A stretch of DNA of 64,000 bases from Labia minor (Eukaryota; Arthropoda; Insecta; Dermaptera; Spongiphoridae). Of the stretch, positions 1 through 64,000 are shown piece after piece (the first letter of the stretch is position 1; every line of letters begins with the position of its first letter). The stretch spans positions 41,939,787-42,003,786 of the forward strand of contig OY720346.1 of NCBI GenBank assembly GCA_963082975.1, in the 5' to 3' direction. The notes under the pieces are model-generated. The model was not told where the DNA came from. It saw nothing but the letters and a program-made list of their open reading frames with translations, and ran no database searches. The position numbers and the translations under genes were made by a program.

Positions 1-648
1 TAAATCATAGACCACGCCTCAAATTTATAAAAACAAATAACAAAATATAAATTTTAACTTTCAATTTTCTTTTTAATTAATTTATCTAGATTTTATATGA
101 AATTTCATATTCATATTCATTGTTTTTTTTTAATATTACTTTTTAGAATTCTTAAAAAATTATTTTAATCAAAATATACTGAATCAATCCATTTAAGCAC
201 TTCCCTATAGGTCGGGATATGTAGAGAAAAAATCCCCAGTATCTCTTGTTTGTTGTATTTAATAGAGGTTGTATTCAGCTAATTATGCTCTCTTCTTTAT
301 TATTCATTTGATTTTTATTATTAGTGGATCTACAAACTTATTATTATACTTATACCAATATTCTGGTGGTGATAAGTTGTCTTCTTGTTTTAGTTCATTT
401 AGAATTTATAATGTTTCTAATAATTGATACCCTTCTTTACAAATTTGAATCATACTTATACCAAGAATACAAAATAAATTGAAAAATAATTCTATAAATT
501 TATAACCTGCCAATCGAAAAAATTTTTACTTTTATTTTATTTTTAATTTCAATTTTTATTATTCGTTTTGAAAACTAAAATTCATAATATGATTTTTGTT
601 TTGGAAATTTTTACATAACCACATTTTTCCCTAATTCCAACCTTATTC

Positions 649-681
<33 letters not shown>

Positions 682-901
682 AGCTTGTCTTTATTTCTAA
701 CTTTCTTTGGGATTATTCACATATTTCTTAGATGTTGTGCGTGGTCCGGATAAGATTATTATTACTTTTCTTATTATTTTGTTCTATATAAGGAGAAATA
801 AAATTAAAATATATTCCTTATCTTGATGATCAACAATTTATTAATTCATTCAAAATTTACAATTACATAATATATTTTAAATATACCTTTAAGGTGTAAC
901 A
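1..901. other. AT-rich intronic sequence
   Basis: No coding potential or recognised repeat, apart from a short (TTA)n run near 650-680. Because the first exon of the window (6739) begins with a splice acceptor, this stretch probably lies in an upstream intron of the DIP-like gene. That placement is inferred. Confidence 0.5.
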
Positions 902-907
902 TTTATA

Positions 908-960
<53 letters not shown>
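902..960. repeat. (AT)n microsatellite
   Basis: Nearly pure alternating AT with a few AC/GT interruptions. Similar AT tracts occur at 1629-1668, 18127-18172, 19928-19951, 31152-31187, 31902-31921, 31958-31981 and 33890-33916, as expected for such an AT-rich genome. Confidence 0.9.
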
Positions 961-1018
961 TATAATAAAATAAATTATACAATAAATTATGATAAATTTA
1001 TCTTGAATTCAATTTTTT

Positions 1019-1096
1019 ATTGAGAGATTGATTTTTATGAAAGGTAATTATTTGTTAATTAGCTTCTCATCATAACCATGCTTGTCCACATTGAAC
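1019..1096 (+). repeat. Direct repeat, copy 1 (partner at 3216-3292)
   Basis: About 77 bp beginning ATTGAGAGATTG and ending CTTGTCCACATTGAA is repeated in the same orientation at 3216-3292 with one obvious mismatch. Flanks differ on both sides. The unit is not recognised. It could be part of a dispersed repeat or the ends of a 2.2-kb insertion. Confidence 0.7.
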
Positions 1097-1549
1097 GTAC
1101 AGTCTAACCCTTTCTAATCCGAGAAGCAAAGATATGTGAGTTGGCCTTGTTTAACTAAGCCATAAATACATTGCCTTCCTGGATATATATACATTTGGTA
1201 CTTAGCCTCCTCCAGTTTGACTCAAGAGTTAGTTTAAATGGATTAGACCCTGTGTGGTTAGAATAAAATGGTTTGGGAAATGTATTGGTGGGGGAGAGAA
1301 AGAGAGAGAGAAGAGGAGCGGGTGGAAAAGGGAGAAGGGAAACATGTACTCCAAACATGTGCCTAAAACTATCCCATCAAATTATATTATTTAATTCAAT
1401 GAAACATTTAAATTCATTTTCTGAAAGGAGATAGTAAGAATTATTTTGATTGGTTTAATTTAACATTAATTTTGGAATTATTTTTATATCATTATGAATT
1501 ACTAATTATTTATTGAATATAATAATATATAATTGTCAGCGATATATAT

Positions 1550-1624
1550 ATTGGTCGGTGAAAATGATATGATTGAAACTCTTCTGTTAAAGCGCTTTCA
1601 ATTGAAATGATTTTTATTTTCTAT

Positions 1625-1672
<48 letters not shown>

Positions 1673-1770
1673 GCCTATGGTATTTGCATTTAATAATAGA
1701 AAATAAAAATCATTTCAATTGAAAGCGTTTTAACAGAAGAGTTTCAATCATATCATTTTCACCGACCAAT
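1550..1770. mobile_element. Foldback MITE with 78-bp arms
   Basis: The left arm 1550-1627 and right arm 1693-1770 are reverse complements with about one mismatch, separated by a (TA)n spacer. Arms begin ATTGGTCGGTGAAAATG. The arm end GGTCGGTGAAAA resembles the HINE2 terminus, and HINE2 sequence follows directly at 1771. This may therefore be an inverted duplication of a HINE2 5' end rather than an independent transposon. Confidence 0.75.
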
Positions 1771-1916
1771 GAAGGTATTATTTTCACACCAAATTTCACA
1801 TATGGAGATTTTTTACATATTGTGATAAAATTTGGTATATTTACTTAATGCATCAGTAGCATGAATTCATGAACTTTTGGTATATATCTGGACACCGGAA
1901 GTGGCAGTTTACAAAG
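1771..1916 (+). mobile_element. HINE2 fragment (5' half)
   Basis: It matches the HINE2 copy at 14565-14810: the block with ACACCAAATTTCACAT, then GGTATATTTACTTAATGCAT, then CCGGAAGTGGCAG. The microsatellite and 3' end are missing. Confidence 0.7.
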
Positions 1917-2047
1917 TATTAACTTTATATTCATTGTCGGAAAATATTTCACTTAAAATATAGTAGTAATTAATAATTGAGTAATTAGACTAAAAATAAA
2001 AAGCACGATAATATAATTTAGTCATTTTAATTCAAGTTTTAATTTTT

Positions 2048-2663
2048 TTACTATCTCGCCAGAGATAGTATTGCGATCACGAAAATTTTCGATGTTGAGA
2101 TTTTGATGTTTTTATACGTTTTGAAGGTTCCTGAATCATTTTCACTAAGGTTGAGAAAAATGTCTGTGTGTGTGTGTATGTGTGTGTATGCGTGTGTGTA
2201 TGTATGTAGACAAGATTACGCAAAAAAGGTTTGAGCTAGAATGATGAAATTTGGTACATGGACATTATTCATAATTCATAGTTTTCTATCAACTTTTGAG
2301 AAATGTAGCTCAACCGGAAGAGGGTCATTACCTACAACGTTTTGATTTTTTTCCTCTAAAGTGACCGTAAAAATAAAAATATATGTTTGATAATTTTTCA
2401 CATGATTAATAATTGTATAAAACTGCTATATATAGAATTTCAGCTTGATTGAAATGCTGAAAGTACCAGAATTAATTTTTTAACACTGCAAATCTCACGC
2501 GCCAACACGTGCCATGGTGCCATCAATAAAAAGCCAAACATGCGCTGGTTTAATATTTATTATTTATAATTTATAATTAATTAAATTTAATTTAAATATA
2601 ATATATTATGTTATTTAATCCAATTCAAATTGCGAGATAGTCGAGTGGAGACACTCCAGCTAA
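2048..2663 (+). mobile_element. HINE1, complete non-autonomous helentron-like element
   Basis: The element runs from TTACTATCTCGCC to ACTCCAGCTAA. Subterminal inverted repeats are ACTATCTCGC near the 5' end and GCGAGATAGT near the 3' end. An internal (TG)n tract lies at 2163-2210. The 3' hairpin GAGTGGAGACACTC sits 7 nt before the end. The 5' end also folds (CTATCTC-GCCA-GAGATAG). This is the arrangement known for DINE-1/helentron-associated elements. There is no ORF, so mobilisation would need a helentron helicase supplied in trans. Its ends agree with those proved by the empty-site comparison for the copy at 47032-52699. Confidence 0.85.
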
Positions 2664-2695
2664 TTTTATATACTAGTACATATAATATATATATA

Positions 2696-2760
2696 TAATT
2701 CTGTTTGGAAATTAATTTATTTCAAATCGTCGGTCGGTTATGTCTCGCCACAGCTCATTT
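2696..2760 (+). mobile_element. HINE2 3'-end fragment
   Basis: Contains the block GGAAATTAATTTATTTCAAA followed by GTCGGTCGGT and a decayed 3' hairpin region (GTCTCGCCACAGCTC). It matches the 3' end of the HINE2 copy at 14541-15176. Confidence 0.6.
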
Positions 2761-2763
2761 TTC

Positions 2764-3215
2764 TATATTCTCATGTAATATTTAATTTTATTTTAAAAAT
2801 ATTTATATATTTTTTTGTTTGTTTTGTTTTACATGAATAAATTTTAAAATTGAATAGATAGAGAGGGAGAGGGCGTCATTAAGAATGTTTACCTCGAGAG
2901 TTAATGATCCCAGGGGTTTTTGATGTTTAATTCAAACCCAAAAGGGGACGGCGAAAACAGACACAGAGACATTTAGCCAGTCAGCTAGCCATCTCTACAG
3001 AAGCGAGAGGAGATGCATGCAACTTTGTTAATAAGTAAATATTTGAGTAACGTGACAGCCTTATTGCTTTGGCACAAGTCTGACACAACTCAATATTCCT
3101 GAAATATTATTAAGAGGTTGAAATTAAAATCGATCATGAATTAATAAAGTCTTGTAGGATAGAATTTAATATTACAATAAAATATCAGACTAATTTAAGG
3201 ATCATTGAAAAATTA
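2764..3215. other. Unique intronic sequence
   Basis: AT-rich, with a slightly GC-richer patch at 2860-3020 (GAGAGGGAGAGGGCG, then a purine-rich run). No ORF or splice structure is convincing. I see nothing further. Confidence 0.4.
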
Positions 3216-3292
3216 TTGAGAGATTGATTTTTATGAAAGGTAATTATTTGTTAATTAGCTTCTCATCATAAACATGCTTGTCCACATTGAAT
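3216..3292 (+). repeat. Direct repeat, copy 2 (partner at 1019-1096)
   Basis: See the entry at 1019. The homology starts at ATTGAGAGATTG and ends at CCACATTGAA, after which the two copies diverge. Confidence 0.7.
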
Positions 3293-3424
3293 TGTGATTA
3301 TAATAATAGCAACATAATATATTTTTTTTTGTAATTTTAAATTAAAAATTCTATTAAGCTAAAATAGACTTGCATGTAAAGCTACAAATATACCCTTTGA
3401 GAAAAATTGAGAGGAGCTGGAACA

Positions 3425-3695
3425 AAAAAAAACCTCTGAATTTTGTACATCGTACGCAAGGACAACGCCTATCAAGTCGGATATATTAATTAGGTTTTCT
3501 AAGATCAGTAGAAAGGGCCTTACAACCTTTACTTTGATTTTCTTAATCGGAGGCTGCTTATCAAATCTCTTCACAATTTTGATTCCGGAGGCTGGGTTGA
3601 CTCCGTCCCAACGACCCCAGATAGAGAAATGCCCTTGCCATCTTCGGGATCACGAGAATGTGAGCCAACCATGTTGCCTCCTACCCTGTGACGCC
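3425..3695 (-). mobile_element. tRNA-type SINE, family 1, decayed copy
   Basis: On the minus strand it runs from GGCGTCACAGGG to a T-rich 3' end (CAGAGGTTTTTTTTT). It aligns along its length with the better copy at 25904-26190 and the partial copy at 10965-11195. Shared landmarks, read on the plus strand, are GGACAACGCCTATCAAG and GGAGGCTGGGTTGACTCCGT. The B-box region is degraded here. Confidence 0.75.
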
Positions 3696-3703
3696 TTACT
3701 GGA

Positions 3704-4138
3704 ACAAAATAGAGTAAACAATTTTGTTTTTATTTATTTATATTATATAAAATAATATTAAACAAAGATATAGATGCACTTGATAAATAATAAGAGAAAT
3801 TTTAATTTATAATTAATTTGATAATTGATTTTTTTATTTCACGCTTTTTTTTAGTTTCACATCGTGTCCTGTCGTTAAATCTTGCAAGGTGAATTTGACC
3901 CACTTTCCAATGTTCGAATGAGCTGAAATTTTGCATACATATGTAATTCCGATGAAAATGCAATATTCAGGTTCATCCCAGGTTATAGGTGGCCTCGGAT
4001 GTATTATTAATTAATTAATAATAATATTATTATTATTATTAATTATTAATAAATTAATTAATTCTTAACACTATAACCTGAAATAATAAACCTGGCGAAA
4101 TTTCTGTCAAGACTAAAAATTAGAAACTAAAAAAAATT
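3704..4138. other. Intronic sequence with an imperfect hairpin
   Basis: CAGGTTATAG near 3989 pairs with CTATAACCTG near 4072 around a (TTA)n spacer. The flanking text near 3908-3960 (GAGCTGAAATTTTGCATACA) reads like a decayed transposable element. The family is not identified. Confidence 0.4.
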
Positions 4139-4472
4139 TATGAAAACACACTTTTATTTAAATGCACTAAAAAGGAGAAAAAACACACAACGATTTTCTT
4201 ACAATTAATCATATCTAACAAATGAAAAGTGTGGGCGCCAAACGGAAAGGAAAATAATACGAAGGACATTTTATTGTACATACACAAATCTTTCTGTTTT
4301 TTCCTTTTCCACTATACTTGGTATCTATGTCTATTTGAAGTTTTCGTTTTTCTCTGCCCATGCTTTCATTTTTTAGATATGATTAATTGTAAGGATATCG
4401 TGGTGTGTGTGGAGAAATTATTTTCTCCTTTTTAGTGCATTTAAATAAAAGCGTGTTTTTAAAAAGTTTTTT
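4139..4472. mobile_element. Foldback MITE, about 110-bp arms
   Basis: The left arm starts near 4139 (ACACTTTTATTTAAATGC, then CTAAAAAGGAGAAAA). It is the reverse complement of the right arm ending near 4472. The inner arm portions (TTACAATTAATCATATCTAA) also pair, giving an almost full-length hairpin of about 330 bp with a short loop. No ORF; the family is not recognised. Confidence 0.75.
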
Positions 4473-5206
4473 TTTATTTTATTTTTTTTTATTTGTTTTG
4501 TTTAGAGAAAATCTAGATTGATTGATCATCAAGAAAATCATAAAGTATTCTCAAAATGAAATTTTATGGTTTTTTTTCAACGCTAGTTTGGTGAACATTG
4601 CTTTAGCTTTCCTATATTTCGTTTTATTACTAACCTTTGTTTTTTAGTTTTTATAAAAGTTTAAGCATAAACTGCACTTTATAAATCTTCCTTTATATAT
4701 ATTTATATAGGGGGGGGGGGGATATTGTCAAATAAACTATCTGACCTAATGGATAAACTATTTCATTTGATAAATATGAGTTATCGATCAATCTCTTTTA
4801 TGGCAAACACATTTTTCTATTCTACTTTATTGAAAGAGAACTTATATTTTTTTTTCTTAAATATATTCCCACTCTTTTTTTTTATTTAGTACCAAAATGT
4901 AACGCTTAAACATTTCTTTCTATTGGCACAGAAACGAAGTTAAATTAAGTTCCGACCTGTCAAATTGCCATTTCCTTATCTTAACTGCATTCTCTATTAT
5001 CTATAAAAAAAAGTGGGGCTTTTTTAACAAAGAAAACTCAACGCATTTGAACGATGAGATCTAATCTTCATCCACAAAACCTCACACTAAATTATTTTCT
5101 TTTATATATTATAATTAAACTAGAAATAATAGTAGTTTAAAAATTTAAGAAAAAGATGATTTAGTAAAGAGGAAAAATAAAAACTTTTATCCAAAATATT
5201 GTTAAG
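4473..5206. other. Unique AT-rich intronic sequence
   Basis: Contains a poly-G run near 4710-4721. No gene, RNA or repeat is recognised. Confidence 0.4.
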
Positions 5207-5327
5207 CAGTGATGTATTGGTAGAATAAGAAGTAAGGGAACGCAAAGTGGAAGCAAAAAAAGTCCTATTTTTAGGTAAAAGGTAAGGGAACGTCGTTCCC
5301 CCGCGTTCCCCTCCCAATACACCACTG
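5207..5327. mobile_element. hAT-type MITE, short copy
   Basis: Begins CAGTGATGTATTGG and ends CCAATACACCACTG, so it has 14-bp terminal inverted repeats with one mismatch. Flanking 8-bp duplications are TTGTTAAG (5199-5206) and TTTTTAAG (5328-5335), one mismatch. The 8-bp duplication and CAGTG terminus are typical of hAT. It is an internally deleted relative of the 260-bp copy at 33437-33696. Confidence 0.85.
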
Positions 5328-5335
5328 TTTTTAAG

Positions 5336-6304
5336 TTTTGAAATAAATTAAGATTATTGTAATTAAAATTGAACTTTATGAAACGTTTCATATAAATACA
5401 ATGTAACATTGAAAATAAATTTTAGTTAGGCTATGTTTATTGTCTAAATACTAACAAACCATTACAAACATTATATTATGAGTCAAGTAATACGCAAATA
5501 TCTTTTGGTTAGGTTATCAAAATATTAAATAAATATTAATATAATACCTGAAATATACAAGTACATAATATATATTTATCGTCATTGTAGTATGTAGTGA
5601 TTACTTTTGCAAATATATATTAATTCCAAATTTTATATTGACTTCAATCTGGTTAATCAAGTGTTTATATTTTATGTAATTGAATAAAACAACTAAATGA
5701 TTGAAATAATAATAATAATAATAAACATTAATTATAAAATTATATATTAAATAGTTTTGTCAGAATTGGCAATTTCAAATATTTAATATATTTTGCAATA
5801 TCAAAATTAAACAAATTAAATTATATTAAATTTCACAAATAACAACAACACATTGGTCGGACCAGGTCAAGAGGATATTTTTAACTTTTTTTTTTGTTTT
5901 ATAATCCATTTCAAACATAAAATTAATTTAATAAAAATTTCCATGACATATTTTTATTAAAAATATCCTTACTTAATATTTCATATATTATTTAGAAAAT
6001 GAATTACTAACAAAATACTTGCTGAATATTATTTTAAATTTTATTATGTAGATTAATCTCCTGATTATTATGTAATGTATTCCAACTCATCTGTAATTTA
6101 TCTCCTTTTTGATATATGAATGCGGAAAATGAAATAATAAATGAAATAAATAAATTTTAACAAAAATAGTTTTATAATTAAAATATATATTTTATATAAT
6201 AACAGGAAAAATGAGAAAATTTTAAATAATTAAATCCAATTAGATTCATTATTCAATCACTTTTATTGTTTTTTTTTATTAAAAAATGCTAATTTGTATA
6301 TTAT
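5336..6304. other. Unique AT-rich intronic sequence
   Basis: No coding exon, RNA gene or recognised repeat. A short (AAT)n run lies near 5707-5724. Confidence 0.4.
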
Positions 6305-6452
6305 ACAACTGGTCCGACTCTTCAGTCGTTTAGAGGTTAGCACGACAGACTACCACACTGAAGACACGAATTCGGGTCTAGAGAAATTTTACAAATGAAT
6401 AATTTCTCTTTAAAGTTCTGCGTGATCCTCAGAGTCTATCCGCAAATAATAA
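6305..6452 (+). mobile_element. tRNA-derived SINE, family 2
   Basis: The head carries a tRNA-like A box (TTTAGAGGTTAGCACGAC) and, about 40 nt on, a B-box-like ACGAATTCGGGTC, followed by a body and an (AAT)n tail. A second copy lies at 35063-35185. Pol III boxes at this spacing and an AAT tail are standard SINE features. It lies about 290 bp upstream of the Ig3 exon. Confidence 0.7.
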
Positions 6453-6738
6453 TAAAGAAATAATGAAACTCATTCTGGTAAATTTCAGTCGAAAGTTTCA
6501 CCATAGATTTTTTACTATCTGTCTAAAATGTTCAAAACCATCCTCGTTTCTAGATATCAGGCCTTCCCATCAATTGTTTTTGGGATTTCCAGATCAATTT
6601 TACAATTCCACTCTCTTCATCTCTCAGTCCGGCCTATTCTCCTTCTTTAAACTTACATATCTCATATCGAAAATATTATTAAATATTATTTTCGTTCTAA
6701 TAATTTAATATTAATGTAAATAATTTGTTGTGTTCCAG

Positions 6739-7023
6739 TTTCACCGATGATTTGGGTGCCAAATCAATTGGTAGGTGCACCAGCCGGCACGGATGTCACA
6801 ATTGATTGTCACACAGAAGCCTATCCAAGAGCAATCAGCTACTGGGTCTACGATAATGTCATGTTGCTGCCAACAAAAAAATACGGCACAGAAACAACAG
6901 AGAACTCTTATCGAGCACATATGAAACTCACCGTTCGTGGACTCAACAGCAAAGATTTCGGCAATTATCGATGTATCAGTAAAAACTCATTGGGCGAGAC
7001 TGAAGGAAGCATCCGACTCTATG
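6739..7023 (+). CDS. DIP/lachesin-like protein, exon coding the third Ig domain
   Basis: This 285-bp exon encodes the membrane-proximal Ig domain of a Dpr-interacting protein. DIPs are GPI-anchored neuronal recognition proteins that bind Dpr partners in synaptic pairing. The acceptor is TGTTCCAG before 6739; the donor is TATG/GTAATC at 7024. Both junctions are phase 1. The product opens VSPMIWVPNQLVGAP, has the first Ig cysteine in DVTIDCHTEAYP, the core tryptophan in ISYWVY, and the second cysteine in DFGNYRCISKNSLGETEG, closing with IRLY. These motifs recall the DIP-epsilon/zeta subgroup (from memory). Hymenopteran orthologs are often annotated lachesin or neurotrimin. An internal ATG at 6747 is not a start. 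Ig1, Ig2 and the signal peptide are not in the window. Confidence 0.93.
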
Positions 7024-8168
7024 GTAATCAACTTTTCATTCAATTCACTTCATAATCGATCATTTATATCAAACACCTGTTGAATTTATATATTATAAAG
7101 TAGGGAAAAAAATTATATTGAAAAGAAGGATAAAAATTGATAGACAGGAGGAATCTTTTTTTTCATCCAAAATATTGAAACCTTTTAAATGGCAAAATAC
7201 CATCTACTAAAAGGTCAACATCTCCATTTAATACTTGCCTTTTTTCCCCAATTCGTACCCTCTCAATATAAAAAAGAATTCTTTTTGATTTATTTGATTA
7301 ATTCAGTAACTTCAAATGAATATTAAAAATTATTTTTTTTTTTAAATATTTTTATTATTGAAAGAAATATTTAATATTCATTAATGAACAGGACTTTCAA
7401 TAACAAAAGAAATTTTGAATTAATTAAAGAATGTTGTATTGAAATTCAAATTAATTAAAACAAGTTCGAGGAATGAAGGGGCAAAAGGAGGGGAAAAGTT
7501 TTTCATTCAAGACGAATGGTTTTCAGAAGAGTAAAATATTAATATACCACGGAAAGAGGAAATATCTAAAAAGTATATATATTTTTCCAAGAGTAAGTGA
7601 ATATTTCGATATAGGCTAATTATATTTATATGGTAATACTTTCCAAATAAAGCGAAAACGACTAGGGGATGTTAATATGTATTATCAAGTTTTATGTTAC
7701 CTCAAATCCATTTAGGTAATATATAAGATGATATCTTTTGTATACTCTGGTATATAATATTTATGAACTTTTAGTAAATGTGCTTTATGAAACTCGTTTC
7801 TCTCTTTAAAATTATTTTAATTTACAAAAAATAAATTGTTTATTATTAATTAAATACTAATTTTATATTATAAAGATTTAATATAAACAAATAATATTGG
7901 ATTGAAACAAGTGTATTTAATATTATTCAATTTATTGAGCTTAAGATAATTTTAACAAAATATGGCCCTTTTATGTTAAGCTATTTAGGGTTCTCTTAGG
8001 ATTATGATGATATTCTCTTTCAACCCTACTAGAGAGTAGAAATTCTAAATTCTTATTAAATATAGATACTAAATACACATTCAAACTTTCACCAAAATCT
8101 GTTCTGTGTCCTACCCATTTCATATTTCATTTCTATATATTAATATATATTATTTCATCTTATTATAA
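7024..8168. other. Intron of the DIP-like gene, unique part
   Basis: AT-rich intron following the Ig3 exon. No repeat or exon recognised. Confidence 0.6.
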
Positions 8169-8510
8169 TCTTATATATAAAATTCTCGTGTCACACAAAA
8201 CTTTGAAATCATACTCCTCCGAAACGACTGGACCGATTCTTATGAAATTTTTTATGCATATTCAGTAGGTCTCAAGGCATTTCAGACTTCTTTTATTAAA
8301 CCGCTAATTGCTAAGGTGTGTCCAGGGGGTGATATTTACCTAAAAATAGTTTAGTTACAGTGCTAGATCATAGAGGCACTGCTGGCGATAATTTGACATC
8401 TAATAGGAGACTTGCAAACAAGAATGGTTCGTAGTTAAGCTTGCTAGGGCGTCATCTTATGACTTTGCTTCCTCAGTTCGAAACTCGCAAAGGCACATTT
8501 TTTTTAAGTA
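8169..8510 (+). mobile_element. Helitron-like 5' fragment
   Basis: Starts TCTTATATATAAAATTCTCG, the TC-starting AT-rich head common to insect Helitrons. It then has TCCTCCGAAACGACTGGACC and ATGAAATTTTTTATGCATAT. The stretch TAGTTTAGTTAC...TAGATCATAGAGGC (8347-8375) recurs at 42527-42550, in the element that ends in a clear Helitron terminus at 43330. No 3' hairpin is present here. Confidence 0.6.
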
Positions 8511-10061
8511 TTATATATTTTTTTACAAATTTATTAATTTTTATTATTTTAATATTTTATTAAATTATTTTATATTATTAAATTAATTTTATTAAATTAA
8601 ATTTTATTATTAAATTACTTTTATTAAATTAAATTTTATTATTAAATTTTATTTTATGTCAATTAATTTTTTCTGCATAAATAAACATATATAAAAAACT
8701 ATATATAAAATTTGAATTTTCATTCATTCATTCATTTAAAATGATATTAAAATATTCATTTAAATTGATAATTAAAGAATATCTTATTCAAAATAAATTG
8801 TTGAATAAATTTGATCTGAATATTTTTTGATTTGTTCCTTTAAAATATAATAAATAATTAAATTAATCCCTACTAGGGCCTGGGAGAGGAGGTAACAGCT
8901 TTCTTATTGGTATTAGTTATTTATAGGGAAAATTTGAATTTAAATCACAAAAATTAATTAATTAATTAATTAACAGAAACTATCATAAATCCTAGTAACT
9001 GGTCCAATTAACTCCAATATTAGCTGCAGAAAACACAAATATATTCCAATAAAATAATTTTTTATACTTTGAGGTTATGTTGTGTGAACATGTGACAACT
9101 TAAATATTTAGCTTTAAAAAATTAAGTTGCTTATACATAACTGTTGAACTCAAAAAAAGTTGCTTGTATAGAAGTTGCTTATAAAAAATGTTGCTTATAT
9201 AAAGAGTTCACAGTATTACAATCTGCAAAATCCATTAGGGATTAGAATTTAAATAAAATAAGGTGATGAATATTTAAAATTTGTTTTACTTGATTAAAAA
9301 AATAATTAATTAATTTTGTATTTGATTATTTATTGATTATGAAAGTTAATTGTTAGAATAATTGTTATTATTAGAGAGATAATTTAATTAATAATAAATT
9401 TTATATATAAGTAATGATAAATATTTCTAAAGTGATTATATATTTTTTTTCATCTGAAAGGGAAAACAATTTAATCTTTTGTAAATTTCTTGTTTCTGAC
9501 AATTTTTTTTTTATTATTATATATAATTTTCATCGTTGTTGTAATAATTATTTTTCAATTGGAAACTTTTTTTTCTACATCGAAATCATATTTCTTTCAA
9601 TAGTGCCCTCGGGTTGGGATGTGTAAAAAAGAGGATTGGGGAGAGAATCGGATTCTCTCTTTAACTCATCGTGGTAACGACCCGCTCGAACTTTTCAACC
9701 CCTTCCCCCCCCCACTGCCATCGGTCTCACGTTTATGCTTGTGAAAAAAGTAAAATCAAAAGAGAGGCAGAGACTAAAAAAAAAATGAACCAAAACGAAC
9801 GAGAAGTGAAAAAAATAGAAAAATTTCTACTAGCTTTGAACTTGTTATTTATCCTGGAAATGTTAAGGACGATATATTACGACAACTATTAAATTGTATA
9901 TATAATATAGGATCAAATATTTTATCAAGTAAATTTGAATATATTTTTCATCTTGAAATGGAAATCAAGTTATTTTAATTAATTTGTACCATTTTAGGAA
10001 ACAAATTTTTGATGAGTCATTTTTAGAAAACCCATTTAACAATTGTAATAAATAATTAAAA
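8511..10061. other. Intronic sequence
   Basis: AT-rich. A less AT-biased patch at 9600-9790 (CCCTCGGGTTGGGATG, then a C-run near 9705) could be a regulatory island or an old repeat. No exon fits the phase and splice requirements of the DIP-like gene. Confidence 0.4.
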
Positions 10062-10677
10062 TAAGTTGACCTGTGGCCAGGCGCAGAACCGACCGACGGT
10101 TTGAAATAAATTAATTTCCAGCTACAGAAACAATTTCAAATAATTTAAATCTATTCTATCTATTAATGCAATAAAAAACAGATATGGATATAACATAAAT
10201 ATTTTTAATTTTATTTTATTTATAATATATAAGTTGGAGCTGGCTGTGACGTCATATAATTTTAAATTAAAAAAAAACTAATGAAGATGATTTTTCTCGA
10301 GGATAAAACCAATACAAAGTGCATGATTCGTGGAGATATGTAAAAAATCTCCTTATGTGAAATTTGGTGTCAAAATAACCCTTCCCTTCCTATCGTCGAT
10401 CGCTAATACTATCACTTCCTGTTTCCGGATATACACCAAAAGTAAAATACCAAATTTTATTAAAATCCGTTGAGCCGTTCAAGCTGTACACATCTATACG
10501 GACGGACAGACTGACGGACGAACATAATGCTAACAATACCTCCCTTACTATCGTCGGTCGGTAAAAATACTTTTTTCTGTTAAGAAAATGCATGATTCGT
10601 GGAGATATATAAAAATCTCCACATGTGAAGTTTGGTGTGAAAACAATACCTCCCTTACTATCGTCGGTTGGTAAAAA
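10062..10677 (-). mobile_element. HINE2 with duplicated 5' terminus
   Basis: On the minus strand the element starts near 10677 with TTTTTACCAACCGACGATAG and ends near 10062 with the hairpin region CTGGCCACAGGTCAACTTA. The subterminal inverted repeat pair is GTCGGTCGGT/ACCGACCGAC. The 5'-terminal sequence (TTTTTACCGACCGACGATAG then TAAGGGAGGTATTGTT) occurs a second time internally at about 10530-10570, just before the (GTCC)n-like tract. This suggests a nested or template-switched 5' end. Confidence 0.8.
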
Positions 10678-10964
10678 TATATAATTTTAAAATTTTAAAG
10701 TTTGTATAAATTTGTTAAAGGGTCAACGATAGCTCGGTGTGTTCTAGGTACTTAATAATTATAACTCCTATATAACAATAACTTTTATAAAATTTATTCT
10801 TAAAATTATTTCTAGAACTTCTTTGACATAGTTTAAGTTAACGTTGGGGTTATATTTTATGAAGTCATTCGATCCGTTAATGTAACTTAAGAACAGCAAA
10901 AGCCTATACTCTAAGAGAAAATTGAAACTCCATCTAATTATTGTATTTTCTTATATGATATAAT

Positions 10965-11195
10965 ATAAAAAAACCTCTGGCTTTTCTAAGTACAATTCTA
11001 TGAAAGGACATTGCTTATTAAATCAGTCACCGCCAAAGCAGGGGTAAAGGTGTTGTATTAATAGTACAACGGATTTCTCCTTCATTGGAAGGGTTTCTTT
11101 TTATATCAAGTAGTTTTCTAAATTTAATCCCAGAGACTGGATGGACTCTCCCATAGACCCCAACTAAAGCAACCCCCTTGCCCGGCCTTGCCTTT
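10965..11195 (-). mobile_element. tRNA-type SINE, family 1, partial copy
   Basis: Matches the 25904-26190 copy over the 3' body (plus-strand landmarks AAAAAAACCTCTGGCTTTT, GGACTCTCCCATAGACCCCA, CTTGCCCGGCC). The tRNA-like head is truncated. Confidence 0.7.
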
Positions 11196-11989
11196 TTTTA
11201 TTTTTAGATAAAAAAATAATTTATTATTTTAATATAACATGAATTTATCAAATAATGAACGAATCTATTATTCTTGCTATTTTTTATTTGGATTGATGTT
11301 TGTGATTCATTTAAAAATAAAAACTATTTTTTTTATGATTGATTGATTTAAAAATTTCATATCAGATGACTTATTAAAGAATTAAGCCAACCATTTTTTT
11401 TTAGCACTTTTTCTTATTCCTCTCTATAATTGACATTTTTCTTTCATTCTTTTTTTTTTCTTTTATAATAAATCACATCAGCCTTTGATCGTTTTGATCT
11501 TTTGAATCTACCTTATTTATATACATTACTTTATTGAAAATTTATTCTCTTCTTTTATTATTTCATCATCATCTTTTAAAATTGAAACTCCTTCACATTC
11601 CCTCGATTTCTCTCTCACTTTCACTCTCTCTATCTCTCTCCTGTATCTTTTTATTACTTTGCGTTTAAAACATTTATCATTGAATATTTCAATTTTTATT
11701 ATATAAGACGGAAAAAAATTGAATTATAAAATTTTACATTTAAATAAGATATTAAAAAAAGATCATAGATACTTTTTCTTAATACTCTGCTTCCTTTTTT
11801 GTTGATACTTTTATTTATATCTTAAATATACTTTATTCTATAATTTTAAAACCTATTATTTATTTATTTTATTTATCTTCTCTCTCTCTCTATTGTCTTT
11901 ATATATATATATATACCTAATCTATTCTTATACTAGCAAAAATTGTATATATGTATATATTTGTATATTTTTGAATTAATTTATTAATT
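11196..11989. other. Intronic sequence with pyrimidine-rich stretch
   Basis: A TC-rich block near 11560-11660 and (CT)n near 11879-11892. No exon or named repeat. Confidence 0.4.
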
Positions 11990-12206
11990 AACCGGATTTT
12001 TCATTCATGACGTCACAGCCTGGTCTTGCATATATATTATAAATAAAATAAAATTAAAAATGTTTATATTTATTATTTATGTATCCATATCTGTTTTTTA
12101 TTACATTAATAGATATATTAAAATTATTTGAAATTGTTTCTGTAGCTGGAAATTAATTTACTTCAAACCGTCGGTCGGTTCGGACCTGGCCACAGGTCAA
12201 CTTATT
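11990..12206 (+). mobile_element. HINE2 3' half
   Basis: From TCATGACGTCACAGCCTGG to CGTCGGTCGGTTCGGACCTGG then CCACAGGTCAACTTATTT. The 3' hairpin GACCTG-GCCA-CAGGTC is intact. The 5' half is missing. Confidence 0.8.
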
Positions 12207-13124
12207 TAATTGAAAATGTATTAATATTATTCTATATTTAAAATATTTTATTTAATTTCGAAATAAAATTAAAAATATTTATTTTAATAATATTTAAACA
12301 ATTTTTTAAACAGTTTTGTCTTTTAATTTTTTGTTAAATCTTATAAATTTTTATTAGTTAATTTGATATGTTATTCTTTTTTTATTTTTTATTAAATTAC
12401 TAATTTATATTTATTTATTCATTGTGTTTTTATTAAATAATTTTTAGATAGTTTTATACTTTTTAATATTTTTTCACTAAAATATTATGTATTATTATTA
12501 TTTATTATTATTGAGGACCCCAAGTTTCATTCATTTTAATCAGATTGATGCAATGATGTAACATTTAATACTTGTAATAAAGAATTGTATATCAATATTC
12601 TTTAAATGGCCGAGCGATAGCTCGGTGTTCCAGGTACTATATATATAATTATATGAATTATCATCATTTCTAATGTTTCTTGAATTTTTAAATAAAACAA
12701 TAAATTTTTAATGATTTCTAATTTAGTCAAAAATAATCTAATCTGGAATGTCATTATTTTTTTTATGCGAATTAATTTTTTATAATTTAAAATAATATAG
12801 AATAGAGTCGATGAATCCATATTTAAACATTTAAATGGATTTTTCATTATATAAGCTAATAAGAAAATTTATTTGATAATTTTATTTTTATCCAAGTCAT
12901 ATTGTATTATTTTTAATTTATTAACATATTTTATTCTCCTTGTTAAATTTATTATTGATTAGAATATTATTATATGGAAGGTTGAAGTAATTTACTTAAT
13001 AAATAGTTAATAACACTACCCCCTCCCGTGACGTAGTCACATAGTGACCCGATTGTTCTATTGAGAAATTTTTGCATTTAGAAAAATATAATAAAATTTG
13101 TTAATTATATTGTAAGTATATACT
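12207..13124. other. AT-rich intronic sequence
   Basis: The short phrase CGATAGCTCGGTGTTC followed by TAGGTAC or CAGGTAC occurs both near 10717-10750 and near 12615-12637, hinting at an unnamed repeat terminus. Otherwise nothing is recognised. Confidence 0.35.
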
Positions 13125-13490
13125 ACTTTAATCAATAAATCAAACATTGTAAATATAAATGAATTTTAATCTATAAAATCAACAAAATTTTATAAGGTAA
13201 TTATATAACTGGGCATCCAATCATGGATTTTGATAAAACTTTACCAGTGGGTTCCTTTTTTAATTCCAAATAAACTTTTCTTATGCAATTTTTGCGAGTT
13301 GCTTCTAGTTAACGAGATAAAAAGGATCTTTATATCCAAATCCAGGATTGGATGACCAGTTTATAGAATTAACTTATAAAATTTTGTTAATTTTATTGAT
13401 TAAAATTCATTATTTTGATAAAATAAATGTAAGAACTTGTTTACCCCTGGAAATGTTTGATTTATTGATTAAAGAAGTATATATAAGATT
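13125..13490. mobile_element. Long imperfect palindrome (foldback element)
   Basis: The outer arm near 13125-13200 (TTTAATCAATAAATCAAAC, ATCAACAAAATTTTATAAG) is the reverse complement of 13375-13490. The centre contains an arm of the foldback family seen at 24929-25469 (GATAAAACTTTACCAGTGG) bounded by CATCCAATC.ATGGATTT / AAATCC.GGATTGGATGA. It looks like a foldback element nested at the centre of another. Confidence 0.65.
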
Positions 13491-13782
13491 TTCAATAGTA
13501 TTGGTTCATTATCAGGTGAACTAAACTTAAAAATATTTTTATTTAAATTCATTATTATATACATATTTTTTTTTCTATAAAAGATCTTTTAAAATAATAA
13601 CCATACAATATTATGTTACAAATACAAATACAAAAATCTCTTCTATTAGTGTGTAAAGTTGTTTTTTATTTTTTTAATAAAAACTCATATTTATGTATGA
13701 CAAGATATATATAAATTTTGAAATTTTTTTTTTAATAAAAAGAAATAAAAAACTTCATTTTTTTTTTTGTTTGTTTTTTCAG

Positions 13783-13845
13783 AGATTCCGATGCCTTCCT
13801 CACCACCCAAAGCAACAGAGGTCCGAAGTGGTGCAAGCAAAGATG
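13783..13845 (+). CDS. DIP/lachesin-like protein, 63-bp linker exon
   Basis: The acceptor is TGTTTTTTCAG before 13783; the donor is GATG/GTGAGT at 13846. Phase 1 at both ends matches the preceding exon. It encodes IPMPSSPPKATEVRSGASKD, which completes the characteristic YEIP(L/M)PS.P.K motif that follows Ig3 in DIP proteins. This is the membrane-proximal linker between the last Ig domain and the low-complexity C-terminal region. Splice sites, phase and motif agree, so the call is firm despite its small size. It is flanked by introns of 6.8 and 10.5 kb. Confidence 0.9.
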
Positions 13846-14540
13846 GTGAGTGTAATTCCATTGGAGACAAAAAAATAAAAAAAATAACATAAAATTAAAA
13901 AAAAAAAATCAAAGCAAACCATGAACCAAAAATTTCTCTCTTTCTCACTTTTAAATACTCCTCTCTTTTTAGTTTTCCTTTTGTCTTTTTCCCTTTTCTC
14001 TCCCCCCCCCCCCCCTAGTTTATGCTGCTTCAACTAGCGGTAGAGATTCCTAAAATGTATATAATATTAGCCCTAGAGCGAAATTAGAACTTTTAGAATT
14101 ATTATATAACCAACTAACGCGTTGCCGGCACGGCAAATAAAATTGAATTAACACTTTAATTATATTTGTTGCGGTGGAATATATCCAGAGGGTGGGGGTG
14201 GGAGGTGGGGGTTTAGGTGAAAATTGCATTAGAAACAACATATAAACTCCGAATACATATACACCCACACATTTCTCTAGTATAATCAGCTCTCATTAAA
14301 TCTACTTTATATTATCTCTTCTTTTCTCTAATCTATATTTTCTGTTAGAAAATTGTATCTCCTCTTTTACATTTGTAATGGAATCAATTAACACTTACCA
14401 TGAACCAATAATTATGTTTAACTCTAAATTTTATCACCTTTTTGATATACTATTATATTTATTTAAGAAATATCAAATAAATCAAGTATAGTTTGAGGTT
14501 AGAAAAATTATACATGTCTACTTGAGTTATTTGTTTGTTG
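13846..14540. other. Intron start, low-complexity patches
   Basis: Contains A-runs, a pyrimidine block with a C-run near 14002-14014, and a G-rich patch near 14190-14215. No exon recognised. Confidence 0.4.
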
Positions 14541-15176
14541 TTTTTTACCGACCGACGATAGTAAGGGAGGTATTGTTTTCACACCAAATTTCACATGTGG
14601 AGATTTTTACATATCTCCACGAATCATGCATTTTCTTAACAGAAAAAAGTATTTTTAGCATGATGTCTGTCCGTCCGTCCGTCCGTCCGTATAGATGTGT
14701 ACAGCCTGAACGGCTGAACGGATTTTGATGAAATTTGGTATATTTACTTAATGCATCAGTGGGATGAATTGATCAACTTTTGGTGCAAATCCGGAAACCG
14801 GAAGTGGTAGTATTAGCGATCAACGATAGGAAGGGAAGGGTTATTTTCATACCAAATTTCACATGAGGAGATTTTTTACATATTATCACGAATCATTCAT
14901 TTTGCATTGGTTTTATACTCGAGAAAAATCATCTTTATTAGTTTTTTCTTAATTAAAATTATATGACGTCATCCAGCCATTCATGACGTCATGGCCTGGT
15001 CTTACATATATATTATAAATAAAATAAAATTAAAAATATTTATGTTATATCCATATCAGTTTTTTATTACATTAATAGATATATTAAAATTATTTAAAAT
15101 TGTTTCTGTAGCTGGAAATTAATTTATTTCAAACCGTCGGTCGGTTTGGACCTGGCTGGCCACAGGTCAACTTATT
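14541..15176 (+). mobile_element. HINE2, complete copy
   Basis: 5' end TTTTTTACCGACCGACGATAG. Internal tetranucleotide tract (GTCC)n at 14668-14690. The 3' end has GTCGGTCGGT, then the hairpin with arms GACCTG and CAGGTC, then AACTTATT. The layout (subterminal inverted repeat, microsatellite, inverted repeat, hairpin) is the same as in HINE1, although the sequences differ. No ORF. Confidence 0.85.
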
Positions 15177-15897
15177 TTTTTAAAAGTCAAGTCTAATTGC
15201 CAAAAAATTAATGACATAAAATATTATGATATTAAAAATGTAATTTTATATTGAACATCTTTTGATTTTAATTAAATTTATGTACACATATTTCAAGGAA
15301 TTTCATATCAAGAATAAATATATATTAATATATATAATAGTTCATGTTCTTAATTTTTTTATTCTTTGAATTATGTATCATTTAAAGGAGATGGCAAAGT
15401 GGTTGATATCGACTCCTAAAGGTTATTAAAGTGTAATTAGGGGTCAATCCAAATTTGAGAGACAATTAAGGGTCAATGAATAGCAATGCCATTTAATCAC
15501 AAATTTATTGACAGCTTTACAATATAATGCACAATTGTAGTTTGCCATTCCATTTGTATAGTAAGTAAAGTTTTTATAATATTAGGATATATATTTTATA
15601 TACTAAAATTTCTCACTCTAACCTATTTTTTAAGTATCTTTCTTTTTTTTATCATTTAGTCTTGCTGTGTGTTACTTTTTTATAACGTTTTTCTTAACTT
15701 CACTTGCCGTCTGTCTCTGTGTCTTTCTGTCTGTTCGCTCTTTTGACAAATTGAAATCGATTTTTCATCGACTTTATATTGAGATAGACTTTGGAAAATT
15801 TTTATAGATATTTCAATGGATCCCTAGAAGGTATAGAAGAAATATAATTGAATTATAACTAATTAATTGTAATTAATTAGCGATTAATTTCTTTTAG
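15177..15897. other. Intronic sequence
   Basis: AT-rich and apparently unique. No feature recognised beyond a CTGTCTGTCTC-like run near 15708-15732. Confidence 0.35.
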
Positions 15898-16025
15898 TAA
15901 CTAACTTCTTTTGTATTGCTCCGATTAATTTTTATTCAACAGATTTTGAAACATAAATATTGATTTCAGAATAGATTTTCATTTTGAAAGTATTTAAAAA
16001 AAATTCATAGCATTAAAATTATTTT
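15898..16025 (+). repeat. Dispersed repeat (partner at 55049-55187)
   Basis: Both copies share the order TAACTAACT, TATTGATTTCAGAATAGATT and ATAGCATTAAAATTA. The unit abuts the TIR element that begins near 16010, so it may be its left flank or a longer version of it. Confidence 0.6.
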
Positions 16026-16560
16026 TCTATAAGCCTGATAAAGTTTATGGATGAATTGCTTCATATTCAACTAAAAACGTTGGGCGCTTTTAGTTTTCAT
16101 TGGATTTCTTTGCAATCAACTTCCTTTATAGAGCTATAATTCATATATATATACTAAGATACATACCACCGAAAAACACTTCATTAACAAGTAACATTAT
16201 TTCTTCATATATAATCAACCATTTTGGATTTGATTGATAATATGTAAATTTAATAAAAATTCTTTTAGATTTTGATACATACTTTGACATAAGTATATAA
16301 CAGTGAAAAATAATAAAATATTAATTTCTTAGCTCTTAAACTATCAATTTTATTGCAAGGTAAAAAAAATTTGTCAGTTTATGTGTTTAATAAAATTTGT
16401 ATTATTACAAAAATTTGACTTGATTGTTCATATAAATAAATAAAACTAAATGCGCCCAGTGTTCTCGTTGAATAAGAAGCAATTCATCCTTAAACTTTGT
16501 CAGGCTTATAGAAAAATTATTTTATTTTTTTTAGTCTATTGGAAAAACGCTATTTTATAC
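16010..16560. mobile_element. MITE with about 85-bp inverted repeats
   Basis: The left arm 16018-16095 (TTTTCTATAAGCCTGA, GTTTATGGATGAATTGCTTC, AACGTTGGGCGC) is the reverse complement of the right arm 16440-16530. Single arms recur near 38830-38950, 41705-41820 and 53155-53260, inside or beside the F-box duplication. The central 340 bp is AT-rich with no ORF. The family is not recognised. Confidence 0.75.
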
Positions 16561-16826
16561 AATTGTTTTATATTTATATTATTTAACATTATTAAATACT
16601 AATTTAACTATGAATAAATTTTAGACGAATATTATAAATATTAGGCAAAATTATCAAAAGGATCTAGTATATACTTATGAAATAGTGACCAAAATTACAC
16701 TTGATAACATGAAAGGGAAATACCAATAATACAAACAGTTCCTTGGAAAATGCTTCCACACTAAACTAAAATGAAGCTCTTAAAGAGATAAAGAGGGGCT
16801 AGCATCTGAAAAAATATGTCGACATC

Positions 16827-17087
16827 GAGTGATGTATTGGTAAAATAAGAAGTAAGGGGGTGCATAGTGGGAGCAAAAAATAGTTCTATTTTCAGCAAAA
16901 AAAAACTATTTTTTACTATATAAGTTTTTATTTTTTCTTATTCTTACTATACAAAATATTAACGAACACAAACAAAGAAATTCTAACAGTAGATTTAAGT
17001 GGGGGTTGTCGAGACCTGAAAAAGTACTGGAACGCGTTCCGATTCTGAAAGGTGAGGGAAACCTCGTTCCCCTCCCAATACACCATA
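16827..17087. mobile_element. hAT-type MITE, longer copy with decayed ends
   Basis: Aligns with the element at 33437-33696, sharing GTGATGTATTGGTAAAATAA, AACAGTAGATTTAAGTGGG and TTCCCCTCCCAATACACCA. The outermost bases have decayed and no clear 8-bp duplication remains, so this is an older insertion. Confidence 0.8.
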
Positions 17088-17257
17088 TCAGATTTCATAA
17101 GTTAGCAATCGCATCATAAAAACTAAAAAATAGAAGATCCCATAAGTGACTCAAATATCACATTAATAATATTTTAAATTATTATATTTATTTGAGTTGT
17201 TCATTTGATTTTCTTTTTTATGAATAAATATTTGGTTTTTAATAGTTAATAATATAT

Positions 17258-17493
17258 GTGCCACTCACTTCAGAAGCCAAAGCGATTAACTCCACATTTA
17301 AGAAACTGAAAAAATGAAGCCCAAAGTTCACAGCATGTAGAAAATTCAGGTTTTTTGATTACAGAATAATGTATATTGCATTGCAATATTAAGATTATCA
17401 AGTTCATTATTAACTTTATGTGTTGCAGATTACATTACGTTACTAGCAAAGTTTTAAAAATTGGAGTTAATCGGTTAGGCTTCTGAGTGGCAC
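17258..17493. mobile_element. TIR MITE (GTGCCACTCA ends)
   Basis: The left end GTGCCACTCACTTCAGAAGCC and right end TTAGGCTTCTGAGTGGCAC form inverted repeats of about 40 bp. The inner portion GATTAACTCCA pairs with TGGAGTTAATC. Both sides are flanked by ATATAT, a likely target duplication. About 236 bp, no ORF, superfamily not assigned. Confidence 0.8.
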
Positions 17494-18123
17494 ATATATA
17501 CTATGGTTATATTTGATTATATCTCCTAATGTTATAATATTTTGTTATAAAAGGGTTTAAAAAAGATTAAAAGTCATTGAAACTAAATATTTTTATCTTA
17601 ATGGGTGTTATTTTTAGTTAATTTCATTATTATATTGTTAATTAAATTTTCAAATTCAACTTTTATCTATAAGTATATTATTTTTATTTTCAATACACAA
17701 TTCTTATCAATGATTTTAAATTTTAACATTTTATCTTAAAGGGAATTATTCTTAGTATATAATTTGGAATTTTTTTTCTCTCTCCTTTCAAGTTAATATA
17801 TAATATATATATATATATAGCAATTTCGATTTTCATAAAGTCAGTAAATAGAGTTGACTGAATAGAATTACTGGAAACAATAGAATGATAAAAGGGAAAT
17901 AGAAATTGAACAGATGGAGATAAGATATACAAATTGTATTTCAACATCCGATCTCAATTTGTATTCCAATCTTCATATTGTAAGAAAAAGATTCTAACTA
18001 TATTTCACTTCTTTTTTTTTTTCCACCTACTCTAGCCATTAGACTAAGATCATTCATATTTTAATTTAATTCTTACTATATACATCTATTTAATATAATA
18101 ATACATACATATTTTTAAATTAG

Positions 18124-18161
<38 letters not shown>

Positions 18162-18219
18162 GTATATATATATTAATATCTAAAGAAATAAATTCATTTG
18201 GATAATTTACAACAATTTC
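17494..18219. other. AT-rich intronic sequence
   Basis: Holds an (AT)n tract at 18127-18172. Nothing else recognised. Confidence 0.4.
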
Positions 18220-19170
18220 TAATCAGAGGTGATAATGATGAATTTTCCACTAAACAGTACTTTAAACTGAATGTGAAAATGAACTGATGAAGTCGTAGAG
18301 AGAATCACACCGTTCTTAACTTAGCTTTAGTTAGAATTCCCCAAGTAAACTCGACAATTAGGTCTGTGTTGTAGTGTTGAAAGTGACAGGAGAACTTAGT
18401 AAGGCTTTAAGAAGGAAGATGGTGGGTGAGGTGAGGAAGAAATGGGCTGCTGCGGGTGGTTGAAACCAAAGGGAATGAGAGAGTCGGGCAACGAAAGTGC
18501 AAAGTTTATTTATTTATTCTCATCTCTAAATATATATATATAAACAAACACAAAAACAAATGTACTTTACAAAATTAATTCCAACTGTCTTGTTATATAA
18601 TACGTTTTTTTGTATTTGTACATATGTTAGTGTTTGTTTTGTTTTATTATATTTTTCTTATTTTATTAATGATCCACTACACTACTGAATTGTTTTTGAA
18701 CAAATTGTATGTAACGTCCGTGTGTGCCTTGCAACGTGTTGAATCCATTTAAATCCAAATGGTCCATTTGAAATAGATATTCCGGGCCTTGTTATTTCAA
18801 AGGATACAAAAGGTTTTAACTAACATACGTAATAAGGGCATTATTGGAACAGAAATAGCATTGTGCGCTGTTGTAAAACAAAACTTTAAACCCTATGAGA
18901 GAGAGAGAGAGATAGAGAGGAAGGTGGGTGGGTGGATTATAGGAGCTGGTCATAGGAGTGAGTAGAGATTTGGAGAAAGGGGGGATTTTAAGAGTCCAAG
19001 CCAAAGACAATTTTAGTGTAGATTTGTTAAACAGGGTGGAGAATGGGAGGTGGTGAGGGTTGGGGATTTGGGAGTAAAGGGAGGTGAGAGAGAGAGACTG
19101 TCACTTCCATAGAACGACCCACAGATGAAACATACTGAAAGTCATTCACAATTCACAAGGCAACGAATGT
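18220..19170. other. Less AT-biased intronic island
   Basis: About 950 bp with visibly higher GC than the surrounding intron (for example GATGGTGGGTGAGGTGAGG and GGAGGTGGTGAGGGTTGGGG). No frame stays open with coding character and no repeat partner is present in the window. A conserved intronic enhancer is one possibility, but this rests on base composition alone. Confidence 0.3.
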
Positions 19171-19951
19171 TTGCTGTTCAGACCATAAAAGTAAACTTTT
19201 GTTTTTTGATATAAAATTAATTTATCATTGAAATATGTATTAATAATCTGTCAATAAATAACTTGAAAATAATCTGTTTTTTTTTAAAAATGTATGTTTG
19301 CAAATAGCTTAACATTTTATAACATTTTATTTTCTAAGATAAATTCCATCCAGATTTTAATTAAAACCACAAAAGAGATTAATAATTTTGCAAATCAGAC
19401 CGAATCGAATCGTTGGTATATTAGATTACATTTAGAGAGTTTAGTTCGGCAAAATGGTGTATATTTCGTTTTTTAGCTCAATCACTACAATAGAAACAGA
19501 AATAAAGACTATTCTACTACAATTAAGTGTGTGAAAAGATTTTGGATTTATTTTTTATCAGAAATTGAATTGAGAAAAGATAAACACTTGAAACATGTTT
19601 ACAAAAATAGAAAAAAGTGGAAGGGGGGGGGGGGTGTGACGCTGGAGGAAGAGAAGAGAAAAAGTCAATTTTGAAATAATGGTTATGGACATTACATTGT
19701 GCCTGTAGTTGATATTTCCAATGGTTTACCAACCAATCAGCTCTTTTCAACTCGTTTCAACTGAAAAGGAATTTCACTGATATTCATTTTATGTAATAAA
19801 CTCTTTAAAAGAAATCTCTATTGGTTTACAAGTGTTTATTTTATTATCAAATTGTCGATATTATTTTAATATTAAAAATATTAATTAATAATTGCATATA
19901 TATATATAAATATTTCTTCTACGAATATATATATATATATATATATATATA
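19171..19951. other. AT-rich intronic sequence
   Basis: Contains a G-run near 19625-19634 and an (AT)n tract at 19928-19951, into which the following mariner copy is inserted. Confidence 0.4.
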
Positions 19952-20403
19952 CGAGGGCAGGCCAATAAGTTCGTGACTTTTGAATGAAACAGTTTTTTGG
20001 ATAAAAAATGATTTTATTTTTCAACGTAGTCTCCTTTGAGCTCTATGCACTTCGTCCAAAGTTTCTATAATTTTTTTATCCCTTCCAAAAAATAAGATTT
20101 GTCGAGAACATCTCCCCGATAAACCCACTGTTTTGACTCCTGTTTGGTCTCTGGTGTGTTGTAGTGGTTCCACGTTTCATCTACGAAAAGGCGCAAAAAC
20201 TCGATTTCTGTGATATCTTTTTGTACGCAAAGAATAATTCACTTTTTTCCAACTTCTTCTCAAATCACGAGGTAGTCAGTTATTAATAGGTGTTAAACAA
20301 AAACTAAAAGACCCAGCTTCGGCAGAAGTCAGCTGCGTCAGGGAGCAGGGTTGCCATTTCTTTTAAGAGAAGGGGAATTCACTTACTTATTGACCTACCC
20401 ACG
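19952..20403 (-). mobile_element. mariner, internally deleted copy
   Basis: 452 bp between TA dinucleotides (19950-19951 and 20404-20405). The ends CGAGGGCAGGCCAATAAG and CTTATTGACCTACCCACG are imperfect inverted repeats. On the minus strand, pieces of a mariner transposase are legible. One is VDETWNHYNTPETKQ, which carries the first catalytic Asp. It joins directly to the C-terminal WTKCIELKGDYVEK. Everything between the first catalytic Asp and the C-terminal tail, including the other two catalytic acidic residues, is deleted, and stops and frameshifts are present. It is non-functional but has both ends, so it could have moved in trans. Confidence 0.88.
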
Positions 20404-20994
20404 TATCTATATATATTTGGAGAAAGGAGGTGCTTCCATGAAAAAAAAACAAAAAAATAAAATAAAAAATGATTTTATTTAAGTCGGCCTTGCGAACACT
20501 AGTCGTGTTCTTCTTCAAGACTTATGATGGATATAGCAAGTATTTAAATAGTATCACCACTTTTCACGGGGAGAAAAAAATTAAACTTGTATACTTTTCA
20601 AACAGACCACGTATATATACAGTAATGTAAAAGTAATTTTTAAATTGTTTATTTGGAAGGAAGCTTCCCTCAATTCTACATTCATGAAACCTAGAAGATT
20701 AATATTTAATAAAACGTTTACCATAGGAAAATTTTAAAAATATAATTAACGTATAATACTTGTATAGTATATTTGTTTTCATTTTCTATTACTATATATC
20801 TAATTGTAGAATTATTATAGTATAAATAAAGAAAATAGAAATAAGCAATATATATTATAAAATTTTAATTTAATAATTTTATTATAGTATGTTATGATTA
20901 AGTTTAACCCAAAATAAGGATTTAATAAATTAAACTAACATTTTAATTTTATTTGAAAATAGATTGGAACTGGTAGAATATTTCTAGTCTCTTA
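20404..20994. other. AT-rich intronic sequence
   Basis: No recognised feature. Confidence 0.35.
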
Positions 20995-21468
20995 GGCCGG
21001 CTCCACACATGCAAATATCAAGCAAACATTTGGAAAACACCGCATGTGGATGGGTTGCTTGTCCTGCGCTTGATATATGCCGAGCACAAACATTCGGGTG
21101 CTCACTAGTTCGCTATTATAGCGAGCACAAGACGAATATTTGAGAATATTCGGTGGAGCTTGTACAAGTTAGGTTAGGTATAAGCAATTAGTTTAAGTAG
21201 TAATTCATAATAATAAATATATTTAATATGAATTGTACTGAATTTATTTATTAATATATGTTAATTAGCAATATGCAACATATATCACAATTTGGCGAGC
21301 ACAATACGATTGAGAATGTTTGGTGGACGTTCGGTTGTTAGCGTACATTCGGCATTTCACGAATGTCTGTATCCCTATGTTCGTTATTAGGCGAACTCCA
21401 ATACAAGCACCTAAACTTGGTGCTCGGTATTTGGTAAATATTCATTATTTGACAAAGTGGAGCCGACT
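20995..21468. mobile_element. TIR MITE, possibly PIF/Harbinger-like
   Basis: Starts GGCCGGCTCCACACATGC and ends AAAGTGGAGCCGACT. The inverted repeat is GCCGGCTCCAC/GTGGAGCCGAC, flanked by TTA on both sides (20992-20994, 21469-21471). The interior repeats GCGAGCACAA and ACATTCGG-type words. A 3-bp TTA duplication with GG ends suggests PIF/Harbinger, but no transposase is present to confirm it. A solo end of the same family is at 54778-54870. Confidence 0.7.
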
Positions 21469-21482
21469 TTAAATGAAATGGC

Positions 21483-21885
21483 AAGACTGAGGCAGTATGT
21501 TGTCAGCAGGCAACCATCAGCTGACTTCTGTCGAAATTTGAACCAGCTGAGTCTTTCAATTTTTGTTTGACATCCATTAATAGCAGAAAAAAATGGAAAA
21601 AAGTAAATTTCCATGAAAATTGGGATTCGAATTGCTTCTTCATTCGCCCTATTCTCCGAATTTAGTCCCGAGTGACTATTTCTTGTTTCCAAATCTGAGG
21701 AAATGGTTTGGCGGAAAGAGATTTGACTCATCTCACAAACAAATATCTATTTTAATGTCCTCGAAAAATCTTATTTTTGCAAAGGATAAAAAAAATTGAA
21801 GAATCGTTGGACGAAGTGTAAAGAGCTTCAAAGGAAACTACGTTGAAAAGTAAAATAATTTTTTATCCAAAATCCTGTATTTCAT
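21483..21885 (+). mobile_element. mariner, second internally deleted copy
   Basis: Plus-strand pieces of mariner transposase: an N-terminal MEKSKFP start (21591) that jumps after a stop to LLLHSPYSPNLVPSDYFLFP, then LRKWFGGKRF and, after frameshifts, RWTKCKELQR.YVEK. The SD in PSDYFLFP contains the third catalytic Asp. The N-terminal DNA-binding and first catalytic region are deleted. The 5' UTR matches the 19952 copy (CAGCTGACTTCTG.CGAA). Terminal repeats are not visible. Its left edge lies next to the MITE ending at 21468. Confidence 0.85.
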
Positions 21886-22740
21886 TCATTCTTTCTCATT
21901 ATATTCAATTAATTACTTTCTAAATTATTTTTTAATTATAAAAACGAATAAAATCATCCACACTTCAAACAGGTAACTAATTCACACCTCTCTTAATCCG
22001 ATTATAATCCAGTTAACTAAAACCATCTAAAATAATTTAATATTAATAATAATCGATGCCAGAATTGAAATCTCTCCTGAATATCATATCATATTCAAGT
22101 TTTAGTTATATAAATCCATTAGAGGAATTCATGAATAAATTTATTATATACTTTATATTAACTCACTTTGACTGTTTGGATGGAATTTCGTAGACAAATT
22201 TTAGCTGATTTCCAATCAACTGAATCATTCCAAATAGGACAAGTTGTTTTTCGTAAGGGATAATATTATTAATATATTCGACATTTACATGATTTGTAAT
22301 AAAAAAAGAAATTAAATTATAAAAAAAAACAAGTATTACTTTTTCAACTCTATTATCATTAATCTTGATGTTTAATTTATCATTTATTGTTGCCAAGACC
22401 ACAATACCTTCTTATTTTTTTACTTTAAAGTACAACAATTACAATTTTAAATGAAGTATGTTTAAAAAAATATATTTTTATATTATTTTATGTTGATAAA
22501 AAATATATTATTTATTATAAGTTGTATAGAGTAATTTTAATGTATAACATATGTTTGGTTTTACTGACATGTTAACAGATGACTTACTTTTCTCGCTATT
22601 TCAAATACAAATCTACAATAATACACCCTACATTACCATTAATTTGTAATTAAAGATTTGGAGGCAAAAAATTTAATAAAACTACTCCAAGTTGGATATA
22701 AGTTTGATCTATCTGTCTACGGAATCTGGGGCTCTACGGA
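21886..22740. other. AT-rich intronic sequence
   Basis: No recognised gene or repeat. Confidence 0.35.
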
Positions 22741-23003
22741 ACTCGAAAGTTATTGGCTGCAGCAACCACATTTCTCCAAATGTCCCTATCCTCATCCACA
22801 ACCATTCAAACCCTTACCCTCTCCCTTCTCTCTCACGTCCCTTCCTACATTGTCCACCCACCGCATCGTTCGTCTTTCAAGCGGACGTATCACAATCGGC
22901 CTCCCCACCAAAATATTTTTCGCCATTCTTTCCTCTCCCATTCTAGTCACGTTCCCTCCTCATCACAACCTTCTCGATTTTATAATTCTAACTATGACTG
23001 GAA
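22741..23003 (-). pseudogene. Non-LTR retrotransposon pol, C-terminal remnant
   Basis: The minus-strand reading gives NVTRMGEERMAKNILVG, then TMRWVDNVGRDVREKG and, after a frame change, DEDRDIWRNVVAAANNFRV. This is the typical end of many insect non-LTR reverse transcriptases (GHV.RM...GRP..RW.D.V..D...A.DR..W). No catalytic motif is present. The same pol tail is embedded in the Helitron-ended elements at 42915-43255 and 58500-58865. The plus-strand ORFs across this stretch are shadows. Confidence 0.75.
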
Positions 23004-23017
23004 GAAATAAGTTATAA

Positions 23018-24343
23018 AATTTGAATTTATTTATTAATATTTTGTTCAATCTATCAATTAATTAAAGTATTTAATTTAAAAAAACAACTTTATTTGAATA
23101 TATATTTAGTATCTTTATTTTATTTTATTTATTTATTCTTTATCTATTCGTATAGGATTCCGCCTCCCTTCATGTATATATATTGTTATTGCTGGATTAT
23201 CTAATGAATTCCTGAATAAATGTGAGGGTTATTGAAATTTCTAAGCAGCAATGCGTCCGATAGATAAATAGGGAGTGCATTTTCGGCAACATTGAATCCT
23301 TCTCTTTTCTCTCTCTCTATCCATCTCCCTCCCTTTTTCTCGTTATGTTAATCCTGGAGAAAATGTTCCATTTCTCAAGTTATAAAGCCCTTTGGCTAAA
23401 CCAAATTTGTCGACGTAGCGTCCCTTTTCATTTTATACCCAGTGACCTCTTTAAAATTAACTTTAGGCAAACACTTTCTTAATGGCATTGGGGAGGAGAT
23501 AAAAAAAACTCATCTTAATCTAAAGAATATATAAATAAATATTAGAGGTTATTATGATAATTTTTGGGTAAGGGATAAATTATCTCGAAGGTGAAAACTA
23601 TTAAAGGGTTGCTACCCAAAAAAATCATGTCTTGATTCTTTTTCTTTATTTTCTACAATTGTACATACATGTTTTGGGGATTGCATCACCTTTTCATTCA
23701 TTTCCATAGCAACGACTTTCGTATAGTACTAGCAACATTATATGTAAGTGAAGGAGATTAGGAGATAGGAATCGAATGGAAGTGGCTCAGTATAGGAACG
23801 GTTGGAGAAAGGTGATTGCTAAATTCGAGAACGTTTTTTTTTGTTGTAGTTCAGTAACGTTACAGATAATTATTATTATTATTTTTATTATTATATATGT
23901 ATTTGATAATAAAGCTACAATATATTTATGATTTTATTAATACTAGCTGAATTATTATCATATTTAGAATTTATTTTTTCTTCTTGTATAATGTTTTAAA
24001 GAGAAGTTAACCTCAAAATCTGATATTAGGATTTTCGAAAATAAACTAAGGTAAAATATATATTGGGACATGGTGGAGGAGGAGGGGGAATGTGAAGTAA
24101 AATTTTATTCATATATATTTACAAATTTTACTATACCTATATATAATGTACATTATTATTATATTTGAATATCTTATGGAAGTATTTTAATTATTTATTT
24201 CCACCAATGATATATAAAAATGAAGTGTAGTTAAATTAGAATTTGCGGTGCCGGTGAGGTGCAATTGTTTAATATTAGTTCGGTGTCCGCGCTTCCCAAT
24301 TTCCCCATTTTGGGTTTGCATGCATTCGATTGCCCTCTTTTAG
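23018..24343. other. Intronic sequence before exon 24344
   Basis: The part at 23155-23860 is less AT-rich than its surroundings (AGGATTCCGCCTCCCTTCAT, GTCGACGTAGCGTCCC) and has no repeat partner in the window. It might hold conserved regulatory sequence. The rest is AT-rich and unremarkable. Confidence 0.35.
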
Positions 24344-24577
24344 AGAAAACATCGATCACCGGAAGCGGGAACGGCGTGGGCGGTGTATCCAGGAATGGCT
24401 CCAAGGTTTTGCTCATCGTCGACGATCAGAACAAGCTTGGCGACTTGTCAGCGGCCTCGAAACGTGGCGATGCATCGTCCTCGGCATCAGCGTCGGCGTC
24501 GGCTGCATCCGCTGCCGCCGGCACTGGACTTGAACGATTCACACCGCCCCCGGACCCTCAGGGCACTACAGGCAAAG
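24344..24577 (+). CDS. DIP/lachesin-like protein, Gly/Ser/Ala-rich exon
   Basis: The acceptor is a pyrimidine tract plus TTTTAG at 24332-24343; the donor is AAAG/GTACTC at 24578. Phase 1 at both ends joins it in frame with the neighbouring exons. It encodes a low-complexity stalk: TSITGSGNGVGGVSRNGSK, then VLLIVDDQNKLGDLSAASK, a Ser/Ala run of about 18 residues, then LERFTPPPDPQGTTGK. GC content is far higher than in the flanking intron. The stalk tethers the Ig domains to the membrane anchor. Reading on past the donor adds TRSLPS and a stop at 24598-24600, so intron retention would give a protein without the hydrophobic tail. The open frame extends upstream to 24259, but the splice phase supports 24344. 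Confidence 0.85.
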
Positions 24578-24928
24578 GTACTCGATCGCTACCCTCTTAG
24601 GATAGATGTCCAGGCATCCTTCCGTTCACGATCATTTGCATGCCACCAGCAACACTTGATTTTATTTTAGTCTTTATTATTTTGCACCATCAAAATTGCA
24701 CCTCACACAAGGCACATTACAAACAACAACCACCACCAAAAAATAAATAAAAATAAATAAATAAAAGTTAATAAAAATCCATTCTCATACTCTTTCGAAA
24801 ACCAGCCTATCCCTCTCTCTCTCTTTCTTTCTCGGAATTTTAGTAGTTTTAAATGCATGTATACTAACAAAATATATAATAACAATAATAATAAATAATT
24901 AAATAAAAAATTCATACAATTTTAGAAC
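24578..24928. other. Intron start
   Basis: AT-rich intron sequence with an imperfect (TC)n patch near 24811-24831. Nothing else recognised. Confidence 0.4.
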
Positions 24929-25469
24929 AAATTTAGGTAATTGTTTACAAACCCGGAAGCTTCAGGGATTTGGATAAAACTTTACCAGTGGATTCCTTCT
25001 TTAATTCCAAAAAATTTCCTTATGGAATATTTCTCGGTAGTTTTGAGTTTACGAGATAAAAATGATTAAAGTTTGACAGATAAACTAGTTATGAACGTCC
25101 AAATGAGCAGCAATATAGTAATGTTTTATTGAATAATTCACTAATTATTCACTTTTTCGCTAATTTTTTGTTTTATAAAAATAAAAAATTAATAAATTAA
25201 ATAATCTCCCTATATCCAAACCAAACTGAACAAAAACATGAAAATTAGTGAAGCCCTCTTCTGGCCAAATGAATCAACCATAAATATGGTAGATAAATTG
25301 AATGTCAATACATTTATATGTAAATTTTAATAATTTTTATCTCGTAAACTAGAAGCGACCGAGAATATTGCATAAGGAAAGATTCTCTCGAATTAAAAAA
25401 GGAATCCACTGGTAAAGTTTTATCTAAATACCTGAATCTTCCGGATTTGTAAACAATTACCAAAATTTG
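24929..25469. mobile_element. Foldback element, about 150-bp arms
   Basis: The left arm (GGTAATTGTTTACAAA, GATAAAACTTTACCAGTGG, GAGTTTACGAGATAAAAA) is the reverse complement of the right arm ending near 25469. A second, interrupted copy is at 29258-30590 and an arm at 13235-13330. The centre holds CCATAAATATGGTAG and no ORF. Family unnamed. Confidence 0.8.
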
Positions 25470-25903
25470 TTTTTATCATCTTGTTCTCTCAAAAATTATT
25501 ATTATTATTATTATTATTTATAAGTACAAAATTCAAGATTAAATCTTAACCAAGGAATGTTTGAACCCTTTTAGATGATATTCATTTACTAATCTACCTA
25601 TTAAATATATTTATAAATTAAATTATTATTAATTCACTAAAAATTTATAAATAAAAGTGATTTAAAATGTATCGATTTAAATTCTACAGAAAAATAATTT
25701 TTAATAATTTATTCAATTTTTTTTTATTTCTTTAAAAAGTAAATAAATAAATGATACTATTTAATTGACTTTTTATGCATAAATATAATATCAAAATATT
25801 TATATCACAAATGGAAGAAAGTGTTATAAAATTCTATAATGGAAAAACAAAACATCAATATTTTACTTCATTTAGTGGTTGTTCATAATAAATTTTAAAT
25901 GTA

Positions 25904-26190
25904 AAAAAACCTCTGACTTTTGTACGTCCAACTCAAGGACAACGCCTATCAAGTCGGTTATATCAACTAGGTGTCCTATGATCAGTAGAATGGGTCCTAT
26001 CAACCTTTTCCTTGATTTTCTTGATCGGAGGCGATACTTTTTATCAAGTAGCTTACCAATGTTGATCCCGGAGGCTGGGTTGACTCCGTCCCATAGACCC
26101 CAGCTAGAGAAATTCCCTTGCCAGGCCCGGGACTTGAACCCGGGAGCACGAGAGGTGAGTCAGCGACGCTAGCCATCACAGCCTGTGGCG
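25904..26190 (-). mobile_element. tRNA-derived SINE, family 1, best copy
   Basis: On the minus strand the head (26190 downward) begins GGCGCCACAGGCTGTGATGG and carries a near-perfect B box within CCCGGGTTCAAGTCCCGGG (about 26118-26136). The tRNA-unrelated body ends in CAGAGGTTTTTTT. This is the layout of a Pol III-transcribed SINE. The palindromic sequence around the B box is typical of a tRNA TpsiC arm. Copies at 3425 and 10965 share the body. Confidence 0.82.
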
Positions 26191-27059
26191 CCTAATTTTA
26201 AATGTATCATAAGGAAATTTATAATTATTTTTATTATTATTATTATTATTAATATTTTTCAAAATATAATTCTATAACAACTTATATATTGTATTTCTGA
26301 TATAGAATAACTATAAAAATTCCATATTTAGATGAACATTTATTTTTTTTTACGAAATTAAAAAACTTAAAAAGAGATAGAATTTAACAGACTTTAAATT
26401 GAAATTTAACAGACTTTAAATTGAAATTTGACGTATTATGATATAATTATGATTTAATATTAATGAATTCCCAATTTTTTAAAATAAAACTATATTATAC
26501 TAATTATAATAAACTTGTTAATTTAAAATTATTAATTATTTTTTAGACACTTTTCCCCTTATTTCCAGTTTTTGTTTGTTTTTTTTTGATTTTGTGAAAA
26601 AAATTTAAATTTCTATTAAATGTCCCTTGTAATTAAATCATATAAAGGTTTTTTTTAAACACATGAATATATACATATATATAAAAAAATATAAGATTAT
26701 GATAAAGAAATATTTTGGAATTTTTTTTTATGTTTCATATGTAGAATGATTATTACTAGTTTGGGTTGGGGCTTTTGATGGCCAATGCCCACCCACCTAA
26801 CAGTAATTTAGATTAGAACTGATAAGTAAATTACATTAATTTATTAATCATAAATTCATGTAAATTATGTTAAAAATATTATTTCTAAATCAATTTTTTG
26901 TTATCTTTCATCCATAGATATTCATCTGCATTATTTTTTTTTTATTTTGGAAATATCTTGTATAGTCTGTTCTTTATACTTCTTTTCAAAACTACCCAAT
27001 TATTTAAATTTCCTATATTTCATCAATTAATGGAAATGATCAATTTTACTATATTAATA
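26191..27059. other. AT-rich intronic sequence
   Basis: A 24-bp unit (AACAGACTTTAAATTGAAATTT) is tandemly duplicated near 26387-26430. A (TTA)n run lies near 26231-26252. No exon. Confidence 0.4.
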
Positions 27060-27828
27060 CAGGGTGGGGCAGAAAAACCTATCTGATTTCAAAACTTTAT
27101 AAAATTAAAACCACTCAGCTTGTCAAAAAATTTCTTTTATTAAAATATCGCAAATTTTATGCCATTATTTCCCTTCGTAAAGCAAGAAGGGTCCTTGGTC
27201 GATGCTGGTAAACCTTCGATTTGAGTTAACCCCAAAGGAAGAAGTCACATGGAGTGAGATCCGGTGAGCGCGGCTGCCAGCACGATCACCTACTTAGAGA
27301 AATGAGGCGACTTGGAAACATTTCCCTGAGAATGTCCATTGATCGTCGCTATGTGTGGGCGGTTGCACCATCCTGTTGAAACCACACATTTTCCACTCCA
27401 TTTTCTTCTATTTTGGGTCGAAGAAAATTTTCCAGCATGAAACAATAGCGCTCTCTGTTGACCGTTACGGTTTGCCCATTTTCTTCAAAAAAGTAAGGCT
27501 CCCAGACGCCTAGGCGAGAAAGAGCACACCACACAGTCACTTTTGGGCTATGGAGGGGTTCCTGATGGATTTCCCGAGGATTTTCGTCACTCCAATATCG
27601 AAACTTCTGCCTGTGGAAATGACGGTGAAAGTCTTGGAAAGCTACCGCGAGCGCCTAAATCAGTGTACCCGCTCCCAAGGACGACATTTGAGTGATGTGC
27701 TTTTCAAAACTTAAATTTAATAATGGCATAAAATTTGCGATATGTTAATAAAATAAATTTTTTGACAAGCTGAGTGGTTTTAATTTTATAACGTTTTGAA
27801 ATCTGATAGGTTTTTCTGCCCCACCCTG
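27060..27828 (-). mobile_element. Tc1/mariner-superfamily element with 110-bp TIRs, defective
   Basis: 769 bp flanked by TA (27058-27059, 27829-27830). The ends CAGGGTGGGGCAGAAAAACC are inverted repeats of about 110 bp with few mismatches. The minus strand encodes part of a DDE transposase: NFRYWSDENPREI-like text, then TVWCALSRLGVWEPYFFEE and VWFQQDGATAHT with the second catalytic Asp. A stop follows, then frame-shifted remnants of SPDLTPCDFFLWG with the third Asp and of QHRPRTLLALR. The N-terminus with the DNA-binding domain and first catalytic Asp is missing. It sits 168 bp upstream of the terminal DIP exon, so it is tolerated within the last intron. Confidence 0.9.
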
Positions 27829-27996
27829 TATGAAATTTTAATTTTAATTTAGTATCATTAGATAAGATTAACAATACAATAGAAAAGATTGGATAGAATA
27901 ATTTATAATATATATATATATCATAAGTATTAATGTTTATTCTAATTATTATTCTAATTATTAATTTTTTGGTATATTTGTTTGATTTATTTTTAG

Positions 27997-28076
27997 GATG
28001 TCCTCGAGCAGCTGTACGATGGGCAACTCCTCGACTCTTACTTGCAAGTGTCATCTTAGTGCTAAATGGACACTGA
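27997..28076 (+). CDS. DIP/lachesin-like protein, terminal exon with GPI-type tail
   Basis: The acceptor TTTATTTTTAG precedes 27997 and phase 1 joins exactly with the 24577 donor (G+GA gives Gly). The product ends GCPRAAVRWATPRLLLASV then ILVLNGH and TGA at 28074-28076. The short terminal hydrophobic run without following basic residues is what a GPI-attachment signal looks like, in line with DIPs being GPI-anchored. The 3' UTR follows with A-rich and (ACA)n text, and several AATAAA hexamers from about 28309 on. No downstream coding exon is seen. Confidence 0.88.
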
Positions 28077-29257
28077 AAATATACATCATTTAGAATTATA
28101 AACACAACTACAACTACAACAACAACAACAGCTCTCTTTCGCGTCATCATCTCCCATTCAAATATTCGTGCCCCCCCCCCCCCCAAACCTCTTTCTCTCT
28201 CTCTCTCTCTCTCTTCTCTTTCTCTCTTTATCTCACTTTCTTGGCCTCGATGTGTTATTTAGTCATTGAAAAAGATAATGGAAACAAACAAAATAATATA
28301 TGTAATTATAAATAAATTTTAAAAGTAACATTTCAAAAATGTGACTTTATCACTTTTTAATAAATATAATTATCATTAATATTATTATTATTACTTTTAT
28401 TATTATATTATATTAATTTTTTTTTAATAAGAGTTTTAATGAAAATAAAAGATAAACAAGAAGTAACCAACAACGCTCCTTTCTTCTATTTCTGTATGTT
28501 ACATCTGTCGATTTTAATATGATATTTAAAGACTTACGCTTAAAAAAAAAGTGAATCGTGACGTCGTTAGAATTGCAAACATGAACCTAGAATTGTATAC
28601 AAAAATAAAAATAAATAAATGAATGAAAATATTAAAATAAAATACAATGAATCCTAAATGTCAAAAAACAAAAAAACAAAAAAAAAAAAAATAAATAAAT
28701 AAAAATATGTATAACCCATCACAGTTTTTGCTCATTGCTTTCTTTGAAATGAAAATAAAATAAAAAAATCAAATTAGGGTGTTTCAAAAATTGATATTAA
28801 TATTAAATGTAAATGAAATTATTTGAATGACATAAAAAAACAAATTATCTATAAATATTTATGAAATTCTTCTATTTTTTTCATATTTATTAAATTTATG
28901 TGTTTTATAAAAAGAATGAAAAAATGATAATAAGATTGTTTTATTAAATCTAAATAAATAAAGCCTTAAAACATTTTTTGTATTTCCAAAAAAAAAAAAA
29001 ATAAATAAATAAAATACAGTATTAGAATACATAAATGTAAAAACTTATATGTTCCAAATTTATAAACTAAAAAATAAATAATTAAAATAAATATATGATT
29101 GTTTTTTAAAACATTTGTAATCATTATGAAAATAAAATATTTAAAACCTGCAAATATTTATGGACTTGAAATTTAAAATAACAAAAACATTTATATTAAT
29201 AAATTATAACACATACATATATAGTGTCTGGAAAATTAATAATAGAAATTGTATATA
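28077..29257 (+). other. Probable 3' UTR and downstream region of the DIP-like gene
   Basis: Contains (CAA)n near 28107-28131, a C-run near 28171-28184, (CT)n at 28190-28213 and many AATAAA-type hexamers (first near 28309). Where transcription ends cannot be decided from sequence alone. Confidence 0.45.
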
Positions 29258-30590
29258 TGTATGATGAATTTTGATAAAACTTTACCAGTAGTTTCCATTT
29301 TGATTCCAAACAAACTTTCCTCAAGAAGTTTACAAAATAAAAAAAATCGGGAGTGTCCTCCCCTAGACTTTCCCGCATATAAATAGGTATAAAGAGTTGT
29401 GAATGAATATTTAGAATGTGTAAACTTGGTATTGATTAAGAGCCAGTTCGTGTTAGTTTATTGATGTCAAATTTGATATTTGGTAACATTTATATATATA
29501 TATATATAGAATAAAGTGCTACTTCCGGTTAACTGATATTTTAAATGTAAATAAACAAACTAATTAATTTAAATTATAAAGTAAAATGGTTTAACACTAT
29601 TATATATATTTATAATTTACACCTAACACTACTTGTATAGGTAAAATGTCACTTCCGGTAGTCAGATCGTATCTGAGTTTTTTTCATATTTTTAAATCCA
29701 TATACAAAATATGAAGCAAATATCTCGAAGCAAACTGGTACTTTGCTTGAAAGGTAAACGCAACCAGTGTAGGTAAAGTATCACTTCCGGTTAACCAATT
29801 TTGACGAAATTTTGATAGAAATCTACAAACTGTGAATAATACCAAATGAATAGTACCAAATTTCGAAGTCCTAGCATGATTAGTTTCTGAGTAAATTCGC
29901 TCACTGACAAACATTACATACATCTATACATCCATACATACATACACACACACACAGACATAATTCGAAAAATGGTATTTTCCGACTCAGGGAGGTCTAA
30001 AACGTCAAGATCTATCGAAATCTCGAAGTCGAAATTTTTGACGATTCCAATACTTCCCTTATACGAAGTATGCGGGAAAGTAATTATTAAAGTTTGCATA
30101 TAAACTAGTTATGAATGAGCAGCCATTTAATAATTTTGTATTGACTAATACCCTAATTATTAACTTATTCACTTATTTTTGGTTTTTATAAGTTCGGTTT
30201 GGATATAGGATAATTATTAAATTAATTAATTTTTTTAATCTTCTTATATCCAAACTGAACTTATAAAAACCGAAAATTAGTAGAACTATCTGGTGGTGAA
30301 ATAATAAAACATGGTAGCTAAATAAAAAATCAATAAATTATATAATTTTCCTATATCCAAACCGAACTGAACAAAAGCCTGAAAATTAGTGAAGCCCTCT
30401 TTTGGACAAATGAATAAACCATAAATATGGTAGCAAAATTGTAAATATGCAAATATGCTAATATGCAATATTTAATAATTTTTATCTCGTAAATTAGAGG
30501 CGACCGAGAAATATTGCATAAGGAAAGTTTCTTGGAATTAAAAAAGGAATCTACTGGTAAAGTTTTATCAAAATCCATCATACATAAATA
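29258..30590. mobile_element. Foldback element split by HINE3
   Basis: The left arm 29258-29344 (GATAAAACTTTACCAGTAG) and right portion 30083-30590 (ending in the reverse complement, CTACTGGTAAAGTTTTATC) match the intact foldback at 24929-25469, including CCATAAATATGGTAG in the centre. The interruption at 29345-30082 is a helentron-like element, giving a natural filled site. Confidence 0.8.
29345..30082 (-). mobile_element. HINE3, complete non-autonomous helentron-like element
   Basis: On the minus strand it starts TTACTTTCCCGCATACTTCG near 30082 and has an internal (TG)n/(TATG)n tract at 29932-29957. It ends with GCGGGAAAGT and the hairpin GGGAGGACACTCCC near 29349-29362. Subterminal inverted repeats are ACTTTCCCGC/GCGGGAAAGT. 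The block before the microsatellite (TTCGA.TTCGAGATTTCGAT, GGAAAATACCATTTTTCG) is alignable with the equivalent block of HINE1, so the families share ancestry. Confidence 0.82.
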
Positions 30591-31151
30591 TAAGTATACA
30601 TTTACCGAAATTTTTATCTTTGTTTAATTAAAAAACTAAGACAAATATTATAATATATTGGTATGTTTTAGAATATTTTGTTTTTATCGTATAGATTTAA
30701 AAATATTTGTAAAATGTTTATTTAATATTATTATTGTTATTATTTTTTCAATTTTTATATACTATTCAATGAAAATACTAAAAAGTTATAAATTATATCA
30801 AACTTTTCTTATATTTTAAAATTTCTTAAATAAAACAAAAAAAAATGTATAAAATCACAAATTTTGAAACGCCTTAAAATGATTGAACGAATTTCGAGCT
30901 CAAAAACAAATTGGTCCAAATAAAAATAAAAAGAAAAATATAAAATTCATTTTGAGCGAAAATAATGTGTAGGAATGTTTTGAAACTACAAAAAAAACAC
31001 CGGCTTTACAATCATTGTATTAAATGAATAAAGAATAAAAGACTATGACAACCTGACATCAATTATATAAAATTATTCAAAATATTACCATTATTGTATA
31101 AAAAAAATAAATTAAAAAAACCTTTTGTATATAATATAAATAAATAAATAA

Positions 31152-31187
<36 letters not shown>

Positions 31188-31956
31188 CATAGATATTAGA
31201 TAGTTTAATTCTTATTAGATAGATAGGGCTATTAAATAAACAACGCTATATTGATTTAATGGCAAAATTTGTATTATTTTTAAAATAATCCAGATATTAG
31301 AAATAGATTAAATTTTCAAATTATTATTTTCAATTCATTCTTATTTAATCTAATATCCATATTAATTTGATTTATCTTCACTGTTGAAATTTAAAAATAC
31401 AATACAAGGTGTCATATAATTTTGTATTATAAATTATATATATACATATAATATAATATAAAATTTTAAATAATATATATATTTCCAATATCTGGATTTA
31501 TAAACTATATAAAAATTTATCTGAATCTAATTTTAATAACTCAATTTCAAGATAAAGGAAATCTAAGAGAAATATGTGTCCCCTTGGAGAGAAATATTAA
31601 TAAAAAATAAAAAAAATAAAAAAAAAATGTAAAAATTATTAACTTTCAATGTAAAAAACAGACAAAACAAAAGACAACAGTGTGAAGATATATGTTTATA
31701 TCTGAATACATATAAACGAAACCAAACCAAGTGTGTAAATTAAGTGTGTGGATCTGTTTTAATTTAAGATGTATTTTTATTTAAGCTGGACAAAAGAAAA
31801 GACATACAAATAATATATATATATACAAAATTACTTAAAAAAATAAGCAACTTGAAAAACAGCATTGGTGTTAAAAAAAACAAATAAATAAAACAATTGA
31901 TATATATATATATATATATAATATAATAATTATTATTGTAAATAATATTCATACAA

Positions 31957-31988
<32 letters not shown>

Positions 31989-32890
31989 GAATTTTATGGA
32001 CCATGGGTGTCAATTTTAGTCCAATTTAGTTTTAAAAAATAAATAACAAATCTTTTTAATGCTATGATAAAACTAAAACTTTTGTCCATTTTAATATCTA
32101 CTTTAGTTTAATTTTTAATCCAATAAAATAAAATAAGTTTTAAATTATGTCGTAAAAATTATATATATATATATTATAGAAATCTTTATAATGAATGCTT
32201 CATTAATATTTTATTTTCCTTATTAGTTATATACCTAAATAAAACAATATTATGTACTATATGTCGTTTCTGATGAAGATTTTTTTTTAAATAAAATAGG
32301 GAAAAAGAAAATTTGGTTCTTTATAAAAAATTAATTAGTTATCAAATTAATTTTGGAAAATCTCTCTCTTATTTTAATTCTTTTTTTTATTTCTTTCATT
32401 ATCCAAGCTTTCTTTTTTTACATAAACGGAAATATAATATAATACTCTAAAAAGATTATAAAAAAATATTCATTCAATTAATAATATATATTCAAAAATC
32501 AATGTAATTTAAATAATATTTCGAAAAAGCTTTTAAATATAAAATAAATTTGTTTAAATAATTTGTTTTTAGTGTCCATAGGTGAAAGAAAAATGTAATA
32601 ATAATTTCATTTATGATCAAAAATAAGGTGTGAGTGAATATTTGAACATTCATTCAATTAATTTACTTTGAAAAAAAATAAATACCCTAATAAAAAACCA
32701 TGAAATTTATTAATTTGAATTTTTTTAGTCACTTTTTACAAAAAATAACATTAAAAAGATTTGTCAAGAAGAAAATAACTAATGACATAAGAATTGTCAA
32801 CAATTTATTTTATTTTTAAATAATATTGCTATCAAAAAAGTTTTTCTGTTAAAATAATCATTTTTTTTATTCTTTACTCTATTTTCTCAT

Positions 32891-32928
<38 letters not shown>

Positions 32929-33436
32929 ACTTTCTCTCCCTTTCAAGTGCCAAAATTATAATATAATTAAATTTATTAATTAATAAGATATATGAATTTT
33001 CAAAAATAATTCATTTCTTTTAATTATAATTTTATTTATTTAATTTTTTAATTTAATTTATTTTCTTTAATATTTACTATCAAATAACTAATTATAATAA
33101 TAACAAGCAAACAATCTCTTATATAATCCACAACAAATGAAATTAATATATATATCTCTTCTTCCTTCCATAAAAAAATCCCATTTTTTATATATAAATA
33201 AACGAAAAAACTTACTTAAAAATATATACTTTTACTAACGAATGCTGTCTGATTTATTTTAATTATTTTCACAACTGGTTGTTTGTTAGTTCAATGAAAC
33301 AAAAAAATCCATTTCTAACTATAAACCCTCCAGGATATTCTCATACATATTAAAAATAAATAAAAAAAAAAAACAAAAAAAAAAAAACGATAGACAAGTA
33401 CAATTTCATTTTTTTCACAATCTTATCATGCATATT
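30591..33436. other. AT-rich intergenic region
   Basis: Dominated by A/T runs, (AT)n tracts and a (CT)n run at 32897-32922. No gene, RNA or named element recognised. Confidence 0.45.
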
Positions 33437-33696
33437 CAGTGATGTATTGGTAAAATAAGAAGTAAGGGAACGCACAGTGGGAGCAAAAAAGTCCTATTTT
33501 TAGCTAACAATTTTTTTATATACAAGTTTTTATTTTTTCTTATTCTTACTATACAAAATATTAAAGAACACAAAAATATTCTAACAGTAGATTTAAGTGG
33601 GAGTTGTCGGGACATGAAAAAGTAGTGGAACCCATTACGATTCTGAAAAAGGTAAGGGAACCTCGTTCCCCGCGTTCCCCTCCCAATACACCACTG
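33437..33696. mobile_element. hAT-type MITE, best copy
   Basis: 260 bp starting CAGTGATGTATTGG and ending CCAATACACCACTG, with a perfect 8-bp duplication TGCATATT on both sides (33429-33436, 33697-33704). Internal text includes AACAGTAGATTTAAGTGGG and AACCTCGTTCCCCGCGTTCC. The perfect duplication indicates a recent insertion. There is no transposase; the ORFs across it are incidental. Confidence 0.92.
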
Positions 33697-33704
33697 TGCA
33701 TATT

Positions 33705-33885
33705 TGTAATAAAACTTGGATAAGATTGTAAAAAAAATAAATAAAATATGAAACCCATTTTTCTGTATCATATCTTGGTCAAAAAAAATATATTCATATA
33801 TATATACATAAAAATTCATTAATATATTTATTATAATTTAATTATAAAAATTGTATTTATTTATTAAAAATAAATGAAAATATTC

Positions 33886-33919
<34 letters not shown>

Positions 33920-35062
33920 TTTATCCAAATGCTTTTTTAAAATATTTATTTTCAATCTCTTGTCTCTAATTATTTTTATTGTTCTTTACTTATTTTAAAT
34001 ATAAAGGTGGCCACCATCTGTGATCAACTCCATCTCCGCCTTCCTAACTTTAAATCAATTTTTTTATTGTCCTTTGATAATTATAGGAATAATACCTTTA
34101 AATTCAATTTTTATTGGATTATGTGGATTTCTCATAAAATTCTGTTTTCTATCTACATATATTTATAGTTCTTATTAATTCATATTTACATTCATATAAG
34201 CACTAGATTCTGTTACTTGTTTATGAAAAATTATTATTAGATAAATAAAGAAAATTATAATTTTAGATATATATATAATTAATCTACTAATAATATTAAT
34301 AACTTTAAATACAATGCATTTTCTTTCAGTTTTCTATCTTTTTAAAATTTATTTATTTAACTTATTTCTATGATTACTCATTAAAATAATCAATACTTAT
34401 AAAAATTATTAATCTCAATCAATATTCCTTATAACATCAAATTAGTTGAATCCTTTTATATTATCTTAGGAACCTTCAAATTCCTTTCATTCTTTTTAAA
34501 AATTTACTTTAATATCAAAAATCTAAAATATATTTTTTCAATCTTTGTTTAATTTAAAATTATATTAAAAGATTTAAAAGTTTATTCATCTATGTAAAAT
34601 ATCTCTGAAAAATATGGGTATGTAAGGAAAGTGTAAAAATTAGTTCTCGATAAAAATACATGTAGTTGGAGAAATGTGGTTATTGTGAAGAAGAACTTTC
34701 GAGTTTATATTACTAACGAGTTAGATTAGTAAATATGAAAATTAATTAGAAGAAGAATATTTTATAATCGTAAATATTTCTTTAAAGAAATATTTAAACT
34801 TCAGAATTTCCATCAAAACTTCATTGTTTATCTTGAGAGTGATATTCACACAACCTTTATACTATATACTCTCAAATTACACCTAATATATATATATATA
34901 TAATAAAACCCCGCTTAACCCTCTTTTATTTGAATTGTAAAATTCCCCGAAATCGTACGCAGAGTTATCTGGGTTTCTCCTTTCCTGCACTGTTATACAA
35001 TTGTATTTTTACCATTTCAAACATTAGTTGACGTTATTGTAAGTATAAATTTATATAATATA
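33705..35062. other. AT-rich intergenic region
   Basis: A small GC-richer patch GGTGGCCACCATCTGTGATC at about 34006-34050 stands out but has no interpretable context. Otherwise unremarkable. Confidence 0.35.
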
Positions 35063-35185
35063 ACGATTGATAAGATTCTTCAGTTTAGTGGTTAGCACGA
35101 CAGTCTACCACACTGAAAACACGAGTTCAGGCCAAGGGAATTTTCTCTTTAAACTTCAGGGTCTATTCGCAATAATAATAACGAT
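35063..35185 (+). mobile_element. tRNA-derived SINE, family 2, second copy
   Basis: A-box-like TTTAGTGGTTAGCACGAC, then ACCACACTGAAAACACGAG, then B-box-like GAGTTCAGGCC and an (AAT)n tail. It aligns with 6305-6452. Confidence 0.7.
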
Positions 35186-36526
35186 TGTTATAGTGACAAA
35201 TATTATAATTTTTAGTTTATATCATGGGTAATAATAAAAATCCCGAAAATAAAGCACCAAGAAAAAGCATTAAAATTAAAATGTAAGTGATTAGAAGATT
35301 AGATAAAGATATAGATAAATTTTTGTTTTATTATTATAAAATACAATTAATAAGTTTACAGGTAAAATACCTGACCAATTTTCTACCCATCTTCTCCTAA
35401 CTACATTACCTACATGATGAGATTTTTCAATTCAAATCAATCAATCATTCTCTTATTTATTTTAAATTTTACTTTATTATTCTTTTATGTTACTACCTAC
35501 TATTCAATGTAATCTGCTCTTTAGTTGCATTACATTTCTTTCATTTCCCTATTTTATATTATTATTAAAATTTGTAAATTTATGGATTTTTTTAAATTTA
35601 TCTCTTTTTTTTACCTGTCGGAAGTTAATGAAATCAATATCTTAATTTTTATATGGCTGATCTAGTAATATCTTATATCCATATAATAAATTATAATAAT
35701 AATCATTAATAGTTTAAATAGAATTTTATAAAAATAAATTTTGGAATTAATTGTTTAATGTCTTTTAATAATCAATACGTAATTATAAATATTTTCATTT
35801 TTTAAAAGTTTTATTATTTTTTTTAATCAAATTTTCAAATATTGTTAGTGTTAATTCGTCCTAAGAGATGGCGGTGATAACTTGTTTGGTGCAAATGATT
35901 CTATATACTTGGATTTTTTGAAAATTTTATAAGTAATTATTTGATTAATTATTATTTATAATTCATTAATTAATAAATTAATGATTATATAAAAATTTAT
36001 TCATTTTTATTATGTAATGTTGTTGAGAGTCACTAAATCATCAAATATTAATCAAATAATTTGATATTTAATTGGTGGACTAAGTGAAAAATAATATTAT
36101 AAATATTATAATATTTACTAAATTGAAACAAGTATCAAAAAATAGACTAGAAATGAGATTTCAGGTAATATTTAATTTTAATTATTGTACATCCATACCT
36201 GGATATATAAACGCTCTTTATACGGTTTTTCGCTATAACGGTCCTCTTCAATTAAGGCACGTTTTCGATTTACAGCCTTAATGTTTCGCTACAAAGACAA
36301 ATATTACCAAATCTTACGCAAAATCGATGTACGCTTTTTTCTATTTAGTTGTTGACAAGCGTTTCATTGTGTGCTCAGGTGTTTATAAACTTTTTTTTTA
36401 TTTATTATTACAAACTAACTACTAGTGTAGCTAATAAGTAATTTTATTTTATTACATTAAATTACTTATACATTACATCCTCATATTCATATAGGTTTGT
36501 TTTCCTTATTTCTTTATTTTTCCCTC
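35186..36526. other. AT-rich intergenic region
   Basis: At 36190-36300 the text CTCTTTATACGGTTTTTCGC then TATAACGGTCCTC is reminiscent of pogo/Tigger-type DNA transposon ends, but only one end is seen. Otherwise nothing recognised. Confidence 0.35.
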
Positions 36527-36840
36527 TCAATAAAGTTCATGTGGTTTCACTCTTTTAAGTCTTCGTGTTTTATTTTTTATGTTGAGAATATTCGCTGCCT
36601 CCTCGTTGACATGTTCTTCCAATCTCCCTTTATGAGCTGTTGCACTTTTTTTAATGACTTCATCTACTGTCTCCATTTCAAGATCCCGGTGGAGGTCAGC
36701 ATTTCGAATATACCAAGAGGCGCTCACTATGTACCTCAATACATTATTTTGGAACCGTTGTATTATATTTCTGTTCTACTGGGCTGTGCATCCCCATAGT
36801 AGTATACCATAAGACCACATTGGAGCAGCTAGTTTATAAA
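36527..36840 (-). pseudogene. Jockey-like non-LTR retrotransposon pol, C-terminal remnant
   Basis: The minus strand reads AAPMWSYGILLWGCTAQ, a TAG, then NRNIIQRFQNNVLRYIVSAS, WYIRNADLHRDLEMETVDEV and a C-terminal tail ending KRVKPHELY plus TGA at 36527-36529. The W.YG..LWG and N..I..RFQ...LR...A..Y.RN.DLHRDL pattern is the normal C-terminal region downstream of the RT domain in Jockey-clade elements. One in-frame stop and a missing RT domain mark it as dead, although the last 70 codons are still open. Confidence 0.85.
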
Positions 36841-37005
36841 CTACAACTATGATACTTTAAGATTTCGAAAGCTTTTCGTCCGCCCGTAGTGGCAGGATAT
36901 TTTGAAAGAAATCATGTAAAAATCCCTGAAAAAAAATCCCTAAGTAAAATAACCCTAAAAGAATAAATTCCTAAATAAAAAAATTGCCTATTTTTTTTTA
37001 CTTAT

Positions 37006-37660
37006 TTAATAATGAATAGCCCAAGAGACTTGAATGAGATAGTTATACATCATGCTTGGTGTCATCACATCTGTTCCATCTGGTTTTTTAGCGTCCCATT
37101 TTTCATGGTTTGCCTTCATTATGGTCAGAAGCTCATCATGCGAGTCGCGGAATCGTTTCCTTGGAGGATCAAGCTTCTTACCACGAACATCACGACAGAT
37201 TTCCAAAGAGATAAGGTTATCCTCAATATGGATTTGCTTAATCTGGTCCCTTACTGATGTCTTGTAACCTCATAAGCATGAACGAAGAGCATTGTTGTAA
37301 CCTTCCAATGCATTGTTTGTTCGAGGCAAACCCATCAAAGTGGCATCGTAGATGTTCCAATGTTCCAATGTCGATTTCGGGGTCATAAAAGCCAGCCAAA
37401 TATTGTTCACCTAGCCAAGTGCGCTCGAAGTAAGAAAAAAGATGACGAAGTTTTGCCGTGTTGGTCGTCCAGCTAATGCTTGGTAGGCTACAATGACTTG
37501 ATGGTGGTACCAAAACCAAAGCTGCAAGAGTTCGTAAATGAGTGGAGTTGTCAGGATTATCTATATCATTATAGAGCTTCAAAACTTCTGGCATTGATTT
37601 GATGTTTCTATAAATGCATTGAGCAAAATAAAAAGACATCCTCTGATGATAGTAAATTTC
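37006..37660 (-). pseudogene. MULE-type transposase, C-terminal remnant
   Basis: The minus strand reads FYFAQCIYRNIKSM, later LAALVLVPPSSH and YFERTWLGEQYL. After a frame change it reads WNIYDATLMGLPRTNNALEG, then YNNALRSC, followed by GYKTSVRDQIKQIHIEDNLI and EICRDVRGKKLDPPRKRF. This order (H/F.AQC..R, ALAFVP, YFE.T..G, W....R...LPRTNN..EG...) is the C-terminal half of MULE-domain transposases common in insects. At least one frameshift and a missing N-terminal catalytic part make it a pseudogene. It lies between two LINE fragments. Confidence 0.75.
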
Positions 37661-37741
37661 ATAAATTGCGTTGTATATTCCCTGGTGAAATATACTGGGT
37701 AGGGAAAGTTGAATTATTGCTATGGGAAAAGGTGGTTATTG

Positions 37742-38170
37742 TTATATTGTGTGATGCATCTTTTTCTTTTTTTCCTTTAGTTTGTTTACTTTGAATTTAA
37801 TTATGTTTGAAAGAGCAGGTTTACCCATTTCTTCATTCTGTATATGAATTAATGAAAAGTGAGAAGCTAGTATGTTGAGTTTGTCCGTGGTGTCATAAAT
37901 GTCCAGGTTGCCTGAAGAATTTTTGTTTTGTTCTTGTATGTATAATTTTGCTAGTATTATTAGTTCGGAGTTACTTTTGTCTATTACTATTTTTTTGGTA
38001 GTGTTTTTTTTTTTATTTCTAAACAATGAGTTTATTTTTCGGAAAGTCTCTAGTGAGTTATTAAGAGGGATAGATTCAATTTTACCTTTCCAGTAATTAA
38101 TGACCGAAAGTGAATATTCTTTGGAAATATTTTGTTTGATTAGGGCTAGAAATGTCGAGGGGAGTGTCTT
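37742..38170 (-). pseudogene. LINE pol fragment, region before the RT domain
   Basis: A frame with no ATG at its start but open for about 140 codons reads NYWKGKIESIPLNNSLETF, NSLFRNKKKNTTKKI and LNILASHFSLIHIQNEEMGK. The pattern of a basic stretch followed by K...LA.HF..IH..N resembles the linker between endonuclease and RT of Jockey-like elements. It may belong with the fragment at 36527 in one element later split by the MULE remnant. This is a weak similarity call. Confidence 0.4.
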
Positions 38171-38660
38171 TGTTTAACAAATTGTGAAAGAGATGCCAGT
38201 TAGTTTTATTAAAATTCTATTTATTATCAAATGTTATCTAACCGCGCGTCTAATATATTTAGAGAATAAAAGTAACTTTTTTTACCATGTTGGCAAGATA
38301 ATTACCAAGACGTTTTTTTCATAAATATATATTTTATTAAAATAAATATTTTTAATTTTATTCCAAATTAAATAATAAATTTTAAAGTATTTTAAATTTA
38401 AAATAATATTATATAAATAATAATACAATATCAATTAATGAAAAAAAAGAGACAATTTCAATATGGATGTCATCCATTTATAAATTTAAATTAAAAAAAC
38501 ATTAATGAAGATGTGGTTTTTCCAGGTTGAAAACAATACAGATCGATTTAAATTTATAAATATTATATATGGTGTGAATTTCAAAAAAATCTTTATAGCG
38601 GTTAATTAATAAATTAATCGACCATATACATATATATACAATTTTTGCAAGTATAATAAG
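38146..38660 (+). repeat. Outer duplicated block, copy 1 (partner at 60009-60370)
   Basis: AAAGAGATGCCAGTTAGTTT, ATCAAATGTTATCTAACCGC and, further on, GGATGTCATCCATTTATAAA and ACAATTTTTGC..GT are shared in order and orientation. Copy 1 has about 150 bp extra near 38270-38415. Together the two copies bracket the F-box locus at about 22 kb spacing. Confidence 0.7.
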
Positions 38661-38671
38661 ATCAGATTAAT

Positions 38672-38828
38672 CTGTAGTGTCTCCACTCGACTATCTCACA
38701 TTTGAATTGGATTAAATAATATATGTATTATTTTTAAATTAAATTATAAATTTAAATTAATAAATATTATTTATTAATCCAGGGCGTGTTTGGCGTTAAG
38801 TGCTGGCGCGTGATTTGCAATGTTAAGA
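38672..38828 (-). mobile_element. HINE1 3'-end fragment
   Basis: Minus-strand 3' terminus with hairpin GAGTGGAGACACTA (one stem mismatch) and TGAGATAGT, then the AT-rich body and GGCGCGTGA-like text (AAATCACGCGCCAGCAC on the minus strand). Truncated before the microsatellite. Confidence 0.75.
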
Positions 38829-39205
38829 AATGCGCCAAACGTTTTTTCGTTGTATATGAAGAAATTCATCCATAAACTTTGTCAGGCTTATAGAAAAATT
38901 ATTTTATTCTTTTTAGTCATTGAAAAAAACGTAATTTTATAAAAAAAAATTATATTTATATTATTTATATATCTTTATATTATATAATATTATAAATATA
39001 TATATAGAATATAGGAAAGGTTATGTGATTGAATAAGTGAAACAAAATAAATTCAGAAATATATTTTAATATAGATAATATAAAATACTCCTATAAATCT
39101 TAAATATTAAAATAACTTCACTTTTATAATGATAATAAGAATAATTTATAAACATTTATTTTTAATACACAGTTATAACTAGGTATCATTCGGTAAAAGT
39201 AATAT

Positions 39206-40555
39206 TCAGTTGAAAATTTCGATTATACTGGTACAAGGTAACAATTTTTTAAAATTTTGACCCCTATCTCGAGGACTCATAATAGATCGACAGGGCAATT
39301 TTTGAATTATCAATGTATGAAGACGCAAGTTATTTTTAAATGTACTAAAATCAATTAAAATCTTTGTGCCCTGAAGATTTAATTGATATAATGTTTTACA
39401 TTGATAAATGTATGGAAGTACTTTATTACACATTAATGAACATCCAAGCAAAGATAAAATACTTAATTTTTTTATTTTATGGATATCCTCTAGATCACTA
39501 TATTTCAATAATTTACAGTACTCGAATCGAAGAATTGTTAAATTTTCAAACTGATTAAGCATTTTCAAGGCATTTTTCTGGACATCGTTACAATAACGTA
39601 TTTTCAAAATTGTGAATGGTAATCTTTTTTCAAGAAACACTTTAACTAGTTGTTCTGTAAAGGATTGAATTAGAATAAGCGATAGTAATTTCAATTTACG
39701 TAATGGTGCAATTTCAAAATAACTCATGAGAATTTCTTCTGGACCAGTGTAGATAAACTCTAGGTGTTCTAAATTTTCTAATTTAGACAAATAATATGGC
39801 CAGGTATTATTTTTTTGATCCAAAATAATTCTTAATTTTCTTAAATTATTGAAGTTAACTATTGTTTTCAAGGATTTAATTCTTGCCATTGTGTAAAAAT
39901 TTAATGTTACAAGTTTGTTGATATTACAAAACAATAAAAATTCTTTGTTTATATGTAACTTTTTTAAATTTGGAAAAAAATAATTAATAGCCCATAGAAA
40001 AGTATCTTGATTTGGAATATCCACATCAAAAAAATTGATTCTAATTTCTTCTACCTTATTGAAAGTAGGACAAGTTGGCAATTTACCTTCTTCTATAAGA
40101 CATTTTAAATTTAATAGATCTTTTATTATTTTTTTGATTTGTCTAGGTTTGTTCAAAATTTGAAAATTAATTATTTTTAATCGTGGCATGGGAAAATTTT
40201 TTATAAACTTAATTAAAAATTCATAATTCAACTCACATACGTCAACAGTTTCTATTAAAGAATAGAATCGTCCAAAAAAGTGTTCAGCATAGAAGTAATG
40301 CGGACCCCAGAATGGTATTGGAGGTAAATAAGAGACAATCCCAGTCTTGATAATCACATCGTAATAATATGGATCTTCACTAAAAATAAGCAATTGTTGT
40401 ATTGTTGAATATTGAAGAATATCACCTACTAATTCTGCCGGTAATCTCCTCATATGTTGGTGTAATTCTTGATCACAAGTATAATTCACAGTTGTTTTAT
40501 TGACAGGAGACAGCTTCTTAGCAGAATGGTTGGTTTTCAAATTTTGGGATGGCAT
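39206..40555 (-). CDS. F-box/leucine-rich-repeat protein, paralog A (449 aa)
   Basis: Intronless ORF of 449 codons. The F-box at about residues 38-70 (RLPAELVGDILQYSTIQQLL) would bind Skp1 in an SCF ubiquitin ligase. The rest is irregular leucine-rich repeats (units such as LRKLRI, LEHLEFI, LTILRFEYCKLLKYSDLEDI, LYQLNLQGTKI) that would select the substrate. There is no signal peptide or membrane segment, so the product is presumably cytosolic or nuclear. The first ATG is conserved in paralog B and the two align from it. An AATAAA (minus) lies about 45 nt past the stop. Similar expanded F-box/LRR families are reported from aphidiine wasps (memory). The biological role is unknown. Confidence 0.85.
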   Translation of the reverse strand: MPSQNLKTNHSAKKLSPVNKTTVNYTCDQELHQHMRRLPAELVGDILQYSTIQQLLIFSEDPYYYDVIIKTGIVSYLPPIPFWGPHYFYAEHFFGRFYSLIETVDVCELNYEFLIKFIKNFPMPRLKIINFQILNKPRQIKKIIKDLLNLKCLIEEGKLPTCPTFNKVEEIRINFFDVDIPNQDTFLWAINYFFPNLKKLHINKEFLLFCNINKLVTLNFYTMARIKSLKTIVNFNNLRKLRIILDQKNNTWPYYLSKLENLEHLEFIYTGPEEILMSYFEIAPLRKLKLLSLILIQSFTEQLVKVFLEKRLPFTILKIRYCNDVQKNALKMLNQFENLTILRFEYCKLLKYSDLEDIHKIKKLSILSLLGCSLMCNKVLPYIYQCKTLYQLNLQGTKILIDFSTFKNNLRLHTLIIQKLPCRSIMSPRDRGQNFKKLLPCTSIIEIFN

Positions 40556-40890
40556 GATTAAAAATCAAAAACAAAACAAATTGCAAAATACACTCAGTTA
40601 GCAAGAGTGCTAATGATGACTTGGTGAGATGCAGAGAGCAAATGATAGCTGAAGGAAATTGAGGGTGGCGTTTAAGTCGAAAAAAGGTGTGTCAAAACAG
40701 ACAACCAATCAGAAGACCCGTTAAGTAAAAATAAGAAGAGGGGAGTTCGTACCTTTTTCCTACCTCCCTATAATATTTTTTCAATATTTTGATTTTATTA
40801 ATTTTTTATCTCTCTTTGTAAAGACGAAATTATAACTTTAAAATGATTTTAAATGTAATCAATAAAAAGTCAGAAATTCTAATTTAAAAA
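40556..40890 (-). promoter_or_regulatory. Shared 5' flank of paralog A
   Basis: Almost identical to 45695-46030 upstream of paralog B. The conservation reflects recent duplication, and it means both genes carry the same proximal control region. No TATA box or initiator can be assigned with confidence. The first 120 bp before the ATG are less AT-rich (for example ACGCCACCCTCAATTTCC on the minus strand). Confidence 0.4.
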
Positions 40891-42524
40891 AATCAAAATT
40901 CTTCATAAAAAAAAAATGGCTTTTTATTTTTTCTAATACATTTACCGTGTATATAATATATAGAGATTCTTTATTTCATTAGATTGAAGATTATTTATTA
41001 GTAATTCATTTAATAAATATCTAATCGTTATTTGAAATTTATTTAATTATTATTTTAGAATTTATGATGCTTAATCCAAATTTAATTCGCAGCATGGAAC
41101 TTACGATCTGGACTGATATTTAGTTGGACCCCTCCAGCGACCTGAACATTTTTTCAAACTTCTTATTTAAACGGATTTTAATATTTTGATTATTATTATT
41201 AATTAATGTATTATATTTGCATCCCGCCTCGTTTTTGTATTAGATATTGTATCAATATTTTTTATATTTAAAATATTTTAAAATTTTTTAATTAATTTCG
41301 AAAGAAAATTAAAAATATATTTATACAATTTTTGCTAGTATAATAAAATAAGATCTAATGAAATATATTTATTTTTATCGTCAATTCACAATGTGTCATT
41401 TATTATATTATTAATTTGTGAAATGATTACAAATTTTATGTAAAATCCATTCTCTATTCGTTTAGATCAAAAATAATATATTTAATATTTAATATATTGA
41501 ATATATTTAATACATACTAGAATCAACTCTTGAATATTTTTTTAAACAAGCGGACTATGGACATCTGTATTATTTATTTTTAATGTTTTGACAAAGTCCC
41601 TTTTGTTGTTTTCTTCTTTTGTATTATGTATTGAGAAAGGTAAGTTTTGGAAAGGGCCTTTTGTTGTATTATTATTGTTTCTCCTTTTTAAGTTAACAAA
41701 ATACAAAAAATACAAGCGCCCAACGTCTTTAGTTGAATATGTAGCAATTCATCCATAAACTTTGTTAGGCTTATAGAAAAATTATTTTATTCTTTAGTCC
41801 ATGAGAAAAACGTTATTTTTTAAATTTAGTTTCATAAATTGATAGAAGTTTGTAGGAATTTAAATAATTAACAATATTTTTTTTTAGATAGAACTCATGA
41901 ATGTTTTTCCAATCAGAACCGAATTTATATAATTTATGATATTTTTAATAAAATTATATTTTCTTAAAGTGGACTATACATTAATATTATCTATATTCAA
42001 AGCTTTGAAAGTTTTCTTTTTGTTGGTTTGACCTTTTTTTTCATTCTTCTCAAGGAAACAAAATTCAATTGTTAATGAAATAGGAAACAAGTAAAAAATA
42101 AATAGTTTCATAGATTTTTCAAATTCCTGAAAAACCAACCATTGTGTGCAAGTGATAGTTTCTAGAAATGGCCAAAATCTTGAATTCTATCAACATCTGA
42201 AAAGATTGCCACGTGATGTGATAAATTTTTTTAAAAATCTATTATTTCTTTTTAATCGTGATGTGTGAGAAAGAAAACTTTCTTGTTTTATTAAGCTGGC
42301 CAGGAGATAATTTGGACTTAGAAATTGTAACCTATTTTAACGATAAGAGCAAGAGCATTTAGTAAATTAGAAATATTGTTGTTTGAAATTATGAAACAAT
42401 TTATTAAACTCAAGCTGTAGCTTGTAAACAAATGGACGAAATGTCATGATACTTCATACATAATTTGAATTTAATTTGAATTTCCTATTATAAAATTATA
42501 AAGAATATTAATTAAAAATAGTTT

Positions 42525-43330
42525 AGTTACCATACTAGATCATAGAGGCGCTGGTGGCGATAATTTGGCGGTAATTTAAATTCTGAGCAATGTGCAGATA
42601 AAAATCTTTTTATATATCTATTGATATATACAATATCTCAATTGCTCTTATTGGCCTTTTAAACTTTAAAAACATTCACATTACGGCTATAATTTAATAC
42701 TATTAATTTTTAAGATTATGTGAGTAAATTATTTTAATTAAGAAAATTTGATCTCATAATTGGATTTTCACGTAAGATTTTAATATATAATATATTTTTT
42801 AATATTAATATTTTTATAGTAGTTTAGTGTTATGCTAATTTTATATTTTATTTTTATTTTGTTTACTCTGATTTTTTTTTAAATAAATTAATAACATTTA
42901 AAGTAGCATAAAAAAATTAATCGAGGCAGGAAAATTGATGGGGTTTGAAATTAATAGTGATAAGACAAAATAATTAGTATCAGAGAGAATAATATTTGCA
43001 AAGAATTTAAATCGAGGTTGCAATCGGGAAATTATTATCAAAGGGGATCAAAATTATTAAATTATAGGTCTTAAAAAAGAGAAGGCTGGGGCCGACAGGG
43101 CACATGGCTAGCATGGGAGAGGAAAATATATTGGTGGGAGTTCGATTGGAAAACGTCCGTTTGGAAGACCAATTGTGAACAGGGTGGACAATGTAGGAAG
43201 GAACGTGAGAGAGATAGGATAGGGTAGGAGTTAGATTGTTATAGCTCAGAATAGTGACACTCGGGGGGGGTACAGGGGGCGGAGCCCCCGTCTAGGTGTA
43301 AAGAGCGCCGAAGGCGCTCTGATCAGCTAG
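42525..43330 (+). mobile_element. Helitron-like element with canonical 3' terminus
   Basis: The 3' end has the GC-rich hairpin GAGCGCCGAAGGCGCTC (43303-43319), a 7-nt spacer and CTAG (43327-43330) followed by T, the classic Helitron ending. A second GC hairpin GGGGGCGGAGCCCCC lies at 43275-43289. The left part shares TAGTTTAGTTAC..TAGATCATAGAGGC with 8347-8375. The centre carries a decayed RT tail. It fills the gap between duplication copies A and B. The related terminus at 58419-58510 is on the minus strand. Confidence 0.8.
42915..43255 (+). pseudogene. RT remnant carried in the Helitron-like element
   Basis: Broken plus-strand reading frames give EINSDKTK-type text near 42948-42975. This matches the NxxKTK motif that follows the RT active site in many non-LTR pol proteins. 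Later GKRPFGRPIVNRVDNVGRNV and REIG (about 43150-43220) correspond to the GRP..RW.D.V pol tail. Stops and frameshifts occur throughout. The same pieces in the same order occur in the 58500-58865 element, so the fragment has moved with the Helitron end. Confidence 0.65.
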
Positions 43331-43387
43331 TATAGAATATAGGAAACGTTATGTGATTGAATAAGTGAAACAAAATAAATTCAGAAA

Positions 43388-44225
43388 TTTCATTTTATAA
43401 TATTTATTAATTTTAATGAATTAATGTTAATTCAGATATACATTAAAAATATCAAATATAAATTAGCGCATTGCCATTTTTCAATTATCATTTGTGTATA
43501 AGTATTTTTTCTATATTTATTTAAAAAAGAGATTATATATGACAAAAAGATCCAATTAATTATTTGTTAAATTTTTGTATTAAAGTTGATTTTATAGACC
43601 TACAATAAATCAACATGAAAGAGAATTTATTAAAAATTGTCTCTTTACTTATTAGAAAGTACATAAATATATTTTTATTAATTTTAATATAAGTATACAC
43701 AAAAGCTTAAATATTAAATAAAATAATGTAAAATTTTATAACATTTATATCAAATATTTATTGTTAATAATTAAAGAGAGTATTATATTAGAGTAAAAAT
43801 AAAAAGAATAATAGAGTAAAAAGTTAAAATTAAAATTATTATATGCAAAGTTGCCTATCGTCATGTTTTAAATAACACATCAATTACTATAATGAACAAG
43901 AATAGTATTTATTTTAATATAGATATTATATTTGACCTAAATAATAAAATAATTTTAGTTTATAGAATAATTTAATTAAATATTTAAAATGATGTTTTAA
44001 ATAATTTAATTTAAATAAAATAAAATTAAAAAAAATGAAAAAAATGTTTTTTTATTATTATTATAAATAAATATAGTAGAAAAAATGTGAAATACTGAGA
44101 ATAATTAGAATAATATATTTATGATTTAACGTTAACAATTTCTTTTTTATTTAAATACAGACATTCAATGGTAATTTATTTAATTTTTCATATTAGAGCA
44201 GTATTTTCAATTAATAAAAATTATA
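43388..44225. other. Stretch present only in duplication copy B
   Basis: About 840 bp of AT-rich DNA between ATTCAGAAAT and TTTTAATATAGAT that copy A lacks. Part of it (CATTTTATAATATTTATTAA) resembles 59686-59760. With no terminal repeats it could equally be a deletion in copy A. No ORF. Confidence 0.6.
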
Positions 44226-44332
44226 TATAAATATTTTTAATATAGATAATATAAAATACTCCTATAAATCTTAAATATTAAAATAACTTCACTTTTATAA
44301 TGATAATAAGAATAATTTATAAACATTTATTT

Positions 44333-45694
44333 TTAATACACAAAAATTTCGATTATACTGGTACAAGGTAACAATTTTTTAAAATTTTGACCCCTATCTC
44401 GAGGATCCAAAATAGATTGACAGGGCATTGTTTTATTTTGAATTATCAATGTATGAAGACGCAAGTTTTTTTTAAATGAACGAAAATTAATTTTAATCTT
44501 TGTGCCCTGAAGATTTAATTGATATAATGTTTTACATTGATAAATGTATGGAAGTACTTTATTACACATTAATGAACATCCACGCAAAAATAAAATATTT
44601 AATTTTTTTATTTTATGGATATCCTCTAGATCACTATATTTCAATAATTTACAGTACTCGAATCGAAGATCTGTTAAATTTTCAAACTGATTAAGCATTT
44701 TCAAGGCATTTTTCTGGACATCTTTGCAAGATTCTATTTGCAAATTTGTTAATGGTAATCTTTTTTCAAGAAATACGTTAACTAGTTGTTCTTGATTGAT
44801 TGAGGATTGAATTAGAATAAGCGATAGTTTTTTCAATTTACGTAATGGTGCAATTTCAAAATAACTTCTGAGAATTTCTTCTGGACCATCGTAGACAATT
44901 AGTAGGTGTTCTAAATTTTCTAATTTAGACAAATAAGCTGGCCAAGTATTATTTATTTTATCCAAACTAATTCTTAATTTTCTTAAATTATTGAAGTTAA
45001 CTATTGTTTTCAAGGAATTAAGACTTGGTATTGGGAATAAAGTTAATGTTACATGTTTGTTGATATTACGAAAGAGTAAAGATTCATTGTTTAGTTGTAA
45101 CTTTTTTAAATTTGGAAAAAAATAATTAATAGCCCATAGAAAAATATCAGGAAAAACCTCATCATATTCTATAAGGATACTAATTTCTTCTACCTTATTG
45201 AAAGTAGGACAAGTTGGTAATTTACCTTCTTCTATAAGACATTTTAAATTTAATAGATCTTTTATTATTTTTTTAATTTGTCTAGGTTTGTTCAAAATTT
45301 GAAAATTAATTATTTTTAATCGTGGCATGGGAAAATTTTTTATAAACTTAATTAAAAATTCATAATTCAACTCACTTACATTAACAGTTTCTATTAAAGA
45401 ATAGAATCGTCCAAAAAATTGTTCAGCATAGAAGGAATGCGGACTCCAGAATGGTATTGGAGGTAAATAAGAGACAATCCCAGTCTTGATAATCACATCG
45501 TAATAATACGGATCTTCACTAAAAATAAGCAATTGTTGTATTGTTGAATATTGAAGAATATTCCCTACTAATTCTGCCGGTAATCTCTTCATATGTTGGT
45601 GTAATTCTTGATCACAAGTATAATTAACAGTTGTTTTATTGACAGGAGACAGCTTCTTAGCAGAATGGTTGGTTTTCAAATTTTGGGATGGCAT
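44333..45694 (-). CDS. F-box/leucine-rich-repeat protein, paralog B (453 aa)
   Basis: Intronless ORF aligning with paralog A over its whole length. The F-box at residues 38-70 has R to K and D to N changes; LRRs follow. Length differences are in-frame indels (for example SSINQEQL against SFTEQL, and IIQNKTMPCQS against IIQKLPCRS). The C-terminus differs (EIFVY against EIFN) because about 41 bp of A's 3' flank is missing in B. The N-terminal 165 residues hold few differences, while residues about 165-300 are dense with substitutions (KKLQLNNESLLFRNINKHV against KKLHINKEFLLFCNINKLV). In-frame indels and preserved ORFs argue that both copies are functional. Confidence 0.85.
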   Translation of the reverse strand: MPSQNLKTNHSAKKLSPVNKTTVNYTCDQELHQHMKRLPAELVGNILQYSTIQQLLIFSEDPYYYDVIIKTGIVSYLPPIPFWSPHSFYAEQFFGRFYSLIETVNVSELNYEFLIKFIKNFPMPRLKIINFQILNKPRQIKKIIKDLLNLKCLIEEGKLPTCPTFNKVEEISILIEYDEVFPDIFLWAINYFFPNLKKLQLNNESLLFRNINKHVTLTLFPIPSLNSLKTIVNFNNLRKLRISLDKINNTWPAYLSKLENLEHLLIVYDGPEEILRSYFEIAPLRKLKKLSLILIQSSINQEQLVNVFLEKRLPLTNLQIESCKDVQKNALKMLNQFENLTDLRFEYCKLLKYSDLEDIHKIKKLNILFLRGCSLMCNKVLPYIYQCKTLYQLNLQGTKIKINFRSFKKNLRLHTLIIQNKTMPCQSILDPRDRGQNFKKLLPCTSIIEIFVY

Positions 45695-46030
45695 GATTAA
45701 AAATCAAAAACAAAACAAATTGCAAAATACACTCAGTTAGCAAGAGTGCTAATGATGACTTGATGAGATGCAGAGAGCAAATGATAGCTGAAGGAAATTG
45801 AGGGTGGCGTTTAAGTCGAAAAAAGGTGTGTCAAAAGAGACAACCAATCAGAAGACCCGTTAAGTAAAAATAAGAAGAGGGGAGTTCGTACCTTTTTCCT
45901 ACCTCCCTATAATATTTTTTCAATATTTTGATTTTATTAATTTTTTATCTCTCTTTGTAAAGACGAAATTATAACTTTAAAATGATTTTAAATGTAATCA
46001 ATAAAAAGTCAGAAATTCTAATTTAAAAAA
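45695..46030 (-). promoter_or_regulatory. Shared 5' flank of paralog B
   Basis: Counterpart of 40556-40890 with only scattered substitutions. In copy B a HINE1 sits at its distal edge (from 46032), about 340 bp upstream of the ATG, so distal control may differ between the paralogs. Confidence 0.4.
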
Positions 46031-46031
46031 A

Positions 46032-46493
46032 TTAGCTGGAGTGTCTCCACTCGACTATCTCGCAATTTGAATTGGATTAAATAACATAATATATTATATT
46101 TAAATTAAATTTAATTAATTATAAATTATAAATAATAAATAATAAATATTAAACCAGCGCATGTTTGGCTTTTTGTTGATGGCACCACGTCACGTGTTGG
46201 CGCGTGAGATTTCCAGTGTTAAAAAATTAATTCTGGTAATTTCAGCGAATCAATCAAGCTGAAATTCTATATATAGCAGTTTTATACAATTATTAATCAT
46301 GTGAAAAATTATCAAACATATATTTTTATTTTTACGGTCACACTAGAGGAAAAAAAATCAAAACGTTGTAGGTAATGACCCTCTTCCGGTTGAGCTACAT
46401 TTCTCAAAAGTTGATAGAAAACTACGAATTTTGAATAATGTCCATGTACCAAATTTCATCATTCTAGCTCAAACCGTTTTTGCGTAATCTTGC

Positions 46494-46533
<40 letters not shown>

Positions 46534-46666
46534 ACACACACACACACCCACAGAGACATTTTTCTCAACCTTAGTGAAAATGATTCAGGAACCTTCAAAA
46601 CGTATAAAAACATCAAAATCTCAACAAATTTTCGTGATCGCAATACTATCTCTGGCGAGATAGTAA
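46032..46666 (-). mobile_element. HINE1, complete, reverse orientation
   Basis: Plus-strand boundaries are TTAGCTGGAGTGTCTCC and AGAGATAGTAA. An uninterrupted (CA)n/(TG)n tract lies at 46496-46550. The empty site in copy A is at about 40890-40896, within an A-run, consistent with insertion between two like bases without duplication. Shared with the other copies: GACCGTAA, CCGGTTGAGCTACATTTC, CACGTGTTGGCGCGTGA. Confidence 0.9.
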
Positions 46667-47173
46667 AAATTCTTCATAATAAAATGGCTTTTTATTTTTT
46701 CTAATACATTTACCGTGTATATAATATATAGAGATTCTTTATTTCATTAGATTGAAGATTATTTATTAGTAATTCATTTAATAAATATCTAATCGTTATT
46801 TGAAATTTATTTAATTATTATTTTAGAATTTATGATGCTTAATCCAAATTTAATTCGCAGCATGGAACATACGATCAGGACTGTCATTTAGTTGGAGGGG
46901 AGCGACCTGAACATTTTTTCAAACTTCTTATTTAAACGGATTTTAATATTGTGATTATTATTATTAATTATTATTAATGTATTATATTTGCATCCCGCCT
47001 CGTTTTTGTATTAGATATTGTATCAATATTTTTACTATCTCGCCAGAGATAGTATTGCGATCACGAAAATTTTCGATGTTGAGATTTTGATGTTTTTATA
47101 CGTTTTGAAGGTTCCTGAATCATTTTCACTAAGGTTGAGAAAAATGTCTGTATGTGTGTGTGTGTGTGTATGT

Positions 47174-47217
<44 letters not shown>

Positions 47218-47422
47218 TATAGCGAAGGAAATACATTTACGTATCATTAGGTTTATAAGGTTTGCCTAGTATGTCGGACTCAAGATGTTAATACCGACTA
47301 AAACCTCCGCTTTCCTCCAACCTCAATCCCTCACGGGAACCGCCGTTAGGCATTACTTCGTGGGGGGAGGACATAGCTAATGCTCTTCCTTCAGGTAGCT
47401 AAGGTGTTATTTTTCCTTTCTC

Positions 47423-50404
47423 CTAGTTGTTATCATTAGCTCTTTTTCTTTCTATGTAACGCAAGTCTGTAAGAACTTGTGTTGCAAATATGCTGATTGC
47501 GTTCCAGGCAGCCTCTGATGACAACATTGCTTCCACTATAGACTCTGGATAGATTCCTGTGTTTATAGATTTCTCTACATCATCTCGCTGTTGAGAAAAA
47601 CGTATACACTCAAAGAAAACGTGTTCCGCATTTTCTATAACTCCTGGACAGGACGGACACTCTGGAGAATCGTCATGCTTGAAACGGTGAAGATACTCAC
47701 GAAAACAGCCGTGCCCTGACATCATCTGTGTTAGGTAATAGTTGACCTCGCCGTGACTCCGGTTCAGCCAAACATCAATCCTTGGTATTAGACGGTGCGT
47801 CCATCTACCCTTTTCCGCGGCATCCCACTGTAACTGCCATCGTGAAATACTATGTCGCCGTTCTTCTGCTCTCAGTTCTTCGGTGCTCATTATGTTTGAC
47901 CTCTTCCGATGGTAGAGGTTCCGTCTTTCTTCAGCCAGAACTCTAAGTGGCAGAGTTCCTGAAATGACACACACCGCTTCCTCTGATATTGTTCGGAAGG
48001 CGCTGGCCACTCTTAACGCGCTTAACCGATATACCGGACCAGCTCTTCTCCGCGATTCCTGGATCTCAAGTGCGTCAGCCCAAATGGATATACCATACGT
48101 GAGGACCGATGTAACCACTGATGATAGCAATAACCTCCTCGTGTGCTTTGGGCCTCCGATGTTAGGCATAAGTCGTGATAGGCTAGCTACTACTGCTGAT
48201 GCTTTAGCACTCACGTGTTCCACCTGCTGCTTAAACTTGAGCCGAGCATCAAGCATCACTCCCAAATATCGGATATAAGGTTGTGATGTGATCTCTTGTA
48301 GGCCGACTTTCAGTTTGATGGTCTCTATCACTTTCCTGCTTGTAATAAGTACAGCCTCCGTTTTCTGTTTAGCCAGTTGAAGGTTCGCTGTATTCATCCA
48401 CCGGTTAACTTGCTCGAAGGTGGTATCGAACATGTGGTTGATCTCATCAAGGTGTTTGGCGACCACTACCACGGCTACATCATCCGCATATGCTACGAGT
48501 TTAACACTCCTTGGCAGATTCAGTCTCAACAACCCGTCATACATGATATTCCAGAGAAGTGGACCCAGTACAGAACCTTGTGGTACTCCTCCAGTAACAT
48601 CATACTCCTTTGCACCGTTCTTCGTGTCGTATTTCAGGACTCTATTTGTAAAGTAGCTAGCCACTATCCTTCGCAGGTATCCTGGTACGTTCTTCTCTTC
48701 GAGGGCCTGCATGATGCAATCCCAGTTGGCGGAGTTGAAGGCATTTTTGATGTCTAACGTTGCCACCAGACAATATTTCTTCGTTCCACCCTTCCATCTG
48801 GTACCAGAAATTGCGTCCTTGGCCGTACTGACAAGCAGATCGATCGCGTCCAGAGTTGATCGACCCCTTCGAAAGCCATACTGATTGTCCGCCAGAAGTG
48901 GGTCAACAATTGCTTCGATTCTCTGATGGATAATGCGCTCAAATATCTTACCCGCCGTGTCCAGCATGCAAAGTGGACGGTAGGATGACGGTTCTTCCGG
49001 TGGCTTTTTTTTCCCTTTTGGAAGTAGTACCAGCCGTTGTTGTTTCCATTTCCTTGGAAAAGTCCCCTCCTTAAGGCAGGTGTTGTAGACGTCAAGGAAC
49101 AATATTGGCTCTGCCTTTATAGATGTTTTTAAGGCAATATTAGGGATTCCGTCCAATCCCGGCGCTTTATTATTCCCGACGCGGTTGCATGCCTCCATCA
49201 GTTCGTCTTCTGTGATAGGTGGAATGTCATCCAGCTCGTCCCGAGCCAACAGGTAGTTGAAAACGCGTTGTTGTGGGAACAGCGCAGTCACGATCTTTCC
49301 CAACAGTCGAGGATAAGTTGGTGACGGCATTGGCTGGTATTTTAGGTGCGTCATGACTACCCTGTAAGGTCTGCCCCACAAGTCTCTGTCCACCTCATTG
49401 ATGAGATCTTTCCAGCAGTTCTTCTTGCTATCCTTGATGGCTTTGTTTAAGCATCGACGAGCTTGTTTGTACTCTGCGACTAGCTCCGCCGAGTTAGGTC
49501 GCCGATAACCACGCTGAGATATTCTCCTTTTCTTGAGACATTCCTTACGGAGGGCGCTGATATGATCGCTCCACCAATAAACCGAGGATCCCCAATTCAT
49601 GCAACGTTTACGGGGCATGCAAACGTCACAAGCCCGGGCCACTCTCTTCATCAGGTCCTTGGTCATTTCTTCTGCGGATCCAGCTATGATCGGTTCACTA
49701 TTTAAGGCAGTTACTAATACACATGGGTCAAAAGATTTCACCTTCCATCCGATGGTGTTAACTTTCCTGGTTGTTCTTCTAGAATTCTGGCCGTTGGGCA
49801 TCTCCCAGAGAATCGCATTGTGGTCACTGGCTGTGTAAATATCCATCACCCTCCATTTGTAGTTACCTCGGGCGAGGCTGCTGCTGACAAAGGTGAGATC
49901 CACAATAGAACTTGCGTCGCCCTTGGTGTAAGTTGGCGTGTTGCCACTGTTGAGCAGAACCACATCCAGTGCAGTAAAGGCTTCCAGGAGTGCTCTTCCT
50001 CGTGCGTTGGTGTGCCTGCTTCCCCAGTCCACTGCCCAGGAGTTGAAGTCTCCGGCTATTGCCACTGGATGGTGTTGCTTCGCGTCCTCGGACAGCCGAT
50101 CCAAGAAGTCACTAAATTCAACAATAGAGAGGCCGGGTGGAGCGTAGCAGCTGTAAAAACGAATGCCATTCACCGACGCCGCCACAAAGCCGGCGCTGCC
50201 ATTGCTAACGACACTCCCGAAGGGAATCCTGCCACAGGACCATATGACAGCTTTGGTGGTGCTATCAGTCTCCCATGGTTGACCGCTTAGGTGCTTATAC
50301 GGTTCTGATAAAAGCACAAGGTCAAGCTTTAGCTCTCGTACCGTCTGCATGAGCAAATGATGTGCAGCCTCGCAGTGGTTGATGTTTATCTGCAGTATTC
50401 TCAT
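47423..50404 (-). CDS. R1-clade ORF2: endonuclease-reverse transcriptase (993 aa)
   Basis: Performs target-primed reverse transcription. The APE-type endonuclease occupies residues 1 to about 220: QININHCEAAHH at the start, catalytic-site Glu in LLSEPY, AGDFN at 117-121, SDHN at 193-196. The RT domain at about 420-720 has LPKGKKKPPEEPSSYRPLCM, the GFRRGRST segment, TLDIKNAFNSANWD, GGVPQGSVLGPLLWNIMYDG and the active-site YADD at 639-642. The C-terminal zinc motif CPSCPGVIENAEHVFFEC (916-933) is the CCHC typical of the R1 clade. All key residues are present and the frame is unbroken. The start ATG overlaps the ORF1 stop (ATGA), which suggests termination-reinitiation. No RNase H domain is seen. 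Confidence 0.95.
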   Translation of the reverse strand: MRILQININHCEAAHHLLMQTVRELKLDLVLLSEPYKHLSGQPWETDSTTKAVIWSCGRIPFGSVVSNGSAGFVAASVNGIRFYSCYAPPGLSIVEFSDFLDRLSEDAKQHHPVAIAGDFNSWAVDWGSRHTNARGRALLEAFTALDVVLLNSGNTPTYTKGDASSIVDLTFVSSSLARGNYKWRVMDIYTASDHNAILWEMPNGQNSRRTTRKVNTIGWKVKSFDPCVLVTALNSEPIIAGSAEEMTKDLMKRVARACDVCMPRKRCMNWGSSVYWWSDHISALRKECLKKRRISQRGYRRPNSAELVAEYKQARRCLNKAIKDSKKNCWKDLINEVDRDLWGRPYRVVMTHLKYQPMPSPTYPRLLGKIVTALFPQQRVFNYLLARDELDDIPPITEDELMEACNRVGNNKAPGLDGIPNIALKTSIKAEPILFLDVYNTCLKEGTFPRKWKQQRLVLLPKGKKKPPEEPSSYRPLCMLDTAGKIFERIIHQRIEAIVDPLLADNQYGFRRGRSTLDAIDLLVSTAKDAISGTRWKGGTKKYCLVATLDIKNAFNSANWDCIMQALEEKNVPGYLRRIVASYFTNRVLKYDTKNGAKEYDVTGGVPQGSVLGPLLWNIMYDGLLRLNLPRSVKLVAYADDVAVVVVAKHLDEINHMFDTTFEQVNRWMNTANLQLAKQKTEAVLITSRKVIETIKLKVGLQEITSQPYIRYLGVMLDARLKFKQQVEHVSAKASAVVASLSRLMPNIGGPKHTRRLLLSSVVTSVLTYGISIWADALEIQESRRRAGPVYRLSALRVASAFRTISEEAVCVISGTLPLRVLAEERRNLYHRKRSNIMSTEELRAEERRHSISRWQLQWDAAEKGRWTHRLIPRIDVWLNRSHGEVNYYLTQMMSGHGCFREYLHRFKHDDSPECPSCPGVIENAEHVFFECIRFSQQRDDVEKSINTGIYPESIVEAMLSSEAAWNAISIFATQVLTDLRYIERKRANDNN

Positions 50405-51843
50405 TTCCGTCTAATGGTCATCTTCTTGAGTGCTTCTTGGTATACCGGGCATCTACTTGTGCCGGCATAGTGAGCAATATCCTCTGTGCCGAGCTGTTCA
50501 GCACACAATGCACATTTAGCTGGTTTATCGCAATTGACCAACTTGTGACCCTCCTCTCCACACTTGATGCAGAGTTTGGATCGGTCTTTTCCGCCTTTAC
50601 ACTGGGCAGCCCGGTGTCCAAAATGCCAGCATTTGAAACATCGGATTGGCTTTATTATCGTTCGAATTCGACAGTTTACCCAGCCAATCCTGATCTTGCC
50701 GTGTTCTCCGATCACTTTCGTCGCTGTTGCTGCCGCCAATACCACCGACGCAATTTGTGTTCCTCTAAAGGCTTTTCGGATTTTTATAGCCTCTACTGTG
50801 ACACCACAATCGCCTCCGGCTGCCATTTTCAGAGCATCCAGAATATCGTCTCTTGTTGTGATATCGTCGAGGTCACGAATTTCCAGGTTTTCTTCTGGTC
50901 CCGTATTGATGACTTTTGCATCATCTTGGAGTATGCCCGCGATGGTTTCCTGCAAGGCTTTTCCATTGTCAGCACTGCCTTTTAACAGCGTAATAAGCAT
51001 GTCTCCTGCTGCTGTCTTGCGAATTTTGTCGACAGTGGCGCTGACCTGCTCCGGGCGCACGCCTGCCTTGATCCGGGTGAGTATTTCGCAGTACTTTGTT
51101 TTGTCTGTCGGGCGAATGATCAGCACGTCAGGTCTCATTGCTGCTCTTTTTGGGTTCTTCTGGTTCCGCTTAAATGGAGGCGCTGGAGGTTTATCTGGAG
51201 GCTGTTTTTTGCGCTCCTTTCTCCTATCCCCTCTCGATTGCACCATCACCCAGCCTGGACTCTTGTTCTGCTTAACGGAGTTTTGAATAGGCTCTTTATC
51301 CTCTACATACTTCTTGGTAGGAAGGCTAGGTCCCGAGTCCTTCAGCTTCTTTGTCGTCTGTTGATTCGAGCTACCAGGAGAATTAGTTTTTCTTTTTTCT
51401 CCCCTTACAGTAAGGGCTTCTTGAGCTGCAGATTCCTTAAAAACCAGACACTTGTTTGTTTTGTCTGGGGATGTTTGTGTGCTCATTTTCTCTGTAGTAG
51501 GGCGTGACTGAGATCGTGGTATCTTTTCTTCTATATCCTTCAACCGGCCGTACATGCTTCTGATTGAGCGTGCCATTTTCTTTATCTCACCATGTACGTT
51601 ATGCCTAGGCTCAACAAACTCCAACAGTTCGAAAATTTTCTTCCCGAGGTCTCCAAGAACCTCCTTTCTCTCCTCTTCACTTGTAGCAATAAATGCTACA
51701 GGGGCCAAGTTTTCCACCCCTGCAGCACTGCGGTCGCCAGCTAACGACATCCCGGGGCCCGCTTGCTCACCCCTGACGGACGCCGGCACTGGGCATCCGA
51801 ATCCCTGCGCCGTAACCTCTCCTTCCCTTTCGTCGTCTCTCAT
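50401..51843 (-). CDS. R1-clade ORF1: gag-like nucleic-acid-binding protein (480 aa)
   Basis: Packages the element RNA into ribonucleoprotein and helps target it to chromatin. The N-terminal half is charged and low in complexity. The C-terminus holds three zinc knuckles: CFKCWHFGHRAAQC (402-415), CIKCGEEGHKLVNC (425-438) and a longer third one starting CALC at 444 with HYAGTSRC. A globular region at about 235-400 (DVLIIRPTDKTKYCEILTRI, IRKAFRGTQIASVVL) lies before the knuckles, where gag proteins of this clade carry RNA-binding folds. It ends IRRK with TGA inside the ORF2 start. The first ATG (51843) is the likely start; later in-frame ATGs cannot be excluded. Confidence 0.92.
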   Translation of the reverse strand: MRDDEREGEVTAQGFGCPVPASVRGEQAGPGMSLAGDRSAAGVENLAPVAFIATSEEERKEVLGDLGKKIFELLEFVEPRHNVHGEIKKMARSIRSMYGRLKDIEEKIPRSQSRPTTEKMSTQTSPDKTNKCLVFKESAAQEALTVRGEKRKTNSPGSSNQQTTKKLKDSGPSLPTKKYVEDKEPIQNSVKQNKSPGWVMVQSRGDRRKERKKQPPDKPPAPPFKRNQKNPKRAAMRPDVLIIRPTDKTKYCEILTRIKAGVRPEQVSATVDKIRKTAAGDMLITLLKGSADNGKALQETIAGILQDDAKVINTGPEENLEIRDLDDITTRDDILDALKMAAGGDCGVTVEAIKIRKAFRGTQIASVVLAAATATKVIGEHGKIRIGWVNCRIRTIIKPIRCFKCWHFGHRAAQCKGGKDRSKLCIKCGEEGHKLVNCDKPAKCALCAEQLGTEDIAHYAGTSRCPVYQEALKKMTIRRK

Positions 51844-53905
51844 GTTTGGTTTATCTTCGGGGTTCCTTCCCCTAGCGCATTGGCATCGGTGACTATGCTT
51901 TTACGAGGGGTGGAGCTCGAACCACCACCTCAACCCCCATCCTTGGAGGGCCGATGGGTGGGTGTTTGCACTTATTTGATGGCGGTGCATACTCGCCATG
52001 TCTAGAATCCGTCATAGGCATTTGTGGTATTTTCTAGAGCCTAACTTTTACCCGAAAATTAGGCCCGCCACAGCCTGATGGAGCCTATCGCCTCGGTCCG
52101 GCACTGCTTATTCAGTATTCGCAGCTGGCCTACATATCTGCAGGTCGTTCCCCTATCCGCCACCTGGGGACCCGCCCGGTAGCTGAGGCCCGCCCCGGGT
52201 GTATGTGTGTGTGTGTGTATGTGTGTGTGTATGTATGTAGGCAAGATTACGCAAAAACGGTTTGAGCTAGAATGAAATTTGGTACATGGACATTATTCAA
52301 AATTCATAGTTTTCTATCAACTTTTGAGAAATGTAGGTCAACCGGAAGAGGGTCATTACCTACAACGTTTTGATTTTTTTTCCTCTAAAGTGACCGTAAA
52401 AATAAAGATATATGTTTGATAATTTTTCACATGAATAATAATTGTATAAAACTGCTATATATAGAATTTCAGCTTGATTGATTCGCTAAAATTACCAGAA
52501 TTAATTTTTTAACACTGCAAATCTCACGCGTCAACACGTAACGTGGTGCCATCAACAAAAAGCCAAACATGCGCTGGTTTAATATTTATTATTTATTATT
52601 TATAATTTATAATTAATTAAATTTAATTTAAATATAATATATTATGTTATTTAATCCAATTCAAATTGCGAGATAGTCGAGTGGAGACACTCCAGCTAAT
52701 TTATATTTAAAATATTTTAAAATTTTTTAATTAATTTCGAAAGAAAATTAAAAATATATTTATACAATTTTTGCTAGTATAATAAAATAAGATCTAATGA
52801 AATATATTTATTTTTATCGTCAATTCACAATGTGTCATTTATTATATTATTAATTTGTGAAATGATTACAAATTTTATGTAAAATCCATTCTCTATTCGT
52901 TTAGATCAAAAATAATATATTTAATATTTAATATATTGAATATATTTAATACATACTAGAATCAACTCTTGAATATTTTTTTAAACAAGCGGACTATGGA
53001 CATCTGTATTATTTATTTTTAATGTTTTGACAAAGTCCCTTTTGTTGTTTTCTTCTTTTGTATTATGTATTGAGAAAGGTAAGTTTTGGAAAGGGCCTTT
53101 TGTTGTATTATTATTGTTTCTCCTTTTTAAGTTAACAAAATACAAAAAATACAAGCGCCCAACGTCTTTAGTTGAATATGTAGCAATTCATCCATAAACT
53201 TTGTCAGGCTTATAGAAAAATTATTTTATTCTTTAGTCCATTAGAAAAACGTTATTTTTTAAATTTAGTTTCATAAATTGATAGAAGTTTGTAGGAATTT
53301 AAATAATTAACAATATTTTTTTTTTAGATAGAACTCATGAATGTTTTTCCAATCAGAACCGAATTTATATAATTTATGATATTTTTAATAAAATTATATT
53401 TTCTTAAAGTGGACTATACATTAATATTATCTATATTCAAAGCTTTGAAAGTTTTCTTTTTGTTGGTTTGACCTTTTTTTTCATTCTTCTCAAGGAAACA
53501 AAATTCAATTGTTAATGAAATAGGAAACAAGTAAAAAATAAATAGTTTCATAGATTTTTCAAATTCCTGAAAAACCAACCATTGTGTGCAAGTGATAGTT
53601 TCTAGAAATGGCCAAAATCTTGAATTCTATCAACATCTGAAAAGATTGCCACGTGATGTGATAAATTTTTTTAAAAATCTATTATTTCTTTTTAATCGTG
53701 ATGTGTGAGAAAGAAAACTTTCTTGTTTTATTAAGCTCGCCAGGAGATAATTTGGACTTAGAAATTGTAACCTATTTTAACGATAAGAGCAAGAGTGTAA
53801 ATTAGAAATATTGTTGTTTGAAATTATGAAACAATTTATTAAACTCAAGCTGTAGCTTGTAAACAAATGGACGAAATGTCATGATACTTCATACATAATT
53901 TGAAT

Positions 53906-55048
53906 TTTCAGAAAATTCATATCAAAAAGATTCCTCATCTCTCTGATGAGTGGCACAATAAACTACCTATTGAACGATAAATTGACATGATTTCTAGTTA
54001 CAATTTGAACAAAATTTGGTATGATGGTATGGAAAGTTCTTTATATTATGTATAATATTATAAATTATTTCTCTTGTAATTACTTCGTATTAAACAAACT
54101 TCCAAGTTTAAACAATTTAGACCAGGGATGCACAGCCTGTAGTCCGTCCTTGATTTTTTAAGAGCCTCAAGGAAATAAATCGGTTTATATATATTCAAAT
54201 AAATATTAATTAACGGTAATAAATAGTAAGTAATAACATAACAATCTTTTTTTTGTGTATTTTTTACATAAAGTTTAGATACTTAACTAAGAATATAGAA
54301 CTATCAACTTTTAATTAGATGTATAAGGCAATAAGAAGATAGACTACATGGGTTGCCTTTTATATTTAGTGATGCAATCTGGCAACTGACTGCTCTATCG
54401 TAAAGTTTGATATTTTTTAGGTTATACATACTCAGAATGTTTTGACATACGAGCGCTATTTGTTTTGTTAAGAGTAACTTAATAGAATCCATTGATGTGC
54501 TGTGCGCCCATTGATATTACAAGATCGTCCTGTGACCTATCGTTAGATTCAGACAACCACTAATGCCTAAATTAGTGGGACCAGTATACATTCAATTGCA
54601 TTCTTAAATATTCTAAAAAATTTAATCAACCGGATGAGATAGGTTGATATAGAGGCCATTTCAATTACTCGATAAGAACGCGACCACAAATTTTTCTGTC
54701 ACTCTATATATACAAATATAGAATATTGTACAAAATATAACTAATCAAAATCTTGTGTTTTACACCATGCTTATTAAGCCGTCTCCACAAATGCGGTGTT
54801 TGTCAAATAACGAATATTTACCAAATACCGAGCACCAAGTTTATGTGCTTGTATTGAATATTCATCTTGTTAATATTATTAATATATAAACATTACCTCC
54901 TTAATTTGGTTTATTTAAGTTAATTGAATAATTTATTTAATTCAATTTAATTCATAATAATTATAATAAATATATTTTAAAAAAATTACTTCAATAATAT
55001 TTACTTAATATAATTATAATCTTTATTTTTGTTTTATTCTATTTACAA
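53906..55048. other. Unique intergenic sequence beyond duplication B
   Basis: 54120-54180 (CAGGGATGCACAGCCTGTAG) resembles a decayed hAT terminus. 54290-54720 is less AT-rich and has no partner in the window. The 62-codon minus ORF there (54304-54492) shows no recognisable family. Confidence 0.35.
54778..54870. mobile_element. Solo end of the TTA-flanked MITE
   Basis: GCCGTCTCCACAAATGCGG, then ATATTTACCAAATACCGAGC and ACCAAGTTTATGTGCTTGTA match the right end of the MITE at 20995-21468 in reverse complement. The other end is missing. Confidence 0.65.
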
Positions 55049-55187
55049 GTAACTAACTCCTATTGTATTCTGTATTGTTCCAATTAATTTTTTTTACAAC
55101 GGATTCTGAAGCATAAATATTGATTTCAGAATAGATTTTCATTCTGAAAGTAATTAAAAATATATTATAGCATTAAAATTAATGATG
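55049..55187 (+). repeat. Dispersed repeat (partner at 15898-16025)
   Basis: Shares TATTGATTTCAGAATAGATT and TTATAGCATTAAAATTA with the sequence abutting the MITE at 16010. Confidence 0.6.
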
Positions 55188-55390
55188 AATTCTTATTAGT
55201 CAAGTTTAGTGCCAATTTAAGAGAGGTAGTGTTCCCCTCAAATTGCAAGAGGAAACAACCTTTTTTATATATTTATTTATTACACAATCATGTATTTTAA
55301 TCAGCTAATCTATTGATTTGACTATTTAAACACTATTACAACATAATTCCAAAAAATAATGTCATAGAAAAAGAATTTGATATATTATGG

Positions 55391-55562
55391 TTTTTGATTT
55401 TCATAGAAAGTAAGTAAACATGAGTAAATAGAAAAGTTTAAATAAATATAGTATAAAAATGAAAATTATATTAGACTTTTTGATTTTCATAGAAAGTAAG
55501 TAAACATGAGTAAATAGAAAAGTTTAAATAAATATAGTATAAAAATGAAAATTATATTAGAC
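55391..55562 (+). repeat. Perfect tandem duplication, 86-bp unit x 2
   Basis: Units 55391-55476 and 55477-55562 are identical as read (TTTTTGATTTTCATAGAAAG ... TTATATTAGAC). Perfect identity means a recent duplication or an assembly artefact. Confidence 0.9.
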
Positions 55563-55825
55563 TTGAAAAATATTATTGCAATATCAATAAAGGAAGGTTA
55601 AAATGAATTCGGTAATTGAAATATTCATGGAGATATTTTGAAATTCAATTCCACATTTGTTTAAACATTATTACCAAAAGAAAACATTACTACACACACA
55701 ACAACTAAATAAAGAATTAAATGGTCATTTTTATAAGAAATTAATGTTTGTGAAATTGATGTCTTTATATTAACAATAAAAACATTTTTTTTTAAATAAG
55801 CTGGATTAGTTTTTAAATTTAAAAC

Positions 55826-56989
55826 ATGATCCCACTGTGGTTCGCATTGTTTCTTGGTCTGAGAAGTTATGATAGTTTTATTAAACATGGATTAAAACAT
55901 TTTTATCCACAAAGTGAAACAGTTATTTTGGAAAATGTTTATTCTAGTGATATAAACATAGTTGTAAAAATTGTGCAAAACAAATTTGGAGCAATAAAGA
56001 TCCTTGATAGTTATAAATATATAAAGAATGATTTAAAATGGAAGAATTTGCTTTTATTTGATTATCCTCTAATTAATGAACTAAGATATATTGATCCGAA
56101 TCATAATATTATAATTTATATCAATGATGAAAATAAATGTGCAGAGATTCAGAAAATGTATTACCTAGATAAATGGATCTTAGTTCGAATGATATTATAA
56201 TGTGATTTTTCAGAATATTTTTATGAAATATGGATTCAGGAGCAATGGAATAATCCAGGCTGGAAAATAATATCTGATATTCGTTATGCTTATTTTAACC
56301 AAAGACCTAATCTACATGGGTTGATAATTTTTACCGACCGACGATAGTAAGGGAGGTATTGTTTTCACACCAAATTTCACATGTGGAGATTTTTACATAT
56401 CTCCACGAATCATGCATTTTCTAAACAGAAAAAAGTATTTTTAGCATGATGTCTGTCCGTCTGTCCGTCCGTCCGTCCGTCTGTCCGTCCGTATAGATGT
56501 GTACAGCCTGAACGGCTCAACCGATTTTGATGAAATTTGGTATATTTACTTAATGCATCAGTGGGATGAATTGATCAACTTTTGGTGCAATTCCGAAAAC
56601 CGGAAGTGGTAGTATTAGCGATCGACGATAGGAAGGAAAGGGTTATGTTCACACCAAAGGAGATTTTTTTATATATCTCCAGGAATCATGCACTTTGTAT
56701 TGGTTTTATCCTCGAGAAAAATCATATTTATTAGTTTTTTCTTGATTTAAAATTATATGACGTCATCCAGCCATTCATGGCGTCACAGCCTGGTCTTGTA
56801 CATATATTATAAATAAAATAAAATTAAAAATGTTTAGATTTATTATTTATGTATCCATATCTGTTTTTTTATTTTAGTGCTATCAATGGTGGACATACAA
56901 AAAAAGAAGATGTTCAAATATATATGAACTATCTAAAAACAGTGTGGAATTCTTCAACAAGTATGAATCAAAAAATATATCAAAAATGA
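55826..56989 (+). pseudogene. Broken protein-coding gene, possibly ionotropic-receptor-like, split by HINE2
   Basis: An ORF of 124 codons (hydrophobic start MIPLWFALFLGLRSYDSF, later LKWKNLLLFDYPLINELRYI and IQKMYYLDKWILVRM) ends in TAA at 56198-56200. The same frame continues for 42 more codons (SEYFYEIWIQEQWNNPGWKI, RYAYFNQRPNLHGLII), where HINE2 interrupts at 56329. After it, SAINGGHTKKEDVQIYMNYL and KTVWNSSTSMNQKIYQK run to TGA at 56989. The L.GL context after R.N and the secretory-looking start recall the N-terminal region of divergent insect ionotropic receptors (Ir75-like), but no ligand-binding or channel domain is present. The identity is uncertain; that it is disrupted is clear. Confidence 0.5.
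56329..56870 (+). mobile_element. HINE2 inserted in a coding region, 3' end missing
   Basis: Begins TTTACCGACCGACGATAG within the pseudogene and has a long (GTCC)n tract (56454-56490). It loses similarity after GTATCCATATCTGTTTTTTT, so the 3' subterminal repeat and hairpin are gone. Insertion is between T and T. Confidence 0.85.
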
Positions 56990-57009
56990 AATAATATACA
57001 ATTTTTCCA

Positions 57010-57620
57010 AACTAGGTGAGATGCAGAGTGGAAATAATAAATATTTAATCGATATTTGAAATTTATTTAATTATTATTTTATTCAAATCTTTATATTCAG
57101 CATGGAACATTTATATACATTTAGATATATAGACTATATCTATATAGTATATTGTTATATTATATTTTAAATTAAAATTTAAATATTAATTTAAAATAAT
57201 TTCCAAAGAAGCAAAATATTCATGTATTTGAAAAATCTATGAAAATATTTATTTTTAACTGGTTTCCTCTTTCATTAACAATTGGAATTTGTTTACTTGA
57301 AGAAGAATGGAAAAAGGACAAACCAACAAAAATGACATTTTCATAGCTTTGGAAATAGATAATATTCAGGTATATAGACCACTTAAAGAAAAAGAAAATT
57401 CTATTTAAAATATCATAAATTATATAATTTCTGTTCTTTTATGAAAAATATATTTATGTTTGTTAGTTTCTTTTAAATTAAAAACTGTATTTTGTTTACT
57501 TGAAAGGGAGAGACAATCATAATACAACAAAAAGGACCTTTTAACCCCAAACCACTGTCAAAAGATAATACGGATGTGATATATCAGTTCAAGAAAAAAG
57601 ATATTCAAGGGTTATAACCA
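57010..57620. repeat. Third, decayed and partly inverted copy of the F-box duplication flank
   Basis: 57015-57110 matches 40620-41100 and 46795-46870 in direct orientation (GGTGAGATGCAGAG, ATTTGAAATTTATTTAATTATTATTTTA, CAGCATGGAAC; the middle phrase continuous beyond 20 nt, identical except at its ends). 57205-57620 is the reverse complement of 41525-42120 (CAATTGTTAATGAAA, AAAGTTTTCTTTTTGTTGGTT-like, AAAAGGACCTTTT). It is far more diverged than A against B, so an older duplication with an inversion. Confidence 0.65.
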
Positions 57621-57702
57621 AAGTTGGAATAATAATTTCATGAAATTTTAAAAGTGTGTGTTTAGAAAAAAAAAATTAAACCATGAATTTTTAACGCAAA
57701 CA

Positions 57703-58208
57703 TTTTTACCGACCGACGATAGTAAGAGAGGTATTGTTTTCACACCAAATTTCACATGTGGAGATTTTTACATATCTCCACGAATCAAGCATTTTCTTAA
57801 CAGAAAAAAGTATTTTTAGCATGATGTCTGTCCGTCCGTATTAGATGTGTACAGCTTGAACGACTCAATGGATTTTGATGAAATTTGGTATATTTACTTA
57901 ATGCATCAGTAGGATGAATTAATCAACTTTTGGTGCAAATCCGTAAACCGGAAGTGGTAGTATTAGCGATCGACGATAGGAAGGGAAGAGTTATTTTCAC
58001 ACCAAATTTCACATGAGGAGATTTTTTACATATCTCCACGAATCATGCACTTTGTATTGGTTTTATCCTGGAGAAAAATCATCTTTATATCCATATCTGT
58101 TTTTTTTTTCATTAATAGATATATGAAAATTATTTGAAATTGTTTCTGTAGCTGGAAATTAATTTACTTCAAACCGTCGATCGGTTCGGACCTGGCCACA
58201 TATCACCT
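57703..58208 (+). mobile_element. HINE2 with internal deletion
   Basis: 5' TTTTTACCGACCGACGATAG, a shortened GTCC tract (57828-57838), and a 3' end with GTCGATCGGTTCGGACCTGG and a damaged hairpin (CCACATATCACC). The block around GACGTCA present in other copies is deleted. Confidence 0.8.
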
Positions 58209-58418
58209 TATTAATTATTATAATATATTATAATAAAATATGAATTTAAACACCGAGAAAAAACATACATGGGTTCTATCTATTAAAAATATTCTTACTT
58301 AGCTAAATATTATCAAACTTCTATTAATTTATGAGACTAAAAGTTTGAGAAAGCATAAATAATATGTAGAATATATATTAAATGATGAATTTATATTCAT
58401 ATTAAATATAAAGAATAC

Positions 58419-58865
58419 CAGCTGGTCAGAGCGCCTTCGGCGCTCTTCACAGCTGGACGGGGGCTCCGCCCCCTGTACCCCCGAGTGGTACATCGTATTT
58501 GGTTAAAAGTAGTATTCTTCTATTTATATAGCTCAAAGATAGTCGAAAGTTCTTGGCCACATTTCTCTAAATGTCCCTATCCTGAGCCCTTGTCCTATCT
58601 CTCTTACGTCCCTTCCTATGCGTCCATGGTCTTGATTCCCTTTGATAATAATTTTGATGAGATAAGCCTCTTTACTGCATGATAACAGGCGTTTCCCGAT
58701 TGATACCTCGATTTAAATTGTATATTAAGATTTTGTATGTTAATACTGTTCCTCTTTGTCACTAAATATTTTTTCTTATCACTATTAATTTCAAACCTCC
58801 ATTAATTTTTCCTCGCTATCTGTAATTGCAATTGCCGAATCTCTTATAATATTTAATCACATACT
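58419..58865 (-). mobile_element. Helitron-like element with RT remnant, reverse orientation
   Basis: On the minus strand the 3' terminus is CTGG (58419-58422) preceded by the hairpin GAGCGCCGAAGGCGCTC (58429-58445) and the second GC hairpin (GGGGGCGGAGCCCCC near 58468). Upstream, minus-strand frames give EINSDKKKYLVTKR (near 58755-58795), GRDVREIGQ-type text and DRDIWRNVAKNFR-like text (near 58545-58600). The order matches the element at 42525-43330. Confidence 0.78.
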
Positions 58866-59319
58866 CACAACATGCAACATATAATTGGTCAAAGAATATG
58901 TATATAATATTTATAATTTTTATGTTTTATTTATATTTATAATTTAATTTTGTTTTTGTTTTCTTTTAATAAATAATTCTAATATTAAAAATGCGTAGAG
59001 GACGTCTAAAAAATCATATTTTAATTTTTATATAACCAAGAAATCATTTTTCACTCATTTTCAATTGGCGTTTTGATATACAAAATTAAAGATTATATAA
59101 ATAAGTAATTTTAATTTTGATCTCATAATTGGATTTCCTTTTTCATGTAAGTATATAATTAAGAGTGGAATTACAATATAATCAATAGCTAATATATAAT
59201 ATTAAAAATATATTTACGGATTCGTTCTATAATAAATTGATGATCTCATTTAATTCTCCTACTATGTATCGAATCGAATATAAAGATAAATCTTCTTTTA
59301 AACGTTGTGTGAAACAATT
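58866..59319. other. AT-rich intergenic sequence
   Basis: No recognised feature. Confidence 0.35.
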
Positions 59320-59625
59320 TCAAATAATTTAAATGTAAAACTATTAATGAAATTAAAAAATCAAATATAGGAATATAATATAAATATTTTTAATTTTATT
59401 TTAAGAATAGATATATATATCTCACAGGCGGTGGTTGTGACGTCATCCATATATTATAAATTTAAATTAAGAAGAACTAATAAAGTTTCGTGAGATGTGA
59501 TCAATAAAACTCAATTTTTCTTTATAAATATTATCTCTGTTGTGAATTTCAAAAAAATCGTTAGAGCGGTTTTTGAGAACCATGAAACAAAGAAACAAAC
59601 AATTTTTACTCGTATAAGAAGATAA
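59320..59625 (-). mobile_element. HINE2-related fragment
   Basis: Shares AACAATTTCAAATAATTTAAA, ATAAATATTTTTAATTTTAT and GTGACGTCATCCAT with the HINE2 copy at 10062-10677, then diverges into AGAGCGGTTTTTGAGAACC and CAATTTTTACTCGTATAAG. A similar second end (CAATTTTTGCTAGTATAATAA) occurs at 41325 and 52768, so this may be another subfamily terminus. Confidence 0.5.
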
Positions 59626-60008
59626 GATAGGAATGGTTATGGAATTGAATTAGTAAAACAAAATAAATTCTCCAATTTCATTTTATAATATTTATTAATA
59701 TCAATGAATTATTATTATACTTATGAATTAATATTAATTAATATATATATTAAAAATATTAAATACAAATTAGCATATCGCCATTTTTTGGAATTTGTTT
59801 TGAGGAAGTTATTTCTGTAGAGTTTAGTCATTTGAGAAATAGGAAAGTTTTAGCTTTTGTTAATTTTTTAATTTTCCTGATTATGTATTTTTCACAAGAA
59901 TTTGGAAATGTAATTTGAGTGGTGGAATTTAATAAGTCTTTGAACACGCGGTTCTCAATAAGGACTATTCAATTGTCTAATTCCTCTTTGTTTAGATTTT
60001 TAGTTGGT
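59626..60008. other. Intergenic sequence, possible LINE remnant
   Basis: Minus-strand broken frames (TQITFPNSCEKYI, IKKLTKAKTFLF) hint at LINE pol text, which would agree with the adjacent block shared with 38146. Weak. Confidence 0.25.
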
Positions 60009-60370
60009 GAAATGTCGAGGGAGAAATTTTGAAAGAGATGCCAGTTAGTTTTATTAAAATTCTATTTATTATCAAATGTTATCTAACCGCGAGTCTAATA
60101 TATTTAGAGAATAATAATAATAATATTATATAAATACTAATACAATATCATTAATGAAAAAAGAGACAAATTTCAATAGGGATGTCATCCATTTATAAAT
60201 TTAAATTAAGAAAAAATTAATGAAGATGATGTTTTTCCAGGTTGAAACAAATACAGATCGATTTAAATTTATAAATAATATATATAGTGTGAATTTTAAA
60301 AAAATCTTTACACAGCGGTTAATTAATAAATTAATCGAACTTATACATAGATATACAATTTTTGCTAGTG
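60009..60370 (+). repeat. Outer duplicated block, copy 2 (partner at 38146-38660)
   Basis: Carries GAGATGCCAGTTAGTTTTAT, ATCTAACCGCGAGTCTAATA, GGGATGTCATCCATTTATAA and CAATTTTTGCTAGTGG in the same order as copy 1. The roughly 150-bp interval near 38270-38415 is missing here. Confidence 0.7.
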
Positions 60371-60375
60371 GTGGT

Positions 60376-60563
60376 GGGGGTGACGTGGTGCCATCAATAA
60401 AGAACCAAACACGCGCTGGTTTAATATATATTTATTAACTTATCATTTATAATTAACTAAATTTATTTAAATATAATATATGTCGAGTTTAGACACTCCA
60501 GATTATGTTAATTAATCCAATTCAAATTTCCGAGATAGTCGAGTTTAGACACTCCAGATTTTT
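60376..60563 (+). mobile_element. HINE1 3' fragment with two tandem 3' ends
   Basis: Starts in GTGGTGCCATCAATAAAG. The terminal sequence GTCGAGTTTAGACACTCCAG occurs twice, at about 60482-60501 and 60538-60557, separated by the normal pre-terminal text ATCCAATTCAAATTTCCGAG. The hairpin stem GAGT/ACTC is retained in both. Confidence 0.75.
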
Positions 60564-60829
60564 AATAATACAAAGAATATACAAAAATGAAAATTGAGTT
60601 TAGAAATGTTAAAAAATATTGAAATAAAAATGTAACAAAGATAATTTAATGCAAGCTAAAGGACATTATGCCTAGTTTACATACTTTTAAGCGCGGGCCT
60701 TTTGAAGTGTTTAATATGTTTAAAATAGAAAATAATATTTATCTTTATCTTGTTAAACTTAAGATTAAAAATAATTTTTTGTAATTGTAATTTGTAAGAT
60801 ATTTTTTTTTTGAAGTGAAAATTTCTTTA

Positions 60830-60970
60830 GCGGCGTTGAGCACTTTTGCGGGATGGGGAAAAAGTATAGAACTCGCGTGAGATTCCAAAACGACCCGACC
60901 CGTGAGATCGACCCGACCGTTCGAAAACGACCCGACCCGACAGATATACGCATGCGCAATACGCCAGAAT
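60830..60970. other. GC-rich island with CGACCC repeats
   Basis: Contains CGACCCGACC-type units at least three times (60892-60901, 60911-60917, 60930-60939) and then ATACGCATGCGCAATACG. Much higher GC than its surroundings. The origin is not recognised; a transposon terminus or microsatellite-like repeat is possible. Confidence 0.4.
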
Positions 60971-61209
60971 GTTAGACACTAAACTTCTGATACATTCTTT
61001 ACAAAATTTTACATATTTGCCATATTAAATATTATTATTTATATTTACATTAATAATCAGTATTACTAAATTATGTATATATAAAATAAAATATTTTAAT
61101 ATATTATTATGTGTTAAATTATATTAAATTAATTTCTAATATATTTATATAATTTAAAATTAATTTCAGAATATATATATATATATATATTAAATTATAT
61201 ACTATATAT

Positions 61210-61809
61210 CAGGGGTCGGCAACCTTTTTCGGATGGCGGGCCATTTTCAAAATAATTTTTTTTATGCGGGCCGCACATTCAAATATAACTTACATAGTGC
61301 TTTTATATCATATACAAGTATAAATATTATTAAAAGATTATAGAAAAAAGTACTTTTTATTGACAAAATTTATCAATTCTTAAATAAAAACATACGATTC
61401 CAATTACATACTTATAAATATAATAAAATAATATAATAATGAAATAAATATTATAATAAAAGAACAAGAATGTTAGAAAACAAAAATAATACAGTTTGTA
61501 ACAGGAAAAAGGAAAATACAATTTCAATTACAAAAATACATTATGTGAATATAAAATATCTTTCATTTTATTCATTCATTAAGGTTCAATGCGATGTTTG
61601 TTCTTGAATATTGTTGGATTATTCATTTACGTCCGGTTGTGTTTGGGATACTGAGATCCTCAACAAGTTTTGTAAATTTGTACTTCTGTTCGTATACATT
61701 ATTGCCACCGACCACATTTCGGCACGTTCTGTTGATTTTTTCAAAATTATATTAATGCTTTGGGGGGCCGCACAAAAAGGCGAAAAGGGCCGCAGGTTGC
61801 CTACCCCTG
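61210..61809 (-). mobile_element. hAT element, internally deleted, with perfect 8-bp duplication
   Basis: 600 bp. Ends CAGGGGTCGGCAACCT and AGGTTGCCTACCCCTG form inverted repeats, flanked by CTATATAT on both sides (61202-61209, 61810-61817). On the minus strand, near 61620-61680, TNLQNLLRISVSQTQPDVNE matches the C-terminal end of hAT transposases (LLRIS.......PDI). The catalytic part is deleted. The element lies in an (AT)n-rich context. Confidence 0.9.
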
Positions 61810-61858
61810 CTATATATAATATATTATATAATATATATTTTAATAAATTAATTTTTAA

Positions 61859-61861
<3 letters not shown>

Positions 61862-61889
<28 letters not shown>

Positions 61890-62408
61890 ACCGTAAAAAT
61901 AAAGATATATGTTTGATAATTTTTAACATGATTAATAATTGTATAAAACTGCTATATATAGAATTTCAGCTTGATAGAATCGCTGAAAGTACCAGAATTA
62001 ATTTTTTAACACTGGAAATCTCACGCGCCAACACGTGACGTGGTGCCATCAACAAAGAGCCAAACACTCCACTATCCACTCGACTATCTCGCAAATTTGA
62101 ATTTGATTAAATAATATTTATTAATTTAAATTAAATTAAATTAATTAAATTATAATTTAATAAATATTATTTATAACATCAAAAACATCAAAATCTCAAC
62201 ATCGAAAATTGAATTGCTGAAAGTACCAGAATTAATTTTTTAACACTGGAAATCTCACGCGCCAACACGTGACGTGGTGCCATCAAAAAAGAGCCAAACT
62301 TTCGCTGGTTTAATAAATATTATTTATTAATTTTAATTTATAATTGAATTAATTTAATTTAATTTAAATTAATATATGTTATTTAATCCAATTCAAATTT
62401 GCGAGATA
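61862..62408. mobile_element. Rearranged cluster of HINE1 fragments
   Basis: Three pieces: a plus-strand piece from the (TG)n tract (61863-61889) through GACCGTAA to GAGCCAAACA (about 62062); a minus-strand 3' piece (62070-62160, CACTCGACTATCTCGC); and a second plus-strand piece (about 62207-62408, from GAATTGCTGAAAGTACCAG to GCGAGATA) preceded by a reversed fragment of the 5' block (AACATCAAAATCTCAACATC). It looks like nested or template-switched insertions. Confidence 0.7.
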
Positions 62409-63759
62409 TGCTGAATATGCTTTTAAATAAACAAAAATTTCAAGAAAGTAATTGGAATTATTAATATTAAGAATCAATAAATAAATTTATTAAATATACA
62501 TTTAAACATGTAAATTAATCTATATATAAATTTAATAAATATTCAAACAATAATTGAAACAATATAAATAAAACGATTCAATATTTTACTTACATTGTGA
62601 TTTATATTTTTATTTTTATTACAACTATTATTATGGGTATGTTATTTTTGGCAGTTTAAAAAAAATTAAAAATATTAATAAAATTTATCAAAATAATAAG
62701 TTGAAAAGATTTCCAATTATTTTTATTTATTTATTGTAAATTTTTCAATGTAACCATGGTAACCATAAATAGACTTTTACCAAAATATTACTATTTAAAT
62801 TAATTTTGGATAAATTAATTTTGGATTTAACTACACTAAAACCTTCCCTGGGACGCCCACAACAATCCCTGAAAGTTTCATCGCAATCGGACGGGTAGTT
62901 TTTGAGTATTTGACAGACACACAGACAGACAGACAGACATATATATATATATATTCATACACATCGTATTTTTAATATTTTTATAATAATAATCAGTTTG
63001 CTGAAAAAAATAATTATGAATTATATATATATATATATACGTATATAAATTTCATTTTTCTCGTGAAGCTGGTGCGCATTCCGTCTGCTTTCAAATTTCT
63101 TACGCACAAGTTTTCACTTCTGTCGGCCAGTCCCACGACTGCCAATTCGACTTTTTTAGAAATAGATTCTCGCAAAATCAATTAATATAAGAAGTCAAAA
63201 TCAAATAAAGACAATAATTCAATCGAAAGTAAAAAAAATTTCAAAATAATCAACAATTTGTATTTAATTAAATTTATCAACCAAACAATAAAAAAAAAAT
63301 TTATTTTAAAGTATGACTATTAATATGTAAACTGAACATATCCAATTTTACTTTGCCAAATCAACCATTTCCAGTTTTAATTCATTTCGAGGTGGAAGAC
63401 CTCCATGTCGTGTATAAAATATACGGGTGAGGTATTTTTATAAGAAAAATTGTGTTATAAAATTAGTTTAATTAATAGGTAGCACTCTGGATTGAATTTA
63501 GAATAATTAAAAGGGTTATTGAATCCGCGTAGGTTGATTTGGGAAATGATAAAATTGCATAGGTTCAATTAAAAATGATTATATAAACTACAACTAAAAT
63601 TATTTATTTAATAAAACTATAAGAATTTAGATTACAATAGATAACAAAAGAAATTAAGATGAAATAGAATAATTGAATGGTACCGTAAAAAATAGAAATA
63701 TAAATTAAAAGAACTTTAATTTATATTTTGGCAATTGCAAGTTATAATTAATTATTAAT
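62409..63759. other. AT-rich sequence with a transposon-derived patch
   Basis: 62823-62955 (CCTTCCCTGGGACGCCCAC, TTTCATCGCAATCGGACGGG, then (ACAG)n at 62918-62938) has the usual look of an internal microsatellite region of a non-autonomous element. No termini found. 63060-63150 is slightly GC-richer. Nothing else recognised. Confidence 0.35.
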
Positions 63760-64000
63760 TATGAAAGTGTTAACACTTAGCATGAAAGAAAGGAATGGAG
63801 AGTTCATTGGAGACTTGAGTCTTGATTGTCTTCCTGCGGATTTAGCTGGAACATCGATTGTGCAGCAACATTTCTCAAAAAGGGGTTGTGTATGATGTCC
63901 TCGCCAGGAAAAATGTTCGTGTCTCACTCTCTCAATCCTTGATCAAGACTGATCAAGACTAACCACAGAGTATCCGTTAACAGAGGCAGACACTCAATGC
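63760..64000. other. Less AT-biased terminal stretch
   Basis: Higher GC than the preceding kilobase, with a tandem decamer (TGATCAAGAC twice at about 63940-63959). No frame is convincing. It could be the edge of a gene or of an element continuing beyond the window. Confidence 0.25.

Follow-up and report, generated by a model that had tools for sequence, protein, structure and literature searches.

We analysed a 64,000-nucleotide stretch of contig OY720346.1 from Labia minor (the window; 28% GC, in a host assembly of 604 Mb in 71 contigs) and found a HINE1, a non-autonomous Helentron-type element of 630 bp, that is split by a retrotransposon. On the forward strand this HINE1 spans positions 47033 to 52699, limits obtained by aligning it to the window's two other HINE1 copies and to the empty site at 41261/41262. 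Its first arm (47033-47148) leads into a forward-strand (TG)n tract (47149-47174), next to which lies the poly(A) tail of the retrotransposon (47175-47216, 42 nt on the reverse strand, hence T42 on the forward strand). The body of this R1-type non-LTR element occupies the reverse strand from 47217 to 52199 (4983 bp without the tail), shares its junctions with other full-length copies and has CCCGGGGCGGG as its 5′ end. Beyond that end a forward-strand (TG)n/(TGTA) tract (52200-52238) precedes the other HINE1 arm, which ends at 52699. The original prediction, that an R1-clade element sits inside the (TG)n tract of a HINE1 with tract and HINE1 arm on both flanks, was correct to the base.

In all three HINE1 copies of the window a palindromic 5′ subterminal repeat is matched by an inverted partner, and a hairpin lies close to the 3′ end. 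In the occupied copy the motifs lie on the forward strand, ACTATCTCGCCAGAGATAGT at 47034-47053, and the inverted partner GCGAGATAGT, starting at 52668, together with the hairpin GAGTGGAGACACTC at 52668-52692. Both unoccupied copies, one on the reverse strand at 46033-46665 with a long AC tract (46496-46552) and one on the forward strand at about 2041-2671, were identified by alignment and align with the occupied HINE1 through the tract. The window furthermore holds an unoccupied ACAT/AC tract of a second host family, HINE-ACAT, on the forward strand at 29936-29955, recognised by its flanking arm ACAGACATAATTCGAAAAATGG. We also observed a (TG)n tract at 61861-61889 that borders HINE1-like sequence on a single side and looks like part of an internally deleted HINE1 relative; it is perhaps the HINE3 named in the original prediction.

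A segmental duplicate on the forward strand (39057-42472, by alignment) contains neither of the two neighbouring HINE1s and represents the empty site of both. It recurs as 44229-46032, 46666-47033 and 52700-53907 with 91.7, 94.1 and 99.2% identity, placing the empty site of the reverse-strand copy (46033-46665) at 40893/40895 and that of the occupied copy (47033-52699) at 41261/41262. Both HINE1s inserted into runs of T, and apart from the T's no duplication is visible at these two sites. Because the duplicate has neither HINE1, both would most simply have arrived after the segmental duplication, and the retrotransposon after its HINE1. Palindromic subterminal repeats, a 3′ hairpin, T-rich insertion without duplication and an internal microsatellite are the features given for HINEs in PMC4067079, and HINE1 shares all of them with DINE-1 and its relatives. 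The difference is that here the microsatellite serves another element as its target.

The retrotransposon carries two uninterrupted open reading frames on the reverse strand, overlapping in ATGA. ORF2 (47423-50404, 993 aa) encodes an APE-type endonuclease, a reverse transcriptase with a YADD motif and a C-terminal Cys/His motif; its Pfam matches are PF14529, PF03372 and PF00078, and its matches among solved structures (PDB) include the TRAS1 and R1Bm endonucleases. ORF1 (50401-51843, 480 aa), taken from the ORF list, gave no match in the Pfam search, while a motif search located CCHC zinc knuckles at 402 and 425 and a third Cys/His motif was seen by eye. The element has the organization of the R1 clade, namely two ORFs, CCHC knuckles in ORF1 and an APE endonuclease plus reverse transcriptase in ORF2. 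We base this placement on the domains, the solved-structure matches and the names of the relatives; the tree covered only relatives from the protein search, few of which carry the name R1 in their sources. Among named protein relatives, the closest is that of the sawfly Neodiprion lecontei, at 77% along the entire ORF2. A scan of viral contigs with ORF2 returned 11 pattern matches, none of them a relative, and an exact HINE1 arm had no match in the viral contigs or in the genome_contigs set.

Within the R1 clade, Waldo targets ACAY repeats. AC-specific members are already known too, in that Mino targets AC repeats (according to PMC3124438, citing Kojima and Fujiwara 2003). Our element resembles both in its R1-type ORF structure and its AC/ACAY microsatellite target, a likeness of organization and target. 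We found no report in the open-licence literature of Mino or Waldo AC targets inside Helentrons.

A search of the 604-Mb host genome with ORF2 gave at least 46 scored matches from 4,385 first-look candidates, counts that are lower bounds. These comprise 34 close copies at 91-100% identity, 23 of which align over the full length of ORF2 with no stop, and 12 sister copies at about 50%. We found that every one of the 34 close copies lies in an AC or ACAT tract, the Mino/Waldo type of insertion, and that every one of these tracts is bounded by a HINE, on both sides in 32 cases and on one side in two. The hosts belong to two families with unrelated arms, HINE1 (28) and HINE-ACAT (6). The sister family gave the same picture, with all seven copies read at their 3′ side (of the 12 found) in HINE tracts, five in HINE1 and two in HINE-ACAT. 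Among the 41 copies read (34 close, 7 sister), none occupies a tract without HINE sequence on either side.

At the 3′ junctions of 30 close loci, 23 copies run through AC into a HINE1 arm and five into a HINE-ACAT arm, the latter via ACAT or at the tract edge. The other two are L008, with a very long ACAT array and non-HINE sequence beyond the array (L062), and L016, with a long AC tract followed by non-HINE sequence. The four close copies outside these 30 are in HINE1. The 5′ junctions lie in HINE1 at AC-type loci, L016 included, and in HINE-ACAT at ACAT-type loci, L008 included (at L011, about 28 bases between tract and element are unread). The poly(A)-tract junction is as in the window at 29 of the 30 loci; the exception, L006, stops prematurely within the 3′ UTR and has a short A run. 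Target-primed reverse transcription is expected to leave such traces as 5′ truncation, seen in many copies, and an inverted 5′ segment, seen in one (C4:1.488 Mb).

The exact 3′ end of the element was found 56 times genome-wide, at 31 known and 25 new loci, to which a pattern search adds one (26 new); the exact 3′-end word is missing at three known loci, L006, L022 and C6:10.93 Mb. We put the total at about 60 copies in the genome. A combined pattern (3′ end, then poly(A), CAYA and a HINE1 arm) matches at 20 places, of which nine are among the 28 known HINE1 hosts and 11 among the 26 new loci; it fails where the tail or the tract is long or the arm has diverged. Among the matches listed (to C6:23.70 Mb), 17 of 19 new 3′ ends have the word CAYACAYA after the poly(A) within the gap; as nine known copies likewise fail the word or the gap, the two exceptions do not point to a different target. 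Most junctions are pure repeat and uninformative about target duplication. L018, at a tract edge, has ACAGAC on both sides, and the interrupted repeats at L001, L003, L004, L012, L020, L022 and L025 are suggestive only of a possible duplication of 9 to 15 bp; none was seen at L026 and L028. When the outer flanks of 25 hosts were compared, they were unrelated, save that 41 to 166 bp were shared within each of three pairs, and the insertions are therefore independent. Nearest-neighbour copies are 98.7-100% alike.

Next we consider how many of the available tracts are supplied by HINEs. The genome contains 16,072 (CA)8+ runs ending in CA plus a non-C base. An exact 14-mer of the HINE1 arm occurs within 30 bp of 5,782 of them (control 0) and at 31-60 bp of 906, and a 9-mer of the arm within 30 bp of 7,511 (control 7). 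On C1 below 7.7 Mb the 14-mer and 9-mer lists hold 68 and 97 places, 61 of them common, and this overlap puts the union near 8,106 runs with a HINE1 arm (50%). We thus estimate that a HINE1 arm is found no further than 30 bp from about half of the (CA)8+ runs (~8,100/16,072), a share of 52% when corrected for diverged arms and of about 60% when the 31-60 bp class is added, both corrections being estimates from one chromosome end. As exact motifs were used, the HINE-arm counts are lower bounds, and the true HINE1-linked share is probably 60-95%. These background counts refer to the left arm, and the gap patterns matched the reverse strand from the arm and the forward strand from the run, which makes the two counts slightly different in kind. 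For (CA)12+ runs the 9-mer alone gives 2,905 of 5,187 (56%), and 2,360 of 4,184 ACAT tracts of one end type adjoin an exact HINE-ACAT arm. These shares bear out the proposal that HINE amplification seeds the genome with targets. The host split of 28 to 6 fits roughly with ~7,500 to 2,400 arm-linked tracts (HINE1 versus HINE-ACAT), and with ~60 copies among thousands of sites the targets are therefore far from full.

Tracts were also inspected individually. All AC/ACAY tracts of at least 16 bp in the window, four besides the occupied one, lie in or against HINE-type sequence. A random sample of 80 kb (80 stretches of 4 kb were drawn and the first 20 used) contained one AC tract, in HINE1, with two ACAG tracts excluded from the count. 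In the flanks of the copies, a biased sample, seven of nine other tracts are in HINE-type elements and two are non-HINE AC tracts; this count omits host-tract rows and two L001 rows already counted in the window. Together, 12 of these 14 tracts are in HINE-type elements.

Collectively, we consider it probable that targeting of the tract, combined with the supply of tracts by HINEs, explains the element-on-element pattern. The endonuclease of the R1-type LINE would nick the TG strand of AC/ACAY microsatellites and reverse transcription would be primed at the nick, with the CA strand following on from the poly(A) tail; the junctions read show the target, the polarity, the poly(A) and the 5′ truncation. 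The retrotransposon probably does not need the HINE arms, because two families with unrelated arms share the tract type and the 50%-diverged sister does likewise. Helentron-type elements have distributed AC and ACAT tracts by the thousand and, as HINE tracts make up much or most of the targets, nearly every copy would come to lie inside a Helentron-type element. Family-specific use of the tracts had been anticipated as well, and it holds insofar as the AC-tract HINE1 and the ACAT-tract HINE are used; a GTCC-tract HINE is the host of 0 of the 41 copies. The lack of GTCC-tract hosts among the 41 would argue for the tract, and not for Helentrons as such.

Whether HINE tracts are used in excess of other tracts depends on the comparison. 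The original prediction called for a genome-wide count against (TG)n loci of equal length; the association of element with element is upheld by all 34 close copies and all seven sister copies read, but no significant excess over equal-length tracts emerged on like-for-like counts. For this comparison, the flanks of 29 sites were joined to restore the empty sites, and runs were counted exactly as genome-wide. Rejoined runs of 8+ repeats score 22/35 (63%) versus 7,511/16,072 (47%; p 0.06), and those of 12+ repeats 14/24 (58%) versus 2,905/5,187 (56%; p 1.0). If pure HINE1 scores 58-63% as the hosts do, the implied background HINE1 shares are ~74% (8+) and ~96% (12+), with limits from about 60 or 70% to 100%. 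HINE1 arms at 31-60 bp stand to those within 30 bp as 8 to 16 in hosts and as 906 to 5,782 genome-wide. Host tracts may be longer and more interrupted than other HINE1 tracts, and if so the implied background shares are too high. A count of 18/22 versus 36%, from which L006 and L052 of the 41 loci were omitted, suggested a strong excess, but it does not recognise HINE1 runs that lie at a distance from the arm in interrupted tracts, the window's own HINE1 run at 46496 being an example, and was set aside for that reason.

Other comparisons point the opposite way. All 33 AC-type sites, 28 from close and 5 from sister copies, are in HINE1, 32 by the left arm, which gives p about 1e-6 versus a background of about 60%, a left-arm figure that misses runs far from the arm, and p 0.03 versus 85%. 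Only the rejoined-site control, with its wide limits, removes this excess over a tract-only expectation. Runs in the 3′ flanks alone score 21/23 versus 47% (p 1e-5) and 13/15 versus 56% (p 0.02). Furthermore, non-HINE AC tracts exist, and among the 66 forward runs listed at the start of C1 just 20 have a left HINE1 arm by these patterns; even so, no copy of the 41 is HINE-free.

Such figures leave some room for HINEs as a specific, near-obligate niche, in which two R1-type families would favour Helentron-type AC tracts well above others and amplification would keep the microsatellites long enough; we regard this as possible but rather doubtful. They also agree with a true HINE preference, under which the tract would be necessary and the HINE context (arm, chromatin or Helentron replication state) would raise insertion above that into AC tracts of equal length. 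We hold such a preference to be unlikely, since the excess on the rejoined sites is not significant, the tract is the sole feature common to the two host families, and 41/41 copies versus 12/14 other tracts in HINE-type elements gives p 0.06. Survivorship, with uniform insertion over AC tracts and selection removing copies outside transposons (in introns or near genes), predicts the same pattern, and strongly harmful copies could vanish quickly; but recent copies, with nearest neighbours 98.7-100% alike, leave weak selection little time, and we find this explanation improbable. A single capture of the retrotransposon by one HINE, followed by rolling-circle spread of the composite, is barely conceivable, even with HINE1 high in copy number and recently mobile by the two empty sites of the window, as the hosts differ in family, arm divergence, 5′ truncation point, tail length and outer flanks, the last three features ruling it out. 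Chance placement is ruled out by the 34 of 34 close copies, and an assembly artefact would be unlikely with the same junction type recurring at dozens of loci.

Tract targeting with HINE supply can be compared with known cases of LINEs with preferred targets. Tx1L of Xenopus inserts into the transposon Tx1D, recognising transposon sequence. As here, a non-LTR element lands in another transposon, but in our case the simple repeat on the transposon is the likely target, and the two host families with unrelated arms would argue against recognition of the Tx1L type. Togen, a NeSL-related element of fish, is likewise a (TG)n-specific non-LTR element, but of a restriction-like-endonuclease lineage, whereas the element described here is R1-type (for Togen, PMC4640811). 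Microsatellites and transposons are mentioned as LINE targets (PMC4640811, PMC8869645), and 'other TEs' appear among the targets of non-LTR elements (PMC8869645). We recognised no prior report in open-licence papers that joins AC-specific R1 elements with transposon-borne microsatellites.

Microsatellite-specific LINEs are usually viewed as exploiting a passive feature of the host. Here, other transposon families make much or most of the LINE target, and rolling-circle amplification of the HINEs, the mode suggested by their family, would build the niche of the retrotransposon. How abundant and widespread one element is would then determine the habitat available to the other. This is a case of niche construction between transposable elements that can be counted, at about 60 copies for thousands of sites.

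Within the window, positions 39057-42472 and 44229-53907 form a segmental duplication, inside which we found two paralogous ORFs of 449 and 453 aa, neither of which has a match in Pfam. The identity between the two segments changes stepwise along their length, from 91.7 to 99.2%, as if a portion of the duplication had undergone conversion or had been through two rounds of duplication. Further along, an 86-bp unit is present in two perfect tandem copies (55391-55564).

Elsewhere in the genome, at the 5′ junction of the retrotransposon copy L028, the truncated element is preceded by HINE1 sequence, comprising the tract and some 30 bp of left arm, and has a diverged left arm on its other side. 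This arrangement is other than a simple target duplication, and perhaps originated by template switching or by recombination between HINEs. At two other loci, L016 and L008, the latter with a very long ACAT array, a HINE arm is found on a single flank and the 3′ side past the tract is unrelated sequence, suggesting tract-mediated rearrangement. The HINE-ACAT host region of L063 additionally contains, by eye, a GGAC tract and sequence of the GTCC-type HINE, an arrangement of nested or composite Helentron-type elements.

On one host contig (C1:0.34-1.1 Mb), (CA)12+ runs are dense and the HINE1 arm, as counted by its 9-mer, is nearly absent, accompanying 1 of the 34 runs among those listed, versus 56% genome-wide. 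This region is perhaps subtelomeric.

Finally, relatives of ORF2 with 67-92% identity (P0001-P0050) come from a sawfly, two Lepidoptera and further assemblies, and are united in a single clade of the ORF2 tree; horizontal transfer or contamination may be involved.
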